Below, one piece after another: positions 1 to 60,796 of a DNA stretch of 60,796 bases. The notes beneath the pieces are model-generated. The model was not told where the DNA came from. It saw only the letters and a list, made by a program, of their open reading frames with translations, and did not search any database. Numbering within the stretch: position 1 is the first letter of the stretch; every line of letters starts with the position of its first letter. The stretch is from an uncultured Oscillospiraceae bacterium (lineage in GTDB: Bacteria > Bacillota > Clostridia > Oscillospirales > Oscillospiraceae). Where the stretch lies: the NCBI GenBank assembly GCA_947627285.1, contig CANQVL010000011.1:1-60796 (forward strand), in the 5' to 3' direction. The position numbers and the translations under genes are program-made.

Positions 1-50
1 GTAACGGGCGAAAAATTAATCAACAATTTTTATTAAGGAGGAAACACTAC

Positions 51-2468
51 ATGAAGACTCTGAAGAAGACCCTGTGCCTGGTCTTGGCGGTAGTCATGGC
101 GGTTGGCGTGCTGGTACTCCCGGCAAGCGCTGCCGAGCTCACTGACGCCGACGAGATCACGCACGACGAAGCTGTTGCGGTGCTCAATGGGCTGGGTATC
201 GTCAATGGCGACGAAAACGGAAACTTTAAACCCGATAGTTCATTCACCCGCGCGGACGCCGCTGTGCTTCTGGCAAACGTCGTGCTGAAGCCGGAGAACG
301 CCAAGCTGCTTACCGCCAGCAAGGTCGTCTTCTCCGACGTACCCGCGAACCACTATGCCAACAGGTACATCACCTGGGCAAACGAGGCCGGCTATATCCA
401 CGGCTACCCCGACGGCACCTTCAAGCCCAGCAACGAGCTCACCGGTCTTGAGCTGGCGGCTCTCATGCTCGAGGTCCTGGGCGAGGAGCTCGACTCCGCC
501 AACTTCCAGAATTTCGTTGCCCTTAAGACCAAGGACTACGATCTCGCAAAAGGCATCACCGGCTATATTTCCACCAACGTCATCTCCCGTGACGATGCCG
601 TCCAGATGATGTTCAACGCCATGGACTACTCTGCTGATGCCAAGACCATCTATCATGTTACTGATGTAAAGACCGAGGAAGAGGATTATGGTAACTATCC
701 TACCCTGAACGAGGCATTGACTGTTGTCGCTCTTCTCGGTGGAACATCAGTCGCAAAGGCTGTTCCTGTTCCCAACAAGACCGGTTCCATTTTCACAAAG
801 GTCTACGAGGCCTCCCACACTCCTAACGGTACCGATGATCTTAAGCGCCCCGTAAACACATGGAAGGATTCCGACGGCAACACTCTGTATTCTGTCACTG
901 CCACTCCTGCCGCCGAGTATCACACCAGTGTCAAATTCTCTAAGATTTATGCCGATCTGGGCCTCACCAAGGCGGCTCCTGTCACTACTTATATGTTCGG
1001 CAGTGAAGTCGCTGACGCCCAGAAGACCATTACCTATGCCGGCGGCTCCATCGCAAGCGAGCAAACCAAATCCTTTGTCGGCAACGGCACAAAGGTTGAG
1101 GTGTATAACGACGGAGACGGAAGCTACACAATGATCATCATTCCTGAGACTTTCGTCAAGGCAGGTACAGCTAAGGAAACGACTTCTTCCGAAACCGGCA
1201 AGAAGACTATTACTCAGCCTTTTACCCGCGTGGGTCGCGACAGAACGCCCAGCTGGTCCCAGTCCTTCAGCTCTACAAAGTTTAACAACTTTGCTAAGGA
1301 CAGCTATGTAATCCTCAACGTTGCCGGTGCCAGCAACACACCCGTATCCGCCACGGTTCCTGAAATCGTGACCGGTGTTCTCGGCAAGGTTGTTACTGCT
1401 AACGGCAATACCACTTACACCATAGGCGGCAAGGATTACACCAAGGCAGTAGAGTGCGATTCAAGCATGAATCTTAACAACATCGGTCAGGAAGTCAGTG
1501 TCTATGTTGACGAGTTTGGCTATATCCTCGGCTCCGTGACCGCTGCCGCTGCCGTAAACAAGTACATTGATGTCCTTGCGGCATCTGCCACTACCACAAG
1601 CGGCAACTGGATGCTTGGCACCGAGGTAAAAACTCAGAAGGTTTACGGTATTCTTTCGACCGGTGAGTACAACGAGTATACCGTCACGCTCCAGAAAGAG
1701 CAGGAAGCTATTAAGGCCGGCATTTATATTTATGATTACAATACCGACGGAACGCTGAAGCTTAGCGCCGTTGATGCTGCAAGTGCCGGACAAAACGCAG
1801 AGGAGATCAAGAACGGCAGTGCGACAACTAAGCTTGGCTCTACCACGGTTGCCTTGAATAGCTCCACGATCTACTACTTCTTCTCCCGTTCCAGCGCGAC
1901 CAATGCCATTAGCAGCTTCACCACGAAGACAGGCAACACCAACGCCGGTGTTATTGCCAAGAATAGCGCGATGCTCGTTGTTGAGAAGGGCGTTGTAAAG
2001 TTCGTGTTCGTCGGTGACTCCTTCAATGCCGGCGTGATCAACGCGGATATGGCGTACATTAAGAGCAACGATTCCGGTTCGGTCGATTATGGCACGGTTG
2101 AGTACAACGACGGTACTACCAGCGGAAAGTACTACACCTACACCGCTTACACGCCGGAAGGAAAGGTTACCCTGACCAGCTCTGTTAATACTCTTACAGC
2201 CGGTGTCTATAATTACAACACCGATATGTCCGTTGGCAGCAAGGTTGAAACCAACGTTGTCGATGGAAAGCTCACGGTTGAGGGTACTGCCCTTGGAATT
2301 ACAAAGAGCGGAACTACGACCTATTACAACTACGATTCCGATAACGTCGCCTACACCGGAGACGATGTTGACCTGGCTGACGGACAGGAAGTTGTCGCTG
2401 TTGTTGACAGCTATGGTACAACCATTGTCCACCTGTGGGTCATTAAGGACGCTCCCATCGCCGGCTGA
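51..2468 (+). CDS. S-layer homology (SLH) domain surface protein, 805 aa
   Basis: Predicted exported, wall-anchored surface protein. Residues 1-28 form a signal peptide (KK near the start, hydrophobic core, cleavage around ASA/AEL). Residues about 30-190 read as SLH repeats; the second is clearest, with FSDVP, then YITWANEAGYIHGY and PDGTFKP. SLH domains of this kind bind secondary wall polymer. The remaining ~600 residues are Thr/Ser/Gly-rich, beta-type sequence with no enzymatic motif I recognise. The start follows a strong AAGGAGG site. Its paralog at 16140-18539 shares the ribosome-binding site, signal peptide and first SLH repeat almost base for base, and the C-terminal layout more loosely. 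It may be an S-layer protein or a wall-associated surface protein; the role of the C-terminal part is unknown. Confidence 0.85.
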   Translation: MKTLKKTLCLVLAVVMAVGVLVLPASAAELTDADEITHDEAVAVLNGLGIVNGDENGNFKPDSSFTRADAAVLLANVVLKPENAKLLTASKVVFSDVPANHYANRYITWANEAGYIHGYPDGTFKPSNELTGLELAALMLEVLGEELDSANFQNFVALKTKDYDLAKGITGYISTNVISRDDAVQMMFNAMDYSADAKTIYHVTDVKTEEEDYGNYPTLNEALTVVALLGGTSVAKAVPVPNKTGSIFTKVYEASHTPNGTDDLKRPVNTWKDSDGNTLYSVTATPAAEYHTSVKFSKIYADLGLTKAAPVTTYMFGSEVADAQKTITYAGGSIASEQTKSFVGNGTKVEVYNDGDGSYTMIIIPETFVKAGTAKETTSSETGKKTITQPFTRVGRDRTPSWSQSFSSTKFNNFAKDSYVILNVAGASNTPVSATVPEIVTGVLGKVVTANGNTTYTIGGKDYTKAVECDSSMNLNNIGQEVSVYVDEFGYILGSVTAAAAVNKYIDVLAASATTTSGNWMLGTEVKTQKVYGILSTGEYNEYTVTLQKEQEAIKAGIYIYDYNTDGTLKLSAVDAASAGQNAEEIKNGSATTKLGSTTVALNSSTIYYFFSRSSATNAISSFTTKTGNTNAGVIAKNSAMLVVEKGVVKFVFVGDSFNAGVINADMAYIKSNDSGSVDYGTVEYNDGTTSGKYYTYTAYTPEGKVTLTSSVNTLTAGVYNYNTDMSVGSKVETNVVDGKLTVEGTALGITKSGTTTYYNYDSDNVAYTGDDVDLADGQEVVAVVDSYGTTIVHLWVIKDAPIAG

Positions 2469-2504
2469 TCCCCCGGCAACAGCAATTCCCCCAATAGCAA
2501 CCCC

Positions 2505-2532
2505 AAGCCCCGCGGCACATGCCGCGGGGCTT
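2505..2532 (+). terminator. Hairpin terminator after the SLH gene
   Basis: Twelve-base arms (AAGCCCCGCGGC, 2505-2516, and its complement, 2521-2532) enclose a four-base loop, followed by a short TTTCC tail. The paralogous SLH gene has the same arms at 16081-16108, so the terminator seems to have been copied with the gene. Confidence 0.7.
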
Positions 2533-2738
2533 TCCTCTACCCCCCCATCGGCAATCTTATGTCAACCGTACTTCGCCCCGGAAAAATTTAACTGTGTCTT
2601 GCGAGTGTCTTTCCCGCCCAGGCCGCCCGGGAGAAATCCAAAGCACCCAATAACGGAGAAAAACCGTGCTTTTGGGGGGATTTTGTTGAATAGAAGGGGC
2701 GGTTTTCCCGCGTAAGTTATTCAATGATACAAGCTTTC

Positions 2739-2787
2739 GCCTCACGCGTTTTTTGCCCTTGACTATGGCGTGAGGCTCTAATATAAT
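2739..2787 (+). promoter_or_regulatory. Purine operon promoter with overlapping inverted repeat
   Basis: TTGACT (2759-2764), a 17-bp spacer and TATAAT (2782-2787) make a near-consensus sigma-A promoter 125 bp upstream of purE. A 9-bp inverted repeat (GCCTCACGC at 2739-2747, complement at 2768-2776) brackets the -35 box, with its right arm in the spacer. That is a plausible operator position, but no regulator is identified. Confidence 0.8.
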
Positions 2788-2813
2788 ATCCCTATCACAT
2801 AAATTTGCGGGTC

Positions 2814-2862
2814 ATACTAATCTTCATTTAAAAGAAGATTAGTATAAAGTCCGCCGGCGGAC
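2814..2862 (+). promoter_or_regulatory. Structured leader of the purine operon
   Basis: The roughly 115-nt leader contains a perfect 12-bp hairpin (arms 2814-2825 and 2834-2845, 8-nt loop) followed by a perfect 14-bp palindrome, GTCCGCCGGCGGAC (2849-2862). I could not match it to the purine, PRPP/ykkC or ZTP riboswitch consensus. It may be an attenuator or mRNA-stability structure; its function is unknown. Confidence 0.45.
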
Positions 2863-2912
2863 AGCGAGGCATTATTGGTTCGAGGTTCGCCTTTTCTTGT
2901 TGAGGTGATATT

Positions 2913-3407
2913 ATGAAGAAAGTCGCGATCGTCATGGGCAGCGCCAGCGACCTGCCCGTGGTGGAGAAGGCAATTACAACGCTCAGGGACTACGGCGTCC
3001 CCGCCGAGGTCCACGTCTACTCCGCCCACCGCACACCCCTTGAGGCGCGGGATTTCGCCCTGAACGCCCGCAAAAACGGCTTCGGCGTGATTATCGCCGC
3101 TGCCGGCATGGCGGCGCACCTGGCGGGCGCCATCGCCGCCAACACCACCCTCCCCGTCATCGGTATCCCCTGCAAATCCGCGTCCCTTGACGGCATGGAC
3201 GCGCTTCTCTCCACCGTCATGATGCCCCCCGGCATACCCGTCGCCGCCGTGGGCATAAACGGCGCGCAAAACGCCGCCCTCCTCGCAATAGAGATCCTGT
3301 CCGTGGAGGACGAAACCCTCGCCGCGAAGCTTAGCGCCTCCCGCGCCGCCGCCGCCGAAAAGGTCCTTCAAAGCGACAGGGAAATAACCGAAAAGTTCAA
3401 CAACTGA
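2913..3407 (+). CDS. purE: N5-carboxyaminoimidazole ribonucleotide mutase PurE (class I)
   Basis: Cytoplasmic enzyme converting N5-CAIR to CAIR in de novo purine synthesis. The 164-aa length and the motifs near the N-terminus (MGSASDLPVV, then YSAHRTP with the substrate-contacting His) are those of class I PurE. The central AAGMAAHLAG and PVIGIP segments line the active site in this family. It is the first gene of the operon, behind the promoter at 2759-2787, with a GAGGTGAT ribosome-binding site. Neither purK nor purC nor purB is visible in the window, so the rest of the pathway must be encoded elsewhere. Confidence 0.95.
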   Translation: MKKVAIVMGSASDLPVVEKAITTLRDYGVPAEVHVYSAHRTPLEARDFALNARKNGFGVIIAAAGMAAHLAGAIAANTTLPVIGIPCKSASLDGMDALLSTVMMPPGIPVAAVGINGAQNAALLAIEILSVEDETLAAKLSASRAAAAEKVLQSDREITEKFNN

Positions 3408-3431
3408 CCGTTTTTTAAAAGGAGACACGCT

Positions 3432-4856
3432 ATGGGCGGATTTTTTGGCGTCGCCAGCAAGCGAAACGCCGTATTTGACGTATTTTTCGGCACCGACTAC
3501 CACTCCCACCTGGGCACCCGCCGGGGCGGAATGGCGGCATGGAGCCCGGAGGAGGGCCTTCAAAGGGAGATCCACAACATCGAAAACACCCCCTTCCGCA
3601 CAAAATTCGAGGACGACATATTGGAGCTCAAGGGTCCCAGCTGCATCGGCTGTATCTCCGACACGGACCCCCAGCCCATCCTCATTCGATCGCACCTGGG
3701 CGTCTACGCCGTGAGCATGGTGGGCATTATCCGCAACCAGGAGGAGCTCGCCGACCGCTTCCTGGACGCCACCTACGGTCACTTTGAGGCCATGGGCGGC
3801 GGCAGGGTCAACCAGTGCGAGCTCGTGGCGGCGCTCATAAACCAGCAGCGGACCTTTGAGGACGGCATACGCTTCGCCCGGGAGAAGATCGAGGGCACCG
3901 TCTCCCTCCTCATCCTCACGGACCGGGGCGAGCTCATAGCCGCCCGGGACAAAATGGGCAGGCTCCCCATAATCATCGGTCAGGACGGCGACGGTTACTG
4001 CGTCAGCTTTGAGTCCTTCGCCTTTGAAAAGCTGGGCTACCGCTCCCTCCGCGACCTGGGCCCCGGCGAGATAGTCAAAATAACCGCCGACGGCGTTGAG
4101 ATTCTTTCGCCGCCGGGCGACAAAATGAAGATCTGCACCTTCCTGTGGACCTACTACGGCTACCCCAACTCCCGCTACGAGGGCACGAACGTGGAGGTCA
4201 GCCGAGGGCGCAACGGCCGCCTCATGGCAAAATACGACAGGGAGCACAACGGGATCCCCGACGTGGACTATGTCTGCGGCGTCCCCGACTCCGGCACCGC
4301 CCACGCCATCGGCTACGCCAACGAGAGCGGCATCGACTTCGCCCGCCCCTTCATCAAATACACCCCCACCTGGCCACGCAGCTTCATGCCCCACAAGCAG
4401 GAGATCCGCAACCAGGTGGCAAAAATGAAGCTCATCCCCGTCCACGACCTCATTGACGGGAAAAAGCTCCTCTTCGTGGACGACTCCATCGTTCGCGGCA
4501 CCCAGCTCGCCGGGACCGTGGATTTCCTGAAAAACAACGGCGCCAAGGAGCTCCACATGCGCTCCGCCTGCCCGCCCATAATGTACGGCTGCAAGTACCT
4601 GAACTTCTCCCGCTCCACAAGCGAGATGGAGCTCATCGCCCGCCGCACCATCAGGGCGCTGGAGGGCGACGAGGGCTTTGCCCACGCCGCCGAATACGTG
4701 GACGGCACCACCCCCCGAGGCAAGTCCATGCGCGAGCACATCTGCAAGACCCTGAAATTCGACTCGCTGGAGTACCAAACGTTAGACGGCACGCTGTCTG
4801 CTATCGGCATTGATAAATGCAAACTCTGCACCTACTGCTGGAACGGGGAGGAATAA
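3432..4856 (+). CDS. purF: Amidophosphoribosyltransferase PurF-like, lacking the N-terminal Cys
   Basis: PurF makes 5-phosphoribosylamine from PRPP and glutamine, the committed step of purine synthesis. The C-terminal phosphoribosyltransferase domain is intact, with the PRPP loop VDDSIVRGT starting at residue 349. Cysteines near the end (CxxCxxC at 463-469) and within CPPIMYGC resemble the iron-sulfur ligands of Bacillus-type PurF. The N-terminal Ntn-hydrolase domain is recognisable (HLGTRRGGMAAW, then CIGCISDTDPQP) but begins MGGFFGV where standard enzymes begin with Met or a propeptide followed by CGIFG, so the catalytic Cys is absent. The start is fixed by an AAGGAG site at 3419-3424. It may use free ammonia, borrow a glutaminase or use another residue. 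It is the only purF in this operon, 24 bp after purE and 3 bp before purM. Confidence 0.85.
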   Translation: MGGFFGVASKRNAVFDVFFGTDYHSHLGTRRGGMAAWSPEEGLQREIHNIENTPFRTKFEDDILELKGPSCIGCISDTDPQPILIRSHLGVYAVSMVGIIRNQEELADRFLDATYGHFEAMGGGRVNQCELVAALINQQRTFEDGIRFAREKIEGTVSLLILTDRGELIAARDKMGRLPIIIGQDGDGYCVSFESFAFEKLGYRSLRDLGPGEIVKITADGVEILSPPGDKMKICTFLWTYYGYPNSRYEGTNVEVSRGRNGRLMAKYDREHNGIPDVDYVCGVPDSGTAHAIGYANESGIDFARPFIKYTPTWPRSFMPHKQEIRNQVAKMKLIPVHDLIDGKKLLFVDDSIVRGTQLAGTVDFLKNNGAKELHMRSACPPIMYGCKYLNFSRSTSEMELIARRTIRALEGDEGFAHAAEYVDGTTPRGKSMREHICKTLKFDSLEYQTLDGTLSAIGIDKCKLCTYCWNGEE

Positions 4857-4859
4857 GAA

Positions 4860-5900
4860 ATGAACGAATCCAAATCCGACTTTTACGCCTCCGCCGGGGT
4901 GGACATCACCGCCGGGTACAAGGCGGTGGAGCTCATGCGCCAACACGTAAAGCGCACCCTGATCCCCGGCGCCGACGACGACATCGGCGGCTTCGGCGGC
5001 ACCTTTGTCCCCAACCTCACCGGCATGAGGGAGCCCGTGCTCGTCTCCGGCACCGACGGCGTGGGCACAAAGGTGAAGCTCGCCTTCGAGCTCGACCGCC
5101 ACGACACCGTGGGCATCGACTGCGTAGCCATGTGCGTCAACGACATAATCTGCTGCGGCGCCAAGCCCATCTTTTTCCTGGACTATATAGCCTGCGGCCG
5201 CAACATTCCCGAGAAGATAGCCTCCATAGTTGGCGGCGTCGCCGAGGGCTGCGTCCAAAGCGGCTGCGCCCTCATCGGCGGCGAGACCGCCGAGCACCCC
5301 GGCCTCATGCCGGAAAACGAGTACGACCTCGCCGGCTTCGCCGTGGGGATCGTGGACCGGGAAAAGGTCCTGAAGCCCGATTCCGTAGCCGAGGGCGACG
5401 CCATAATCGCCCTTCGCTCCTCCGGCGTCCACTCCAACGGCTTCTCCCTGGTGCGGAAGATACTCTCCGAGTCCCGCACCGCCCTCACCGACCGCTTTGA
5501 CGAGCTGGGCGGCGAGAGGATCGGCGACGTGCTCCTCACCCCCACAAGGCTCTATGTAAAGCCCGTTTTGGCGCTTTTGGAGCAGGTGAAGGTCAAGTCC
5601 GTCGCCCACATCACCGGCGGCGGCTTCTATGAGAACATTCCCCGCGCCCTCCCGGAGGGCCTTGGCGCGAGGATAAGCAGGGAAAGCCTTCAGATCCTGC
5701 CCATCTTTGACCTCCTCGCGCGTCTCGGGAACGTCCCCGAGAGGGAGATGTTCAACGTCTACAACATGGGCGTGGGCATGACCGTCATCGTCCCGCCGGA
5801 GGAGGCGGAGAGGTCGGTGGAGCTTTTGAAGGCCGCCGGCGCGGACGCCTACGTCTGCGGCAGCGTGGTCAGAAGCGAAACGAGGATGGAATTATGCTGA
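4860..5900 (+). CDS. purM: Phosphoribosylformylglycinamidine cyclo-ligase (AIR synthetase) PurM
   Basis: Catalyses ATP-dependent ring closure of FGAM to AIR. The 346-aa length is standard. Visible family motifs are DDDIGGFGG near residue 40, the strand-loop GTDGVGTKVKLA, the IGGETAEHPG segment, and the C-terminal ITGGGFYENIPR shared by PurM/PurL-type synthetases. It follows purF by 3 bp and its last codons overlap the start of the purN/O gene, indicating translational coupling. Nothing unusual was seen in the reading frame. Confidence 0.95.
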   Translation: MNESKSDFYASAGVDITAGYKAVELMRQHVKRTLIPGADDDIGGFGGTFVPNLTGMREPVLVSGTDGVGTKVKLAFELDRHDTVGIDCVAMCVNDIICCGAKPIFFLDYIACGRNIPEKIASIVGGVAEGCVQSGCALIGGETAEHPGLMPENEYDLAGFAVGIVDREKVLKPDSVAEGDAIIALRSSGVHSNGFSLVRKILSESRTALTDRFDELGGERIGDVLLTPTRLYVKPVLALLEQVKVKSVAHITGGGFYENIPRALPEGLGARISRESLQILPIFDLLARLGNVPEREMFNVYNMGVGMTVIVPPEEAERSVELLKAAGADAYVCGSVVRSETRMELC

Positions 5901-7219
5901 ACAAGACAAAGATCGCCGTGCTCGTCTCCGGCGGCGGCACGAACCTCCAGGCGCTTATAAACGCCCAGGCCGGCGGCACGATCAAAAGCGGCGAGATCGT
6001 CCTCGTCGTCTCCAACGTCCCCGGCGCTTACGCCCTTGAGCGGGCGAGAATGGCGGACATCGACGCCGTGACCCTCTCCCGCAAGGCCCTGGGAGGGCAG
6101 GCAAAATTCGAGGAGGCGCTCCAATCGGAGCTTCTGTCCCACGGCGTGGAGCTCATAGTCCTTGCCGGCTTCCTCAGCATACTCTCCGCGGACTTCACCT
6201 CAAAATGGCCCGACAGGATAATCAACATCCACCCCGCGCTGATCCCCAGCTTCTGCGGCAAGGGCTTTTACGGCCTCCGCGTCCACGAGGCGGCGCTGGC
6301 CTGCGGCGTAAAGGTCACCGGCGCCACCGTCCACTTCGTCAACGAGGTGCCTGACGGCGGCAAAATCATCGCCCAAAAGCCGGTGTACGTCCGGGACGGC
6401 GACACCCCCGAGACCCTTCAAAGGCGCGTCATGGAGGAGGCGGAGTGGGTACTTCTCCCGGAGGCAGCGGAAAAAATCTCCCGTGAAATACTGATAAAAA
6501 AGGAAAGGGCGAAGCGTATGCTTGACATCGGAAAGCTTCTCAGCGAAAACACCTACCCCGGCAGGGGCATAATCCTGGGCAGGAGCAGGGACGGCAAAAA
6601 ATCCGTCGTCGCCTACTTCATCATGGGCAGGAGCGTCAACAGCCGCAACAGGGTCTTCGAGGCCACCGAGGACGGCATCCGCACGAGGGCCTTTGACGAG
6701 AGCAAAATGGAGGACCCCAGCCTCATAATTTACCACCCCGTCCGCGTTTTTGAGGGCTCCACCATCGTCACCAACGGCGACCAGACCGACACCGTCCGCG
6801 ACTCCATGAGAGCCGGTCACTGTTACCGCCACGCCCTCCACACCCGCACCTTCGAGCCCGACGGCCCCAACTGGACCCCGCGCATCTCCGGCGTCGTCAC
6901 CCCCGACGGCAAGTATTCCCTGTCCATCCTAAAGAGCATGGACGGCGACCCGGAGTGCTGCTGCCGGTACTTCTTCGAGTACGACAACCCCATCCCCGGC
7001 TGCGGCCACTTCATTCACACCTACAAGCGGGACGGCGACCCCATCCCCAGCTTTGAGGGCGAGCCGGAGCGCATAGCCATAGAGGCGGATACGCCAAAGG
7101 AATTCGCCGCGCTCCTCTGGGACAGCCTCAACGCGGACAACAAGGTATCACTGTACGTAAGCTATATCGACATCGCCTCCGGCAAGGCGGACAGCGTGAT
7201 AATCAACAAGAATAAATAA
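5894..7219 (+). CDS. purN: Fusion of GAR transformylase (PurN) and PurO-type IMP cyclohydrolase
   Basis: Residues 1 to about 205 are a complete 10-formyl-THF-dependent GAR transformylase: SGGGTNLQAL, then NIHPALIPSF with catalytic N111 and H113, and D154 in EVPDGGKI. Residues 209-441 resemble the stand-alone PurO IMP cyclohydrolase (IGKLLSENTYPGRGI, then NGDQTDTVRD and GPNWTPRISG), which closes FAICAR to IMP. The frame is open throughout, so steps 3 and 10 of the pathway sit on one polypeptide. At the junction, Met209 (ATG at 6518) is preceded by AGGAAAGGG at 6501-6509. A separate PurO could therefore be translated from inside the fusion, or this may be the relic of a formerly separate gene. 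It overlaps the purM stop by 7 bp. Confidence 0.88.
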   Translation: MLNKTKIAVLVSGGGTNLQALINAQAGGTIKSGEIVLVVSNVPGAYALERARMADIDAVTLSRKALGGQAKFEEALQSELLSHGVELIVLAGFLSILSADFTSKWPDRIINIHPALIPSFCGKGFYGLRVHEAALACGVKVTGATVHFVNEVPDGGKIIAQKPVYVRDGDTPETLQRRVMEEAEWVLLPEAAEKISREILIKKERAKRMLDIGKLLSENTYPGRGIILGRSRDGKKSVVAYFIMGRSVNSRNRVFEATEDGIRTRAFDESKMEDPSLIIYHPVRVFEGSTIVTNGDQTDTVRDSMRAGHCYRHALHTRTFEPDGPNWTPRISGVVTPDGKYSLSILKSMDGDPECCCRYFFEYDNPIPGCGHFIHTYKRDGDPIPSFEGEPERIAIEADTPKEFAALLWDSLNADNKVSLYVSYIDIASGKADSVIINKNK

Positions 7220-7273
7220 TTTAACAGGCATTTTGAATTTTTCAGGCGTGAAAATATCAAAAGGGTGATAAAA

Positions 7274-8458
7274 ATGAAAGAATTTGAACTCAAATACGGC
7301 TGCAACCCCAACCAGAGGCCCGCCAGAATCTTCATGCGCTCCGGCGCGGAGCTTCCCATCGAGGTCCTGAACGGGCGTCCGGGGTACATCAACCTCCTTG
7401 ACGCCCTGAACTCCTGGCAGCTTGTGCGGGAGCTCCGGCGCGAACTGGGACTTCCCGCCGCCGCCAGCTTCAAGCACGTCTCCCCCGCGGGGGCGGCGGT
7501 GGGCCTCAAGCTCTCGGAGGAGCTTAAAAGGGCATGCTTTGTCCACGACATCGCGGGACTTGACGGTTCCCCCCTCGCCTGCGCCTACGCCCGCGCCAGG
7601 GGCACCGACCGCATGAGCTCCTTCGGCGACTGGATAGCCCTCTCCGACACCTGCGACGAGGTCACCGCCCGTATCATTAAGCGCGAGGTCTCCGACGGCG
7701 TCATCGCCCCCGGCTACACCCCCGAGGCGCTTGCCATTCTTTCCGAAAAGAAGAAGGGCGGCTACAACGTGGTGAAGATAGACGAGGGGTACGTGCCGGA
7801 GCACGAGGAGACTAAGGAGGTCTTCGGCGTCACCTTCTCCCAGGGGCGCAACGACTTCAAAATAGACTACGACCTTCTGAAAAACGTGGTCACGGAAAAT
7901 AAAAATATCCCCGATTTCGCCAAGCGCGACCTCATAATCTCCCTTATCACCCTGAAATACACCCAGTCCAACTCCGTCTGCTTCGCCGCCGGCGGGCAGG
8001 CGATAGGCGTTGGCGCGGGCCAGCAGAGCCGCATCCACTGCACCCGTCTCGCCGGCGGAAAGGCGGACACCTGGCACCTCCGCCAGTCCCGGCGGGTCCT
8101 GGAGCTTCCCTTCATCAAGGGCCTGGGCCGCGCCGACAGGGACAACGTGATAGACGGCTTCATCAACCACAATGAGGAGGACGTCACCGCCGACGGCGTG
8201 TGGCAGAGGTATTTCACCGAGAGGCCAAAATACTTCTCCTCTGAGGAGCAGAGGGAATATCTGGATACGATAACCGACGTCTCCCTGGGCTCCGACGCCT
8301 TCTTCCCCTTCGGCGACAACATAGAGCGGGCAGCCAAAAGCGGCGTAAAATACGTCGCCGAGCCCGGCGGCTCCGTGAGAGACGACAACGTGATCGAAGT
8401 CGCCAATAAGTACGGTATGTCAATGGCCTTTACCGGAATGAGACTTTTCCACCATTAA
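7274..8458 (+). CDS. Stand-alone AICAR transformylase (purH C-terminal domain; PurV type)
   Basis: Transfers formyl from 10-formyl-THF to AICAR, giving FAICAR. Only the AICAR-transformylase half of PurH is present (394 aa): YGCNPNQ, the catalytic Lys-His pair in SFKHVSPAGAAVG (K67-H68), and SNSVCFAAGGQAIGVGAGQQ. The MGS-like IMP cyclohydrolase domain of normal PurH is missing, and that activity is supplied by the PurO part of the preceding gene. I chose ATG 7274 because AAGGGTG sits 3-9 bases upstream; a GTG at 7265 is also in frame. The symbol purV has been used for such proteins. Confidence 0.9.
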   Translation: MKEFELKYGCNPNQRPARIFMRSGAELPIEVLNGRPGYINLLDALNSWQLVRELRRELGLPAAASFKHVSPAGAAVGLKLSEELKRACFVHDIAGLDGSPLACAYARARGTDRMSSFGDWIALSDTCDEVTARIIKREVSDGVIAPGYTPEALAILSEKKKGGYNVVKIDEGYVPEHEETKEVFGVTFSQGRNDFKIDYDLLKNVVTENKNIPDFAKRDLIISLITLKYTQSNSVCFAAGGQAIGVGAGQQSRIHCTRLAGGKADTWHLRQSRRVLELPFIKGLGRADRDNVIDGFINHNEEDVTADGVWQRYFTERPKYFSSEEQREYLDTITDVSLGSDAFFPFGDNIERAAKSGVKYVAEPGGSVRDDNVIEVANKYGMSMAFTGMRLFHH

Positions 8459-8479
8459 GAGAAAGGGGAGGCGTGTTCC

Positions 8480-9751
8480 ATGAAGATTCTCGTTGTTGGC
8501 GGCGGGGGCCGCGAGCATGCTGTTATTAAGGCGCTGAGGAAAAATCCGGCGGTGGATACCGTCTACGCCCTGCCGGGGAACGGCGGAATGGCTGATGACG
8601 CCGTCTGCGTGCCCATCGGCGCCACCGACATACCCGCCATCGTGGGCTTTGCCGCGGAGCACAAGGTGGATTACGCCGTGGTCACCCCCGACGACCCCCT
8701 GGCGCTGGGGTGCGTGGACGAGCTGGAGAAGATAGGCGTCCCCTGCTTCGGTCCCCGCAAAAACGCCGCCATAATCGAGGCGAGCAAGGCGTTTTCCAAG
8801 TCCCTGATGAAAAAATACCGCATCCCCACCGCCGCCCACAGGACCTTCACCCGCATGGACGAGGCCATAAGGTACGTGGAAAAAATGGGCGCGCCCATCG
8901 TCGTGAAGGCGGACGGGCTTGCCCTGGGCAAGGGCGTCACAGTGGCGCAGACCGTCGGCGAGGCGAAGGACGCCATACGCGAGATGATGGAGGGCGGCAA
9001 GTTTGGCGCCTCCGGCTCCACCGTTGTCGTCGAGGAGTACCTGGAGGGGCCTGAGGTCTCGGTCCTCTCCTTCACCGACGGGAACACCGTGGTCCCCATG
9101 GTGTCCAGCATGGACCACAAGCGCGCCGGGGACGGGGACACCGGCCCAAACACCGGCGGCATGGGTACCGTCGCCCCCAACCCCTATTACACCCCCGAGG
9201 TGGCGGAGCGGTGCATGAGGGAGATATTTATCCCCACGATAAAGGCCATGAACGCCGAGGGCCGCACCTTCAAGGGGTGCCTCTACTTCGGGCTGATGAT
9301 AACAAAGGACGGACCCAAGGTCATAGAATACAACTGCCGCTTCGGTGACCCGGAGACACAGGTGGTCCTGCCACTTCTGGAGTCTGACCTTCTCACCGTC
9401 ATGCGGGCGGTGACCGACGGCAGGCTCGCCGAGACGGAGGTAAAATTCTCGGATAAGTCCGCCTGCTGCGTGGTTTTGGCGTCAAAGGGCTACCCCGTGA
9501 AATACCAGAGCGGCTGTGAGATAGTCCTCCCCGAGACCGGCGAAAACAGGGAAATCTTTGTTGCCGGCGCGGAGAAAAAAGACGGGCGGCTTTTGAGCCA
9601 CGGCGGGCGAGTTTTGGGCTGTGTCGCCGTGGAAAACACCCTTGAGGACGCGGTGCGCGGGGCCTACGACCTTGCGGACAGGGTAAAATTCGACAACGGC
9701 TTCTGCCGCCGGGACATAGGAAAACGGGCGCTGGACGCCTTGAAAAAGTAA
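8480..9751 (+). CDS. purD: Phosphoribosylamine-glycine ligase PurD
   Basis: ATP-grasp ligase joining phosphoribosylamine and glycine to give GAR. Full-length (423 aa). It opens with the Rossmann-like KILVVGGGGREHAV, has the phosphate-binding PDDPLALGCVDEL region, and contains the ATP-grasp core VVKADGLALGKGV, then SFTDG and DGDTGPNTGGMG. The metal-binding YNCRFGDPETQ motif is intact. A strong AAGGGGAGG site at 8463-8471 sets the start. It lies between the AICAR transformylase and purL, with 21 bp and 12 bp gaps, in the same operon. Confidence 0.95.
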   Translation: MKILVVGGGGREHAVIKALRKNPAVDTVYALPGNGGMADDAVCVPIGATDIPAIVGFAAEHKVDYAVVTPDDPLALGCVDELEKIGVPCFGPRKNAAIIEASKAFSKSLMKKYRIPTAAHRTFTRMDEAIRYVEKMGAPIVVKADGLALGKGVTVAQTVGEAKDAIREMMEGGKFGASGSTVVVEEYLEGPEVSVLSFTDGNTVVPMVSSMDHKRAGDGDTGPNTGGMGTVAPNPYYTPEVAERCMREIFIPTIKAMNAEGRTFKGCLYFGLMITKDGPKVIEYNCRFGDPETQVVLPLLESDLLTVMRAVTDGRLAETEVKFSDKSACCVVLASKGYPVKYQSGCEIVLPETGENREIFVAGAEKKDGRLLSHGGRVLGCVAVENTLEDAVRGAYDLADRVKFDNGFCRRDIGKRALDALKK

Positions 9752-9763
9752 GAGGTTGCTGAA

Positions 9764-12700
9764 ATGGTTTACAGAGTTTATGTGGAGAAACGAAACGGAC
9801 TGACGCTGGAGGCGGACGCCCTGGCGCGGGACCTGAGGGAGCTTTTGGGCATAAAAAACCTCAGGAGCGTGCGGGTGCTGAACCGCTACGACGTGGAGGG
9901 CATAGACGGGGAGCTTTTCAAAACGGCTGTGAGCACCGTGTTCTCCGAGCCCCAGCTTGACCTCACCTGCTCCGAGCTTCACGCGGAGGGGACGGTATTT
10001 GCCGTGGAGTTCCTCCCCGGCCAGTTCGACCAGCGGGCGGACTCCGCCGCCCAGTGCATACAGATAATCTCCCAGGGCGAGCGCCCCACGGTCAGGTCCG
10101 CAAAGGTGTACGTCCTGGGCGGAAGGCTCTCCCGCGACGACGTGGAGAGGGTGAAAAGGTACGTCATAAACCCGGTGGAGGCCCGGGAGGCGTCACTGGA
10201 GACGTACGAGACGCTGAAAACCGACTACGCCGTACCCACAACCGTTGAGACTTTGGAGGGCTTCACGAAGCTCAACCACAGCGCAATCGAGGAGTTTGTG
10301 GCAAAATACGGCCTCGCCATGGACGCGGACGATCTCATGTTCTGCCGTGACTACTTCAAAAGCGAGAACCGGGAGCCCACCATCACCGAGATACGCATGA
10401 TCGACACCTACTGGTCCGACCACTGCCGCCACACCACCTTCCTCACCCACATAGACTCCGTGGAGTTTGAGGACCCGGACGCCCAGTCGGAGTACGAAAA
10501 CTACATCGCCATGCGCGACTACTGCCATGACAGGAAGCCCCAGTGCCTCATGGACATCGCCACCGTGGGCGCAAAGTACCTGAAAAAGCGTGGACTTCTC
10601 CCAAAGCTTGACGAGTCCGAGGAGATAAACGCCTGCACGGTGAAGATAAAGGTCACCGTGGACGGCGAGGAGCAGGACTGGCTCCTGCTTTTCAAAAATG
10701 AGACGCACAACCACCCCACGGAGATCGAGCCCTTCGGCGGAGCGGCGACCTGCATAGGCGGCGCCATCCGTGACCCCCTCTCCGGGCGCAGCTACGTCTA
10801 CGCCGCCATGCGCGTCACGGGCGCGGCGGACCCCACGGCGCCGGTATCCGAGACCATGGCGGGAAAGCTCCCCCAGAGGCAGCTGGTGACAGGCGCGGCG
10901 GCGGGCTACAGCTCCTACGGCAACCAGATAGGTCTTGCCACGGGCATTGTTGACGAGATATACCACCCCGGCTACGCCGCCAAGCACATGGAGATAGGCG
11001 CGGTACTGGGCGCGGCGCCCGCCGAAAACGTCAGGCGCGAGGCCCCCCAGCCGGGAGACATAGTTATCCTTTTAGGCGGGCGCACGGGGCGGGACGGCAT
11101 AGGCGGCGCCACCGGCTCCTCCAAGGCCCACAACGCCCACTCCGTGGAAACCTGCGGGGCAGAGGTCCAGAAGGGCAACGCGCCGGAGGAGAGAAAGCTC
11201 CAGCGGCTCTTCCGCAATCCCCTCGCCACCCGCCTCATAAAGCGGTGCAACGACTTCGGCGCGGGCGGCGTCAGCGTCGCCGTGGGGGAGCTTGCCGACG
11301 GCCTGCTCATCGACCTCAACAGCGTCCCCAAGAAGTACGAGGGGCTTGACGGAACGGAGCTCGCCATTTCCGAGTCCCAGGAGCGCATGGCGGTGGTCGT
11401 CGCCCCCGAGGACAGGGACGAGTTCATGGAGCTGGCGTCGTCTGAGAACCTGGAGGCCACGGTAATTGCCGTTGTCACCCGCGAGCCCAGGCTCGTCATG
11501 GAGTGGAACGGGAAGAAGATCGTGGACGTATCCCGTGAATTCCTCAACACCAACGGCGCGCCCAAGCACACCGCCATAAGGGTTGCGGCTCCAAAGGACG
11601 TGACCGCCGATCTCTCCGGCTCCTTTGCCGAAAATATGATGAAGACCGTCTCGGACCTGAACGTCTGCTCAAAGCGCGGTCTTGCCGAGCGCTTCGACTC
11701 CACCATCGGCGCGGCGAGCCTGCTCATGCCCTTTGGCGGGAAGAACCAGCTCACGCCCATCCAGGCGATGGCGCACCGCCTCCCCATGGACCGGGGACAA
11801 TCCGACGACTGCTCCTTCATGGCCTGGGGCTACAACCCGAAAATAACCGAGGCGTCCCCCTTCAGGGGCGCGTACCTGGCGGTGGTGGAGTCCGTCTCCA
11901 AGCTCATAGCCGCCGGAGCGTCCTTTGAGGACGTATACCTCACCTTCCAGGAGTATTTCTGCCGCCCCGGGTCCGACCCGGAGCGCTGGGGACAGCCGCT
12001 TGCGGCGCTTTTGGGGGCGCTGAAGGCACAGCGTGAGCTGGGTATCGGCGCCATAGGCGGCAAGGACTCCATGTCCGGCTCCTTTGAGGACCTGGACGTG
12101 CCGCCAACGCTCGTGTCCTTCGCCGTGACCGTGGGCAAGGGATCCCAGGTCGTCTCCAACGAGTTCAAGGCGGCGGGGCACAAGGTGATTTGGCTGAGAC
12201 CTGAGTACAAAAACGGGCTTCCCACCGCCGAAAGCCTTAAAGCCATTTACGGGCGCGTGGCGGAGCTCCTCCGCTCCGGCAAGGCAGTAACCGCCTACAC
12301 CCCCACCTACGGCGGGGCGGCGGAGGCTGTATTCAAAATGTCCATCGGCAACGGCGTAGGCTTCAAATTCGCCGGCGGCACGGACATGAGGGATATATTC
12401 TCCCACTTCTACGGCTCCTTCATCCTTGAAATGGCGTCAGACGCCTCAGAATCCGTTCTGGGCGAGACTACGGATACAGGCGATGTAACACTCGCCCACG
12501 AATCCGTGCCGCTGAAGGCGCTTTTAGAGGCGTGGGAGGGCAGGCTGGAGAAGGTCTACCCCACAAGGGCGGGGGAGACGGTGCCGGCGCCGGAGTACAG
12601 CTTCCTGGCAATAACCCGCGCCGCGCCCAAGTCCGGCACGGCAAGGCCCCAGGTGCTCATACCCGTTTTCCCCGGCACGAACTGCGAGTTCGACACCGCC

Positions 12701-13438
12701 CGGGCCTTTGAGTCGGCGGGGGCGAAGGCGAAAATATTCGTCATTCGCAACCGCACCAGCTCCGATATCGCCGCCAGCGCCGAGGAATTCGCAAGGCTGG
12801 TGGAGGAGTCGCAGATAGTCTTTATCCCCGGCGGCTTTTCCGGCGGCGACGAGCCGGATGGGTCCGGCAAATTCATCACCGCCTTCTTCCGAAACGCCGG
12901 CATCAAGCAGGCGGTTACGGACCTTTTGGAGCGCCGGGACGGGCTCATGGGCGGCATCTGCAACGGCTTCCAGGCCCTTGTGAAGCTGGGTCTTGTGCCC
13001 TACGGACGCATCATTGACACCGACGAGACCTGCCCCACGCTGACCTTCAACAACATAGGCCGCCACCAGTCAAGGCTTGTGAGGACGAAGATAGCCTCCA
13101 ACAAGTCCCCCTGGTTCGCCGCCACGGAGCCGGGGCAGATCTACACCGTCCCCATCTCCCACGGCGAGGGCAAGTTCCTCGCCTCCGCCCAGACAGTGGC
13201 GCAGATGGCGGAGCGCGGGCAGATAGCCACCCAGTACGTGGATTTTGCGGGGCGCCCCACAATGGACATCGCCCACAACCCCAACGGGTCCGTTGCCGCC
13301 ATCGAGGGCATAACCAGCCCCGACGGGCGGGTCTTCGGCAAAATGGGACACTCCGAGCGCGTCGGCGGCCTTTACCGCAACGTCCCCGGTGAGTTCGATA
13401 TGAAGCTCTTTGAGTCCGGCGTGAGATACTTCAAGTAA
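9764..13438 (+). CDS. purL: Phosphoribosylformylglycinamidine synthase PurL, single-chain form
   Basis: Converts FGAR to FGAM using ATP and glutamine. At 1224 aa it is the long form with all domains on one chain, unlike the separate PurS/PurL/PurQ of Bacillus. The N-terminal PurS-like part is followed by synthetase domains, with DTYWSDHCRHTTF and the NETHNHPTEIEPFGGAATC metal/ATP segment. The C-terminal third is a class I glutamine amidotransferase: PVFPGTNCEFD, the nucleophile elbow GGICNGFQAL and the His-Glu pair in ISHGEGKF. It is the last gene of the operon. No strong terminator directly follows; the next structured DNA is at 13518-13567. Confidence 0.95.
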   Translation: MVYRVYVEKRNGLTLEADALARDLRELLGIKNLRSVRVLNRYDVEGIDGELFKTAVSTVFSEPQLDLTCSELHAEGTVFAVEFLPGQFDQRADSAAQCIQIISQGERPTVRSAKVYVLGGRLSRDDVERVKRYVINPVEAREASLETYETLKTDYAVPTTVETLEGFTKLNHSAIEEFVAKYGLAMDADDLMFCRDYFKSENREPTITEIRMIDTYWSDHCRHTTFLTHIDSVEFEDPDAQSEYENYIAMRDYCHDRKPQCLMDIATVGAKYLKKRGLLPKLDESEEINACTVKIKVTVDGEEQDWLLLFKNETHNHPTEIEPFGGAATCIGGAIRDPLSGRSYVYAAMRVTGAADPTAPVSETMAGKLPQRQLVTGAAAGYSSYGNQIGLATGIVDEIYHPGYAAKHMEIGAVLGAAPAENVRREAPQPGDIVILLGGRTGRDGIGGATGSSKAHNAHSVETCGAEVQKGNAPEERKLQRLFRNPLATRLIKRCNDFGAGGVSVAVGELADGLLIDLNSVPKKYEGLDGTELAISESQERMAVVVAPEDRDEFMELASSENLEATVIAVVTREPRLVMEWNGKKIVDVSREFLNTNGAPKHTAIRVAAPKDVTADLSGSFAENMMKTVSDLNVCSKRGLAERFDSTIGAASLLMPFGGKNQLTPIQAMAHRLPMDRGQSDDCSFMAWGYNPKITEASPFRGAYLAVVESVSKLIAAGASFEDVYLTFQEYFCRPGSDPERWGQPLAALLGALKAQRELGIGAIGGKDSMSGSFEDLDVPPTLVSFAVTVGKGSQVVSNEFKAAGHKVIWLRPEYKNGLPTAESLKAIYGRVAELLRSGKAVTAYTPTYGGAAEAVFKMSIGNGVGFKFAGGTDMRDIFSHFYGSFILEMASDASESVLGETTDTGDVTLAHESVPLKALLEAWEGRLEKVYPTRAGETVPAPEYSFLAITRAAPKSGTARPQVLIPVFPGTNCEFDTARAFESAGAKAKIFVIRNRTSSDIAASAEEFARLVEESQIVFIPGGFSGGDEPDGSGKFITAFFRNAGIKQAVTDLLERRDGLMGGICNGFQALVKLGLVPYGRIIDTDETCPTLTFNNIGRHQSRLVRTKIASNKSPWFAATEPGQIYTVPISHGEGKFLASAQTVAQMAERGQIATQYVDFAGRPTMDIAHNPNGSVAAIEGITSPDGRVFGKMGHSERVGGLYRNVPGEFDMKLFESGVRYFK

Positions 13439-13517
13439 CTTATTTATAGGTCAATTATACCACAAAATTAATTAAAGTCAAGCAAAACTTTCGGTTTATT
13501 AATGCAACTTTCGCATG

Positions 13518-13567
13518 AATCCCCGCGACGAGGTTATGTACCTGCCGCGGGGATTTCGGTACATAAC
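13518..13567 (+). promoter_or_regulatory. Interleaved hairpins upstream of the MATE gene
   Basis: Two stems compete for the same DNA. AATCCCCGCG (13518-13527) pairs with 13546-13555, and GTTATGTACC (13533-13542) pairs with GGTACATAAC (13558-13567). They are interleaved, so they would form either alternative structures or a pseudoknot. The tail lacks a T-run, so plain termination after purL is uncertain. Confidence 0.5.
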
Positions 13568-13569
13568 GC

Positions 13570-13606
13570 TTGACAAAATTTATAAAAAGTTTATCATTGG
13601 TACATA
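13570..13606 (+). promoter_or_regulatory. MATE gene promoter flanked by GGTACATAA repeats
   Basis: TTGACA (13570-13575), a 16-bp spacer and TATCAT (13592-13597). The 9-mer GGTACATAA occurs directly upstream of the -35 box (13558-13566) and again just after the -10 (13598-13606), with an inverted copy at 13534-13542. This arrangement suggests a repressor operator. Confidence 0.6.
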
Positions 13607-13633
13607 AGCAGATAAAAAACAGGTGATACAAAG

Positions 13634-14989
13634 ATGAAAGAGAACAAAATGGGCGTTATGCCGGTGGGGAAGCTGCTGATAACCATGTCGCTCCCCATGA
13701 TGGCGTCCATGCTGGTGCAGGCGCTTTACAACATCGTGGACTCGGTATTTGTCAGCCGCGTGTCGGAAAACGCGCTGACGGCGGTGTCGCTGGCGTTCCC
13801 CATACAGACGCTGATAATCGCCTTCGCCAACGGCGTGGGCGTGGGAATGAACGCGCTGCTGTCCAGGGCGCTGGGTGAGAAGCGCCCGGAGGAGGCGAAC
13901 AAGGTGGCGCGCCACGGGGTCATACTCATGGCGGCGTCCTACGTCATATTCCTGCTCTTCGGGCTGTTCGCCGTGCGTCCCTTTATGGCTACGCAGGTGA
14001 CGGCGGAGACGGACCCGCAGATACTTGAGTACGGCGTGCAGTACCTCTCAATAGTTTCCATATTCTCCTTCGGCATATTCGCCCAGATATGCTGTGAGAG
14101 GCTTTTCCAGTCCACGGGGCGGACGGTCTACTCCATGGTGACCCAGGCGACGGGGGCAATAATAAACATAATCCTGGACCCCATCATGATCTTCGGGCTT
14201 TTGGGCTTCCCGCGCATGGAGGCGGCGGGCGCGGCGGTGGCGACGGTCATCGGGCAGATCGTGGCGGCGATTTTGGGGATCGTGCTCAACCGCTTCAAGA
14301 ACCGGGAGATCCGGCTTGAGCCCCGGCGGATATTTGAGGTGGATCTCAAGACCGTGAGGCGTATGCTCGCCATAGGTATCCCCACCACGGTGATGCAGGC
14401 CATAGGCTCCGTTATGAGCTACGTTATGAACAGGATACTCATGGCGTTTTCCTCCACGGCGGCGGCTGTCTTCGGGGCGTATTTCAAGGTCCAGTCCTTT
14501 GTGTGTATGCCCGTTTTCGGGCTGAACGCGGGTATGGTGCCCATAATCGCCTACAACTACGGCTCAAAAAGCCGCGACAGGATAGACAAATGCGTGAAGC
14601 TGAGCATACTTTTCGCCGAGGTCATAACCGCCGCGGGCTTCCTGGTCTTCCAGCTCTTCCCGGACAAGCTTCTGGGCTTCTTTGACGCCTCGGCGTATAT
14701 GCTTAAGATCGGCGTTCCGGCGCTGAGGATAATTTCCATACACTTTTTGATGTGCGGGGCGTGTATCGTCATAGGCTCGGTGTTCCAGGCTTTGGGCAAC
14801 GGGGTCTACTCCGCCATCGTCTCCTTTTTGCGGCAGATCGTGGTGCTATTGCCGGTGGCGTACATCTTCTCCCGCGCCTTCGGGCTCTCCGCCGTGTGGT
14901 GGTGCTTCCCCATCGCGGAGGCGGTGTCGCTCACGGTGTCGATCATACTGCTTCGCAGGATATACAAGAACGTAGTAAACACTCTTTGA
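13634..14989 (+). CDS. MATE family multidrug/cation antiporter
   Basis: Integral membrane exporter of about 12 helices, 451 aa, the usual length for MATE proteins driven by Na+ or H+ gradients. Typical features are MPVGKLLITMSLPMMASMLVQ leading into helix 1, YNIVDSVFVSR, FANGVGVGMNALLSRALG and, in the second half, FGLNAGMVPIIAYNYGS. The substrate cannot be predicted. It is led by the promoter at 13570-13597 with its repeat-bearing operator-like region, so expression is probably regulated. The DUF975 gene follows 14 bp later and is likely co-transcribed. Confidence 0.92.
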   Translation: MKENKMGVMPVGKLLITMSLPMMASMLVQALYNIVDSVFVSRVSENALTAVSLAFPIQTLIIAFANGVGVGMNALLSRALGEKRPEEANKVARHGVILMAASYVIFLLFGLFAVRPFMATQVTAETDPQILEYGVQYLSIVSIFSFGIFAQICCERLFQSTGRTVYSMVTQATGAIINIILDPIMIFGLLGFPRMEAAGAAVATVIGQIVAAILGIVLNRFKNREIRLEPRRIFEVDLKTVRRMLAIGIPTTVMQAIGSVMSYVMNRILMAFSSTAAAVFGAYFKVQSFVCMPVFGLNAGMVPIIAYNYGSKSRDRIDKCVKLSILFAEVITAAGFLVFQLFPDKLLGFFDASAYMLKIGVPALRIISIHFLMCGACIVIGSVFQALGNGVYSAIVSFLRQIVVLLPVAYIFSRAFGLSAVWWCFPIAEAVSLTVSIILLRRIYKNVVNTL

Positions 14990-15003
14990 AAGGGGCGTAA
15001 ACA

Positions 15004-15798
15004 ATGTATTCCTCCTCCCGTGAGCTGAAGCTCACAGCCAAGGCCCGCATAAGGGCGCGCGTGTTCCCGATCCTTGTCACCGCCGCGCTTTTCATCGTGG
15101 CGGATTACGTCATCAGCTGGCTCTCCAGCGAGCTGTCCGGCTACAACGCCTACGTCAGGAATATTACGGACATAGTCTCCAGCTATTCCGGCGAGCTCCA
15201 GACCATGACGGACCCTGACGCGCTGAACGCCATAATCCAGCGCATATCCCAGTCCATGCCGTCCTTCACGGAGTTTATCTCCGGCAGGGGCTTGATGGGG
15301 CCGGTGCTGTCGGCGCTGGTGTCGCTCATCTCCGTGCCGCTGACCGTGGGCTATTACTACCACTGCCTGAGCGAGAGCCGGGGGACGGACACGAAGCCCG
15401 GCAGTCTCATGCGGGGGTTCAGAATGACCTTCAAGAGCCTGGGTATCTACCTGCTCACGGGAATTTTGGTCGCGCTTGGGACGCTGCTCTTCATAGTGCC
15501 GGGGTTCATTCTCGCGGCGCGCTACTCCATGGCGTATTTTGTGATGCTTGACGACCCGGAGAAGGGGGTCGTTGAGTGTATGCGCGCGTCGGGGAGGATC
15601 ATGCGCGGGCATAAGTGGCGCTATACGGTGCTGCTGCTGTCGTTTATCCTGTGGCTGATCGCCGCGTGGCTGGTGACGATGCTCATCGGCGCGCCGCTGC
15701 TGAATATTTATGTGCTGCCGTATATGCAGCTGTGCGAGGCGGGGTTTTACAACGAGCTGGTGGGGTATAAATCGGTGCCTGATGAGGCGCTGGGGTGA
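15004..15798 (+). CDS. DUF975-type integral membrane protein
   Basis: A 264-aa membrane protein of unknown function. It begins YSSSRELKLTAKARI, typical of DUF975 proteins, then has hydrophobic segments near residues 20-38, 95-115, 140-170 and 215-245. The LLTGILVALGTLLFIVPGFI helix and the following ARYSMAYFVMLDDPEKGV region also fit that family. It has an AAAGGGG site just upstream and sits 14 bp behind the MATE gene, so the pair may work together, though nothing shows a direct link. Confidence 0.75.
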   Translation: MYSSSRELKLTAKARIRARVFPILVTAALFIVADYVISWLSSELSGYNAYVRNITDIVSSYSGELQTMTDPDALNAIIQRISQSMPSFTEFISGRGLMGPVLSALVSLISVPLTVGYYYHCLSESRGTDTKPGSLMRGFRMTFKSLGIYLLTGILVALGTLLFIVPGFILAARYSMAYFVMLDDPEKGVVECMRASGRIMRGHKWRYTVLLLSFILWLIAAWLVTMLIGAPLLNIYVLPYMQLCEAGFYNELVGYKSVPDEALG

Positions 15799-15806
15799 TG
15801 TCCAAC

Positions 15807-16019
15807 CGCTCCTGAGCCGCGGGGCTAGTTAAAGAACCGCGCCTTTAATAGGCGCGGGGGACTTACTTTCTCCTCTTTTGACCCGTCAAAAGAGGAGAAA
15901 GTAACAAAGAGAAGAAAACCGGGTCAAGGGGGCTTTCGATTTTCCCCCTTGACAATCCCCTTTTAAAAACGACCACACAGGGGGCCGCGGCCCCCTATGT
16001 GGAGAACCCCCGGGGGAGC
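15807..16019. repeat. Composite hairpin repeat, copy A
   Basis: Non-coding stretch between the DUF975 gene and the inverted SLH gene. It contains, in order: a GCTCCTGAGCCGCGGGGCT unit (15808-15826), a CGCGCC/GGCGCG hairpin (15839-15857), a perfect 17-bp inverted repeat starting ACTTTCTCCTCTTTTGA (15864-15902), a GTCAAGGGGG/CCCCCTTGAC hairpin (about 15923-15952) and a GGGGGCC/GGCCCCC palindrome (about 15979-15996). The same order recurs at 26390-26654 and, split by IS66, around 28390-31040. Confidence 0.8.
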
Positions 16020-16080
16020 GTGCCGGGGCGGGGCGCATAAAAAATAACCACTCGGGGGACGGGTGGTTTTAGGTATGGGA

Positions 16081-16108
16081 AAGCCCCGCGGCGTGAGCCG
16101 CGGGGCTT
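16081..16108 (-). terminator. Terminator of the second SLH gene
   Basis: Twelve-base arms AAGCCCCGCGGC (16081-16092) and complement (16097-16108) with a four-base loop, lying 32 bp after the SLH stop on the minus strand. The arms are identical to those of the terminator at 2505-2532. Confidence 0.7.
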
Positions 16109-16139
16109 GATTGTGCTTGGGGGATTAGGTTTGCTGAAA

Positions 16140-18539
16140 TTACTCAGCAGCGGTGACCCACATCTCGGTGATGGTGCCATCCTTGACAAAGCCCTTGATA
16201 GTCTGACCATCCTTGAGCTCAGTGGCATCGCAAACGAACACTACGTGATCAGCGTCGTAGTTGTAGTATTCATTGCCGACCTGGATGACAGAACCGATAA
16301 GGGTTATCTTGCCATCAACATCAAGCTTCATGGCGCTGCCGGAGATGTAGCTGTTGGAATTGTACGCGTAAACACCATCAGTGATTTCCGTGCCGGAGGT
16401 TGCGTAAAGTGTGATCTCTTCGCCGGTAGAGGTGTAGGCGGTGTAGGAGTCTATTGTTGTTTGAGTAGAGCCGGTCGCAACAGTCTCGGAAGACTTGGTA
16501 GAAGCAACAACATATGCCTTGTCAACATCAACAGCACCCGCGGTGTAATTCTCACCAACGAAAACGAACTTCGCGACCTTCGCATCGCCCTCGTAAACAA
16601 CGGTAGCCTTACTAGCTTCAATGACGCCGGAGCTGGTGTTGCCGGTCCTGGTGACAAGCGAGCTGATCTTACCGCTGTTGTCCGTATTGTAGAAGTAGAA
16701 CACGGTGGAGCTGTTCAGGATTGCAGTGACTTTATTCTCTTTGCCCTTCTGAACCTCAGCGGAGGCGGCGCCGTTCTTAATCTGCGCTGTATTCTTACCG
16801 TCACTCACCTCATCGGTCTTCAGAACGAGGTCGCCATTATCATCGTAGGTGTAAGTGTACACGGTATCTTTCTCAGCGGCTTTATTTGTTGTACCGTAGT
16901 TCACAGTGTACTCACCATACTCGCCGGTGGAGAGAATGCCGTAAACCTTACCGGTGTAAGTAGGCGTTGAGACCATCCAGTTGCTGGAGGTTGTGGTGCC
17001 AGAGGCGGCAAGAACATAGATGTAATTGTTCTTTGCGGCTTCCTTCTGCTTGTTCACGCTTCCAAGAATGTATCCTTCGGAATCAACATATACGCTGATT
17101 TCTTGACCCACCACAGGAGCAAACTCATCAACGCAATCATATGCGGTCAAATAAGCAGCGCCGTCAATGTAGTATGTCTTGGGCCCGTTATTCTTCTGGG
17201 TAGTCCTCTCAAGCTTGCCGGTGACAACATCAGGCTCCTCAAGGCTTTGAATGACAAAGGCACCATTCTTGTCCGTGGTGACTGTCATCATGAGAACGGT
17301 GTTCTCAGGATAGTTAATGAACTTTGTGGAAGCGAACGGACCAGCTACTCCGCTGACATCGTTGCCGCCGAGACGTGCGAAGCTCTGAGATACAGTCTTC
17401 TTGCCGGTAGCAGAGTCGGTGCTAGTGGTAGTCTTATTGGCTTTGACAAGGAGAACAGGAATGCAAACGATGGTATAGGTCCCGTCTCCATCATCATAGA
17501 CTTCAGTCTTGCAGCCGTTTCCGGTGTAGTCAATAGTTTTTGTATTGGTGAGATCAAAATCTACATGCCAGGTTTTGCCGAGCTGGATAACATCAGCTGA
17601 TGTCTCTTCATCAAGTTCGAGATCGGTATAAATCTTCTTGTAGCTCACTTCGGTTGTGTACTCAAGAACAGGCTCATCCTTCACGGAGTAGAGAACGGTC
17701 GTTTTGCCGTTAACAGTCCTGACCACGCTGGTCTGGGGACGACCGTACGCATCAGGAGCGTCACTCGTGGAAACATTGTATCCAGCAAGAATGGAATCGC
17801 TGGCAACAGCAGCATCAACAACAAACTTGTCGCTGCCAAGCACCGCCCTCGCCGCGTAAGCTTCAACGATGGAGGAGAAGGTCTCGACAGGATTGCCGGT
17901 AGCTTTGCCGTCTTTACCCATCTCATACAGACCCCACATCTTCTCACCGGAGGGACTGGCGGTCATGGTGTTGTACATCATCTGAACAGCGTTGTCACGG
18001 CTGATAACAGCAGTGGCGGAGTAGCCGGTGATGCCATCGGTGAGCTTATACTCCTTGACCTTCTGGGCAACGAAGTTCTCCCAGCTGCCGTCGGTGGGGA
18101 GTTTTTCGCCCAAAGCTTCGATCATCATAGCCGCCAGCTGGACGCCGGTGAGCTTTCCGGTGGGGTTGAACTTGTTGTCGCCCACACCGTGAATGTAATC
18201 ATTCTCGACCGCCCAGGTGATGTACTTGTTGTAGGGATCGGTCACAGGGACGTCGTCGAAAATTGCCCTTGTGGCGACAAGGTCATCCACTCCGTCAGGG
18301 GTAAGAACGACACGGGCCAGAAGGATAGCTGCCTCAAGGCGGGTGAACGTTCCGCTGGGGTTAAAGCTTCCATCGCCGACGCCGCTGACAATGCCCAGCC
18401 CATTGAGCACCGCAACAGCTTCGTCGTGCGTGATCTCGTCGGCGTCAGTGAACTCGGCAGCGTTCGCCGGAATTACCAGCACGCCTACCGCCATGACTAC
18501 CGCCAAGACCAGGCACAGGGTCTTCTTCAGAGTCTTCAT
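16140..18539 (-). CDS. S-layer homology (SLH) domain surface protein, paralog, 799 aa
   Basis: Exported wall-anchored protein, paralogous to the gene at 51-2468. The signal peptide differs at only a few positions and ends NAAEFTDADE. SLH repeats cover about residues 30-195 (FDDVPVTDPYNKYITWAVEN, then GVGDNKFNPTGKLTG). The C-terminal ~600 residues share segments with the paralog: YKKIYTDLEL versus FSKIYADLGL, EVYDDGDGTYTIV versus EVYNDGDGSYTMI, and KVYGILSTGEYGEYTV versus KVYGILSTGEYNEYTV. An identical AAGGAGGAAACACTAC leader precedes the start. The two probably arose by duplication with inversion or later gene conversion. Function beyond surface attachment is not evident. Confidence 0.85.
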   Translation of the reverse strand: MKTLKKTLCLVLAVVMAVGVLVIPANAAEFTDADEITHDEAVAVLNGLGIVSGVGDGSFNPSGTFTRLEAAILLARVVLTPDGVDDLVATRAIFDDVPVTDPYNKYITWAVENDYIHGVGDNKFNPTGKLTGVQLAAMMIEALGEKLPTDGSWENFVAQKVKEYKLTDGITGYSATAVISRDNAVQMMYNTMTASPSGEKMWGLYEMGKDGKATGNPVETFSSIVEAYAARAVLGSDKFVVDAAVASDSILAGYNVSTSDAPDAYGRPQTSVVRTVNGKTTVLYSVKDEPVLEYTTEVSYKKIYTDLELDEETSADVIQLGKTWHVDFDLTNTKTIDYTGNGCKTEVYDDGDGTYTIVCIPVLLVKANKTTTSTDSATGKKTVSQSFARLGGNDVSGVAGPFASTKFINYPENTVLMMTVTTDKNGAFVIQSLEEPDVVTGKLERTTQKNNGPKTYYIDGAAYLTAYDCVDEFAPVVGQEISVYVDSEGYILGSVNKQKEAAKNNYIYVLAASGTTTSSNWMVSTPTYTGKVYGILSTGEYGEYTVNYGTTNKAAEKDTVYTYTYDDNGDLVLKTDEVSDGKNTAQIKNGAASAEVQKGKENKVTAILNSSTVFYFYNTDNSGKISSLVTRTGNTSSGVIEASKATVVYEGDAKVAKFVFVGENYTAGAVDVDKAYVVASTKSSETVATGSTQTTIDSYTAYTSTGEEITLYATSGTEITDGVYAYNSNSYISGSAMKLDVDGKITLIGSVIQVGNEYYNYDADHVVFVCDATELKDGQTIKGFVKDGTITEMWVTAAE

Positions 18540-18701
18540 GTAGTGTTTCCTCCTTAATAAAAATTGGGATATATTTACAGTAACATTATGGAGGAAAACA
18601 CGCCTCTTTGCGCAAAAACAGGCGGAAATCTAAAACCTTTTGACAGGATCCGCGATTTTCCCTGTGTCTTATGCGCGTATTATCCAAATTCTGGCAAAGT
18701 A

Positions 18702-18730
18702 TTGCGCGCGGGAAAAAGATATGTTATAAT
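18702..18730 (+). promoter_or_regulatory. Promoter of the M20 dipeptidase gene
   Basis: TTGCGC (18702-18707), a 17-bp spacer and TATAAT (18725-18730), 40 bp upstream of the start codon, with TTTTGGAGG before the ATG. The 230 bp between the divergent SLH and dipeptidase genes shows no clear promoter for the SLH side. Confidence 0.7.
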
Positions 18731-18769
18731 AACAATTTAAGAAACGATAAACTTTTTTGGAGGCGCCGC

Positions 18770-20062
18770 ATGGATAAACGTGTAAAGGAATATTTCGAGA
18801 GCCATTCCGACAAAATTCTGGAGGATATTTCCGCCCTTGTCGCCGTTGACAGCGTCCGGGGCGAGGCCGCGCCCGGCGCGCCCTACGGACCGGGACCGCG
18901 CGGGGCGCTGGAAAGGGCGCTGGAGATTGTCCGCGCCCACGGGCTTGAGGGCTGTATTTTGGGCGACCGGGTACTGGTCGCCGAGCTGGGCGAGGGCGAG
19001 CCGGAGCTGGGGATCCTGGCGCACCTGGACGTGGTGCCGCCGGCGGGGGAGTGGAAGGTCACCGAGCCCTACGTCATGCGGCGCGTCGGCGGCAAGATCT
19101 ACGGGCGCGGCGTCATCGACGACAAGGGCCCCGCCGTCTGCGCCCTTTACGCGCTGCTCTGCGCCCGCGATTTGGGGCTTGCGCGCCGGAAGGTGCAGCT
19201 CATTCTGGGCTCAGACGAGGAGTGCGGCTCCGGGGACATCGAGTGGTACATGGAGCATTACAAAATGCCGCCGAAGGTCTTCACCCCCGACGGCTCCTTC
19301 CCGGTGGTGAACACCGAAAAGGGCCGCGCGCACCTGCTGATTACCGCCCCGCCCCGGGGCGAGGGCGTGAAATGCGTGTCCGGCGGCTCGGTGCCCAACG
19401 CCGTCCCCGCCGTGTGCCGCGCGGAGCTCTCCGACGGGGAGAAGCTCGAGGTCACCGGTCGCGCCGCCCACGCCAGCACACCCGACGAGGGCGACAACGC
19501 CGTGACAAAAATGCTTGAGGAGCTGGCAAAGCGCGAGGGCGGCGGATTTGCCCTTTTCCGCGCCCTCAGCAGGGCCTTCCCCCACGGGGATAACGGGGGC
19601 TTCGCCCTGGAGCAGAACTGCTCTGACGAGCTCTCAGGCGCTCTCACGGTGAATCTGGGGGTGCTGGAGTACGACGCGGCAAAGGGCCTCACCGCCCACG
19701 TGGACTGCCGCGTGCCCGTCTGCGGCGACGGAAAGATGATCGCCGCCGCCCTTCAGGATACGCTGGGCGATTTGGCGAAGGTGGAAATTCTCGGCGTGTC
19801 CGCCCCGCACCACACGCCGGGGGATTCGGATTTCGTCCGGGGACTTTTGAAAATCTATGAGGAGTACACCGGGGAGAGGTGCGAGCCCCAGTCCATGGGC
19901 GGCGGGACGTATGTCCACGAGATCGAGGGCGGCGTCGCCTTCGGCGCCGAGTTCCCCGGAAGCGACGTGCATATGCACGAGCCCGACGAGAGGGTGGACG
20001 TGGCGGAGCTTCTCCTGGGCGGAGAGATGTACGCCGAGGCCGTCGCCGCCTTCTGCGGCTGA
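18770..20062 (+). CDS. M20 family dipeptidase (PepV/Sapep-like)
   Basis: Predicted cytoplasmic zinc dipeptidase of about 430 aa. Motifs in order: LAHLDVVPP with the first metal His and the catalytic Asp, YGRGVIDDKGP with the bridging Asp, GSDEECGSGDIEWYM with the catalytic Glu pair, then TPDGSFPVVNTEKG, and the late metal ligand in SDVHMHEPDERV. These match the Sapep/PepV branch that cleaves dipeptides with broad specificity. The ATG at 18770 is preferred over upstream in-frame codons because GGAGG lies 6 bp before it and the protein then starts at the family position (MDKRVKEYFESH). It is transcribed from its own promoter. YihY follows. Confidence 0.9.
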   Translation: MDKRVKEYFESHSDKILEDISALVAVDSVRGEAAPGAPYGPGPRGALERALEIVRAHGLEGCILGDRVLVAELGEGEPELGILAHLDVVPPAGEWKVTEPYVMRRVGGKIYGRGVIDDKGPAVCALYALLCARDLGLARRKVQLILGSDEECGSGDIEWYMEHYKMPPKVFTPDGSFPVVNTEKGRAHLLITAPPRGEGVKCVSGGSVPNAVPAVCRAELSDGEKLEVTGRAAHASTPDEGDNAVTKMLEELAKREGGGFALFRALSRAFPHGDNGGFALEQNCSDELSGALTVNLGVLEYDAAKGLTAHVDCRVPVCGDGKMIAAALQDTLGDLAKVEILGVSAPHHTPGDSDFVRGLLKIYEEYTGERCEPQSMGGGTYVHEIEGGVAFGAEFPGSDVHMHEPDERVDVAELLLGGEMYAEAVAAFCG

Positions 20063-20093
20063 GCCGCGGCATTCACAAAGGATGTGATCCAAG

Positions 20094-21041
20094 CTGAAAA
20101 GATTAAAACGCGCCGTCGCCGTCACGGTGGACTTTTTTGACGGCATAGGGGCGAGGAAGATATGGACCTTTGCGGCGGCGGCGGCCTTCTACCTCTTTTT
20201 GTCCCTGGTGCCGATCCTCGGCCTTGTCTGCTCCGTGCTGCCGTATACGCCCCTGACCGAGGCCACATTCCTGGAGTTCCTGCAGCGCTTCGCCCCGGAG
20301 GAGCTTTATTCCGTTCTCTCCGGCATCATCGTCAGCATCTACGACAGCTCCACCACCACCCTCTCCGTCACCGCCGTGGCGTCCATATGGACTGCGAGCC
20401 TGGCGACGCTCTCCCTCATGCGCGGCATGGACGCGGCGCACGACATCAGCCGGAAGGAAAACTTCATCGTTTTCAGGCTGCGCGCCTGCTTCTTCATGGT
20501 GATAGCCCTCGCCGCCGTACTTATGACCCTGTGCGGTATCGTCTACGGCGGGCGGATACTTGATCTGGTGAGCCGCCACCTGACAGGCTCCTGGGCGGAG
20601 GACGTGCTTCTGGCGATAATCAGGATAGGTCGCTACCCCGTGATGATGCTGATTTTGTTTTTGGTGTTCCTCATAATGTACAAGTGGATGCCCGCGGGAA
20701 AGCGCAGGCTCATGAGGCAGTGGCCCGGCGCGCTGTTCACCACCGTGGCGTGGCTGGTGTTCTCCTGGGGCTTTTCCCTCTACGTGAGCTATTCAGACCG
20801 CTACGGCGTGTACGGGATACTGGGCACCGTCATCGTGGCGCTTTTGTGGATATATTACTGCCTCTTTATCCTCCTGGTGGGCGCCTATATCAACCGCTTC
20901 GTGCGCGAGGAGCCCGAACGCCTCCGCACCCGCCACCCCGAGCTCCAACCCACCAAAACCCCCACCCTCCCAGACCCTCCCGCCCCCGCAAAGGAGGAGA
21001 CAAAACCCACCGTGCCCGAACCAAACAAAGCAGATACGTAA
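20094..21041 (+). CDS. YihY/BrkB family inner membrane protein
   Basis: Polytopic membrane protein of the YihY/virulence-factor BrkB family, function unknown (once misassigned as RNase BN). Family marks are WTFAAAAAFYLFLSLVPILG near the N-terminus, the central ARKIW/ISRKENF segments and late SYSDRYGVYGILGTVIVALLWIYY; about six helices are visible. The Pro/Lys-rich tail (about residues 270-315) is probably disordered. The start is uncertain. GTG at 20127 gives 304 aa but has a weak site. An in-frame CTG at 20094, behind AAAGGATG, gives LKRLKRAVAVTVDFFDG, closer to family N-termini; I list that one. Confidence 0.8.
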   Translation: MKRLKRAVAVTVDFFDGIGARKIWTFAAAAAFYLFLSLVPILGLVCSVLPYTPLTEATFLEFLQRFAPEELYSVLSGIIVSIYDSSTTTLSVTAVASIWTASLATLSLMRGMDAAHDISRKENFIVFRLRACFFMVIALAAVLMTLCGIVYGGRILDLVSRHLTGSWAEDVLLAIIRIGRYPVMMLILFLVFLIMYKWMPAGKRRLMRQWPGALFTTVAWLVFSWGFSLYVSYSDRYGVYGILGTVIVALLWIYYCLFILLVGAYINRFVREEPERLRTRHPELQPTKTPTLPDPPAPAKEETKPTVPEPNKADT

Positions 21042-21119
21042 ATTCTCCCCGGCATACTATCACGGACAAAGCTGAAATTTACTGCTATGCCGGACGTGAG
21101 GAGTTTTTTTGACAGACTG

Positions 21120-21148
21120 CGCCGCCTGGATTTTCAGGCGGCGTTTTT
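21120..21148 (+). terminator. Terminator after yihY
   Basis: CGCCGCCTG (21120-21128) pairs with CAGGCGGCG (21135-21143) and is followed by TTTTT. It is a canonical intrinsic terminator, the first of two in tandem that insulate the recombinase region from upstream transcription. Confidence 0.85.
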
Positions 21149-21166
21149 GCGCTTTGCCGTTCATTC

Positions 21167-21203
21167 AGCGGCTGCCGCGTTTTTTTGTGGCAGCCGCTTT
21201 TGT
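21167..21203 (+). terminator. Second tandem terminator before the recombinase
   Basis: AGCGGCTGCC (21167-21176) pairs with GGCAGCCGCT (21189-21198), followed by a T-rich tail. Together with the preceding hairpin it blocks read-through, so recombinase expression must start locally. TTGACT at 21214-21219 is a candidate -35 box, but the -10 is poor. Confidence 0.75.
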
Positions 21204-21290
21204 TGTGCTTTCCTTGACTGTTCCCTCCTGTTTAGTGATAGATTGATTGCGTCCGTTTGGGGCAAAATACTGTCACGAGGAGGAATTTTT

Positions 21291-22127
21291 ATGGAAGAAA
21301 AAATCATAACGGCAGAAACCCTCGCGGGGTTTGACAAATACCTTGAGGACCGGGAGCGCGGCGCGGCGACACGGGAGAATTATCTGCGCGGAGTGCGAGC
21401 TTACATGGAGTTCCTGTCAGGCGGGGCTGTAAGCGCTGAGAGGACACGGGAATTCAAGGAATGGCTGCTGTCCCGCGGACACGCCCCCGGGAGCGTCAAC
21501 ACCACGCTTGCCTCCCTAAACGCATTTTTTAAATTTATGGGCTGGTCCGATTGTGGGACTAATCGTGTCCGAACCCAGAAAAGCGCCTACTGCCCGGAGG
21601 AACGGGAGCTCAAAAAGGACGAGTATATGCGCCTGTTGAAAGCGGCGGGACCGGGAAGATGGAGGCTTGTCCTGGAGACCGTGGCCTCAACGGGTATAAG
21701 GGTCTCCGAGCTTAAATTTTTCACCGTGGAGGCGGTGGAGCGCGGGACCGTCACCGTGACATGCAAGGGCAAGGTCCGCGGCATATTCGTTCCGGTAAAA
21801 TTGAAAAAGCTCCTTTTGCGGTTCGCAAAGGAGCGCGGTATAGCCGAGGGACCCATATTTCTGGACCGGAGAGGAAAGCCGGTGAGCCGCGGCACCGTCT
21901 GGGGGATGATGAAGCGGCTTGCGAAAAAGGCGGGCGTGTCGCCGGGCAAGGTATTCCCCCACAGCCTGAGAAAGCTTTTCGCCCGGGCATTTTACGAGGT
22001 GAGCCGGGATATTGCGAAGCTTGCGGATCTGCTGGGGCACAGCAGTATAGACACCACCCGCATATATATCATGACCAGCGGCGCCGAGCACCGGAGGGCA
22101 CTGGAGAAAATGAGGCTGCTCATCTGA
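21291..22127 (+). CDS. Tyrosine recombinase, probable DNA invertase of the adjacent switch
   Basis: A 278-aa tyrosine recombinase. The N-terminal SAM-like core-binding domain spans residues about 8-85, and the catalytic domain follows with R137 (TGIRVSEL), K159/K161 (CKGKVRG), H224-R227 (HSLRK), H250 (LGHSS) and nucleophile Y259 (TTRIYI). All catalytic residues are present. The start is chosen at ATG 21291 behind CGAGGAGG. The gene stops 22 bp before a 23-bp perfect inverted repeat (22150-22172) whose partner lies at 22378-22400, with a promoter between them, and no other recombinase is nearby. By analogy with invertible promoters in Clostridia and Bacteroides, I infer that it inverts this segment. 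A XerC/D-like or ICE integrase role is less likely given the small size and site arrangement. Confidence 0.88.
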   Translation: MEEKIITAETLAGFDKYLEDRERGAATRENYLRGVRAYMEFLSGGAVSAERTREFKEWLLSRGHAPGSVNTTLASLNAFFKFMGWSDCGTNRVRTQKSAYCPEERELKKDEYMRLLKAAGPGRWRLVLETVASTGIRVSELKFFTVEAVERGTVTVTCKGKVRGIFVPVKLKKLLLRFAKERGIAEGPIFLDRRGKPVSRGTVWGMMKRLAKKAGVSPGKVFPHSLRKLFARAFYEVSRDIAKLADLLGHSSIDTTRIYIMTSGAEHRRALEKMRLLI

Positions 22128-22149
22128 ATTTGGGCAAAAAAATAAACGC

Positions 22150-22172
22150 GACATTATTGATATAATGTCACG
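22150..22172 (+). repeat. Left inverted repeat of the switch
   Basis: The 23-bp sequence begins GACATTATTGATATAATGTC and continues ACG. It is the exact reverse complement of 22378-22400. CCGGGGAA follows at 22179-22186, in the same orientation as the CCGGGGAA that follows the right repeat at 22409-22416, a possible accessory protein site. Confidence 0.92.
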
Positions 22173-22216
22173 CACTTTCCGGGGAAAACGCAAGCCGCAC
22201 GAAATTCTTCCACTAC

Positions 22217-22245
22217 ATAGTAGCACTGTAAAGCCGTAATGTCAA
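22217..22245 (-). promoter_or_regulatory. Promoter inside the invertible segment
   Basis: Minus-strand TTGACA (22240-22245), exactly 17 bp, then TACTAT (22217-22222). It is one of the best sigma-A promoters in the window. In the present orientation it would make only an RNA antisense to the 3' end of the recombinase gene. Confidence 0.85.
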
Positions 22246-22377
22246 CAATTTTGTAGGAAAAATTTTAAAATCGCCACGCCGCGACGACCCTTCCGGGCCG
22301 GTCGCGCGAAAGCGCGCCCAATTTTGCCGCGCAAGGACCTCCTTTTACGTCCCCGGGCGCCTCATCAGGCACGGGAA

Positions 22378-22400
22378 CGTGACATTATATCAATAATGTC
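22378..22400 (-). repeat. Right inverted repeat of the switch
   Basis: Exact 23-bp reverse complement of 22150-22172; homology stops abruptly on both sides. It is 50 bp upstream of the pilin-like start codon. Confidence 0.92.
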
Positions 22401-22450
22401 CGCACCGACCGGGGAAGACAAGAGCCTACCTTTTTAAGGAGGTTTTTACA

Positions 22451-23701
22451 ATGCAAAAGCGCAGAAACAGCGGTTTTACCCTGGTGGAGCTTGTGGTGAC
22501 CATAGCGGTGCTGGCGATCCTCGCGGGAGTGGGAGCCGTGGCGTATGGCGGGTACATAACGAAGGCAAACGAGGCGCACGACCAGGTGTTGATCGGCGCT
22601 GTGAACGAGGCGTTTGCCTCCGCGTTGTACGACGTGGGGTATACTGACGGTCTGCCCGATATGGCAACCGCAGAGCTGAACGCTGATAAGACGGTAAAAA
22701 GTGTATCCTCTGACGGCATAGATGATTTGAACGAAACGTTTTTCAAGTATTTTGACGGCAATAAGGATACACCTTTTAAAGTTATCAAGTCGCTTCTATA
22801 CAGCCCGATTCAGGGCTTCTATGCCAGCTTAAAGGAAAACGAGTATATATTTAGCAACGGTAAATTGGTTAAAAAGGGAAACGACGGAAGTGGCAGAACC
22901 ACATGGGAATGGACAACAAAGAATGGAGAGAGTGTCACACTTACCACGAGGGAGGAAAACATTGAGAGCTTCAACAACTCCAGTTTCGGTAAAAACATGA
23001 CCATGGAAGGTTTGATGGGCGAAGTCGATAAGCTGGTTACCGGCGTAACCGGTGTTGTCAGTAGTGTTGACCCCACTGAGTATCTGACAAAAGATATAAT
23101 GAATATGCTAGAAACAGCCGGATATAAACCTGGAACAGATGACTATAAGAAAGCCGCCGTTCGTGCGTTGGTGGTGCAGTCGGCAATGCAAGCTGATTGT
23201 TGGACGGTTGACGGTCTTCTCGCGGACATGAAGAAAGGTTATCTCTCCACATATCCAACGAATGGGCCGGACGACGGTAAATATGCCTATGCGGCCAGTT
23301 CCAACGCAATGTTGTATGCTATGGTAACGGGCTATGCGCAGAGCGACGCCGGGAAAGATGCCAAATTAAAAATTTGGATGGAGAGCGAGGGACGGAACTT
23401 TGAGGGTACGGTAGCCGAATATTACGATCAATATGTTACGAAGGTGCTGAACGGTGAAAACGGCGCACGTCCCAGCCAGGCATATGGTGCAATAACGACG
23501 CTTTTGAAGGGCGTCACACAAACACAAGATTATAAAGATTACTTAGATAGCGGAGAGGGCAAGAAAGATATAGAAGGATACCTCGGCGCGATGGAATTTA
23601 TCCGTGATAACGCCGACTCAATTATCAGCAGTAAGACGCTGGACGCCGGTTTCAACGATCCTGCTCTTGCAGAAATGCTGTCAGCCCTGTTCGGCGGCTG
23701 A
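22451..23701 (+). CDS. Large type IV pilin-like protein (prepilin N-terminal methylation motif)
   Basis: The N-terminus carries a textbook class III prepilin signal: a short basic leader QKRRNSG, cleavage before F9, the conserved Glu at mature position 5 (E13) and a hydrophobic helix LVVTIAVLAILAGVGAVAYG. The following ~385 residues form a Lys/Asp/Gly-rich extracellular domain with no recognised fold; at 416 aa it is far longer than typical major pilins. AAGGAGG precedes the ATG. No pilus assembly ATPase, platform protein or prepilin peptidase lies in the window, so assembly would rely on genes elsewhere. Its position just downstream of the invertible segment suggests ON/OFF phase variation. 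It could alternatively be a minor pseudopilin or adhesin. Confidence 0.85.
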   Translation: MQKRRNSGFTLVELVVTIAVLAILAGVGAVAYGGYITKANEAHDQVLIGAVNEAFASALYDVGYTDGLPDMATAELNADKTVKSVSSDGIDDLNETFFKYFDGNKDTPFKVIKSLLYSPIQGFYASLKENEYIFSNGKLVKKGNDGSGRTTWEWTTKNGESVTLTTREENIESFNNSSFGKNMTMEGLMGEVDKLVTGVTGVVSSVDPTEYLTKDIMNMLETAGYKPGTDDYKKAAVRALVVQSAMQADCWTVDGLLADMKKGYLSTYPTNGPDDGKYAYAASSNAMLYAMVTGYAQSDAGKDAKLKIWMESEGRNFEGTVAEYYDQYVTKVLNGENGARPSQAYGAITTLLKGVTQTQDYKDYLDSGEGKKDIEGYLGAMEFIRDNADSIISSKTLDAGFNDPALAEMLSALFGG

Positions 23702-23714
23702 TACCGTGCCCCAC

Positions 23715-23774
23715 TGGTGACGGTTCTTGTGAACCACCTGCGCTTACGCTCCGGTGTCCCACAAGAACCGTCCC
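23715..23774. repeat. Inverted repeat with GACGGTTCTTGTG arms
   Basis: GACGGTTCTTGTG (about 23718-23730) is repeated in inverted form as CACAAGAACCGTC (about 23760-23772), followed by CCCTTGGGACG. Short palindromic elements carrying AAGAACCGTCCCC are, from memory, common in Firmicutes intergenic DNA. It may also act as a transcription barrier after the pilin gene. Confidence 0.6.
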
Positions 23775-23809
23775 CTTGGGACGCCGGCGTTTCGTAAGGA
23801 GGCGATTCC

Positions 23810-24145
23810 ATGGACAGCTCTCTCCCCCGCTCGCGCCTGTATCTTTGGCTCGCCGTGGGAACGCAGATTTTAAGCCTCTTAGACTTCATCTACACCACCG
23901 TAGGTCTCCGGTTCATTCCCGGCAGCTTTGAGATGAACCCCTTTCTTGACAACCTCCTCGGCACACCGTGGGCGACGTTGGGGCTGAAATTTGTCCTGAT
24001 ACCGGCGTCACTTTGGATCCTCTACCACTTCCGCCGCAGACTGTCGGCGCGTATCGGGCTGTGGCTGTGCTTCCTCGCATACCTCGTTTTCGACGCGATC
24101 GCCCTTTACATAGTCCTCACCTACTGGCGGCAGGTGCTGGCGTAA
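23810..24145 (+). CDS. DUF5658-like small membrane protein
   Basis: A 111-aa protein with about three hydrophobic helices (WLAVGTQILSLLDFIYT, LGLKFVLIPASLWIL and LWLCFLAYLVFDAIALYIV). The pattern DxxxT near residue 30 followed by EMNPF and a short tail resembles DUF5658 membrane proteins of unknown function. An AAGGAGG site precedes the start. It lies between the pilin gene's repeat and the galactanase gene and has no evident partner. Confidence 0.6.
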   Translation: MDSSLPRSRLYLWLAVGTQILSLLDFIYTTVGLRFIPGSFEMNPFLDNLLGTPWATLGLKFVLIPASLWILYHFRRRLSARIGLWLCFLAYLVFDAIALYIVLTYWRQVLA

Positions 24146-24151
24146 AATGAC

Positions 24152-24215
24152 GGGAATACCGGTAAATTATACTTGCGTTTTTGTCGCTTTGTAGTATAAT
24201 TGAATCGGTATTCCC
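24152..24215 (+). promoter_or_regulatory. GH53 gene promoter inside a 10-bp inverted repeat
   Basis: TTGCGT (24173-24178), a 16-bp spacer and TATAAT (24195-24200). The promoter is bracketed by GGGAATACCG (24152-24161) and its exact complement (24206-24215), a candidate operator pair for sugar-dependent control. Confidence 0.65.
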
Positions 24216-24240
24216 AAATTTTATAAGGGAGGACGAGGAA

Positions 24241-26379
24241 ATGAAAAACGGGAAAATGAGGATCGTTCTCGCGGTGCTTTTGGCGGCGGTCATGTGCCTG
24301 ACGCTGTGCCAGTGCGCGAAGACGCCCGGCGAAAACGGCGGGAACGGGACGGAAAATCAGGGGTCCGGCGATCAGGAGCAGAACGCCGGGAACCAGGGCG
24401 GCGAAAGCCGGGGCCCGGACGACAGCGGGGAGGGCAGCACCACGCTCACTGACCCGGAGCCTGTGCCGGAGCCGGTGGAGGCGCCCATCTACGTCCCCTA
24501 CGTCACCGACGACGAGGACTTCATCAGGGGGACGGACGTGTCCTCCCTGCTGGTGGTGCTCAACTCCGGCGCGCGCTTCAAGGACTGGGAGGGCAACTCC
24601 CTGGGGGAGAGCGTGGAGGAGAACGGCGCGGCATTTATGAAGCTGCTCGCCGAGGCGGGGTGCAACTGGGTGCGCCTGCGCGTGTGGAACGACCCGTATG
24701 ACGAGAACGGCAACGGCTACGGCGGCGGCAACAACGACCTCGCCTCCGCCGTGACAATGGGCAAGTGGGCGACTGACGCCGGTATGCGGGTGCTCATCGA
24801 CTTCCACTACTCCGACTTCTGGGCGGACCCCTCCCGCCAGCTTGTGCCCAAGGCCTGGGAGGGCATGGACATCGACGCCAAGGCCAAGGCGTTGGGGGAT
24901 TTCACCGCCGACAGCCTCAGGACGCTTCTTGACGCGGGAGTGGATGTGGGCATGGTCCAGGTGGGCAACGAGACCACAGTTGGCATATGCGGCGAGACGG
25001 CGTGGCCCAATATGCTCAAGCTCTACAACGCCGGGTGCGACGCCGTCCACGCAGCGGGCGACATCTTGACGTGCGTACATATGGAATCTCCCCAGAGCGC
25101 GGATTTTGACAGCATCGCCCAGCATTTGACCGACGGCGGCGTGAAATTCGACGTGTTCGCCACCTCCTATTATCCCCAGTGGCACGGCACGAAGGAGAAT
25201 ATGGCGGCCAAGCTCAAGGGGATAGCGGACAAATTCGGCGTGAAGGTGATGGTCGCCGAGACCAGGGCGCCCTACACCGCCGAGGACGGCGACGGCTCCA
25301 ACTCCAACGCCCCCGCCGACTACGCCGTCAGCCCCCAGGGGCAGGCGCTGGAGTACGCGGAGGTGGCGAAGGCCGTCCACGACATAGGTCCCGCGGGCAT
25401 CGGGCTCTTTTACTGGGAGAACGCCTGGATACCCGTGCGGAACATCTCTCAGCTCACCGGCGCGGAGAGGGAAAAGGCCATCGAGGAAAATAAGCGCATC
25501 TGGGACGAGTGCGGCTCCGGCTGGGCCTCCAGCTACGCCCAGGACTACGACCCCAACGCCGCCAACGGCGGCTACGGCGGGCCGGATATGAACAACAAGG
25601 CGATGTTTGACTTTGACGGCAAGCCCCTGGAGTCGCTGAACGTGTTCAAATACATGACGACCGGCACCACGGGGTACAAGGACCACCTTGTGGACGTCCC
25701 CGTGGCGGTCGTGGACCTGACAGTGGGCGACGAGCTGGCGCTTCCCGCCACTGTTGACGCGGGACGCATAAGCGGGAAGTCGGAGGCCGTGGCGGTCAAT
25801 TGGGAGGACGCCAGCTTTATCACCATGGACGCTCCCGGCTACTGGGAGATCAAGGGCTGGATCGACGACGGTGACGGTGAGAAGGTCTGGACCGTGGCGT
25901 ATATCACCGTGGAGCGCCCGCCGCTGCCCTCGCTCCTTGACAACGGCGGCTTTGAGGACGGCGACACGGGCTACACCGTGGAGAACTGGCCCGGTGACGG
26001 GATCAACAACAAGAGCGGCAACGCCGGAAACGTCCACGCGGGCAGCTGGTGCCTGCACTTCTGGAAGGACTCCGCCTTTGAAAACGCCGTCACCACCACC
26101 GCCGTGACGCTGGAGCCGGGAACCTACACCTTCTACCTCTACGGACAGGGCGGAGATATGGGCGAGCACAAGACCTACATCTTCGTCAGGACCCCGGACG
26201 GGGAGCTGACTCAGGACTTTGAGCTCAACGGATACCTCAACTGGCAGCAGCCGGAGATAACCTTCACCCTCACCGAACAGGCGGAGGTCACCCTGGGAGT
26301 ATCGGTATCCGCCGGCGCGGGAGCCTGGGGAGCTTTTGATGACTGGACGGTCAACGCCGTTGATATAATATTCAATTAA
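24241..26379 (+). CDS. GH53 endo-beta-1,4-galactanase lipoprotein
   Basis: Predicted surface lipoprotein hydrolysing beta-1,4-galactan side chains of pectin. Residues 1-25 are a lipoprotein signal (LTLCQC lipobox), then a low-complexity Gly/Asn/Glu linker to about residue 85. The GH53 catalytic domain (about 95-450) starts FIRGTDVSSLL and includes GCNWVRLRVWNDPYD, the acid/base E244 in VGNETT, and the nucleophile E340 in MVAETRAPY; FYWENAWIPV closes the barrel. A bacterial Ig-like domain (about 490-560) and a C-terminal beta-sandwich similar to CBM61-type galactan binders (about 570-712) follow. Length is 712 aa from ATG 24241, chosen for its GGGAGGACGAGG site. It has its own promoter and suggests use of plant cell-wall polysaccharide. 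Confidence 0.92.
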   Translation: MKNGKMRIVLAVLLAAVMCLTLCQCAKTPGENGGNGTENQGSGDQEQNAGNQGGESRGPDDSGEGSTTLTDPEPVPEPVEAPIYVPYVTDDEDFIRGTDVSSLLVVLNSGARFKDWEGNSLGESVEENGAAFMKLLAEAGCNWVRLRVWNDPYDENGNGYGGGNNDLASAVTMGKWATDAGMRVLIDFHYSDFWADPSRQLVPKAWEGMDIDAKAKALGDFTADSLRTLLDAGVDVGMVQVGNETTVGICGETAWPNMLKLYNAGCDAVHAAGDILTCVHMESPQSADFDSIAQHLTDGGVKFDVFATSYYPQWHGTKENMAAKLKGIADKFGVKVMVAETRAPYTAEDGDGSNSNAPADYAVSPQGQALEYAEVAKAVHDIGPAGIGLFYWENAWIPVRNISQLTGAEREKAIEENKRIWDECGSGWASSYAQDYDPNAANGGYGGPDMNNKAMFDFDGKPLESLNVFKYMTTGTTGYKDHLVDVPVAVVDLTVGDELALPATVDAGRISGKSEAVAVNWEDASFITMDAPGYWEIKGWIDDGDGEKVWTVAYITVERPPLPSLLDNGGFEDGDTGYTVENWPGDGINNKSGNAGNVHAGSWCLHFWKDSAFENAVTTTAVTLEPGTYTFYLYGQGGDMGEHKTYIFVRTPDGELTQDFELNGYLNWQQPEITFTLTEQAEVTLGVSVSAGAGAWGAFDDWTVNAVDIIFN

Positions 26380-26389
26380 TACGGTATCA

Positions 26390-26654
26390 CGCTCCTGAGC
26401 CGCCGGGCTCGTTAAAGAACCGCGCCTTTAATAGGCGCGGGCGCTCCTGAGCCGCTGGGCTCTTTATAATGTGTCCGCCATTAAATGGCGGAGGGATTTA
26501 CTTTCTCCTCTTTTGACCCGTCAAAAGAGGAGAAAGTAGCAAAGAGGAGAAAACCGGGTCAAGGAGGATTTCGATTTTCCCCCTTGACAATCCCCTTTTA
26601 AAAACGACCAGTTAGGGGGGCTGAGGCCCCCCTACTGGAGACACCCCCGGGGAG
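26390..26654. repeat. Composite hairpin repeat, copy B
   Basis: Same succession of palindromes as copy A (15807-16019), in the same orientation, with an extra GCTCCTGAGCCGCTGGGCTC unit (26442-26461) and an extra TCCGCCATTAAATGGCGGA hairpin. From 26655 to about 27010 there is no convincing gene, only a CAGCA/TGCTG hairpin near 26715-26740 and low-complexity DNA. A minus-strand frame covering 26885-27000 (EIYLSGADDDISFISKVLEP) may be a gene remnant. Confidence 0.8.
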
Positions 26655-27011
26655 CTTTGACGGCAACGGTTGCGACGTTGGGACGGGAGGCGGATTACGG
26701 TGTTTATAAAATTTCCCGCCAGCATAATTGCTGACGGGTGATAACGCAAAATACTTTGCCGTCTGAATTCAATGAAGCCGGGGGTGCGCAAAACCGGGGC
26801 TGCGGTTAATTATGCTTAATAATTATTCACGATTTTAGCCGGAAACACAAAGTCGAATTAAGGGGTTTGAGGTTCACTGACAAGCTAACTGCTAATGCCA
26901 ACGCTGAAACAGTCAGCGTATGGTTCCAACACTTTTGAAATAAAGGAAATATCGTCATCCGCTCCGCTTAAATATATTTCCGTGCCATAATGTTCGCTTC
27001 TAAAGATGTTC

Positions 27012-27657
27012 CTAAGGTTTAGAAACGGTTTTCTGAAGGATAAACGAGGTGAACGCAGCGGCGTCACCGGAGAGCAAGTCCTTTTTTTTGCAGGAGTAAT
27101 GCCCTTTCACCGTGATACATAAGAAGCCAGAGATGCTCCGATTCAAATACCTGCGCTATTTGAGCATACGGGATAATTTCCCGGCTTTCGCCGGATGTAA
27201 CGGTTATGCCTGTTTCGTCAAAATCAATCTTTGTTGTGACCTTGCGCCAGTCTGTAGCGCGCCGTCCCGCAAGCAGCTTTTTTGCCTCATTTTTGCAGGA
27301 GGCCGGAACGCCGGCGGTTCTTCCTTTGCCGCTGAGAAAGAGGCTCAAAAGGCCCGCGATGATTGCAATGATACCGGTCAAAATGAGGATAGGCGCCCTC
27401 GGCTCCGCAAGACCGGGGACCAAAACAAACACGCCCAAAGCGAGCAAAACAACGCCGTAAACGCGATACCGTCCCTGCCGTTTCTCCCTGCCCGGCCCTT
27501 TATCGGCATAGCTGTTCAGCGCGTCTGTCGCTTTCCATATCCCGGACAGAGCCCGGCGGCTGTGGGCCTCTAAACGCTGGCGGAGCAGCTCCTCGGTTTC
27601 ACCGTCCAGCGCAGGGTCGTCATAGCTGCTGATTTGAAAAAGGAACACAATCATCAC
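27012..27657 (-). pseudogene. YcxB-like membrane protein, frameshifted at an A8 tract
   Basis: The intact part (stop at 27064) encodes 197 aa. Residues about 1-60 are cytosolic, two membrane helices follow (VYGVVLLALGVFVLVPG and ILILTGIIAIIAGLLSLFL), then a YcxB-like C-terminal domain (KIDFDETGITVTSGESREIIPYAQIAQVFE). The frame ends abruptly at LQKKGLALR directly after a run of eight A on the coding strand (27082-27089). Removing one A continues as KKDLLSGDAAAFTSFILQKT and stops at 27012, which looks like the proper family ending. It may be slippage, a true mutation or an assembly error. The function of YcxB proteins is unknown. Confidence 0.7.
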
Positions 27658-27847
27658 CTCCCAAATTTATGATATCATTATACCACCCAAAAATGCGGAA
27701 ATCTACTGTACGTTAAGACAGTTAATTATATTTTAACAAATCAATTACCACCCCCGACACCCGCCCACAAAGCGCGGCGCAATTAAGGGGCAGGGCGTTC
27801 CATCGACTCCATAGGAGAGCTCGTTGGAAAGGAGCGCTAAATGGGGG

Positions 27848-28177
27848 CCCCACGCAATCATGATTGCGTGGGGAGAGGAGGAGCGAAGTCAGCGCCTGAG
27901 CCTTCGCGCTTGCGCGGAGGCGAAGTTAAGCGACTTCAGCGACGACGAGGCTAAGCGAGTTCGGAGACTGTGCAATTCGGTTTTGGGAACCCGCGCGCCG
28001 AATCTTCTGCCCGTGCGTGAAATATTCAGACTGCGGGAGCCGGCCCGCCGACAATACGGTAGAGCGCAAAAGCTTCTGCCGACCCCAAAAGAGGGTCCAG
28101 GGAGGGATGACATTATCCCTCCCTGGTCGTTTTGGTGCATTTATGCGTGGAAAACAACCCCCGGTTCTACCGGGGGT
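27848..28177. repeat. Cluster of palindromes between YcxB-like gene and IS66
   Basis: No supported gene lies between 27658 and 28433. This stretch holds a perfect 26-bp palindrome centred between 27860 and 27861 (arms CCCCACGCAATCA), GCGAAG-rich low-complexity DNA, a perfect 12-bp hairpin CCAGGGAGGGAT (28097-28108 with 28115-28126) and an ACCCCCGG/CCGGGGGT hairpin (28157-28177). Another AACCCCCGGTT/AACCGGAGGTT hairpin is at about 28372-28395. It resembles a dump of non-autonomous palindromic elements. Confidence 0.6.
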
Positions 28178-28587
28178 AGAAAAAGGGCGGAGCCAAAAAT
28201 TAATCGGCGAGCTAAAAGCAAGCCGATACAATGAGTAATTGGTAGGAATAAATCGCACCGCACTACCGTGACCTACCCGTTTACGGGTTGTGGGGCGTGT
28301 GATGCTATAATATGATTCAGTGCCCCTTACAGGGGCTAAGCCGGTAATAACCCCTTATAGGGGTATATCAAACCCCCGGTTGAACCGGAGGTTATGATTT
28401 TCTCTCCTTTGTTACTTTCCTCTCTTTTTGACGGTAACCGTCAACCCGCCCCCATCTTCCCTCCTTCCAAACACTGTGAAACAATGTACAGGGACGACCA
28501 GCGACTCTACGAGACTCTATGGCTCTGCCGTGGAGTCTCGTATACACTCAGGGAATCTCAGAGGATTACAGAGAACGGAGGCAGAGC

Positions 28588-28923
28588 ATGAACGAGATGA
28601 CGATCCGGGGAGCGGGGAAGATGGCGAATCTGCGGGTGTGGAGCCAGCGGGTGGCGGAGTGCCGGGGGAGCGGGATGCCGGTCAGCCGGTGGTGTCAGGA
28701 GCATGGGATCAACGTCAAGACGTATTACAACTGGCAGAAAAAAGTATTCGAGGCCATGGTGGAGGAACAACAGGGTGGACCAAGATTCGCGAGAGTCAGT
28801 GCCCAACAGCCTGAAAACAGTATCGCGGCCACGGTGCGCATAGGTCCCGCTGCGGTGGATGTGTACACGGGAGCCGACGCGGAGACTGTGGCGGCCATCG
28901 TGAGGGCGCTGACGGTATGCTGA
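28588..28923 (+). CDS. tnpA: IS66 accessory protein TnpA
   Basis: Small helix-turn-helix protein (111 aa) that opens IS66 elements. The region WSQRVAECRGSGMPVSRWCQ followed by EHGINVKTYYNWQKK is the typical DNA-binding motif. The ATG at 28588 has an ACGGAGG site. Its stop overlaps the start of tnpB. Reading frame intact; required with TnpB for IS66 transposition in studied members. Confidence 0.88.
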   Translation: MNEMTIRGAGKMANLRVWSQRVAECRGSGMPVSRWCQEHGINVKTYYNWQKKVFEAMVEEQQGGPRFARVSAQQPENSIAATVRIGPAAVDVYTGADAETVAAIVRALTVC

Positions 28924-29273
28924 GCGACTTCAACTGCTCCTGCCCCGTATACATAGCCTGCGGGTACACGGACCTGCGGAGAGGAATAGACGGTCTTGCG
29001 GGGCTCGTGAAGAGCGAGTTTGACCTGGACCCGTTCCAGGAGGCGCTTTTTCTGTTCTGTGGCCGAAGGCGAGACAGGATCAAGGCGCTGTACTGGGAGG
29101 GTGACGGGTTCGTCCTGCTGTACAAGCGCCTGGAACAGGGCGTGTACCAGTGGCCGCGGACGGACGCCGAGGTGCGCCGGATCACGCCGCAGCAGTACCG
29201 TTGGCTTATGGAGGGACTGAAGGTAGAACAGCCAAAAGCCCACTGGCCGGTGACGGGGCTGAGCATCATTTAA
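28917..29273 (+). CDS. tnpB: IS66 accessory protein TnpB
   Basis: The 118-aa IS66 Orf2 protein: YIACGYTDLRRGIDGLAGLV at the N-terminus, then LFLFCGRRRDRIKALYWEGDGF and LYKRLEQGVYQWP, all family hallmarks. It overlaps tnpA by 7 bp and precedes tnpC by 59 bp. The frame is intact. The exact biochemical role in transposition is not settled for the family. Confidence 0.9.
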   Translation: MLSDFNCSCPVYIACGYTDLRRGIDGLAGLVKSEFDLDPFQEALFLFCGRRRDRIKALYWEGDGFVLLYKRLEQGVYQWPRTDAEVRRITPQQYRWLMEGLKVEQPKAHWPVTGLSII

Positions 29274-29332
29274 AAGGCCGAAAAGCCTTGAAAACACTGG
29301 ACTTTTGGGTCGTTTTGTGGTACAATAAGTAC

Positions 29333-30885
29333 ATGAAAAATGATGCTTTGAACACAAGTACCACGGAAGAAATGGTGACCATTTCCCGTGCGGAATACGA
29401 GGGGTTCCTCGCCCAGAAGGAGCAGATCAATGAGCTCGAGCAGAAGCTGAGCTGGCTTATGGAACAGCTGCGCTTGGCCCGTCATCGCCAGTTCGGCTCG
29501 TCCTCAGAGAGGATCTCAGAGGAAGGCCTGGAGCAGCTGAGCCTTCTGTTCAACGAGGCCGAGGTGTACGCGGATGAGGAGAAGTCCGAGTCCACCCCCG
29601 TGGCGGCACACGTGAGACATAAGAGGAGCGGCGGCGTCCGGGACATCGTGCCGGAGGACATCAAGGTCGTCGAGGTGGACCACACGCTCCCGGAGGAGGA
29701 GCGCCAGTGCCCCCGGTGCGGCGAGGTCATGGAGGACATCGGGACCGAGGTCAAGGAGACGCTGAAGATCAAGCCGGCGGAGGTGTACATCCAGAGGGAC
29801 GTCTACCACACCTACGCTTGCGCCAACTGTGAGAAGAACGACGTCAGCACGCCGGTGGTGAAGACCCCGAAGGAGCCTCCCCTGATCCCCGGCGGGTTCG
29901 CCTCCCCGGAGGCGGTGGCGCACATCGCGGTACAGAAGTTCGTGATGGGAAGCCCCCTGTACCGGCAGGAGCAGGATCTCAAGCGGCAGAATATATTTCT
30001 GAGCCGCCAGACCATGTCCAACTGGCTGATGTGGTGTACGGACAACTACCTGAAATACATCTACGACGAGCTGCGTGGGGAGCTTGTGAAGCACGACCTG
30101 CTCCACGCGGATGAGACGGAGCTTCAGGTCTTACACGAGCCGGGCAAGGCCCCCCAGTCGAAGAGCTGGATGTGGCTGTACAGGACAAGCGGAAACGCGG
30201 AACGTCCCATCGTGCTGTACGAGTACCAGCCGGGCCGGGGACAGGAGTACCCGAAGAAGTTCCTGGAGGGGTTCAGGGGGTACCTGCAGACGGATGGGTA
30301 CGCGGGGTACAACGGACTGGAGAACGTGAGGCATGTGGGATGCTGGGCCCACGCCAGGAGGGGGTTTGACGAGGCCGCGAAGGCCGTGCCGAAGGGCAAG
30401 CGTTCCCCCCACGACGGAGCAGGGGCTGGCATACTGCTCGAAGCTCTTCAAGCTGGAGGAAGAATATGCAGATCTAACTCCAGAGGAACGAAAAGAGAGG
30501 CGTCAGGAGCGGTCGAAGCCGGTCTTGGACGCCATGTTGGCGTGGGCTAATACCAGGACGGCGGCGCCGAAGTCTGAGTTGGGAAAGGCGCTGACGTACC
30601 TGAAGAACCAGTGGCAGACATTGACGGTGTTCCTGGAGGACGGTAGGATCGAGCTGAGCAACAACCGGGCGGAGCGGAGCATCAAGCCGTTCGCGATCTC
30701 CCGGAAGAACTTCCTCTTCGCCAACACCCCCGGCGGAGCCCAAACCAGCGCTGCTGTTCAGTCTCATAGAGACGTCGAAGGAGAACGGCCTGGACCCGTA
30801 CAGGTACCTTACGTGGGCACTGACAGAAGCGAGCCGCAGACCGGCTGCGGAGCTGGTACCGTGGAAGTATTTGATCACAAGATAG
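29333..30885 (+). pseudogene. tnpC: IS66 transposase TnpC, two frameshifts
   Basis: DDE transposase of IS66. The N-terminal part is intact: a coiled-coil leader, ARHRQFGSSSERI, a zinc-finger region (CPRCGEVMED and later YACANCEK), and the catalytic start HADETELQVL and GYLQTDGYAGYNGL. After the C6 run at about 30404-30409 the frame shifts and the protein continues in the next frame as LAYCSKLFKLEEEYADL through ELSNNRAERSIKPF. A second shift near 30745 moves to the third frame, LLFSLIETSKENGLDPYRYL, ending at TAG 30883-30885. The undisturbed first frame stops at 30550. The element is therefore probably immobile on its own. Start ATG 29333 is chosen after the tnpB stop. Confidence 0.88.
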
Positions 30886-30965
30886 TTGTACACCCCTGAG
30901 GAGCCAAAGCGATGGCCCTCAGGGGTGCTGTTTTGGGGGTGGATTGACGCTTACGTTTGACGACA

Positions 30966-31040
30966 CAAAAAGAGAGGAAAGTAAATCCCCCGCGCCCCGT
31001 TAAGGGCGCGGTCCTGAAAAGAGCCCCGCGGCTCAGGAGC
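30966..31040. repeat. Composite hairpin repeat, copy C (right half, inverted)
   Basis: In reverse orientation relative to copies A and B: AAAAAGAGAGGAAAGTAA, a GGGCGCG-type hairpin and GAGCCCCGCGGCTCAGGAGC (31021-31040). The left half lies at about 28398-28433. IS66 has split this copy at the centre of its long palindrome. Confidence 0.75.
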
Positions 31041-31074
31041 GTCCGCGCAATCCTTAACAAAGAAGATTTGTAGA

Positions 31075-31103
31075 TTTACATTTCAGACAGTTCGTGGTAT
31101 ATT
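31075..31103 (+). promoter_or_regulatory. Promoter of the prfA operon
   Basis: TTTACA (31075-31080), a 17-bp spacer and TATATT (31098-31103), 33 bp before the prfA start, with AAGGAGC as the ribosome-binding site. Confidence 0.65.
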
Positions 31104-31135
31104 TGAAAAAATAAGAAAAGTCAAGGAGCTTTAAT

Positions 31136-32197
31136 ATGTTTGAAAAAATGGCGGGGATCGAGGAGCGGTATGCAGCCGCGCAGGGGAGGCTTGAGACGCC
31201 GGAGGTGTATTCCGACCCCGCAGCTTATGCCGCGCTTGCCCGTGAGGTCAAGGAGCTGACTCCTGTGGTGGAGGCCTACAGGCGCTGGAAGGGCCTGCGG
31301 CGGGACCTGGAGGAGGCGCGGGAGCTGCTTTCCGACCCGGAGCTGGGGGCTATGGCGCGGGAGGAGATGGAGAGCGCGAAGGCGGGGATAGACGCCGCCG
31401 AGAGGGAGCTGAAGCTTTTGCTGCTGCCGAAGGACCCAAACGACGGGCGGAACGTCATAATCGAGATACGCGGGGGCGTTGGCGGGGAGGAGTCCGCGCT
31501 GTTTGCCTCCGATCTTTACAGAATGTACTCCATGTACGCCGAGGCGCGGGGGTGGAGGACGGAGATCGCGTATATAAACGAGACGGAGCTGGGCGGGATC
31601 AAGGAGATAAGCTTCCTCATCGAGGGGGAGGGCGCCTGGTCGAGGCTGAAGTTTGAGTCCGGCGTACACAGGGTGCAGAGAGTGCCGGTCACCGAGTCCT
31701 CCGGCAGGATTCAGACAAGCGCCGCCACGGTGGCGGTCCTGCCGGAGCTGGAGGAGCTGGAGTTCCAGATAAATCCGGCTGATTTACAGATAGACACCTT
31801 CCGCTCCACCGGCGCGGGGGGACAGAAGGTGAACAAGACCGAGTCCGCCATACGCATAACACACCTGCCCACGGGGACGGTGGTGGAGTGCCAGGACGAG
31901 CGGAGCCAATACAAGAACAAGGACAGGGCCATGAAGATACTTGTGAGCCGCCTCGCCGACGCCGAGAGGCGGAAAAGGGACGCGGCGGTGGCGGCGGAGA
32001 GAAGGAGCCAGGTGGGGTCCGGCGACAGGTCGGAGAGGATACGCACATACAATTTCCCCCAGGGGCGGGTGACGGACCACAGGATAAATCTGACGCTTTA
32101 TAAGATAGAGCAGGTCATGAACGGGGGGCTGGACGAGATTATCGACGCCCTCATAATGGCGGACCAGGCGGAGAAGCTGAAGGGGGAGGACGCGTGA
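31136..32197 (+). CDS. prfA: Peptide chain release factor 1
   Basis: Recognises UAA and UAG stop codons and triggers peptide release on the ribosome. The 353-aa length is typical. Diagnostic motifs: [17 protein letters not shown] in domain 1/2, [20 protein letters not shown], and the catalytic GGQ in [17 protein letters not shown], followed by [12 protein letters not shown]. As RF1 lacks the RF2-type programmed frameshift, the frame is uninterrupted. It is the first of four overlapping genes (prfA, tsaC, coaE, M18 aminopeptidase). The prmC methyltransferase that often follows prfA is absent here. Confidence 0.95.
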
Positions 32198-32811
32198 AAA
32201 CCAGGCTTTTGAGCGCCGGCGAGACGGACGCGGCGGCGGAGCTTTTGAAAAGCGGCGGAGTCGTCGCCGTGCCCACGGAGACGGTATACGGGCTTGCGGC
32301 AAACGGGCTGGACGCGGCGGCGGTGAGGAAAATTTTCGCGGCGAAGGGGAGGGCGGAGACGAAGCCCATAAGCCTTTTCGCGGCGTGTATCGAGGACGCG
32401 GAGAGGTTCTGCGTCGTGGACGGGCGGACCCGGAGGCTCAGCGCGCTTTGGCCGGGACCGCTGACGGTGATACTGCCAAGGCTGGGATGCGTGCCCGACG
32501 AGATAACGGCTGGCGGCGAGGGCGTCGGCGTGCGGGTGCCCGACGATATGACGACGCTGGAGATTTTGCGGCGGGCGGGGATACCGCTCACAGGCACAAG
32601 CGCGAACATAAGCGGGGAGGCGCCGGCGAGGAGCGCGGCGGAGGCCATGGAGATTTTCGCGGGGCGCGTGGACGCCGTGGTGGAGGGGGCGTCGCCCGGA
32701 GGGGTGCCCTCCACGGTGGTGGACCTGACGGGGAGTATTGCAAAAGTTGTGAGAATGGGCGCGATTTCAAGGGAAACACTTGAAAAGCTGTTGGGAGAGG
32801 TGGTAGAATGA
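32194..32811 (+). CDS. L-threonylcarbamoyladenylate synthase (TsaC/Sua5/YwlC family)
   Basis: Forms threonylcarbamoyl-AMP for t6A modification of ANN-decoding tRNAs. The 205-aa protein has the YrdC fold signature: [20 protein letters not shown] near residue 23, [30 protein letters not shown] and [12 protein letters not shown]. It is short, without the extra Sua5 C-terminal domain, so TsaC/YwlC-like. The GTG start overlaps the prfA stop by 4 bp and the stop overlaps coaE by 4 bp, indicating a tightly coupled operon. Confidence 0.92.
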
Positions 32812-33404
32812 CCGTTGTGGGGCTCACCGGCGGGTCCGGGGGCGGCAAGTCCACGGCGCTGAGGGCGCTTCGGGACCTGGGCGCGGTCATTCTGGACTGC
32901 GACGGGATATACCACCGGCTCCTCTCCGAGGACGGGGAGACGGCGGCGGAGATAATCCGGGCGTTCCCCGACGCGGGGAAGGACGGGCGCGTGGACCGGA
33001 GGGCGCTGGCGGCTGAGGTTTTCGGCGATGAAGCGGCGCTTTTGAGGCTGGACTCCATAACGCACCCGGCTGTGGCGCGCAGGGTCGACGCGGAGCTTGA
33101 GAAGGCACGCACAGACGGGCGGGAGCTTGCGGTCATCGAGGCCATCGCGCTTTTTGAGAGCGGGCTATCGGAAAGGTGCGGCGCCACGTTTTTTGTGAGG
33201 GCGCCGAGGGGTGACAGGATACGTCGCGTTATGGCGCGGGACGGCATCGGCGAAAAGGCGGCGGAGGCGAGAATAGACGCCCAGAAGCCGGACGGCTTTT
33301 TTGAGGAGCGCTGCGATTTTACGCTTGACAACAATTTTCCGGACAGCGAGGGGTTTTACCGGTACTGTCTGGGTGAATTCAGGAGGTTCATTAAAAATGG
33401 CTGA
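32808..33404 (+). CDS. coaE: Dephospho-CoA kinase
   Basis: Last step of coenzyme A synthesis: ATP-dependent phosphorylation of dephospho-CoA. The P-loop GLTGGSGGGKST is at the very N-terminus, DCDGIYHRLL supplies the family Asp-Asp-like motif, and ESGLSERCGATFFVRAP and RDGIGEKAAEARI form the later conserved segments. At 198 aa it is of normal length. It overlaps the upstream gene at ATGA, and its stop overlaps the start of the M18 aminopeptidase. Confidence 0.93.
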   Translation: MTVVGLTGGSGGGKSTALRALRDLGAVILDCDGIYHRLLSEDGETAAEIIRAFPDAGKDGRVDRRALAAEVFGDEAALLRLDSITHPAVARRVDAELEKARTDGRELAVIEAIALFESGLSERCGATFFVRAPRGDRIRRVMARDGIGEKAAEARIDAQKPDGFFEERCDFTLDNNFPDSEGFYRYCLGEFRRFIKNG

Positions 33405-34782
33405 GATCAGAGACGAGCTTTTTTACAGGCAGAAGCACATCCATGACGTGCTGGACGGGGAGGAGCTGAGGCTCTCCCAGGAATACTGTGCCAAGTACAT
33501 GGATTACCTTCAAAGGGCAAAGACCGAGCGGCTGGCGGTGAGCGAGGCCGTCAGGCTGGCGGAGGGCTATGGGTTCCGGGAATTTGACAGGAACGCGCCG
33601 CTTCGGGCGGGGGACAAGATCTACCGCTCCGTGCGGGGGAAAATGCTGATTCTGGCTGTGATCGGGCGAAGGTCCATGGAGGAGGGCGCCAATATCTGCG
33701 CCGCGCACATCGACTCGCCCAGGCTCGATTTGAAGCAGATACCGCTTTACGAGCAAAACGAGCTGGCGTACTTCAAGACCCACTACTACGGCGGCATACG
33801 CAAGTACCAGTGGGTGACGATACCCCTGGAGCTCCACGGCGTTGTGGCGATGAAGGACGGGTCTACGGTGACCGTAAATATCGGCGCGGACCCGGAGGAC
33901 CCGGTGCTCTATGTGACGGACCTGCTCCCGCACCTGGCGGCGAAGCAGTCCGAACAGCCCCTCGCCAAGGCAATTCCGGGGGAGAAGCTTAACATCCTTC
34001 TGGGCTCCCTGCCCGTGAGGGACGACAAGGGCGCCGACAGGGTGAAGCTCAATGTTATGAAGATCCTCAACGAGAAGTACGGGCTGACCGAGGAGGATTT
34101 CCTCTCCGCCGAGATCGAGGCGGTGCCCGCGTTCCCCGTTCGGGAGGTGGGGCTTGACAGGTCGCTCATCGGCGGCTACGGGCACGACGACAGGGTGTGC
34201 GCCTTCGCGGAGCTCCAGGCCATATACGAGACGGAAAGCCCCGAGAGGACGGCGGTGTGCATACTTGCCGACAAGGAGGAGATAGGCTCCGTTGGCGTGA
34301 CGGGTATGATAAGCGAGGCGTTTGAGTGCTTCATGGGGGACATCTGCGCAAAGCAGGGTGCGGAGCTTCGGCACTGCTTTGAGAGCTCCTTCTGCGTCTC
34401 CGCCGACGTCACCAACGCCTTTGATCCCACCTGGCCGGAGGTCTCGGAGGTACGAAACAGCTCGAAGCTCAACTACGGCGTGGGCATCGCCAAATTCACC
34501 GGGCGGGGCGGGAAATCCGGCTCCAACGACGCCTCCGCCGAGGTCATGGGCAGGATCCGCCGGCTGTTCGCGGAGAACGGCGTCGTCTGGCAGTACGCGG
34601 AGCTCGGCAAGGTGGACGAGGGCGGCGGAGGGACCGTTGCCTGCTACATGGGCAACCGCAACATCGACACGGTGGACGCGGGCGTGCCGGTGCTGTCCAT
34701 GCACTCGCCCTATGAGGTTGTGGCAAAGCACGACTGCTACATGACCTACAAGGCGATGAAGGCGGTATACAGTTCAAAATAA
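33397..34782 (+). CDS. M18 family metallo-aminopeptidase
   Basis: Predicted cytosolic dinuclear-zinc aminopeptidase, 461 aa. Motifs: AAHIDSPRLDLK (first metal His and Asp), GGYGHDDRVCAF (bridging Asp), DKEEIGSVGVTG (catalytic Glu pair), SADVTNAFDPTW and the late metal-ligand segment PVLSMHSPYEVV. The start at ATG 33397 overlaps the coaE stop and has AGGAGG at 33381-33386. It is the last gene of the prfA operon; the hairpin before the next gene terminates it. Confidence 0.92.
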   Translation: MAEIRDELFYRQKHIHDVLDGEELRLSQEYCAKYMDYLQRAKTERLAVSEAVRLAEGYGFREFDRNAPLRAGDKIYRSVRGKMLILAVIGRRSMEEGANICAAHIDSPRLDLKQIPLYEQNELAYFKTHYYGGIRKYQWVTIPLELHGVVAMKDGSTVTVNIGADPEDPVLYVTDLLPHLAAKQSEQPLAKAIPGEKLNILLGSLPVRDDKGADRVKLNVMKILNEKYGLTEEDFLSAEIEAVPAFPVREVGLDRSLIGGYGHDDRVCAFAELQAIYETESPERTAVCILADKEEIGSVGVTGMISEAFECFMGDICAKQGAELRHCFESSFCVSADVTNAFDPTWPEVSEVRNSSKLNYGVGIAKFTGRGGKSGSNDASAEVMGRIRRLFAENGVVWQYAELGKVDEGGGGTVACYMGNRNIDTVDAGVPVLSMHSPYEVVAKHDCYMTYKAMKAVYSSK

Positions 34783-34788
34783 GGGAAT

Positions 34789-34834
34789 AAAAATTCCCCC
34801 CTTGGGCAAACAATACCCGAAGGGGGAATTTTTT
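34789..34834 (+). terminator. Terminator whose right arm holds the next gene's ribosome-binding site
   Basis: AATTCCCCC arms (about 34791-34800 and 34822-34830) enclose a smaller GGGC/ACCC pairing and are followed by TTTTT. The right arm, AGGGGGAA, is also the only ribosome-binding site of the protease gene starting at 34835. Confidence 0.8.
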
Positions 34835-35524
34835 ATGGCTGAAAGCGAGAATAAGAAGCCCGAGGAGATATACCAGAAGGACCAGATAGAGGATATGGGC
34901 TCCTCCACCGTCCGTTCGGAGAGGGGGACCATACACTGTCTCACCATCGTAGGGCAGATCGAGGGGCACCAGATACTCCCCTCGGACAACAAGACAACGA
35001 AATACGAGCACGTCATGCCGCAGCTGGCGGCGATAGAGGAAGCGGAGGACATCGACGGGCTTTTGATACTGCTGAACACCCAGGGCGGGGACGTGGAGGC
35101 GGGGCTGGCCATCGCGGAGCTCATCGCCGGAATGTCAAAGCCCACGGTGTCGCTTGTGCTGGGGGGCGGGCACTCCATAGGCGTGCCGCTGGCTGTGGCG
35201 GCGAAGATGAGCATGATAGCGCCCTCGGCGGCTATGACCATACACCCGGTGCGGCTCACGGGCGTGGTCATCGGGGTCCCGCAGACGTACAACTACTTCG
35301 GGAAGATACAGGAGCGCATAGTGCGGTTCGTCACCGAGAACTCCCGCATAACCCGCGAGAGGTTCACGGAGCTCATGCTGAAGACCGGCGAGCTCGCCGC
35401 GGATGTGGGCACCGTCATCTACGGCGAGGAGGCGGTAGAATCCGGCCTCATAGACCGCGTAGGCGGGTTGTCGGACGCGTTGGAATACCTTCACAAGGAA
35501 ATAGAGAGGTCAAAAAAGGGCTAA
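34835..35524 (+). CDS. ClpP/TepA-like serine protease
   Basis: A 229-aa member of the ClpP-crotonase fold close to Bacillus TepA (translocation-enhancing protein). Nucleophile Ser in LVLGGGHSIGVPLAVAA, then His in AAMTIHPVRLTG; the preceding LLILLNTQGGDVEAGLAIAE is the typical ClpP strand-helix. The C-terminus (YGEEAVESGLIDRVGGLSDAL) also fits. No signal peptide is seen, so it is likely cytosolic or membrane-associated. I took ATG 34835 as the start since upstream codons lie in the terminator. Translation may depend on the hairpin being open. Confidence 0.85.
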   Translation: MAESENKKPEEIYQKDQIEDMGSSTVRSERGTIHCLTIVGQIEGHQILPSDNKTTKYEHVMPQLAAIEEAEDIDGLLILLNTQGGDVEAGLAIAELIAGMSKPTVSLVLGGGHSIGVPLAVAAKMSMIAPSAAMTIHPVRLTGVVIGVPQTYNYFGKIQERIVRFVTENSRITRERFTELMLKTGELAADVGTVIYGEEAVESGLIDRVGGLSDALEYLHKEIERSKKG

Positions 35525-35575
35525 GCCCTTTTTGGCAGTCTAAAAGCCGTGACCCTTGCATGAATCACGGCTTTT
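35512..35575. terminator. Two convergent hairpin terminators
   Basis: AAAAGGGCT/AGCCCTTTT (about 35514-35532) overlaps the protease stop and ends in T's. AAAAGCCGTGA (35542-35552) pairs with 35565-35575 and has A/T tails on both sides, serving the minus-strand M23 gene as well. Confidence 0.85.
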
Positions 35576-35578
35576 GTG

Positions 35579-36781
35579 TTATCGGACTATGTAAGTTGAT
35601 GAATCGAAGAACTGGAGGGGGTTGATCTTTACGCCGTTTTTCCAGATCTCGAAGTGGAGGTGCGGGCCGTTGACTATGCCGGTGGCGCCGGAGAGACCTA
35701 TCTTCTGGCCCTTCTGGACCGTATCGCCTTTGGAGACCAGGCGCTTGGACATGTGCCCGTAGAGGGAGCAGTAGCCGTTGCCGTGGTCGATGACGATGTA
35801 GTTGCCGTAGGAGCTGGAATAGGCGGAGGTGATGACGGTGCCGGTGTCAGAGGCGTAGATGTTGGCGCCGGTGAGGGCCTTGAGGTCAACGCCCTTGTGG
35901 TTGGTGGAGGCGCCGGCAATGCCGGTGTCGCGCCCGCCCCAGCCGGAGGTGACCACGTTGGAGTCCACGGGCCATTGGAACTGCCCGGTGCCCTTGACGC
36001 GGCGGCTCGCCTCCAGCTCCTTCTGGAGCTTGGTTATCTCCGCCTTCAAAGCGTCCTCGTCGGCGGCCTTGGCGTCATAGACCGCCTGCATCTGCGTGAT
36101 GTCGTCCTGGAGGGCGTTTATGAGGTCGATGGCCTCCTGCTGCTCCACCTCGAGCTGGTCCTTTGCCTCCTGCTGCTCCTGGCGCTTTACCTCCATGTCC
36201 GCCTGTACGCTCTCCAGCGTGGCCTTGGCGCTTTCCGTCGCCTCACGCGCGGAGACGTAACGCTGGTAAAGGCTCTCGTCGTAGTCCATTATGGAGGAGA
36301 TCATGTCGATACGGGTGAGAAGGTCGGAGAAGTCGCGGGCGCCGAAGATGATGGCGTAATAGGAGACGGTGCCGTTCTCCTCCATGGCGCGGATACGTAC
36401 CTTGTACTGCTCCCACTGAGCCTCCTCGTCGGCCTTGCGCTGTGCGACCTCCTCCTCCTTTTCGGTTATGAGGATGCCGTACTGCTCGATCTGGGCGTCG
36501 TAGTTGGCGATGACGTCCATGGTCACCTCGATACGCTGGTCCAAAAGCTTCTTTTTCTCGGTGAGCTGGGACTTTTCGTATTTGGCGGAGTTTATCTCGC
36601 TTTTCAGGTCCTTCTGCTGCTGGCGAAGGCCGTCCAGGTCCTTCTGGAGCTTGTCGATCTCGTCCTGGGTGACGGCCCCGGCGGTGGAGGCGAGGATGGA
36701 GATGAGCACGGACGCCGCCATGAGCACAGCCAGGACGACGCACATGACGCGGATGAAGATTTTTTGAGCCTTGTTGTTCAT
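35579..36781 (-). CDS. EnvC-like M23 murein hydrolase with coiled coil, partner of FtsEX
   Basis: Predicted exported peptidoglycan hydrolase or activator (400 aa). An N-terminal membrane anchor or signal (about residues 8-36) is followed by a long coiled coil (about 38-265, rich in Lys/Gln/Glu heptads). A C-terminal LytM/M23 domain follows, with NHKGVDLKA (first zinc ligands), YGNYIVIDHGNGYCSLYGHM and GPHLHFEIWKNG. The metal-site residues are present, so it is likely active, unlike E. coli EnvC. It is directly downstream of ftsE-ftsX. In Firmicutes FtsEX controls a division or elongation hydrolase through such a coiled coil, so I infer the same here. Confidence 0.9.
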   Translation of the reverse strand: MNNKAQKIFIRVMCVVLAVLMAASVLISILASTAGAVTQDEIDKLQKDLDGLRQQQKDLKSEINSAKYEKSQLTEKKKLLDQRIEVTMDVIANYDAQIEQYGILITEKEEEVAQRKADEEAQWEQYKVRIRAMEENGTVSYYAIIFGARDFSDLLTRIDMISSIMDYDESLYQRYVSAREATESAKATLESVQADMEVKRQEQQEAKDQLEVEQQEAIDLINALQDDITQMQAVYDAKAADEDALKAEITKLQKELEASRRVKGTGQFQWPVDSNVVTSGWGGRDTGIAGASTNHKGVDLKALTGANIYASDTGTVITSAYSSSYGNYIVIDHGNGYCSLYGHMSKRLVSKGDTVQKGQKIGLSGATGIVNGPHLHFEIWKNGVKINPLQFFDSSTYIVR

Positions 36782-36796
36782 TTGTTCCCCCGAAAG

Positions 36797-37684
36797 TTAA
36801 ACTTTCAAGTAGTTCTTTATTGCCAGCATACTTCCTATGACGCCCACGCCCAGGCCCACGGCGCAGTAGGCTATGAGCAGGGGTATGGAGACACGGTAGA
36901 AGGGTATGACGGTGAGGAAGGATATTCCGGAGCCGGAAATGAGCTGCTGGATGAGCACCTGATAGAGCCCCCACTCCAGCGTGAAGCTCACAAGGGCGCC
37001 TATGAGCCCCAGAATGAGCCCCTGCACCACGAAGGGCCAACGGATAAAGGTGCTGGTGGCGCCCACCATCTTCATTATGGCTATCTCGTCGCGCCGCTCA
37101 AAGGTGGTGAGCTTGATGGTGTTTGACATTATGAAAAGGGATATGATAAAGAGCACAGCCACGAGCCCTATGGAGGCGAGGGTGACGATGTTCCTTATGC
37201 GCACAAAGCCCTGGGAGATCTGGGTGCTTGCCCTGACGTAGTCGATACCGGGCACGTATGTCAGCGCGTCACGCGTCTCCTCCATCAGGGAGATGTCCTT
37301 GAGGTAGACCACGAACCTGTCGCGGGTGACGGAGGAGTCCAGACCCTCAAAGGTGGTGGAGTTTTCGTAGGTCTCCACAAAGTCCTCCCAGGCGGTGTCG
37401 CGGGTGACGAATACGGCGTAGTCCACGTTGTCTATGCGCTCGATCTCCGGCTCAATGGCCCGGGCCTCCTCCTCGGAGAAGGTCTCGTTGACGAAGGCCA
37501 TTATCTCGTTCTGGCTCTCCATGGTGTCAATGATGTTGTCCACATTCAGGGCGAGGAGCGTGAAGCTTCCCATTATGAGAAGACACGCGACTATGATGCA
37601 CACGGAGGCGAAGGACATGAAGCCGTGGTTGAATATACTGCTGACGCCCTCGCGGATGTAGTAGGTGAACCTGTTACCTCTCAT
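36797..37684 (-). CDS. ftsX: Cell division permease-like protein FtsX
   Basis: Membrane partner of FtsE, 295 aa. A cytosolic N-terminus (RGNRFTYYIREGVSSIFNHG) leads to helix 1 (VCIIVACLLIMGSFTLLAL), a large extracellular loop (about residues 50-165) expected to contact the hydrolase, then three helices with FERRDEIAIMKMVGAT between them, the family signature. The start is ATG at 37684, overlapping the ftsE stop by 11 bp; upstream in-frame codons lie within ftsE. It does not transport; it relays ATP hydrolysis by FtsE to the M23 protein outside. Confidence 0.92.
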   Translation of the reverse strand: MRGNRFTYYIREGVSSIFNHGFMSFASVCIIVACLLIMGSFTLLALNVDNIIDTMESQNEIMAFVNETFSEEEARAIEPEIERIDNVDYAVFVTRDTAWEDFVETYENSTTFEGLDSSVTRDRFVVYLKDISLMEETRDALTYVPGIDYVRASTQISQGFVRIRNIVTLASIGLVAVLFIISLFIMSNTIKLTTFERRDEIAIMKMVGATSTFIRWPFVVQGLILGLIGALVSFTLEWGLYQVLIQQLISGSGISFLTVIPFYRVSIPLLIAYCAVGLGVGVIGSMLAIKNYLKV

Positions 37685-38360
37685 ATCTGTAATACCCGTC
37701 CATTCCGTCGCTGATGATCTTCCCCGCGTCGATGGCGATGACGCGCTTGGAGAAGCTCTCCACCAGCTCCTTTTCATGGGTCACCACAAGGACGGTGGTG
37801 CCCAGCTCGTTTATCTTCTGGAGGAGCATCATGATCTCAAGGCTCCTGGCCGGGTCAAGGTTGCCGGTGGGCTCGTCGGCGATTATGAGCCGGGGGTTGT
37901 TAACCAGCGCCCTGGCGATGGCGACCCTCTGCTGCTCGCCGCCGGAGAGCTCCTGGGGCTTGCGGCGGGTGCGGGTGTCCAGTCCCACCAGCTCCAGGAC
38001 ATAGGGCACGCGGCGGCGTATCTCCTTGCCGGAGGCGCCGATGACGCGCATGGCGAACGCCACGTTTTCATAGACCGTCTTGTCCTCGATGAGGCGGTAG
38101 TCCTGGAAGACCACGCCCAGGGTGCGGCGCATGTAGGGCATTTTGGAGAAGCGGATATGTCCAAGGTCGTAGTTGTTCACCATAACGGTGCCCTCGGTGG
38201 GGGCAATCTCGCCGGTGAGGAGCTTGATGATGGTGGTCTTCCCCGAGCCGGAGGGACCGACAAGGAACACAAACTCGCCGTCGTTTATGGTGAAGCTTAT
38301 GCCCCGCAGAGCCTTGGTGCCGTTTTCGTAGGATTTGAATACGTCAGTAAATTGAACCAT
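37674..38360 (-). CDS. ftsE: Cell division ATP-binding protein FtsE
   Basis: ABC-type ATPase, 228 aa. Walker A GPSGSGKTT near residue 34, Q-loop FQDYRLIEDKTVYENV, signature LSGGEQQRVAIARAL, Walker B RLIIADEPTGNLDP and H-loop VVTHEKEL are all intact. It begins MVQFTDVFKSYENGTKALRG, typical of FtsE. It overlaps ftsX at its 3' end and lies 6 bp after the CdaR-like gene, forming a cdaR-ftsE-ftsX-M23 operon. Confidence 0.95.
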   Translation of the reverse strand: MVQFTDVFKSYENGTKALRGISFTINDGEFVFLVGPSGSGKTTIIKLLTGEIAPTEGTVMVNNYDLGHIRFSKMPYMRRTLGVVFQDYRLIEDKTVYENVAFAMRVIGASGKEIRRRVPYVLELVGLDTRTRRKPQELSGGEQQRVAIARALVNNPRLIIADEPTGNLDPARSLEIMMLLQKINELGTTVLVVTHEKELVESFSKRVIAIDAGKIISDGMDGYYRYER

Positions 38361-38366
38361 TTGAAC

Positions 38367-39467
38367 TCAGTTTCCTTTTTGGGTGGACTCCTGTGAATCC
38401 AGGTACTTCTTGACCATGAGGGCGACCTTGAACACTATCGCCTGGTCAAACTCCCGAAGGTCGAGCCCGGTGAGCTTCTTTATCTTGCCCAGGCGGTAAA
38501 CCAGGGTGTTGCGGTGGACAAAGAGCTTGCGGCTCGTCTCGGATATGTTCAGGTTGTTGTCAAAGAACTCGTTGATTATGCCCAGGGTCTCCTCGTCCAG
38601 GGAGTCGATGGGGTTCTTTTTGAAGACCTCGTTGAGGAACATCTGGCACATGGTGGTGGGGAGCTGATAGATGAGCCTGCCGATGCCCAGGCTTTCGTAG
38701 TTGATGACGGTCTTCTCCGTGTCAAAGACCTTGCCCACGTCGATGGCGGTCTGGGCCTCCTTGTACCGCACTGACAGGTCCCGAAGGTGCATGGCGAGGG
38801 TGCCGACGCCTATGACCGTCTTTATCTTCAGCTCGTCCATGATGGCGGTGTACATGGCTACGCCCATCTTGTGGGTGTCCCGCTCCTCGGTGTGGGCGGG
38901 GACCTCCTTGATGACGGCTATGTCCGTCTCGTTGATGGAGATGATGAAGTCCCTCTGCTTCTCGGGGTAGAGCCTTCTCAGGACCTCCAGCGTCGCCACG
39001 TCCGAGCGGTCGATCTGGCGGATGTAGAAGACCGCCCTGGGGGCGTCGGAGACGAAGTGGAGCTCCTTGGCGTGGACGTAGATGTCCCCGGGGAGGATGT
39101 TTTCGGTGATGATGCTTTTCACCAGCGCGGACTTGTCGTACTTCTCCTCGTAGTACGCCTTGGCGCTGGATATGGCTACGGCGAGCATGGTGCAGAAGCT
39201 TGCCGCCAGCTCGTCCGTGCCCTCGACAAATACGGCGTACTCGATGTTCTGCTCGGAGCCCGCCACGGGACGGAAGGTCTTCCCCGCGTACACGGATACC
39301 TTCTCCCCCGGCTGGGGAAGGATGCTCGCCGTGTCCGCGATGTGTGTGCCCATAACTGAAAGCTCGCTGGTGGCAATGACGTTGCCCTCGCTGTCAACAA
39401 CGCCAAGCGCTCTGGTGGTGGCTTCCTTCATCTGTACTACCACGCTCTGGAATATTCTGCTGGACAT
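38367..39467 (-). CDS. CdaR/PucR-family transcriptional regulator
   Basis: A 366-aa regulator. The C-terminal ~60 residues are the PucR-type helix-turn-helix (FFDNNLNISETSRKLFVHRNTLVYRLGKIKK), preceded by a GGDEF-like CdaR middle domain (about 125-290, with IGVGTLAMHLRDLSVRYKEAQ) and an N-terminal putative sugar-acid sensing domain (SRIFQSVVVQMKEATTRALG, VVDSEGNVIATSELSVMG). It starts at ATG 39467 behind TTTGGAGG. CdaR relatives regulate sugar-diacid or carbon metabolism; here it heads the ftsEX operon, so it may tie nutrient sensing to wall hydrolysis. That link is inference. Confidence 0.82.
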   Translation of the reverse strand: MSSRIFQSVVVQMKEATTRALGVVDSEGNVIATSELSVMGTHIADTASILPQPGEKVSVYAGKTFRPVAGSEQNIEYAVFVEGTDELAASFCTMLAVAISSAKAYYEEKYDKSALVKSIITENILPGDIYVHAKELHFVSDAPRAVFYIRQIDRSDVATLEVLRRLYPEKQRDFIISINETDIAVIKEVPAHTEERDTHKMGVAMYTAIMDELKIKTVIGVGTLAMHLRDLSVRYKEAQTAIDVGKVFDTEKTVINYESLGIGRLIYQLPTTMCQMFLNEVFKKNPIDSLDEETLGIINEFFDNNLNISETSRKLFVHRNTLVYRLGKIKKLTGLDLREFDQAIVFKVALMVKKYLDSQESTQKGN

Positions 39468-39713
39468 GGCGATTCCTCCAAACTTTGTCCCGGTACGCAA
39501 TTACGTAAACCGTATTCGTGATTTTGACAAATACCATAATAAACAATATTGCGCCATTTTTCAATAGGAAATTTAGAATTTACTCAGAAAATTTACGAAA
39601 AATCAACAAACAGATTTGAGCAATATGTAAAAAAGACCAAATCAAAGCGTCGTGGGAATATCCGGCGGGGGAGGTGAATACCATAGTACAAACCCTTTTT
39701 AAGGAGGTTCTCC

Positions 39714-40187
39714 ATGTTTTTGATAACCGCAAAGCTTGACAAAAGAAAAATCATCGGCGGGGCGCTGGTGCTGGTGGTGCTGGCAGCGGCGGCGATACTT
39801 CTCCTGGGCGGCGGAGGAGGGGACGCGGAGCCCACGGCGAACCTGTCGGCGTCCGTCAAGACCAACAGCCAGAGGGTGAGCTGGCTCCGGTCCTTGGGCT
39901 GGGAGGTCTCCGAGGACGCCATCGACCAGCAGACGGTGACCATACCCAAGGACTTCTCCAAGACCTACGCCGACTACAACGAGCTTCAGCTCTCCCAGGG
40001 GTTCGATCTGAGGAAGTTTTCCGGATTTGAGGCGGTGAGGTATACATATGAGATAAAGAACCACCCCAACACCTCGGACCCCGTAGTTGCGGACATGATA
40101 GTGTACCGCGGCAAGGTCATCGCCGCGGACGTCCAGTCGCTCAGCGCGAAGGACGGGTTTATGGAAGGAATTCAATTTCCGTCATAA
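39714..40187 (+). CDS. DUF4830 domain membrane-anchored protein
   Basis: 157 aa with one N-terminal transmembrane anchor (IIGGALVLVVLAAAAILLL, about residues 13-31), a Gly-rich hinge and an extracellular domain. The domain carries SVKTNSQRVSWLRSLGWEVS, VTIPKDFSKTYADYNELQLS and YTYEIKNHP, which fit DUF4830. The function of the family is unknown. AAGGAGG precedes the ATG. It is monocistronic: a strong terminator follows at once. Confidence 0.75.
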   Translation: MFLITAKLDKRKIIGGALVLVVLAAAAILLLGGGGGDAEPTANLSASVKTNSQRVSWLRSLGWEVSEDAIDQQTVTIPKDFSKTYADYNELQLSQGFDLRKFSGFEAVRYTYEIKNHPNTSDPVVADMIVYRGKVIAADVQSLSAKDGFMEGIQFPS

Positions 40188-40208
40188 AAAAGGGCTTTGC
40201 CCTTTTTT
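40186..40208 (+). terminator. Terminator of the DUF4830 gene
   Basis: AAAAAAGGGC (40186-40195), TTT loop and GCCCTTTTTT (40199-40208). It overlaps the stop codon region. Confidence 0.85.
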
Positions 40209-40231
40209 GTGACGGAAGGGGGGGAACGTGC

Positions 40232-40320
40232 GGAAAAAATCTCTGAATTCTGTGGAATTCAGAGATTTTTTCCTGCTGTCGCGCTGCGCGCGCCGCCGGA
40301 GGCGGCACACTTGCGCGACA
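40232..40320. repeat. Long perfect hairpins between DUF4830 and AraC genes
   Basis: In the 324 bp without a gene, GGAAAAAATCTCTGAATTC (40232-40250) pairs perfectly over 19 bp with 40255-40273 around a TGTG loop. A GTCGCGC/GCGCGAC repeat enclosing GCCGCC/GGCGGC follows (about 40278-40319). The first could be a bidirectional terminator. Nothing else is evident up to the AraC gene. Confidence 0.65.
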
Positions 40321-40511
40321 TAAGGTGATTTTTCCGACGTACATGCCGCCGGAAAAATATTTTATTGATGGGATACGCGGTTGACTTTGGGGGAGGTTGT
40401 GCGGATAATGTAGGTGTTGCCTTTCAAAAAAATACGGCACCTCTTCGCATGGAAAGTCGGGACGGAGGGGTGGAGAGCGTGGTATAAATATACGCGAAAG
40501 GAGCGGGGAGC

Positions 40512-41414
40512 ATGGACTGGACGGAAGGGATACGCAGGGCTCTTGACTACATCGAGGACAACCTGACGGGGGAGATAGACTACGAACGCGCCGCGCGCGA
40601 GGCCGCGTCCTCCAGCTATCATTTCCAGAGGGTGTTCGGGATACTCACGGGCTTCACCCTGGGCGAGTACATCAGGAACCGCCGACTTGCCCTGGCGGGC
40701 GCGGAGCTTGCCTCCGGCAGGATCAGGGTCATAGACGCGGCGCTGAAGTACGGGTACGAAAGCCCGGACAGCTTTGCCAGGGCCTTCAGGAAATTCCACG
40801 GCGTGAACCCTTCGGACGCCGCCGGAGCGAGTCTCAGGTCCTTCTCCCCGCTCCGAATAAAGCTGACTTTGGAAGGAGCAAATATCATGGACTATAAAAT
40901 TCAGGAAAAACCCCGGCTTATCCTCACGGGCTTCAAGCGCCGCTTTGAGGGCACGCCCGTGGACAGGCGCGATCAGGACTACGACATGTGGATAAGCACC
41001 CGCGTGAATCAGTCGGTGCTCCAGGGAATGGCGCCGGACCGGGAGACAATGTACGAGGTGATAATGGACCAGCGCGACGACGGCTACGACTTCTACATCG
41101 CCTGGGAGCTGGACCCCACCGACACGGAGGACCTGGCGGGGGTGCTCAACGACCCGGAATTTGCCGCCAGATTCGAGAAAATAACTGTCCCGGCGGGGCT
41201 CTATCTGGTGTGCGAGACGGGGCGCAGCGAGTATCCCACCCAGATCTATGACGAATTTCGCAAAAATGTGGCTGAGGAGATACTGCCCGGCTCCGGCTAT
41301 GAGCTGGACGACCGCCCGGAGGTGGTAAGATCCCACTGGTATTACCGCTATGGGGACGAGAAGTACAACTCCAGCCGCTACATGGAGCTGTGGCTGCCCG
41401 TGGTGAGGAAGTAA
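40512..41414 (+). CDS. AraC family regulator with GyrI-like effector domain
   Basis: 300 aa. The N-terminal AraC/XylS helix-turn-helix pair covers about residues 8-105 (SSSYHFQRVFGILTGFTLGEYI and then ALKYGYESPDSFARAFRKFHG). Residues about 125-300 form a GyrI-like small-molecule binding domain (YKIQEKPRLILTGFKRRFEG, then RYMELWLPV). Such proteins (SoxS/Rob-like with effector domain) often control multidrug or stress genes. A GGAGCGGGGAGC site precedes the ATG. It stands alone between a hairpin region and the valS leader, so no target is indicated. Confidence 0.9.
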   Translation: MDWTEGIRRALDYIEDNLTGEIDYERAAREAASSSYHFQRVFGILTGFTLGEYIRNRRLALAGAELASGRIRVIDAALKYGYESPDSFARAFRKFHGVNPSDAAGASLRSFSPLRIKLTLEGANIMDYKIQEKPRLILTGFKRRFEGTPVDRRDQDYDMWISTRVNQSVLQGMAPDRETMYEVIMDQRDDGYDFYIAWELDPTDTEDLAGVLNDPEFAARFEKITVPAGLYLVCETGRSEYPTQIYDEFRKNVAEEILPGSGYELDDRPEVVRSHWYYRYGDEKYNSSRYMELWLPVVRK

Positions 41415-41428
41415 TTTTGTCAAGAGGC

Positions 41429-41457
41429 TTGACAAACCGGGCAAAGGCGCATATAAT
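41429..41457 (+). promoter_or_regulatory. Promoter of the valS T-box transcript
   Basis: TTGACA (41429-41434), exactly 17 bp, TATAAT (41452-41457): full consensus. Transcription would start near 41464, at the base of the T-box leader. Confidence 0.9.
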
Positions 41458-41462
41458 ACGTC

Positions 41463-41694
41463 CAAATGGCCGAGATGGGAAGAAGTAAGCGTGTCCCGCG
41501 CCGCAGAGAGGAGCCGGTTGGTGAAAGGCTCCGGCGGAGAGCGCCGAAAGGTCGTCCCGGAGCCGCGGGGGTGATATGTAGTCCCCGACGGGAGCTCCCG
41601 TTACAGAGCGATGAGTGCCCTCCACGGAGGGAATTCAGGTGGTACCGCGGACAAATCCTGTTCGCCCTGAGCTATTTGCTTGGGGCGAATTTTT
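41463..41694 (+). promoter_or_regulatory. T-box riboswitch, presumably valine-specific
   Basis: The leader carries the conserved T-box AGGTGGTACCGCGG (41637-41650), which pairs with the acceptor end of uncharged tRNA, plus an upstream stem I with AGAGAG and GGTGAAA elements (about 41506-41526). It ends in a terminator hairpin (41661-41694: TTCGCCC/GGGCGAA then TTTTT). The cognate gene is valS; GTC triplets at 41551 and 41554 are candidate Val specifier codons, but I could not fold stem I confidently. Confidence 0.9.
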
Positions 41695-41722
41695 ATGCCC
41701 CAAAGATGAAAGGAGCACGACT

Positions 41723-44347
<2,625 letters not shown>

Positions 44348-44374
44348 CGACAGAAACCGCGCCGGCAATATTAT

Positions 44375-44410
44375 AAAATACCCGTGTACAAGCCGTACAC
44401 GGGTATTTTT
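44375..44410 (+). terminator. Terminator between valS and spoIIAA
   Basis: AAAATACCCGTGTAC (44375-44389), loop AAGCC, complement (44395-44409), then T. It separates housekeeping valS from the sporulation operon. Confidence 0.9.
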
Positions 44411-44443
44411 ATGAGTATTTTTTGCGGATACGAAGGTGAAAAA

Positions 44444-44752
44444 ATGAAGCTGACTACATCTTTTGAGGCGGGAAGGCTCACCCTCGCCCTCGCCGGGGAG
44501 CTGGACCACCACGAGGCAAAGGGGCTGATGCGCGAGCTGGAGGACAGGCTGGAGATGTCCCTGCCCCGCGACTGCGTGCTGGACCTTACGGAGCTCAAAT
44601 TCATGGATTCCTCCGGGATAGCCATGATCCTCAGGCTCTACAAGCGCATGAACGACATGGGCGGAAGGCTGTTTGTGCAGCACGTCCAGTCCCAGCCCAT
44701 GCGCGTCCTGGACGCATCGGGAATAGACAGGATAATCGAGATAACCGCGTAA
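44444..44752 (+). CDS. spoIIAA: Anti-sigma F factor antagonist SpoIIAA
   Basis: STAS-domain protein of about 102 aa that frees SigF from SpoIIAB in the forespore when dephosphorylated. The regulatory Ser lies in DLTELKFMDSSGIAMILRLY, the canonical phosphorylation site. ATG 44444 is preferred (AAGGTG 6 bp before, normal family length); ATG 44411 would add 11 residues. It begins the spoIIAA-spoIIAB-sigF operon. A sigma-H promoter would be expected upstream, but I could not identify one with confidence. Confidence 0.92.
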   Translation: MKLTTSFEAGRLTLALAGELDHHEAKGLMRELEDRLEMSLPRDCVLDLTELKFMDSSGIAMILRLYKRMNDMGGRLFVQHVQSQPMRVLDASGIDRIIEITA

Positions 44753-44768
44753 GGAGGTCATACATATC

Positions 44769-45209
44769 ATGAAGGACTTAAATTCAGTGAGGCTGGAGTT
44801 CCCCTCCCTCTCCGCCAACGAGGGCTTTGCCCGCGGCGCCGTGGCGTGCTTTGCCGCCCAGCTGGACATGACCCTCACGGAGCTGGGGGACGTGAAAACG
44901 GCGGTGTCCGAGGCGGTGACCAACTGCATAGTCCACGCCTACCCCGACAGCATAGGGACGGTCTATATGCGCGTGCGCATAGTCGACCCGGAGACGCTGG
45001 AGATACAAATCAAGGACAAGGGGCGCGGCATTGAGGACGTGGAGAAGGCGAGGGAGCCCCTGTTCACCACCGGCGGCGACGACCGGGGCGGCATGGGCTT
45101 TACCATCATGGAGAGCTTCATGGATTCGGTGAAGGTGCGCTCGAAGGTGGGAGCCGGAACGACGGTGACCATGCGCAAGCGCGTGGAAAAGCGGTTGAAG
45201 CAGAGATGA
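44769..45209 (+). CDS. spoIIAB: Anti-sigma F factor SpoIIAB
   Basis: GHKL-fold kinase and anti-sigma factor, 146 aa. It binds SigF and phosphorylates SpoIIAA. N-box VSEAVTNCIVHAY and G-box KDKGRGIEDVEKAREPLFTT followed by DRGGMGFTIMESFMD form the ATP site. AAGGAGG lies upstream and the stop overlaps the sigF start by 4 bp. Middle gene of the spoIIA operon. Confidence 0.95.
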   Translation: MKDLNSVRLEFPSLSANEGFARGAVACFAAQLDMTLTELGDVKTAVSEAVTNCIVHAYPDSIGTVYMRVRIVDPETLEIQIKDKGRGIEDVEKAREPLFTTGGDDRGGMGFTIMESFMDSVKVRSKVGAGTTVTMRKRVEKRLKQR

Positions 45210-45913
45210 CCGGCGCCGCCAGGGACATACTGGAGGCGGCGAGAGCGGGCGACAGAGAGGCCATGGACCGCATGATCCGCGAAAACTCCGGGCTCATCTG
45301 GAGCGTCGCCCGCAGGTTTTTCGGCAGGGGCGCGGAGCCTGACGACCTCTACCAGCTGGGCTGTGTCGGCTTTATAAAGGCTGTGCGCGGCTTTGACGAC
45401 GCCTTCGGGACACAGTTTTCCACCTACGCCGTGCCCAAGATCTCCGGGGAGATACGCCGATTTCTCCGGGACGACGGGACCGTGAAGGTCAGCAGGAGCC
45501 TGAAGGAGCGGGCCCAGGCGGTGAGGCTCGCGCGGCTGGAGCTGGAGCAGCGGCTCAACCGGGAGCCCACCGTCTCGGAGCTGTCCGAGCACACAGGCTG
45601 GGCGGCGGAGGACATAGCCATGTGCGAGACCGCCGCCGCGCCCTCGGAGTCCCTCCAGGGACCCAGGGGCGAGGACGGGCTCACGCTGGAGCAGCTTCTG
45701 GGCGACGACGGACAGGAGGACAAGCTGGTGGAGAGCGTCGCCCTGAAGGAGGCCGTGAGGGAGCTTCCGGAGAGGGAGCGCATGGTTATCGTCCTGCGCT
45801 ACTTCCGCTCCATGACCCAGTCCTCCGCCGCCCGCGTCCTGGGCGTCTCCCAGGTGCAGATCTCGCGCCTTGAAAAACGCGCCGTGGAGCACCTCCGCGA
45901 GGCGCTGGAGTGA
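45206..45913 (+). CDS. sigF: RNA polymerase sigma factor SigF (SpoIIAC)
   Basis: Forespore-specific sigma factor, 235 aa. Region 2 (NSGLIWSVARRFFGRG, DDLYQLGCVGFIKAVRGFD, TQFSTYAVPKISGEIRRFLRDDG) and region 4 (LPERERMVIVLRYFRSMTQSSAARVLGVSQVQISRLEK) are complete. Its position after spoIIAB distinguishes it from SigG. Overlap with spoIIAB favours coupled translation. Shows that the organism belongs to a sporulating lineage. Confidence 0.95.
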   Translation: MTGAARDILEAARAGDREAMDRMIRENSGLIWSVARRFFGRGAEPDDLYQLGCVGFIKAVRGFDDAFGTQFSTYAVPKISGEIRRFLRDDGTVKVSRSLKERAQAVRLARLELEQRLNREPTVSELSEHTGWAAEDIAMCETAAAPSESLQGPRGEDGLTLEQLLGDDGQEDKLVESVALKEAVRELPERERMVIVLRYFRSMTQSSAARVLGVSQVQISRLEKRAVEHLREALE

Positions 45914-45980
45914 CACATGCGCCCGGACAGACGCCGTATTCCATGCCTGCCGGCAGTACGGTCAGCAGGCGGGATAATAT

Positions 45981-46568
45981 TTATTTGAACCAATAGAGGC
46001 CGTCGTTTGCCGCCTGTATCCTTGCGCCGTTCGGGACCTGCCTGATGATTTGAAATACGTCCATATAATCCGGCGAAGGGGAGATCAGACCCATGAACGA
46101 CGGAACGACGCAAACCGTAAGCAGAGTTTTCCAGCTTATAGGGCATACAATAAAAATCACAAGCGGAATGATCCCCAAAAGAGCGGGAGCCAGAGACATG
46201 ATAATATACCGGCGCTTGCTGACGGGATAAAAGGAGATCGCGTATGCCGCCGCCTTTTTCAAACAAACTCCGACATAAACCACGGCTTCCTTCGGGTAGC
46301 AGACAGCGTGCAGAAATTCGTGGACAGGTATCAGCAAAATGCCGATAATAAATCCCACCGGCATAAATCGCAAATCAAACAGAAAATCCGTACTTTCGCT
46401 TCTCCTTATGAAAACGGCGATAAAGCACAAAACCGCGGGTATGACCCCAAACGGCAGGGACGTGCTCAATATATTATCAGGTCTTTTTATTTTCACCGCG
46501 TTTTCAGGAACCGGACCGTCAGGACGTTCCTTTTCCCAAGGTTGGTTCCCTTCCCATATTATTGCCAT
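45981..46568 (-). CDS. DUF3267 putative membrane metalloprotease
   Basis: 195 aa with four predicted membrane helices. The second carries the zinc-binding HEFLHA motif (IPVHEFLHAVCYP, about residues 84-96), typical of DUF3267 and related intramembrane or membrane-associated peptidases. Substrate unknown. The sequence is less GC-rich than its neighbours. It is convergent with sigF and alone on its strand; AGGTATG precedes the ATG, a modest ribosome-binding site. Confidence 0.8.
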   Translation of the reverse strand: MAIIWEGNQPWEKERPDGPVPENAVKIKRPDNILSTSLPFGVIPAVLCFIAVFIRRSESTDFLFDLRFMPVGFIIGILLIPVHEFLHAVCYPKEAVVYVGVCLKKAAAYAISFYPVSKRRYIIMSLAPALLGIIPLVIFIVCPISWKTLLTVCVVPSFMGLISPSPDYMDVFQIIRQVPNGARIQAANDGLYWFK

Positions 46569-46609
46569 AGCATACCTCCGTGAACCGGGCGCTCCGGGCG
46601 ACCGTATTA

Positions 46610-46635
46610 TCCCCCTGACCCATCGGTCAGGGGGA
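46610..46635. terminator. Bidirectional terminator
   Basis: TCCCCCTGACC (46610-46620) pairs with 46625-46635 around CATC, with T-rich DNA on the minus-strand exit side of the HAD gene. Confidence 0.75.
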
Positions 46636-46644
46636 ATGATTATT

Positions 46645-47298
46645 TTACGCTCCGAGCATTTTCGCGAGGGCGTCCGGGGTTTCGGCGACGGCTGTGGCGC
46701 CGGCGGAGGTGAGCTCGTCGGCGGTGCCGTAGCCCCAGAGAACGCCCACGGCGTCTATGCCGCACTCTCTGGCGCCCTCCACGTCGTATTTCCGGTCGCC
46801 CACCATCAGCACGCGGGAGAGGTCGTGTATGTCCATGGAGCGGAGCATCCAGCGTATGACGTCCGCCTTCTCAATCCTCCCCTCCGACTCCTCCGAGCCG
46901 CCCAAAAAGTCAAAATACTTGTCAAGCCCGTAGTGCTCCATCACGGTGTTTACGCCGTACTGCCACTTGGAGGACGCCACCGCGAGGCGCTTGCCGGCGG
47001 CCCTGAGCCGTTTCAGAAGCTCCTCCACGCCGGGGTAGACGCTGTTTTCAAACATCCCCTTTGGCAGGTAGTAGCTCAGGTAGTGCTCCATTATCTCCGG
47101 GAACCTCTCCACAGGTACGCCGTAGGTGACGGTGAAGGAGTATTTGAGTGGCGGTCCCACCACCCTCCTCAGCTCCTCGTGGCTCTCGGGCTCTATCCCG
47201 AACTGCGTGAGGGCGTGGTGGAAGGAATTCATGACGCCGGGCGCCGAATCGGTGAGCGTCCCGTCCAGGTCGAAAAATATAATATCCCTGTCAAGCAT
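46645..47298 (-). CDS. HAD-family phosphatase, phosphoglycolate phosphatase-like
   Basis: 217 aa. Motif I is FFDLDGTLTDS with the nucleophile Asp, motif II is AVASSKW, the Lys of motif III lies near RIEKADVI and motif IV is VLMVGDRKYDVEGA. The cap is the small helical type of the PGP/Gph branch. The actual substrate cannot be deduced; phosphoglycolate, pyrophosphate or nucleotides are possible. It lies 9 bp after the helicase gene on the same strand and is probably co-transcribed with it. Confidence 0.88.
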   Translation of the reverse strand: MLDRDIIFFDLDGTLTDSAPGVMNSFHHALTQFGIEPESHEELRRVVGPPLKYSFTVTYGVPVERFPEIMEHYLSYYLPKGMFENSVYPGVEELLKRLRAAGKRLAVASSKWQYGVNTVMEHYGLDKYFDFLGGSEESEGRIEKADVIRWMLRSMDIHDLSRVLMVGDRKYDVEGARECGIDAVGVLWGYGTADELTSAGATAVAETPDALAKMLGA

Positions 47299-47307
47299 TT
47301 TTTTACC

Positions 47308-49806
47308 TCACAGCTTTTTGATAAACGCGCCCGCCGCCTTGAGCATGAGGCGCTTTTCCGTGCCGCCGAAGCTGACGGTCAAAAGCGCGTCCCCCGGCAT
47401 TTCGGTGACGGCGGTGACGGTGCCGTCGCCGAAGGCCTTGTGGTGTATTTTGTCGCCCACCGCAAGCTTCGGCAGGGAGGGGGCGGGAGACGGCGCGGCG
47501 CGTCTCTGGGGCGCGGTAGATACCCGGTCCTTCCCGGACGGTACGGGCGGGCTCGAGGACCTTGCCGCGCGGGTGAAGCCTTCATAGCTCCGGCTCCCGC
47601 CGAAGCCCCGGCTCTCGCCGCTTTTCCAGCCGCCGTATGCGTTTTCGCGGTAGGAGAAATCGAGGTAATCCGGGTCCGGCTCGCGGGTGTAAACGTCCCT
47701 GTCGGGCATTTCGGGCTTGTCGATGTGCTCGTCGGGTATCTCCTCCACGAACCTGGACACGAGATTTGAGGTGGTGCGCCCGAAGAGCATTCTCCGCTTC
47801 GCCGCGGTGAGCGTAAGCCTCCGGCGCGCGCGTGTAAGCGCCACGTAGCAAAGCCTGCGCTCCTCCTCCATCTCCTCCTCGTCGCCGATGGAGCGGGAGG
47901 AGGGGAAAATGCCGTCCTCAAGCCCGGCGATGAAGACCCAGGGGAACTCCAGCCCCTTTGCGGAGTGTATGGTCATCATCACAACGCTGTCCTCGCCGGA
48001 GTCCATGCTGTCAAGGTCGGTGTAAAGCGCGATCTCGTCCAGGAAGCCGGAGAGGGAGGGGGTCTCGGCGCGGGAGGCGTAGGAGACGATGTTGCTCTTG
48101 AGCTCCTTTATGTTGTCTATCCGCACCAGCGCCTCGTCGGAATCGCCCAGCGCCGCCATGTAGCCGGTCTTGTCCAGAAGCGCGTCGAAAAAGTCCTCCA
48201 GGCTCAGGTCCTCCGAGAGGCGGCGCAGCTCCATGATGAGGGTGAGGAACCCCATGAGCTTCCCGGCGGCGGACTTGAGCTCCGGTATGCTCTGGGCGTC
48301 GGCGGCTATGTCCAGGATGGGCCGCCGCTCCCGGGCGGCGACGGCGCGGAGCCTTTCCACCGTGGCGCCGCCGATACCCCGTGGAGGGTTATTTATTATC
48401 CTCAGGAGCCTCAGGTCGTCGGAGGGGTTATTGACCACGCAAAGGTACGCCGTTATGTCCTTTATCTCCATGCGGTCAAAGAACCTGGTGCCGCCCACCA
48501 CCCGGTAGGGGATACTCATGCGCTTGAAGGCGTACTCCAGGCGGTTTGACTGGGCATTCATCCGGTAGAGCACGGCAAAGTCGCTCCAGCGCATACCCGA
48601 GGCGACGCCGCCGACGATCTCGCCGGCTATGTACGCCGCCTCCTCGTCGTCGTTTTCGGAGATGTTCAGCTTCAGCCTTTCCCCGTCGCCCGCGTCGGTC
48701 CAAAGGCTCTTGCCCTTCCGCCCGCGGTTGTGCTTTATCACCGAGTTTGCCGCCTCCAGTATGTGCCCGGTGGAGCGGTAGTTCTGCTCAAGCTTGATGA
48801 CCCGTGTGTTTTTGAACCGGCTTTCAAAGCCGAGTATGTTCTCGATCGTGGCGCCTCGGAACCTGTAAATGCTCTGGTCGTCGTCGCCAACAACGCAGAT
48901 GTTGCCGTGACCGCCCGCCAAAAACGCGGCGAGCATGTACTGGAGGGAGCTGGTGTCCTGGTACTCGTCCACCAGCACGTATTTAAACTGCCTTTGCCAG
49001 CGCTCCCGCTCCTCCGGGCACTCTTTGAAGAGCTTCACGGTGTAGAAGATGAGGTCGTCAAAATCCAGGGCGTCGGAGGAGAGCAGCCGCCGGGAGTATT
49101 CGGAGTATGCGCGGGCTATGAGCTTTGCTTTTGGGTCCCAGCCCTTCTCGGCCTCGGCGGCGTATTCGGAGGGGGATATGTACTTGTCCTTGGCGCGGCT
49201 TATGGCGGAGAGCACGTCCTTCACCGGGAACGCCTTCTCGTCCATGTTCAGGTCCTTTAGCACGCGCTTCATAACCGCCTGGGAGTCGGCGGTGTCGTAG
49301 ATGGTGAAGGAGGTGGAGATGCCCAGAGCGCCGGCACTGCGGCGGAGCATACGCACGCAGGCGGAGTGGAAGGTCATTGCCCATATGTCCTCCGCGCCCT
49401 CGCCCAGCTTGTTCGCAAGGCGCGTTTTCAGCTCGTCCGCCGCCTTGTTGGTGAAGGTTATGGCTATGACGCGCCAGGGCTCCACCGGGTCCAGGGCGCA
49501 GAGCGCCCGCGCCTCCGGCGAGGGCTCGCCGGGACGCTTGAGGGCGTTTTCAAGCACGGCAAGCTCCGCCTCGCCCATGTCCCCGGGCACCTCGTCACAG
49601 TCCGAGGCCCGCCCGTAGCGGATGAGGTTGTATATCCGGTCAATGAGCACCGTGGTCTTGCCGCTTCCCGCCCCCGCCAGAAGGAGCAGGGGGCCCTCGG
49701 TGGCGAGAGCCGCCTTGCGCTGCATCTCGTTGAGGCGCGTGAAGTCCCGGGAGATGAGCTCCCGCCGCGCCCTCACGAACCGGCGTTCAAATTCACTTCT
49801 GTCCAT
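47308..49806 (-). CDS. pcrA: UvrD/PcrA-type ATP-dependent DNA helicase
   Basis: Superfamily 1A 3'-5' helicase, 832 aa, acting in nucleotide excision repair and replication-fork clearance. Walker A LAGAGSGKTT with K50, motif Ia ITFTNKAADEL, motif II VDEYQDTSSLQY, motif III GDDDQSIYRFRGA, motif V MMTIHSAKGLEFPWVFI and motif VI VALTRARRRL are all present. The C-terminal ~110 residues (low-complexity stretch, then LAVGDKIHHKAFGDGTV and FGGTEKRLMLKAAGAFI) form the Tudor-like domain that binds RNA polymerase in PcrA. Confidence 0.93.
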   Translation of the reverse strand: MDRSEFERRFVRARRELISRDFTRLNEMQRKAALATEGPLLLLAGAGSGKTTVLIDRIYNLIRYGRASDCDEVPGDMGEAELAVLENALKRPGEPSPEARALCALDPVEPWRVIAITFTNKAADELKTRLANKLGEGAEDIWAMTFHSACVRMLRRSAGALGISTSFTIYDTADSQAVMKRVLKDLNMDEKAFPVKDVLSAISRAKDKYISPSEYAAEAEKGWDPKAKLIARAYSEYSRRLLSSDALDFDDLIFYTVKLFKECPEERERWQRQFKYVLVDEYQDTSSLQYMLAAFLAGGHGNICVVGDDDQSIYRFRGATIENILGFESRFKNTRVIKLEQNYRSTGHILEAANSVIKHNRGRKGKSLWTDAGDGERLKLNISENDDEEAAYIAGEIVGGVASGMRWSDFAVLYRMNAQSNRLEYAFKRMSIPYRVVGGTRFFDRMEIKDITAYLCVVNNPSDDLRLLRIINNPPRGIGGATVERLRAVAARERRPILDIAADAQSIPELKSAAGKLMGFLTLIMELRRLSEDLSLEDFFDALLDKTGYMAALGDSDEALVRIDNIKELKSNIVSYASRAETPSLSGFLDEIALYTDLDSMDSGEDSVVMMTIHSAKGLEFPWVFIAGLEDGIFPSSRSIGDEEEMEEERRLCYVALTRARRRLTLTAAKRRMLFGRTTSNLVSRFVEEIPDEHIDKPEMPDRDVYTREPDPDYLDFSYRENAYGGWKSGESRGFGGSRSYEGFTRAARSSSPPVPSGKDRVSTAPQRRAAPSPAPSLPKLAVGDKIHHKAFGDGTVTAVTEMPGDALLTVSFGGTEKRLMLKAAGAFIKKL

Positions 49807-50034
49807 AAATTTTTCCTTTTCCTGATTTCTGCGGATTTTCTCCCGCTATTATACACCCTGCGCGGGCAAAAGAAAAGAACAAAAATGACTGAGGCCCTTG
49901 ACGGGCCCCAGTCGATAGAAAAAGAGGATAAAATGAAAAAGGTGAATTATCATGTTCACGGTCTTATCTTACCCCAAAATCATTAAGAGAAAAACATTCA
50001 GGTGTGACAAAAGTATTAAATTCAAATTTAAATT

Positions 50035-50883
50035 TCATTCATTAAATCGGCTGAACCCGATACCCAGCCAGGCGTTCCTGTCCTCGGGGACGGGGGAGGA
50101 GGACCAGATCATGCCCAGCGGCGCCGCCTCGTCGCCGTCCCGGACGGGGGCGTCGTAGACGAACCTCTCCCGGTTTACCGCCCTCGCGGCCAGCGCCGCG
50201 GCGTTGTACTGGCTGCCCGAGGGGACGATGAGCTCCCGGATATACGCCCTTTCCCCCTCCGTCTCCACCGCCGCGCAGCACCGGACGCCGTCGGAGACAA
50301 GATAGTAAAGCCCGCCGCCGGAGCCCGCCGCCGTGAGCTCCCAGTATTCCAGCGCCTTCAGATCCGGGTCGATGTGGTCCTGCCCGTGTAGAAGCTCCTC
50401 CCGCAGCGCGGCGTACCCGCGGAGCGTGACCGAGGTGACGCTCCCGTTGAGGGGCAGTCCCACGTCAACGCAGTCGTGGCGGGAGACTGTGAAAAACGGC
50501 TTGAAGCCGAAGTCCTCATAGAGGGGAAAAAGGGAGGGAGAGACGGGCCGCACCACGCCGATGCCCGACGTTGTGGCGGCGTCGATCGCCATTTTCAGGA
50601 CCTTCCCGCCGTACCCCTGACCCCGCGCCTCGGGGAGCGTCCCCCAGCCGCAGACAGCCCTGCATGGCGTCCAGCGCCCGTCGGACACCAGGTCGCCAAG
50701 CTTCACCGAGTACGCCGCGGAGACGATGACGCCGTCCGAAAGGCACACCGCCGCCGCGCCGGGGGTGTAGACCGTCCGAAAAAAGGCGTCTATACGCCCG
50801 TCCGTGTCAGAAAAGACCGACCGCCAAAGAGATTTAAGCCCCGGCTCGTCGCCGGGCAGAGAAAAACGAAATTCCACGCTCAT
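50035..50883 (-). CDS. GNAT family N-acetyltransferase
   Basis: 282 aa. The N-terminal GNAT fold shows the acetyl-CoA loop LPEARGQGYGGKVLKMAID (about residues 83-101, R/Q-x-x-G-x-G/A pattern) followed by GIGVVRPVSPSLFPLYEDFGF. The C-terminal half resembles the second domain of Eis-like two-domain acetyltransferases, but I am not certain. Substrate unknown. The 228 bp upstream of the helicase side holds only a GGCCC/GGGCC hairpin near 49892-49906 and a 16-codon frame that I do not call a gene. Confidence 0.8.
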   Translation of the reverse strand: MSVEFRFSLPGDEPGLKSLWRSVFSDTDGRIDAFFRTVYTPGAAAVCLSDGVIVSAAYSVKLGDLVSDGRWTPCRAVCGWGTLPEARGQGYGGKVLKMAIDAATTSGIGVVRPVSPSLFPLYEDFGFKPFFTVSRHDCVDVGLPLNGSVTSVTLRGYAALREELLHGQDHIDPDLKALEYWELTAAGSGGGLYYLVSDGVRCCAAVETEGERAYIRELIVPSGSQYNAAALAARAVNRERFVYDAPVRDGDEAAPLGMIWSSSPVPEDRNAWLGIGFSRFNE

Positions 50884-50892
50884 AAAATAAAA

Positions 50893-51471
50893 TCAGTTCC
50901 TCGCGCCGTAAGTCTCCGGCGACAGCTCCCTTATTTTTTCCTGAAGGTTTTTAAGGTCCACAAAGGTGTCGGGCTTTTTCCGCGGGTCGCGCAAAAGCGC
51001 CGCCGGATGGTAGAGGGCGGTGTACTGCACCCCGCCCACGTCAAAAAATTGCCCGTGCTCCTGGGTGATCCTGAAGTCCGGCTTTATAAGCACCTGCGCC
51101 GCTATGCGCCCGAGGCAGACGACGATTTTCGGTCTTATAAGCTCCATCTGCGCCCTGAGCCAGCCGATACACGCCTCCTGCTCGGTGTTCAGCGGGTCCC
51201 GGTTGCGGGGCGGACGGCACTTCACGATGTTGGCTATGTATATGTTCTTGTGCCGGTCCAGGTCGATTATTTTCAGCATGATGTCAAGAAGCTGACCGCC
51301 CCTGCCAACGAACGGCTCGCCCTGCAGGTCCTCGTTCTCGCCGGGCCCCTCGCCCACGAACATGACCCCCGCGTCCCTGACGCCCACGCCGAATACGGGG
51401 TTAGTGCGCGTTTCATAAAGCGGGCACCGCGTACACGCCGAAGCCGCACGCTCCAGTTCCTCCCAGGTCAC
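50893..51471 (-). CDS. Type-4 uracil-DNA glycosylase (iron-sulfur)
   Basis: Removes uracil from DNA. Motif A is [18 protein letters not shown] and motif B is [14 protein letters not shown]. The CTRCPLY pair plus the Cys in [11 protein letters not shown] and a Cys in the [11 protein letters not shown] segment supply the four ligands of the 4Fe-4S cluster of this family. 192 aa from GTG 51471, chosen because AAAGGAG precedes it and the family N-terminus ([17 protein letters not shown]) follows. Adjacent to the GNAT gene on the same strand, 9 bp apart. Confidence 0.9.
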
Positions 51472-51555
51472 ATTTTCCACTCCTTTTGTTTTAGTGTTAT
51501 GGGATAACAGTATAACATATGTGCAGAAAAATGCAAGCCCACTTTTGGCCCAACA

Positions 51556-51660
51556 CTCCTGAGCCGCGGGGCTCCTTTCAGGAGAGAACACCGCCGGTTT
51601 CGGCGGTGCGTACACAAAGCGGCTCCCCATTACCGGGATACGATCCGGCAGCGGGGAGCC
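51556..51660. repeat. Short hairpin repeat, copy D
   Basis: CTCCTGAGCCGCGGGGCTC (51556-51574) is the same unit that opens copies A and B. A CACCGCCGG/CGGCGGTG hairpin (about 51589-51608) and GGCTCCCC/GGGGAGCC arms (51621-51628 and 51653-51660) follow. The rest of the composite repeat is absent. Nothing else is evident before the anti-sigma gene. Confidence 0.65.
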
Positions 51661-51746
51661 GATTTTCTGATATTTTTTGGAAACGGAAGTCGCGTTAAGG
51701 ATCGCCGCAAGACAGCTTCAGTATTGAACGCGTGAACTAAGATCAG

Positions 51747-52763
51747 TTACTCCTTACTCACCATAGGGAACGTTACCTGCCAGTTACCCTTGATCGGGCC
51801 GTTGTTACAGGTCCAGAATTCTCCCCATATTTCATAATCGGCAAGTTCCTCAGCAGAAATCGAAAAGACATACTCTTCATAACTGTTAACATGGCTTTCA
51901 TCCCAGAAAGCAAAATTATTTTCACAAACAATTACTTTATCGTCTTGGGTTTTCAGATAAATATCACCGTGATTATCCGTATTAAGAATGTCATTATATC
52001 GAAGCTGAATGTGCAGTTTTCCTTCTACGATTCCATATCCGGTCAAAGCTGCTCCGTCTGTCAGACCAATAGCATTTGCTTCATCAGGCTTCATAGGCAG
52101 CAGATCATCACAACCGACAGACTCGATTCCGCCTCTGACATCCGGATCCGTTACAAGCTCCGTTATTGAATGCACATCCTTTGTGTTGATTTGCGTAAGC
52201 TTGAAACAACTATGCTCCTTTTTGCTTAGCAGTTTACTTACAGAGAATGTAATTTTATCGCCTGGAATTAGCATATGGTCCATCTGCTCGACTGTCAGCA
52301 TGAATGTTGCCGTATTTGTGTCATCATCATAGCTGACAAGAGAACATCCACCGCTTTGATCATATGGAGTATGAATGCTGTAGCTGTCAAAAAGGTCTGT
52401 GGTTTCATCCAGCCGTTCCCCTGTATTATCATGCATTGAAACCAGGATGGCTGCTTTATCACCGTCTACTTCTGCTGCGACTACAGTCATCACAATACAG
52501 TTATCTTCACATGAAACATTAACCGGCTTGAGCTTTTGAGCGATTGACGGAGAAATCGAATATAGGACTTCATATGCCGGTTCATTGCCTGCAGCCGCCA
52601 ACGCAGGAACTGTAAAGCAAAAGCAAAGGCATAAACACGCCGCAACAGCGATCCATCGTTTCACATGAATCGTTTTTTTCTCCCAATAAAAAGCATTTTC
52701 TGATTCAAGTATCAAATCATTATCTACTTCGGCTATGTTTTGTAATAGTTCATTTCCTCTCAT
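51747..52763 (-). CDS. Membrane-anchored anti-sigma factor-like protein (DUF4179-like)
   Basis: 338 aa. A short cytosolic N-terminus (RGNELLQNIAEVDNDLILES) would bind sigma. One membrane helix follows (WIAVAACLCLCFCFTVPAL, about residues 37-55), then an extracellular domain of about 280 residues with the beta-rich character of DUF4179 anti-sigma proteins. Its start overlaps the stop of the ECF sigma gene by 4 bp, the usual arrangement of a sigma and its inhibitor. Base composition is AT-richer than the neighbours, suggesting acquisition by transfer. Confidence 0.75.
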   Translation of the reverse strand: MRGNELLQNIAEVDNDLILESENAFYWEKKTIHVKRWIAVAACLCLCFCFTVPALAAAGNEPAYEVLYSISPSIAQKLKPVNVSCEDNCIVMTVVAAEVDGDKAAILVSMHDNTGERLDETTDLFDSYSIHTPYDQSGGCSLVSYDDDTNTATFMLTVEQMDHMLIPGDKITFSVSKLLSKKEHSCFKLTQINTKDVHSITELVTDPDVRGGIESVGCDDLLPMKPDEANAIGLTDGAALTGYGIVEGKLHIQLRYNDILNTDNHGDIYLKTQDDKVIVCENNFAFWDESHVNSYEEYVFSISAEELADYEIWGEFWTCNNGPIKGNWQVTFPMVSKE

Positions 52764-53302
52764 AAAGTGTAACCCTCCCTGATTAAATAATTACGGAGAT
52801 CGTTTCGCATCCGAAACAGCATGGTCTTTACCTTGCTTTCCGAATAACCAAAACGGCCTGCAATCGACGAAACGGAATCAAGATAGTAGTACCTGTGCAT
52901 GAAGATAACTCGTTTTTCCTTTGACTGCTTGTGAAGAAAAGCACTGATGATTTGTCCTATCTCAATACCGTCCAAACAACCTTCAACATCGTTTGGAGAC
53001 GGAATACACTGCTCCATTTCATCAGACAATTCCGTAATATATGCGTTTCGTTTTAAGCGCGCTCTCTCCACGCATCTGTTGATCGATATATTTCGGATGA
53101 TTTTTGAGAGAAATGCGAGCAGATATGTTTTCGGCTCGTTTGGCGGAATGCGATTCCATGCCTCATGATATGTATCATTCTCGCACTCCTCGGCCGCAAA
53201 AGAATCGGCTGTAATACGCTGAGATATTGAACGCAGTCTTTGTCCATACTTTTCAGATGTGTGCGTGATTGCAGATTCATCCCTATTCAAGAATAATTCC
53301 AC
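52760..53302 (-). CDS. ECF-type RNA polymerase sigma factor
   Basis: 180 aa. Region 2 (FAAEECENDTYHEAWNRIPP, YLLAFLSKIIRNISINRCVERARLKR) and region 4 (VIFMHRYYYLDSVSSIAGRFGYSESKVKTMLFRMRNDL) are visible; no region 3, as in ECF sigmas. GTG 53302 is the likely start with CGGAGG about 9 bp upstream. It should direct transcription in response to an envelope signal relayed by the overlapping anti-sigma gene. AT-richer than the surrounding chromosome. Its target promoter is not identifiable here. Confidence 0.85.
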   Translation of the reverse strand: MELFLNRDESAITHTSEKYGQRLRSISQRITADSFAAEECENDTYHEAWNRIPPNEPKTYLLAFLSKIIRNISINRCVERARLKRNAYITELSDEMEQCIPSPNDVEGCLDGIEIGQIISAFLHKQSKEKRVIFMHRYYYLDSVSSIAGRFGYSESKVKTMLFRMRNDLRNYLIREGYTL

Positions 53303-53439
53303 GATTGTTTCATCCTCCGTGTTGATAACCTCCTTCCCCAGCTTGTAAGGCCTTCACCCCATATAGCAATATTTCGTGGATATTGGTTACACTTTCTCAA
53401 AAATTATATCATATTTTTCCTTTGAGAGTGTGAACATAA

Positions 53440-53468
53440 ATAACCCCCGGTTTACCGGAGGTTACGAT
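53440..53468. repeat. AACCCCCGGTTT/ACCGGAGGTT hairpin
   Basis: Short palindrome similar to those at about 28372-28395 and 28157-28177. The 304 bp between the ECF sigma and spoVAE genes contains this hairpin and the promoter at 53513-53540, and nothing else that I can support. Confidence 0.5.
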
Positions 53469-53512
53469 TTAAAATTTGTTGAAAATGACGAAGTATTTTT
53501 AATTATTTTTGC

Positions 53513-53540
53513 TTGACATTTTAAAAATTTGTGGTATAAT
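53513..53540 (+). promoter_or_regulatory. Orphan promoter facing spoVAE antisense
   Basis: TTGACA (53513-53518), 16 bp, TATAAT (53535-53540), pointing right. No gene follows on the plus strand; the transcript would contain AAAGCATATCTGCTTT and a GCGCCC/GGGCG hairpin (about 53580-53595), then run antisense into spoVAE. Confidence 0.55.
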
Positions 53541-53606
53541 GCACTTATAAATCAAAGCATATCTGCTTTGGACAATCCCCGCGCCCTTTATGGGCGAGGT
53601 CATGGG

Positions 53607-53978
53607 TCAGGATTTGTCGCCGGGCTTGAATATCACGCTCACCAGATATCCGAAAAAGACCGCCGCGCCTATGCCGCCGGCGGCGGCGGTGAAGCCGCCG
53701 GTGAAGGCTCCGATGAGGCCCTTTTCCTCAACTGCCTTTTTGACGCCCTTGGCAAGGTTGTTGCCAAAGCCGGTGAGAGGGACCGTGGCGCCTGCGCCCG
53801 CCCAGTCCGCGAAGGGCTGATAGAGCCCCAAAGCGCCCAGTACCACGCCCGCCACAACGTAGCTTGTGAGGATACGGGCGGGGGTGAGCTTTGTTTTGTC
53901 CACGAGTATCTGTCCGATGAGGCACAGAGCGCCCCCTGCCGCGAAGGCCTTGACATACTGCATAATATCAAATTCCAT
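53607..53978 (-). CDS. spoVAE: Stage V sporulation protein AE (SpoVAE/AEB)
   Basis: Small integral membrane protein (about 123 aa) of the SpoVA channel that moves dipicolinic acid into spores and releases it at germination. Features: YVKAFAAGGALCLIGQILVD, YVVAGVVLGALGLYQPFADWAGAGATVPLTGFGN and FTGGFTAAAGGIGAAVFFG, typical of this family. ATG 53978 is chosen with GAGGTG 6 bp upstream; GTG 53987 is in frame but overlaps that site. It is preceded by the truncated spoVAD with a 13-bp gap, the standard AD-AE order. Confidence 0.92.
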   Translation of the reverse strand: MEFDIMQYVKAFAAGGALCLIGQILVDKTKLTPARILTSYVVAGVVLGALGLYQPFADWAGAGATVPLTGFGNNLAKGVKKAVEEKGLIGAFTGGFTAAAGGIGAAVFFGYLVSVIFKPGDKS

Positions 53979-53991
53979 ACCGTTCACCTCG

Positions 53992-54390
53992 TTATTTAGT
54001 CTTTGAGATGGCGACCGAGCAGGCTATGGAGGGGATGCTCTCGCCCTGCATGGTGGTGGTGGGGGAGAGAAGGGCGCCTGTGGCGGTGAAAAGTATTTTG
54101 TTCCACCTGCCCTCGCGCATTCCGTTCAGAAGGTAGCCGCAAAGGACCGTTGCCGCGCAGCCGCAGCCGGAGCCGCCGGAGTGGACGTCCTGCTTTTTCC
54201 TGTCGAAAATGAGGAGCCCGCAGTCGGTGTGCTTCGGCGCCAGGTCCACGCCGTCGGCGGCGAAGAAGTCCCTCAAAATCTCGCTGCCTATGGCGCCCAG
54301 ATCGCCGGTGACCACAAGGTCGTAGGCGTCGGGACCCACGGACAGGTCCTCGAAGTGCGCCCTTATGGTGTCGTAGGCGGCGGGGGATGA
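53992..54390 (-). pseudogene. spoVAD: SpoVAD, 5'-truncated C-terminal fragment
   Basis: Only the C-terminal ~130 residues of SpoVAD (normally about 330-340 aa) remain: PAAYDTIRAHFEDLSVGPDAYD, VVTGDLGAIGSEILRDFF, TDCGLLIFDRKKQ, SGGSGCGCAATVL and ATGALLSPTTTMQGESIP. Upstream of about 54390 the homology ends, base composition becomes AT-rich and no SpoVAD sequence follows. An ATG at 54426 keeps the frame open, but its first 12 residues look foreign. SpoVAD binds dipicolinic acid in the SpoVA complex; a fragment this short should not fold. The missing part, and spoVAC, would have to lie beyond the accessory block or be lost. Confidence 0.85.
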
Positions 54391-54518
54391 GGTAAGCGTA
54401 GGACAATAATTGTAAATTTTGAACAACGGCTTTTACATATTTTTTGTTCATGAAATCAGGACGTTTTTTGTAAAACACCCTGATTTCTTCTTAATTTAGT
54501 GAAAAGGAGGTCATCACC

Positions 54519-55568
54519 GTGTCGCTGGAGCTGGATTATTTTTATGGGCCGGAGGCGGAGCAGTACAGCTTTTACAGGATACCCAAGGTTCTTCTTACGG
54601 ACCGGCATTTCAGGAGCGTGTCCATGGACGCCAAGGTGCTCTATGGGCTGATGCTGGACCGGATGGGCTTGTCCCTCCGCAACGGTTGGCTGGATGACGG
54701 CGGCAGGGTATACATCTACTTCACCCTGGAGGACGCGCTGGAGATGCTGGACTGCGGCAAGGACAAGGCGGTTCGGCTTTTCAAGGAGCTGGACCGGGAC
54801 GGGGGCATCGGACTCATAGAGCGGTGCAAGCAGGGACAGGGAAAGCCGGCAAGGATCTATGTCAAGAATTTTACCGTTCAAGCCGATCCGCGGGAGGAAA
54901 CAGCCGCTTCCGGCGCGCCTGAATCTCAGACTTCTGAAATCCCGAAGTCTGGACTTCCGGGAGAGGCCGAAGTCTTGACTTCTGAAAATCCGAAGTCTGG
55001 AGTTCCGATTTTACGCGGTCAAGACTTCTGGAATTCCGCCGCAAATAAGACTGAAAGGAATTATACTGAAATGAGTGATACTGAATCTTCTATCCATCCG
55101 CTCCCCTGCCCTCAATCATCACGTCCACAGCCGGGCCGTTCAAGAGCGGGGATAAGAACGGATGAGATAGAAGCATACAGGGATCTGATCAAAGACAACA
55201 TCGACTATGACGGATTGCTGTTGGAATATCCCATGGAAGCCGAAACGTTGGACGGCTATGTGGAGCTCATGGTGGAGGTCTGCTGCTCCGGCAAGAGGTA
55301 CATCCGCGTGGCCGGAGAGGATTTTCCGGCGGATGTGGTCAGGAGCCGTATTTTAAAGCTGGATCGGGATCACATCTGTTATGTGTTGGAGAGTATGCGG
55401 AACAACACAACGCCCATCCGCAATATCAAGGCATATACGCTGGCCGCGCTCTATAACGCGCCGGTCACCATCAGTCAATATTACACTTCCCTGGTCAGCT
55501 GTGACGCCGCAAGGGGATTTCAAAAAAAGGAGGAAAAACAATCATGGCAGCCAAGTATTCAAAAATGA
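54519..55568 (+). CDS. Replication initiator RepA-like protein (RepA_N with DUF6017-like C-terminus)
   Basis: 349 aa. The N-terminal winged-helix domain (YFYGPEAEQYSFYRIPKVL, then LYGLMLDRMGLSLRNGW and MLDCGKDKAVRLFKELD) is the RepA_N type of Gram-positive plasmids and conjugative elements. The middle (about 125-180) holds degenerate repeats built on SEIPKSGLP and SENPKSGVP, seen in related initiators. The C-terminal ~130 residues (DEIEAYRDLIKDNIDYDGLL, RVAGEDFPADVVRSRI, MRNNTTPIRNIKAYTLAALYNAP) fit DUF6017. GTG start behind AAGGAGG at 54504-54510. It marks the surrounding DNA as a plasmid- or ICE-derived module. Confidence 0.88.
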   Translation: MSLELDYFYGPEAEQYSFYRIPKVLLTDRHFRSVSMDAKVLYGLMLDRMGLSLRNGWLDDGGRVYIYFTLEDALEMLDCGKDKAVRLFKELDRDGGIGLIERCKQGQGKPARIYVKNFTVQADPREETAASGAPESQTSEIPKSGLPGEAEVLTSENPKSGVPILRGQDFWNSAANKTERNYTEMSDTESSIHPLPCPQSSRPQPGRSRAGIRTDEIEAYRDLIKDNIDYDGLLLEYPMEAETLDGYVELMVEVCCSGKRYIRVAGEDFPADVVRSRILKLDRDHICYVLESMRNNTTPIRNIKAYTLAALYNAPVTISQYYTSLVSCDAARGFQKKEEKQSWQPSIQK

Positions 55569-56101
55569 CCGTTGAGGAGGACTCCCGTTACCACGATACA
55601 TGGAGGCTCCTGAAAAAGTACAGAGATGTGGTATGGAGCATGGAGCTTTCAGTCCAGCAGGTCAAAAAGGAATTTGAGATCGAGTACGGCACTTCCATCG
55701 ACGCTTTTCTGGAATCCGTCTACCTTGCCGGGGCGGATCTGGGGGGAACGAAAATCGAAAATCACGCCAAGTGTATCGAGCGGAGCAACCGAATGCTCAA
55801 GCTTTTGGACAGCGCGGTGGAAACATTGCGCACCAGACACAAATACGGAGAGACTTTTTACTGGATATTATACTACACGTTTCTTTCCCCGCAGCAGCTT
55901 GAAAATGTAAATGAGATCGTGGAACAGCTCCGGCCTCACATCCGTGACATCAGCCGGACCACGTATTATCGAAAGCGTGAACAGGCGGTGGAGGCGTTGA
56001 GCTCCATTCTCTGGGGGTATACGTCAAAGGAGTGTATGGACGTGCTGGCAACCTTTTTTCCAATGTCCTGTTCCCCTAGCGAGGCGTCGGCGTGCATATA
56101 A
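55544..56101 (+). CDS. Sigma/ArpU-like regulator of mobile element (uncertain)
   Basis: 185 aa, overlapping the 3' end of the RepA gene. Mostly helical. The region DISRTTYYRKREQAVEALSSILWG near residue 130-155 resembles the region 4-like helix-turn-helix of phage late regulators (ArpU/DUF1492 type). The N-terminal half (YHDTWRLLKKYRDVVWSMEL) is coiled. No further domain recognised. A regulator of element genes is likely but unproven; AAGGAGG precedes the ATG. Confidence 0.55.
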   Translation: MAAKYSKMTVEEDSRYHDTWRLLKKYRDVVWSMELSVQQVKKEFEIEYGTSIDAFLESVYLAGADLGGTKIENHAKCIERSNRMLKLLDSAVETLRTRHKYGETFYWILYYTFLSPQQLENVNEIVEQLRPHIRDISRTTYYRKREQAVEALSSILWGYTSKECMDVLATFFPMSCSPSEASACI

Positions 56102-56177
56102 CGATGAAATCTTGACTATAGTATATCTATATGAGCTTTTCATCTGACAATAATCAAGAAAACGCTTGATTTCTTGA

Positions 56178-56205
56178 TTGATAGATGATATACTGCCATT
56201 ATAAT
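56178..56205 (+). promoter_or_regulatory. Promoter of the Fic gene
   Basis: TTGATA (56178-56183), 16 bp, TATAAT (56200-56205). An ATCAAGAAA/TTTCTTGAT inverted repeat (about 56152-56178) lies at its upstream edge and may bind a regulator. Confidence 0.6.
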
Positions 56206-56226
56206 TTGAAAAAGGGGGCGTTCTCA

Positions 56227-57486
56227 ATGGCGTATGTTGAGTTGAAAAAGATATACTATCAGGATATGAAGCAATATCATGAGGAATATCAGCGGCGCGT
56301 CTCGTCCCCGGATACACTTGTGCTGGACTTTGAGATCAAAGGCAAACCCGCTTTCCTCGTTCAAACGCCGGAGCTGTTCAGCTTCATGCTCAGGATACTC
56401 AGGGCGGATAAAAAGGTTCAGAATCTAAACCAGATACTTCCCGGAGCCGCCATTAAACAGTTCACCCAGAGATGCCTGGTCGATGAGATCATTCTCACCA
56501 ATAAAATCGAAGGCGTCCACAGTACAAGGCGGGAGATCCTGTCTGTCCTCAACAAGATCCAGGATTCCGAGAAGAGGGAACGTGTCAGGCAGCGTTTCTT
56601 TGGACTTGTCAATATGTATTTGAAACTGCAGGAGAAGGCAAGCATACCGCTGGATTCCTGTCAGGATATCCGGGCGCTTTATGACGAGATCGTGCTGCCG
56701 GAGGTGGCGAAGGAGGATCCGAAGAATGTGCCGGACGGAACGATTTTCCGAAGGGAGCTTGCGAGTATCACCACGGCCACAGATAAAGAGATCCATAGAG
56801 GGGCATACCCGGAGAGTGCAATCATTGACGGGATCGAAAAGGCGCTGGCGTTTCTGAAGGACGACAGCATTGAGATCCTGTTTCGGATTGCCATTTTCCA
56901 CTACTTTCTGGAGTATATCCACCCCTTCTATGACGGGAACGGCCGGCTTGGGCGGTTTATCGTGAGCTATATGTTATCAAAGAACTTTGAACCGCTGCTG
57001 GCCTATCGGGTATCCTACACGATACAGGAAAACATCAACGAATACTACAAGGCTTTCCGTATCTGTAATGATCCGAAGAATATGGGTGACGTGACCCCGT
57101 TTGCTTTGATCATGCTGAGGCTGATCGCCGAGTCCTCCGAGCGATTGGTCAACGCCCTGGAGGAACGGAACACGGTGCTTCAACGGTACGTCAACACCTT
57201 ACATTATCTTGCTCCTTCCGGGAACAGAGCATGGAGCACCTATTATATTCTGGTCCAAGCCGCACTCTTTTCTGAGCGCGGTATCTCTACCAAGGAGTTG
57301 GAGGACACCCTTCAGGTCTCCTACTTCACCGTAAAAAAAGAGCTGGAGCCGATTGAAAAACTGGGTCTGCTGAAGAAGGTCAAATTTGAGAGAGAGAACT
57401 ACTATTCCCTTGACCTTGACAAAACGGACGCTCTCCTTTCCGCGAAAGCAGATAGTCAGGCCCCGGTGGGCAAAACTGATTTTTAA
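56227..57486 (+). CDS. Fic domain protein with N-terminal inhibitory motif (class II)
   Basis: 419 aa. The catalytic Fic loop HPFYDGNGRLGR (H232 to about 243) is canonical, implying AMP or other nucleotide transfer to a target hydroxyl. TNKIEG (91-96) matches the inhibitory [ST]xxxE[GN] motif, here before the Fic fold, so class II auto-inhibition by E95 is expected. The C-terminal ~90 residues form a winged helix-turn-helix (ISTKELEDTLQVSYFTVKKELEPIEKLG), suggesting DNA binding and possible autoregulation. ATG 56227 has GGGGGCG upstream. Because the inhibitory motif is in cis, no separate antitoxin is needed. The target protein is unknown. Confidence 0.92.
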   Translation: MAYVELKKIYYQDMKQYHEEYQRRVSSPDTLVLDFEIKGKPAFLVQTPELFSFMLRILRADKKVQNLNQILPGAAIKQFTQRCLVDEIILTNKIEGVHSTRREILSVLNKIQDSEKRERVRQRFFGLVNMYLKLQEKASIPLDSCQDIRALYDEIVLPEVAKEDPKNVPDGTIFRRELASITTATDKEIHRGAYPESAIIDGIEKALAFLKDDSIEILFRIAIFHYFLEYIHPFYDGNGRLGRFIVSYMLSKNFEPLLAYRVSYTIQENINEYYKAFRICNDPKNMGDVTPFALIMLRLIAESSERLVNALEERNTVLQRYVNTLHYLAPSGNRAWSTYYILVQAALFSERGISTKELEDTLQVSYFTVKKELEPIEKLGLLKKVKFERENYYSLDLDKTDALLSAKADSQAPVGKTDF

Positions 57487-57619
57487 TCTTTTTCTCCTGT
57501 CCGGTGCTTAATTTGGCCAAAAGCGGCACAGGATAAATCGGCGTGCTCCCGAAATTGGCACAGAATTCCATATGTATAAACTGAGTATATTCAAGACTGC
57601 GGGAACAAGTGAAAACGGG

Positions 57620-57688
57620 GTATGACAGCGCCCGGAAACGGGCGCTGTTTTCGTTGTAAACTGAAAACCACTCGTTAAACGAGTGGTT
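57620..57688. repeat. Right-end hairpin plus left palindrome flanking the IS1182 element
   Basis: AGCGCCCGG/CGGGCGCT hairpin (about 57627-57646), then TTGTAAACTGAAAACC leading into the 23-bp palindrome AACCACTCGTTAAACGAG... (57666-57688). The same sequence of motifs joins the two IS200-derived units at 59680-59740. Nothing supports a gene between 57487 and 57775. Confidence 0.6.
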
Positions 57689-59336
57689 CAGTCTGTCGAC
57701 AAACCCGCCCCTATTCCCGGGGGAGGGTTTGTGGTATAATGGCAAAAAGAAGAGACGGAAAAGGCGGTGGGACCTATGTTGACACGAAACGCTCAGAAGG
57801 ACAGGGACCAGATTCAGATGGTAACGCTGGACGATCTGGTGCCCAAAACACATCTTGTGAGGAAGCTGGAAATGGCTCTGGACTGGAACTTCATCTATGA
57901 CCTGGTGGAGCCGCTGTACTGCGAGGACAACGGTCGGCCCAGCATCGATCCGGTGATGCTCGTGAAGCTCGCGGTGATCAATTATATGTTCGGGCTGAAC
58001 AGCATGCGGCGGACCGTGCGGGAGGTGGCGGTGAACACCGCCTACCGATGGTTCCTCGGACTGGGGCTGCAGGACCCGGTGCCGCATTTTTCCACGTTCA
58101 GCAAGAATTACACCCGCAGGTTCCAGGGGACGGACATGTTCGAGCGGATCTTCCGGCATATCCTTGCCGAATGTATGTCGGCGGGGCTGGTGGACCCGAG
58201 CGTGGTGTTTGTGGATTCGACCCATGTGAAGGCACGAGCCAACAGCAAAAAGTACAAGGACGAAGAAGTCGAAGAAGAGGCGCAGTGGTATGGTAAGGCT
58301 TTGATGGAGGAGATCAACGCCGACCGGGAGGTCCATGGGAAGAAGCCATTCGACGACGATGATGACGACGATTCGGACAGCGGAGGAGTTATCCACAATG
58401 AGGGGGACAACAGCTCCGAAAACGAAGAAGTTATCCCAAAAAAGAGTGCCAAGGGAAAGCTGAATCCCAACACGTCCAAGAAGAAGCGCAAGCACCGCAA
58501 GGCCAGCACCGTGGACCCGGAGAGTGGATGGTTTGAGAAGGGAGAACACAAGCATGTATTCGCGTACTCAGTCCAGACGGCCTGCGATAAGGACGGCGTG
58601 GTGTTGGGTTTCAGCGTCCACCCGGGGAACGAGAACGACGGCAGGACCTTCCCGGAGCTCATGAAGGAGCTGGAGTGGCTTCCGGTGGAGATGATCGTGG
58701 GAGACACAGCGTACAAGACGCCGGCGATAGCGAAGCTACTCAAGGATAAGAAGATAAAACTGCTGAGTACATACAAAAGACCGCAGACGAAGAAGGGGTA
58801 TTTCAAAAAGACGGACTATGTTTACGACGAGTATTACGACTGCTACATCTGCCCAAACAATGAGGAGCTGAAGTACAGCACGACGGACAGGGATGGTCTC
58901 AGGGAGTACAAGAGCGACCCGAAAAAGTGCGCGGAGTGTCCATACCTCTCCCAATGCACTCAGAGCAAAAACCACCAGAAGGTAGTGACACGCCATGTGT
59001 GGCAGGAGTCGTTGGAGGATGCGATAGAGAACGAGTACACACCCGGACTGCGGGAGGTCTACAAGCGGAGGCAGGAGACGATCGAGCGCGTGTTTGCGAT
59101 GGCGAAGGAGCTCCACGGATTCCGCTACACGCAAGAATATGGCAGAGCGAGGCAGCGAGTCAAGGCCGCGCTCACATACGCGTGCATGAATCTAAAGAAG
59201 CTGGCAAGGAAACGCTGGAGCGACAAGTGGAGGGAGTACTACCGCTCCCTTGCGCCGCTCTTGGCAGGGCCATTTTTCGGAATATACAGAACAGCACACC
59301 GCCCCAAGTCGAGGGGCGGTGTTTGTCTACAGTCTG
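57689..59336 (+). mobile_element. IS1182-family insertion sequence inserted in a palindrome
   Basis: Imperfect terminal inverted repeats CAGTCTGTCGACAAAC (57689 on) and CAGACTGTAGACAAAC (reverse complement ending at 59336) are followed inward by CCGCCCCT. The same 23-24-bp palindrome stands on both sides (57666-57689 and 59337-59360), as expected if insertion duplicated it. Contains one transposase gene. Confidence 0.8.
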
Positions 59337-59380
59337 AACCACTCGTTAAACGAGTGGTTCAAAAAAGCCTATGGCGATGA
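57776..59380 (+). CDS. IS1182-family transposase
   Basis: DDE transposase of about 534 aa from ATG 57776 (GGCGG about 10 bp upstream; GTG 57767 is also in frame). N-terminal DUF772-like domain: LDDLVPKTHLVRKLE, RPSIDPVMLVKLAVINYMFG, DPVPHFSTFSKN. Catalytic Asp in FVDSTHVKARA and GDTAYKTPA, Glu in RRQETIERVFAMAKE. An acidic Asp-run linker (about 190-200) separates the first Asp from the rest. The Cys-rich CPNNEEL and CAECPYLSQC segment is typical. The frame runs through the right inverted repeat, and its last ~15 residues are encoded by flanking target DNA (SEPLVKRVVQKSLWR). It appears intact. Confidence 0.9.
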   Translation: MLTRNAQKDRDQIQMVTLDDLVPKTHLVRKLEMALDWNFIYDLVEPLYCEDNGRPSIDPVMLVKLAVINYMFGLNSMRRTVREVAVNTAYRWFLGLGLQDPVPHFSTFSKNYTRRFQGTDMFERIFRHILAECMSAGLVDPSVVFVDSTHVKARANSKKYKDEEVEEEAQWYGKALMEEINADREVHGKKPFDDDDDDDSDSGGVIHNEGDNSSENEEVIPKKSAKGKLNPNTSKKKRKHRKASTVDPESGWFEKGEHKHVFAYSVQTACDKDGVVLGFSVHPGNENDGRTFPELMKELEWLPVEMIVGDTAYKTPAIAKLLKDKKIKLLSTYKRPQTKKGYFKKTDYVYDEYYDCYICPNNEELKYSTTDRDGLREYKSDPKKCAECPYLSQCTQSKNHQKVVTRHVWQESLEDAIENEYTPGLREVYKRRQETIERVFAMAKELHGFRYTQEYGRARQRVKAALTYACMNLKKLARKRWSDKWREYYRSLAPLLAGPFFGIYRTAHRPKSRGGVCLQSEPLVKRVVQKSLWR

Positions 59381-59708
59381 GGAAGAATCCCTGTTAGAAT
59401 CAACATACGGTCTGACAACTGCACGAAAAAACTAACAGGGAGACATTCATATGGGAATGAACGACATAAATAGTTTAGCATACAAGATACAAAAATGCAA
59501 AGGAAAAGTACAGGGAATAAAAGCTATTCAATGAAGGGGATTCGGAGAGAAGAATAAAAGATGAAGCCAGAAATAGAAGAAAAAGTGTAGGAGAAAGGAA
59601 TATTTTACGCGACTGACAGACGTACTTACACGTTTGACGTGTCCGCGAGGAACATAGGGCTTTGCCCGCATGTGAAAAACCACCGGCTTCGCCGGTGGAT
59701 GTTTATTG
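59337..59708 (+). mobile_element. IS200-derived non-autonomous element, unit 1
   Basis: Bounded by a left palindrome (59337-59359) and a right palindrome CCACCGGCTTCGCCGGTGG (59680-59698), the two-hairpin layout of IS200/IS605 ends. Inside, a 27-codon frame at 59451-59534 starts GMNDINSLAYKIQKCK, resembling the beginning of IS200 TnpA (MNDINSLSHTKWNCK as remembered), then ends. The tail AGGGCTTTGCCCGCATGTG also resembles IS200 right ends. Only the ends are kept. No gene is supported in 59381-60204. Confidence 0.65.
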
Positions 59709-59717
59709 TAAACAGAA

Positions 59718-60090
59718 AACCACTCGCTAAGCGAGTGGTTCAAAAGAGCCTATGGCGATGAAGAAGAATCCCTGCTAGAATCAACATACGGTCTGGCAAC
59801 TGCACGAAAAAACTAACAGGGAGACATTCATATGGGAATGAACGACATAAACAGTTTAGCATACAAGATACAAAAATGCAAAGGAAAAAGTACAGAGAGT
59901 AAAAACCATCCAATGAAGGAGATACGGAAAGAAAAGTAAAGGATAAAGTCAAAAAAAGATGAAAAAGTGTAGGAGATAGGAATTTTTTACGCGACTGACA
60001 GACGTACTTACACGTTTGACGTGTCCGCGAGGAACATAGGGCTTTGCCCGCATGTGAAAAACCACCGGCTTCGCCGGTGGATGTTTATTT
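59718..60090 (+). mobile_element. IS200-derived non-autonomous element, unit 2
   Basis: Near copy of unit 1, offset by 381-382 bp in direct tandem: left palindrome 59718-59740 (AACCACTCGCTAAGCGAGTG core), right palindrome 60062-60080. The TnpA-like start is again followed by an early stop. Scattered substitutions and small indels separate the copies, so the duplication is not brand new. Confidence 0.65.
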
Positions 60091-60156
60091 TCCGGGACTA
60101 ATACAATATGAGGTTAAACCTTGAAACAGGAAAATCAGGTCACTGAAAACTCACAG

Positions 60157-60185
60157 TTGCATTTATAGCGCAATTATGCTAAAAT
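60157..60185 (+). promoter_or_regulatory. Promoter of the toxin-antitoxin operon
   Basis: TTGCAT (60157-60162), 17 bp, TAAAAT (60180-60185), 20 bp before the antitoxin ATG, whose ribosome-binding site is AAGGGGTG. Confidence 0.65.
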
Positions 60186-60204
60186 ATAGGCAAGGGGTGA
60201 TGAT

Positions 60205-60483
60205 ATGAATATGATCAGGCCGGTTTCGGATCTTCGAAACAATTTTGCGGATATTTCAAAGACCGTGCATGAGACGGGACAGCCCGTATTTCTCACGAAG
60301 AACGGATTTGGGGACATGGTGCTTTTGAGCATGGAGGCCTATGAGAATCTTCAGTTTGAGAGCGAGGTCTACTTCAAGCTGCGGGAGGCGGAGCGTGAAG
60401 CGGAGACCACCGACAGGCGGTATTCCTCCAAGGATGTTCTGAAAGCCATGCGGGAGGCCATAGGGGGAGAGCAGATTGTATAA
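60205..60483 (+). CDS. Phd/YefM family antitoxin
   Basis: 92-aa antitoxin of a type II pair. The N-terminal Phd/YefM DNA-binding fold is recognised by RPVSDLRNNFADISKTVHETG, QPVFLTKNGFGDMVLLS and MEAYENL. The C-terminal helix (RRYSSKDVLKAMREAIGG) would wrap the toxin. It probably represses its own promoter at 60157-60185, together with the toxin. Its stop overlaps the toxin start. Confidence 0.92.
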   Translation: MNMIRPVSDLRNNFADISKTVHETGQPVFLTKNGFGDMVLLSMEAYENLQFESEVYFKLREAEREAETTDRRYSSKDVLKAMREAIGGEQIV

Positions 60484-60787
60484 TTTGGAATATCTGCCCT
60501 CTGCCCGGCAGGACATGATCGACATCGTTCAATATATCAGCGGCAAGCTGTGCAACCCGGAAGCGGCGGGGCGGCTTGCCGCGGAGCTTATTGAGGCGGG
60601 AGAGAGGCTGACGGAATATCCTTACGCATATCCTGTTTACACGCCTATTCGGTCATTGAAGCATGAGTACCGAAAGCTGTCGGTTCGCAGCTATCTGATG
60701 TTCTATTGGGTCGATGCAAAAGAGAAGCTTGTGACGGTCGCCCGCGTGATCTACGGGAAGAGAGACTACAAGGAAATTTTGAAGTGA
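60476..60787 (+). CDS. RelE/ParE family toxin
   Basis: 103 aa starting at TTG 60476, overlapping the antitoxin stop by 8 bp with GGGGGAGAG just upstream. RelE/ParE fold: YNLEYLPSARQDMIDIVQYIS, then RLTEYPYAYPVY, YRKLSVRSYLMFYWVD and VARVIYGKRDYKEIL. ParE-type proteins poison gyrase while RelE-type cleave mRNA; the sequence alone does not decide between them. The gene ends 9 bp before the window end and is complete. Confidence 0.9.
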   Translation: MYNLEYLPSARQDMIDIVQYISGKLCNPEAAGRLAAELIEAGERLTEYPYAYPVYTPIRSLKHEYRKLSVRSYLMFYWVDAKEKLVTVARVIYGKRDYKEILK

Positions 60788-60796
60788 ATTCTCGTA

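What the first reader, a model, noticed from the sequence alone, without database searches (positions are those of the whole stretch)
21291..23701. Recombinase - invertible promoter - pilin: a probable phase-variation switch caught OFF
Seen: exact 23-bp inverted repeats (22150-22172 and 22378-22400) bracket a consensus promoter (TTGACA-N17-TACTAT, minus strand, 22217-22245). A tyrosine recombinase with all catalytic residues ends 22 bp from the left repeat, and a large pilin-like gene starts 50 bp from the right one. Each repeat has GACATTA/TAATGTC arms around an asymmetric 6-bp centre whose polarity is opposite at the two sites, which favours inversion over deletion. Known: invertible promoters run by tyrosine recombinases control fimbriae, flagella, capsules and c-di-GMP genes in Bacteroides and Clostridioides. 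Inferred: flipping turns on the pilin gene. A pilin-type target with its own dedicated recombinase in an Oscillospirales-like genome seems little described.
Basis: partly seen in the sequence, partly recalled or inferred. Interest (0 to 1): 0.93.

Follow-up and report, generated by a model that had tools for sequence, protein, structure and literature searches.

The report
Pilin gene with its own flip-switch
A gut bacterium carries a small stretch of DNA that its neighbouring enzyme can probably flip over to turn a surface-fibre gene on or off, and the same genome holds about sixteen such enzyme-and-switch units for surface fibres and coat proteins; the principle is known, but this many self-contained units, and signs that they have swapped parts, are unusual.

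Summary
Exact 23-bp inverted repeats (22150-22172, 22378-22400) enclose a consensus promoter facing away from a type IV pilin gene; a complete tyrosine recombinase gene ends 22 bp away. The interpretation, an invertible promoter seen OFF, is well supported by comparison; no reads could be examined. The genome has 16 close copies of the recombinase, this one included. Across 88 loci of this genome and relatives, 62 of the 71 with enough downstream DNA have a repeat pair at the same place, against 4 of 85 upstream and none in three other control regions. Homologous switches occur in opposite orientations between collinear flanks, even within this genome (93% over 288 bp), though not for the window's own segment. 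Cargo: pilins and secreted or surface proteins. Such flipping is published, possibly for this very family in Clostridia (PMC11892184; not tested). Unusual here: many recombinase-bearing cassettes in one genome, a pilin repertoire, and mosaic cassettes whose recombinase halves and switch-plus-pilin halves have different histories, joined at the recombination site. New variant of a known kind.

The parts
21291..22127 (+). tyrosine recombinase gene (278 aa), the putative invertase
   Evidence: Pfam Phage_integrase 4.7e-23; catalytic residues invariant in the 11-sequence alignment; 16 close copies in the genome, this one included
22128..22149 (.). linker with A-tract (GGGCAAAAAAATAAACGC) left of the left site; with the site it gives a terminator-like stem plus T-tail for leftward transcripts
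   Evidence: terminator-like hit 22173-22146 minus strand, tail TTATTTTTTT (4 such hits in 21200-24250 against 3.6 expected, so weak by itself); A-run of 6 or more in 15 of 25 pilin cassettes against 1 of 37 others. Function inferred
22150..22172 (+). left recombination site (GACATTA-TTGATA-TAATGTC plus ACG)
   Evidence: exact inverted repeat of 22378-22400; asymmetric centre
22173..22377 (.). invertible segment, 205 bp; 100% identical to the segment of cassette C2 on another contig
22217..22245 (-). promoter TTGACA-N17-TACTAT, at present facing the recombinase 3' end (OFF); after inversion it would lie at 22305-22333 on the + strand facing the pilin
   Evidence: same hexamers in four homologous segments of relatives and in C2; 17 of 2000 shuffles as good
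22242..22271 (+). weak promoter-like match (TCAACA-18-TAAAAT) facing the pilin in the present orientation; possible leak or chance
   Evidence: 9 of 12; among the four homologous segments of relatives G031:C25 keeps TCAACA but with a poor second hexamer (CAAATT), the other three have other best plus-strand matches
22267..22291 (-). GC-rich stem behind the promoter, possible terminator or insulator travelling with it
   Evidence: terminator-like hit; 55 of 67 segments have a hairpin of -20 kcal/mol or lower behind the promoter; the window's own folding z is only -1.8. Function inferred
22378..22400 (-). right recombination site
22436..22442 (+). ribosome-binding site AAGGAGG of the pilin gene
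   Evidence: sequence
22451..23701 (+). type IV pilin-like gene, 416 aa, GFTLVEL prepilin motif; the switched gene
   Evidence: Pfam N_methyl 3.6e-8; part after residue 55 homologous to the pilin beside the prepilin peptidase on C59 (31% over 383 aa, 4.7e-40); long N-terminal helix 11-61 in the model
23810..24145 (+). DUF5658 membrane protein, perhaps co-transcribed
   Evidence: Pfam 5e-10; similar short ORFs, by eye, follow pilin cassettes C2, C40, C33 and C78

Best explanation
It is a reversible ON/OFF switch. The recombinase at 21291-22127 binds the two 23-bp sites and exchanges strands in their asymmetric centres, inverting the 205-bp segment. In the assembled orientation the promoter points left, away from the pilin: OFF. 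After inversion it points right, with transcription starting about 22340 and crossing the right site, the Shine-Dalgarno sequence and the pilin gene (perhaps also the DUF5658 gene): ON. The genome holds about 16 such cassettes with type IV pilins or surface proteins as cargo, so a clonal population would be a mixture of surface types. Shown: the anatomy, its recurrence, both orientations among homologous cassettes. Inferred: that this recombinase acts on these sites, that the window copy flips, the start site, and assembly of the pilin by the genome's type IV pilus machinery.
For: Same anatomy at 62 of 71 loci against 4 of 85, 0 of 88, 0 of 68 and 0 of 68 in control regions, and 1 of 1420 shuffles; 62 of 70 testable named loci, partly the same records. 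Opposite orientations of homologous segments: own C33 vs own C37, 93% over 288 bp; G005:C1 vs G005:C37, 97% over 150 bp. Site centres asymmetric in 116 of 116 and identical at the two ends in 115 of 116. Promoter position fixed, and 55 of 67 segments reach 10 of 12 against 47 of 670 shuffles. Contigs end within 300 bp 3' of the recombinase match in 16 of 88 loci against 1 of 88 on the 5' side. Recombinase lineage tracks cargo: 2 changes against 20 in shuffles. Pilus machinery present.
Against: No reads, so inversion is not seen directly. The five close homologues of the window's own segment are in the same orientation as it. 9 of 71 full loci, own C70 among them, lack a good repeat pair. A 9-of-12 promoter-like match faces the pilin even in the present orientation. 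Contig breaks at switches could also come from near-identical repeats between paralogues. The assembly is a fragmented draft (95 contigs, 1.37% contamination), so some cassettes could belong to a second strain.
Confidence: 0.88

Rival explanations
1. The switch is real but not private: one or a few of the paralogous recombinases flip all sites of the same arm type in trans, as RecV or Mpi do elsewhere.
For: Window, C2 and C37 share the core site although the window's recombinase is 55% identical to each of the other two in protein; arms fall into few classes, ACATTAT and ACAAAA above all.
Against: All loci here were found by their recombinase, and 62 of 71 have a switch directly behind it, so recombinase and switch stay together; recombinase clade, arm class and cargo also go together, as expected for local action. 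Switches without a recombinase were not searched for.
Confidence: 0.35
2. The segment was invertible in the past but the window copy is now locked OFF.
For: The five close relatives of this segment share its orientation, and resolved segments are mostly OFF (35 OFF, 8 ON, 24 undetermined of 67).
Against: Recombinase frame and catalytic residues intact; the sites are identical and perfect, as active exchange would keep them.
Confidence: 0.1
3. The repeats are attachment sites or remains of a mobile element, or binding sites of a regulator, and do not serve inversion.
For: The recombinase belongs to the Xer/integrase superfamily, and each repeat is itself an imperfect palindrome.
Against: Opposite orientations with collinear flanks, fixed promoter position, same anatomy before pilin or secreted-protein genes at dozens of loci; the six proteins scanned in 18671-26376 include no other phage or mobility protein.
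Confidence: 0.04

Closest known systems
Inverton group 139 with invertase group 35, Clostridia (PMC11892184; passages and section 8 read)
   Same: Invertons of Clostridia, nearly all with a nearby tyrosine-type recombinase gene of one sequence group; orientation shifts measured in reads, e.g. in Intestinimonas butyriciproducens and Clostridium sp. D5
   Different: Their repeat motif and invertase sequences could not be read here (supplements not available), so whether this is the same family is untested. No pilin cargo is mentioned in the main text ('pilin' and 'pilus' 0 occurrences).
Clostridioides difficile Cdi invertible elements (PMC5903667, passages read)
   Same: DNA inversions next to surface or regulatory genes in a clostridium; Cdi7 has a recombinase gene next to it
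   Different: There RecV takes part in most of the inversions and only Cdi7 has a recombinase in its vicinity; here about 15 switches of one genome each have an adjacent recombinase, and the cargo is pilins and SLH proteins
E. coli fim switch (recalled; PMC9096935 and PMC6458436 seen only as starts of abstracts in listings)
   Same: Tyrosine recombinase inverts a promoter segment in front of a pilus subunit gene
   Different: Type 1 (chaperone-usher, recalled) pili; here type IV pilins, one recombinase gene per cassette, many cassettes
Moraxella bovis pilin inversion (seen only as a reference title in PMC5903667)
   Same: Pilin expression changed by DNA inversion (type IV pilin: recalled)
   Different: The title says that the pilin genes themselves are inverted; here the promoter segment would be inverted and the gene stays
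Bacteroides fragilis Mpi promoters (described in the PMC5903667 passages)
   Same: Many invertible regions in one genome giving combinatorial surfaces
   Different: One serine recombinase controls at least thirteen regions there; here sixteen tyrosine recombinases, nearly all beside a switch

Membership tests
Recombinase-driven invertible promoter (inverton) | Inverted repeats bracket a short intergenic segment holding a promoter | tested here: met
   (promoter by consensus only)
Recombinase-driven invertible promoter (inverton) | Segment found in both orientations | tested here: inconclusive
   met for homologous cassettes in the same genome and in relatives; not seen for the window's own segment and its five close homologues
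Recombinase-driven invertible promoter (inverton) | Both orientations coexist in one population, shown by reads | not testable with these tools
   no reads available
Recombinase-driven invertible promoter (inverton) | Complete site-specific recombinase linked to the sites | tested here: met
Recombinase-driven invertible promoter (inverton) | Site core with asymmetric centre, inverted at the two ends | tested here: met
   in the window; in the family 116 of 116 asymmetric and 115 of 116 identical after inversion, 8 further sites without a clear core
Inverton group 139 / invertase group 35 of PMC11892184 | Belongs to the same repeat-motif and invertase sequence groups | not testable with these tools
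   motif and sequences are in supplements, which are not available; the I. butyriciproducens example (14-bp repeats, 227 bp inner by its coordinates) is of similar size
Type IV pilin | Prepilin signal (G, F, Glu at +5) and long hydrophobic N-terminal helix | tested here: met
   GFTLVEL; N_methyl; helix 11-61 in the model, with low confidence in most of residues 1-33; profile matches to solved type IV pilins over the N-terminal part
Type IV pilin | Pilus assembly genes in the genome | tested here: met
   T2SSE ATPase and T2SSF on C88, prepilin peptidases on C59 and C70
Type IV pilin | Known pilin head fold | tested here: inconclusive
   no PDB match with E below 0.45 for the whole model

The most novel reading that the evidence does not exclude
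The sites do two jobs. Within a cassette they flip the promoter; between cassettes that share arms and centre they let the recombinases exchange whole right halves (switch plus pilin), so that recombinases, promoters and pilin genes are reassorted and the genome works as a self-shuffling library of pilins and coat proteins. Evidence: C33 and C40 have recombinases 91% identical in DNA but switches only 69%; C33 and C37 have recombinases 65% but switches 93% identical (in opposite orientation), and about 600 bp beyond 88-100% identical; the window and C2, 63% and 100%. In the three alignments printed, similarity changes at the A-tract and left site.
Probability: 0.3. Interest if true: 0.78.

Novelty: new variant of a known kind. 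Interest (0 to 1): 0.6.

Why it matters
A commensal gut genome that devotes about 16 recombinase genes to separate ON/OFF switches of pilins and S-layer-type proteins would be a strong case of programmed surface diversity outside Bacteroides and C. difficile. It makes two questions directly testable: how paralogous tyrosine recombinases with shared arm sequences keep, or do not keep, to their own sites, and whether switch modules reassort between loci by site-specific recombination. It also offers a natural set of related recombinase-site pairs for studying specificity.

Tried and rejected
Rejected: a mobile-element or attachment-site reading (orientation pairs, fixed promoter place and surface cargo speak against it). 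Rejected: chance repeats (controls). Tried without result: Rfam on 21000-24300 gave two matches, both below their gathering scores. RNAalifold on 15 of the 65 segment hairpins gave no consensus pairs, so a conserved RNA structure is not shown; the window's own folding z is -1.8. Foldseek of the pilin model against the PDB gave no match with E at most 0.001. A search for the window's segment in 34 genomes of the genus, its own included, gave full or near-full matches (C2, G017:C6, G017:C5, G031:C25, G032:C53) in the window's orientation relative to the recombinase; only a 60-bp partial match in C33 lies the other way (with the strands). One row of the alignment (G017C5) is wrong because I gave the wrong stretch; it is not used.

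Limits: 17 of 88 loci had under 450 bp of 3' DNA and were left out of the repeat count. The sets overlap in part, as do the loci pooled; the 80 named loci are the best of 554 confirmed matches in a capped scan. The C3 stretch (weak matches) was not analysed. Cargo was chosen automatically (first forward ORF of at least 100 aa beginning within 900 bp of the right site) and 'signal/TM' is a crude hydrophobicity rule, so some of those 31 calls are probably wrong; G024:C67, labelled 'other' and 'nonpilin' in the tree, has a pilin ORF further on. The orientation rules are consensus matches only. Of the paper searches I saw only the listed part where more papers matched (25 of 32, 20 of 61, 20 of 83 and 15 of 28).
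Full report
OBSERVATION. The window holds, left to right, a 278-aa tyrosine recombinase gene (21291-22127), a 23-bp site (22150-22172), a 205-bp segment, the same site inverted (22378-22400), and a 416-aa pilin-like gene (22451-23701). The repeats are exact; the other six inverted repeats reported nearby are imperfect. The promoter TTGACA-N17-TACTAT lies on the minus strand at 22245-22217. A promoter match as good as this appears in 17 of 2000 dinucleotide shuffles of the segment.

IS IT MORE THAN CHANCE? The genome (2.81 Mb, 95 contigs, window = contig C11) holds 19 matches to the recombinase, 16 of them strong (E at most 9.6e-73, the window's own copy included). Among 60 genomes, the own one included, 26 have a match at E at most 1e-50. 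I fetched 15 further recombinase loci from the own genome and 72 from relatives. Of these 88 loci, 71 have at least 450 bp of 3' DNA; 62 of the 71 have an inverted-repeat pair of score 15 or more between -20 and +450 of the stop codon. Controls: 4 of 85 in the 470 bp upstream, 0 of 88 inside the gene end, 0 of 68 and 0 of 68 in two regions further downstream, and 1 of 1420 shuffles. In the own genome 15 of 16 loci show a repeat pair; C70 does not. Of 80 named relatives from genome contigs (Oscillospiraceae MAGs named 'Lapin', Cuneatibacter, Holdemania, Hespellia and others), 62 of the 70 with enough DNA have it too (this set overlaps the first in part).

DOES IT INVERT? No reads were available. 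Three indirect lines say yes for the family. (a) Homologous segments occur in opposite orientations while the recombinase stays on one side and the cargo on the other: own C33 against own C37, 93% over 288 bp; G005:C1 against G005:C37, 97% over 150 bp; C33 against G002:C33, 98% over 283 bp. (b) Site centres are asymmetric in 116 of 116 sites with a palindromic core, and in 115 the two ends match after inversion; 8 further sites showed no clear core. A symmetric four-base centre would be expected in about 1 of 16 by chance, but the loci are related, so this is supporting only. (c) Contigs end within 300 bp of the recombinase match's 3' end in 16 of 88 loci and of its 5' end in 1 of 88; repeats between paralogues could cause this as well. 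For the window's own segment no opposite copy was found: C2 and four homologues in relatives share its orientation.

WHICH WAY IS IT NOW? 55 of 67 segments have a promoter match of at least 10 of 12, against 47 of 670 shuffles, and in the 43 resolved segments the -10 lies a median 46 nt (28-52) from the cargo-side site when ON. Under a strict rule 35 are OFF, 8 ON, 24 undetermined. In the own genome, of 15 segments, 7 are OFF, 4 ON (C33, C40, C56, the C27 copy at 36366) and 4 undetermined, the window among them because of a 9-of-12 match on the plus strand. Its homologues keep the minus-strand promoter, and its distance to the site is 44 nt, so I read the window as OFF.

WHAT IS SWITCHED? Of 65 cassettes, the first suitable gene after the switch was called a pilin in 25, a protein with a signal or membrane segment in 31, something else in 8 and none in 1 (crude rules, see limits); one of the 'other' has a pilin further on. 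All 25 pilin cassettes have ACATTAT-type sites; of 38 labelled non-pilin ones 6 do. In the own genome five recombinase cassettes carry pilins; three small contigs (C78, C91, C92) carry further pilin genes with N-termini like those of C33 and C37, and end somewhere between the place of the right site (C78) and the pilin start (C92), so they are probably broken-off cassettes. Of eight non-pilin proteins scanned, five carry SLH domains; two of the other three are cut off by the end of the stretch. G024 alone has ten pilin cassettes by the automatic call. Recombinase clade and cargo go together: 2 changes on the tree against a mean of 20 in shuffles, 0 of 500 as low, and one of the two comes from the misread G024:C67. 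The window's pilin is homologous beyond its N-terminus to the pilin beside the prepilin peptidase on C59 (31% over 383 aa, 4.7e-40); a T2SSE-type ATPase and a T2SSF protein are on C88. A pilus of type IV kind is therefore likely. The model (mean pLDDT 80) has a long N-terminal helix (low confidence in most of residues 1-33), a beta region and a helical remainder with no convincing relative in the PDB. In six named relatives that I picked by eye, five carry SipW-type signal peptidase or SipW-dependent proteins above a curated cut-off, the sixth (L182) only below it.

EXTRA PARTS. In 15 of 25 pilin cassettes, but 1 of 37 others, an A-tract precedes the left site; with the site's stem it forms a terminator-like structure for leftward transcripts (the number of such hits in the region is no more than shuffles give). 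That would keep the OFF promoter from running into the recombinase gene (inferred). Of 67 segments 55 also hold a hairpin of -20 kcal/mol or lower behind the promoter; of the 65 with any hairpin it is followed by a T-rich stretch in the promoter's direction in 29 and in the other direction in 12. Folding z-scores of the stretch behind the promoter: median -2.4, below -3 in 21 of 58. It may insulate the cargo from read-through (inferred). The consensus-structure test on 15 of them found no pairs, and the window's own z is -1.8.

CASSETTES ARE MOSAICS. Among 32 cassettes with ACATTAT-type sites (496 pairs) recombinase and switch identity correlate (0.77), but 7 pairs have unlike recombinases (under 72%) with like switches (over 88%), and 3 pairs the reverse. 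C33's recombinase is 91% that of C40 with a switch 69% alike; its switch is 93% that of C37, flipped, with a recombinase 65% alike, and about 600 bp after the switch are 88-100% alike. The window and C2: 63% and 100%, with the first 200 bp after the right site 96-100% alike and then about 40-70%. In the three alignments printed, similarity changes at the A-tract and left site. Exchange between cassettes at the site explains this; ordinary gene conversion through the shared 30-odd bp would also do so. The ten pairs probably amount to only two or three independent events.

WHAT IS KNOWN. PMC11892184 (passages, and section 8 in full) reports 33 invertons of group 139, 32 from Clostridia, nearly all near a group-35 tyrosine-type recombinase, with orientation changes measured in reads, e.g. 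in Intestinimonas butyriciproducens. PMC5903667 (passages) describes C. difficile elements, most of them involving RecV, and one, Cdi7, with a neighbouring recombinase. Its reference list names pilin inversion in Moraxella bovis. I saw no paper on type IV pilin switches of this kind in Oscillospiraceae in the listings (some capped), and no paper holding 'S-layer homology', 'invertible' and 'phase variation' together; the library lacks most subscription journals and holds no bioRxiv preprints, so this is weak evidence of novelty.

VERDICT. The mechanism is an invertible-promoter phase switch (0.88). The single locus is ordinary for its kind. The many-cassette genome, the pilin repertoire and the mosaic structure make it a new variant that deserves a read-level test.

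Noticed in passing
28519-30899: Several ORFs that look like an IS66-type insertion sequence, with the transposase apparently split over two frames (29150-30550 and 30333-30899). Recognised by eye, not tested.
   Followed up: no
16140-18539 (minus strand): 799-aa secreted protein whose start looks like S-layer homology repeats (by eye), near the switch but not part of a cassette.
   Followed up: no
23716-23775: Imperfect palindrome (GACGGTTCTTGTG...) just after the pilin gene; similar GGACGGTTCTT repeats lie in some G024 and G002 cassettes: perhaps a repeated element of the genus.
   Followed up: no
L211 (C59) 1-4117 and L013 (C70) 1-4026: Two copies, 88-98% identical in pieces, of a pilin cluster with a prepilin peptidase; C70 goes on into a recombinase gene. 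Either a duplication or two strains in one bin.
   Followed up: partly
L017 (C56), 0-280 bp after the recombinase: More than two copies of the site in a row, giving alternative repeat pairs, so more than two states may be possible.
   Followed up: no
L143, L150, L158, L187, L135 (L182 below cut-off): The same recombinase family in other Bacillota stands before SipW-type signal peptidases and SipW-dependent (TasA/camelysin-like) proteins, hinting at switchable matrix fibres.
   Followed up: partly
22451-23701: The pilin head (after residue 61) is modelled with fair confidence but has no convincing match in the PDB; it may be an undescribed pilin head fold.
   Followed up: partly
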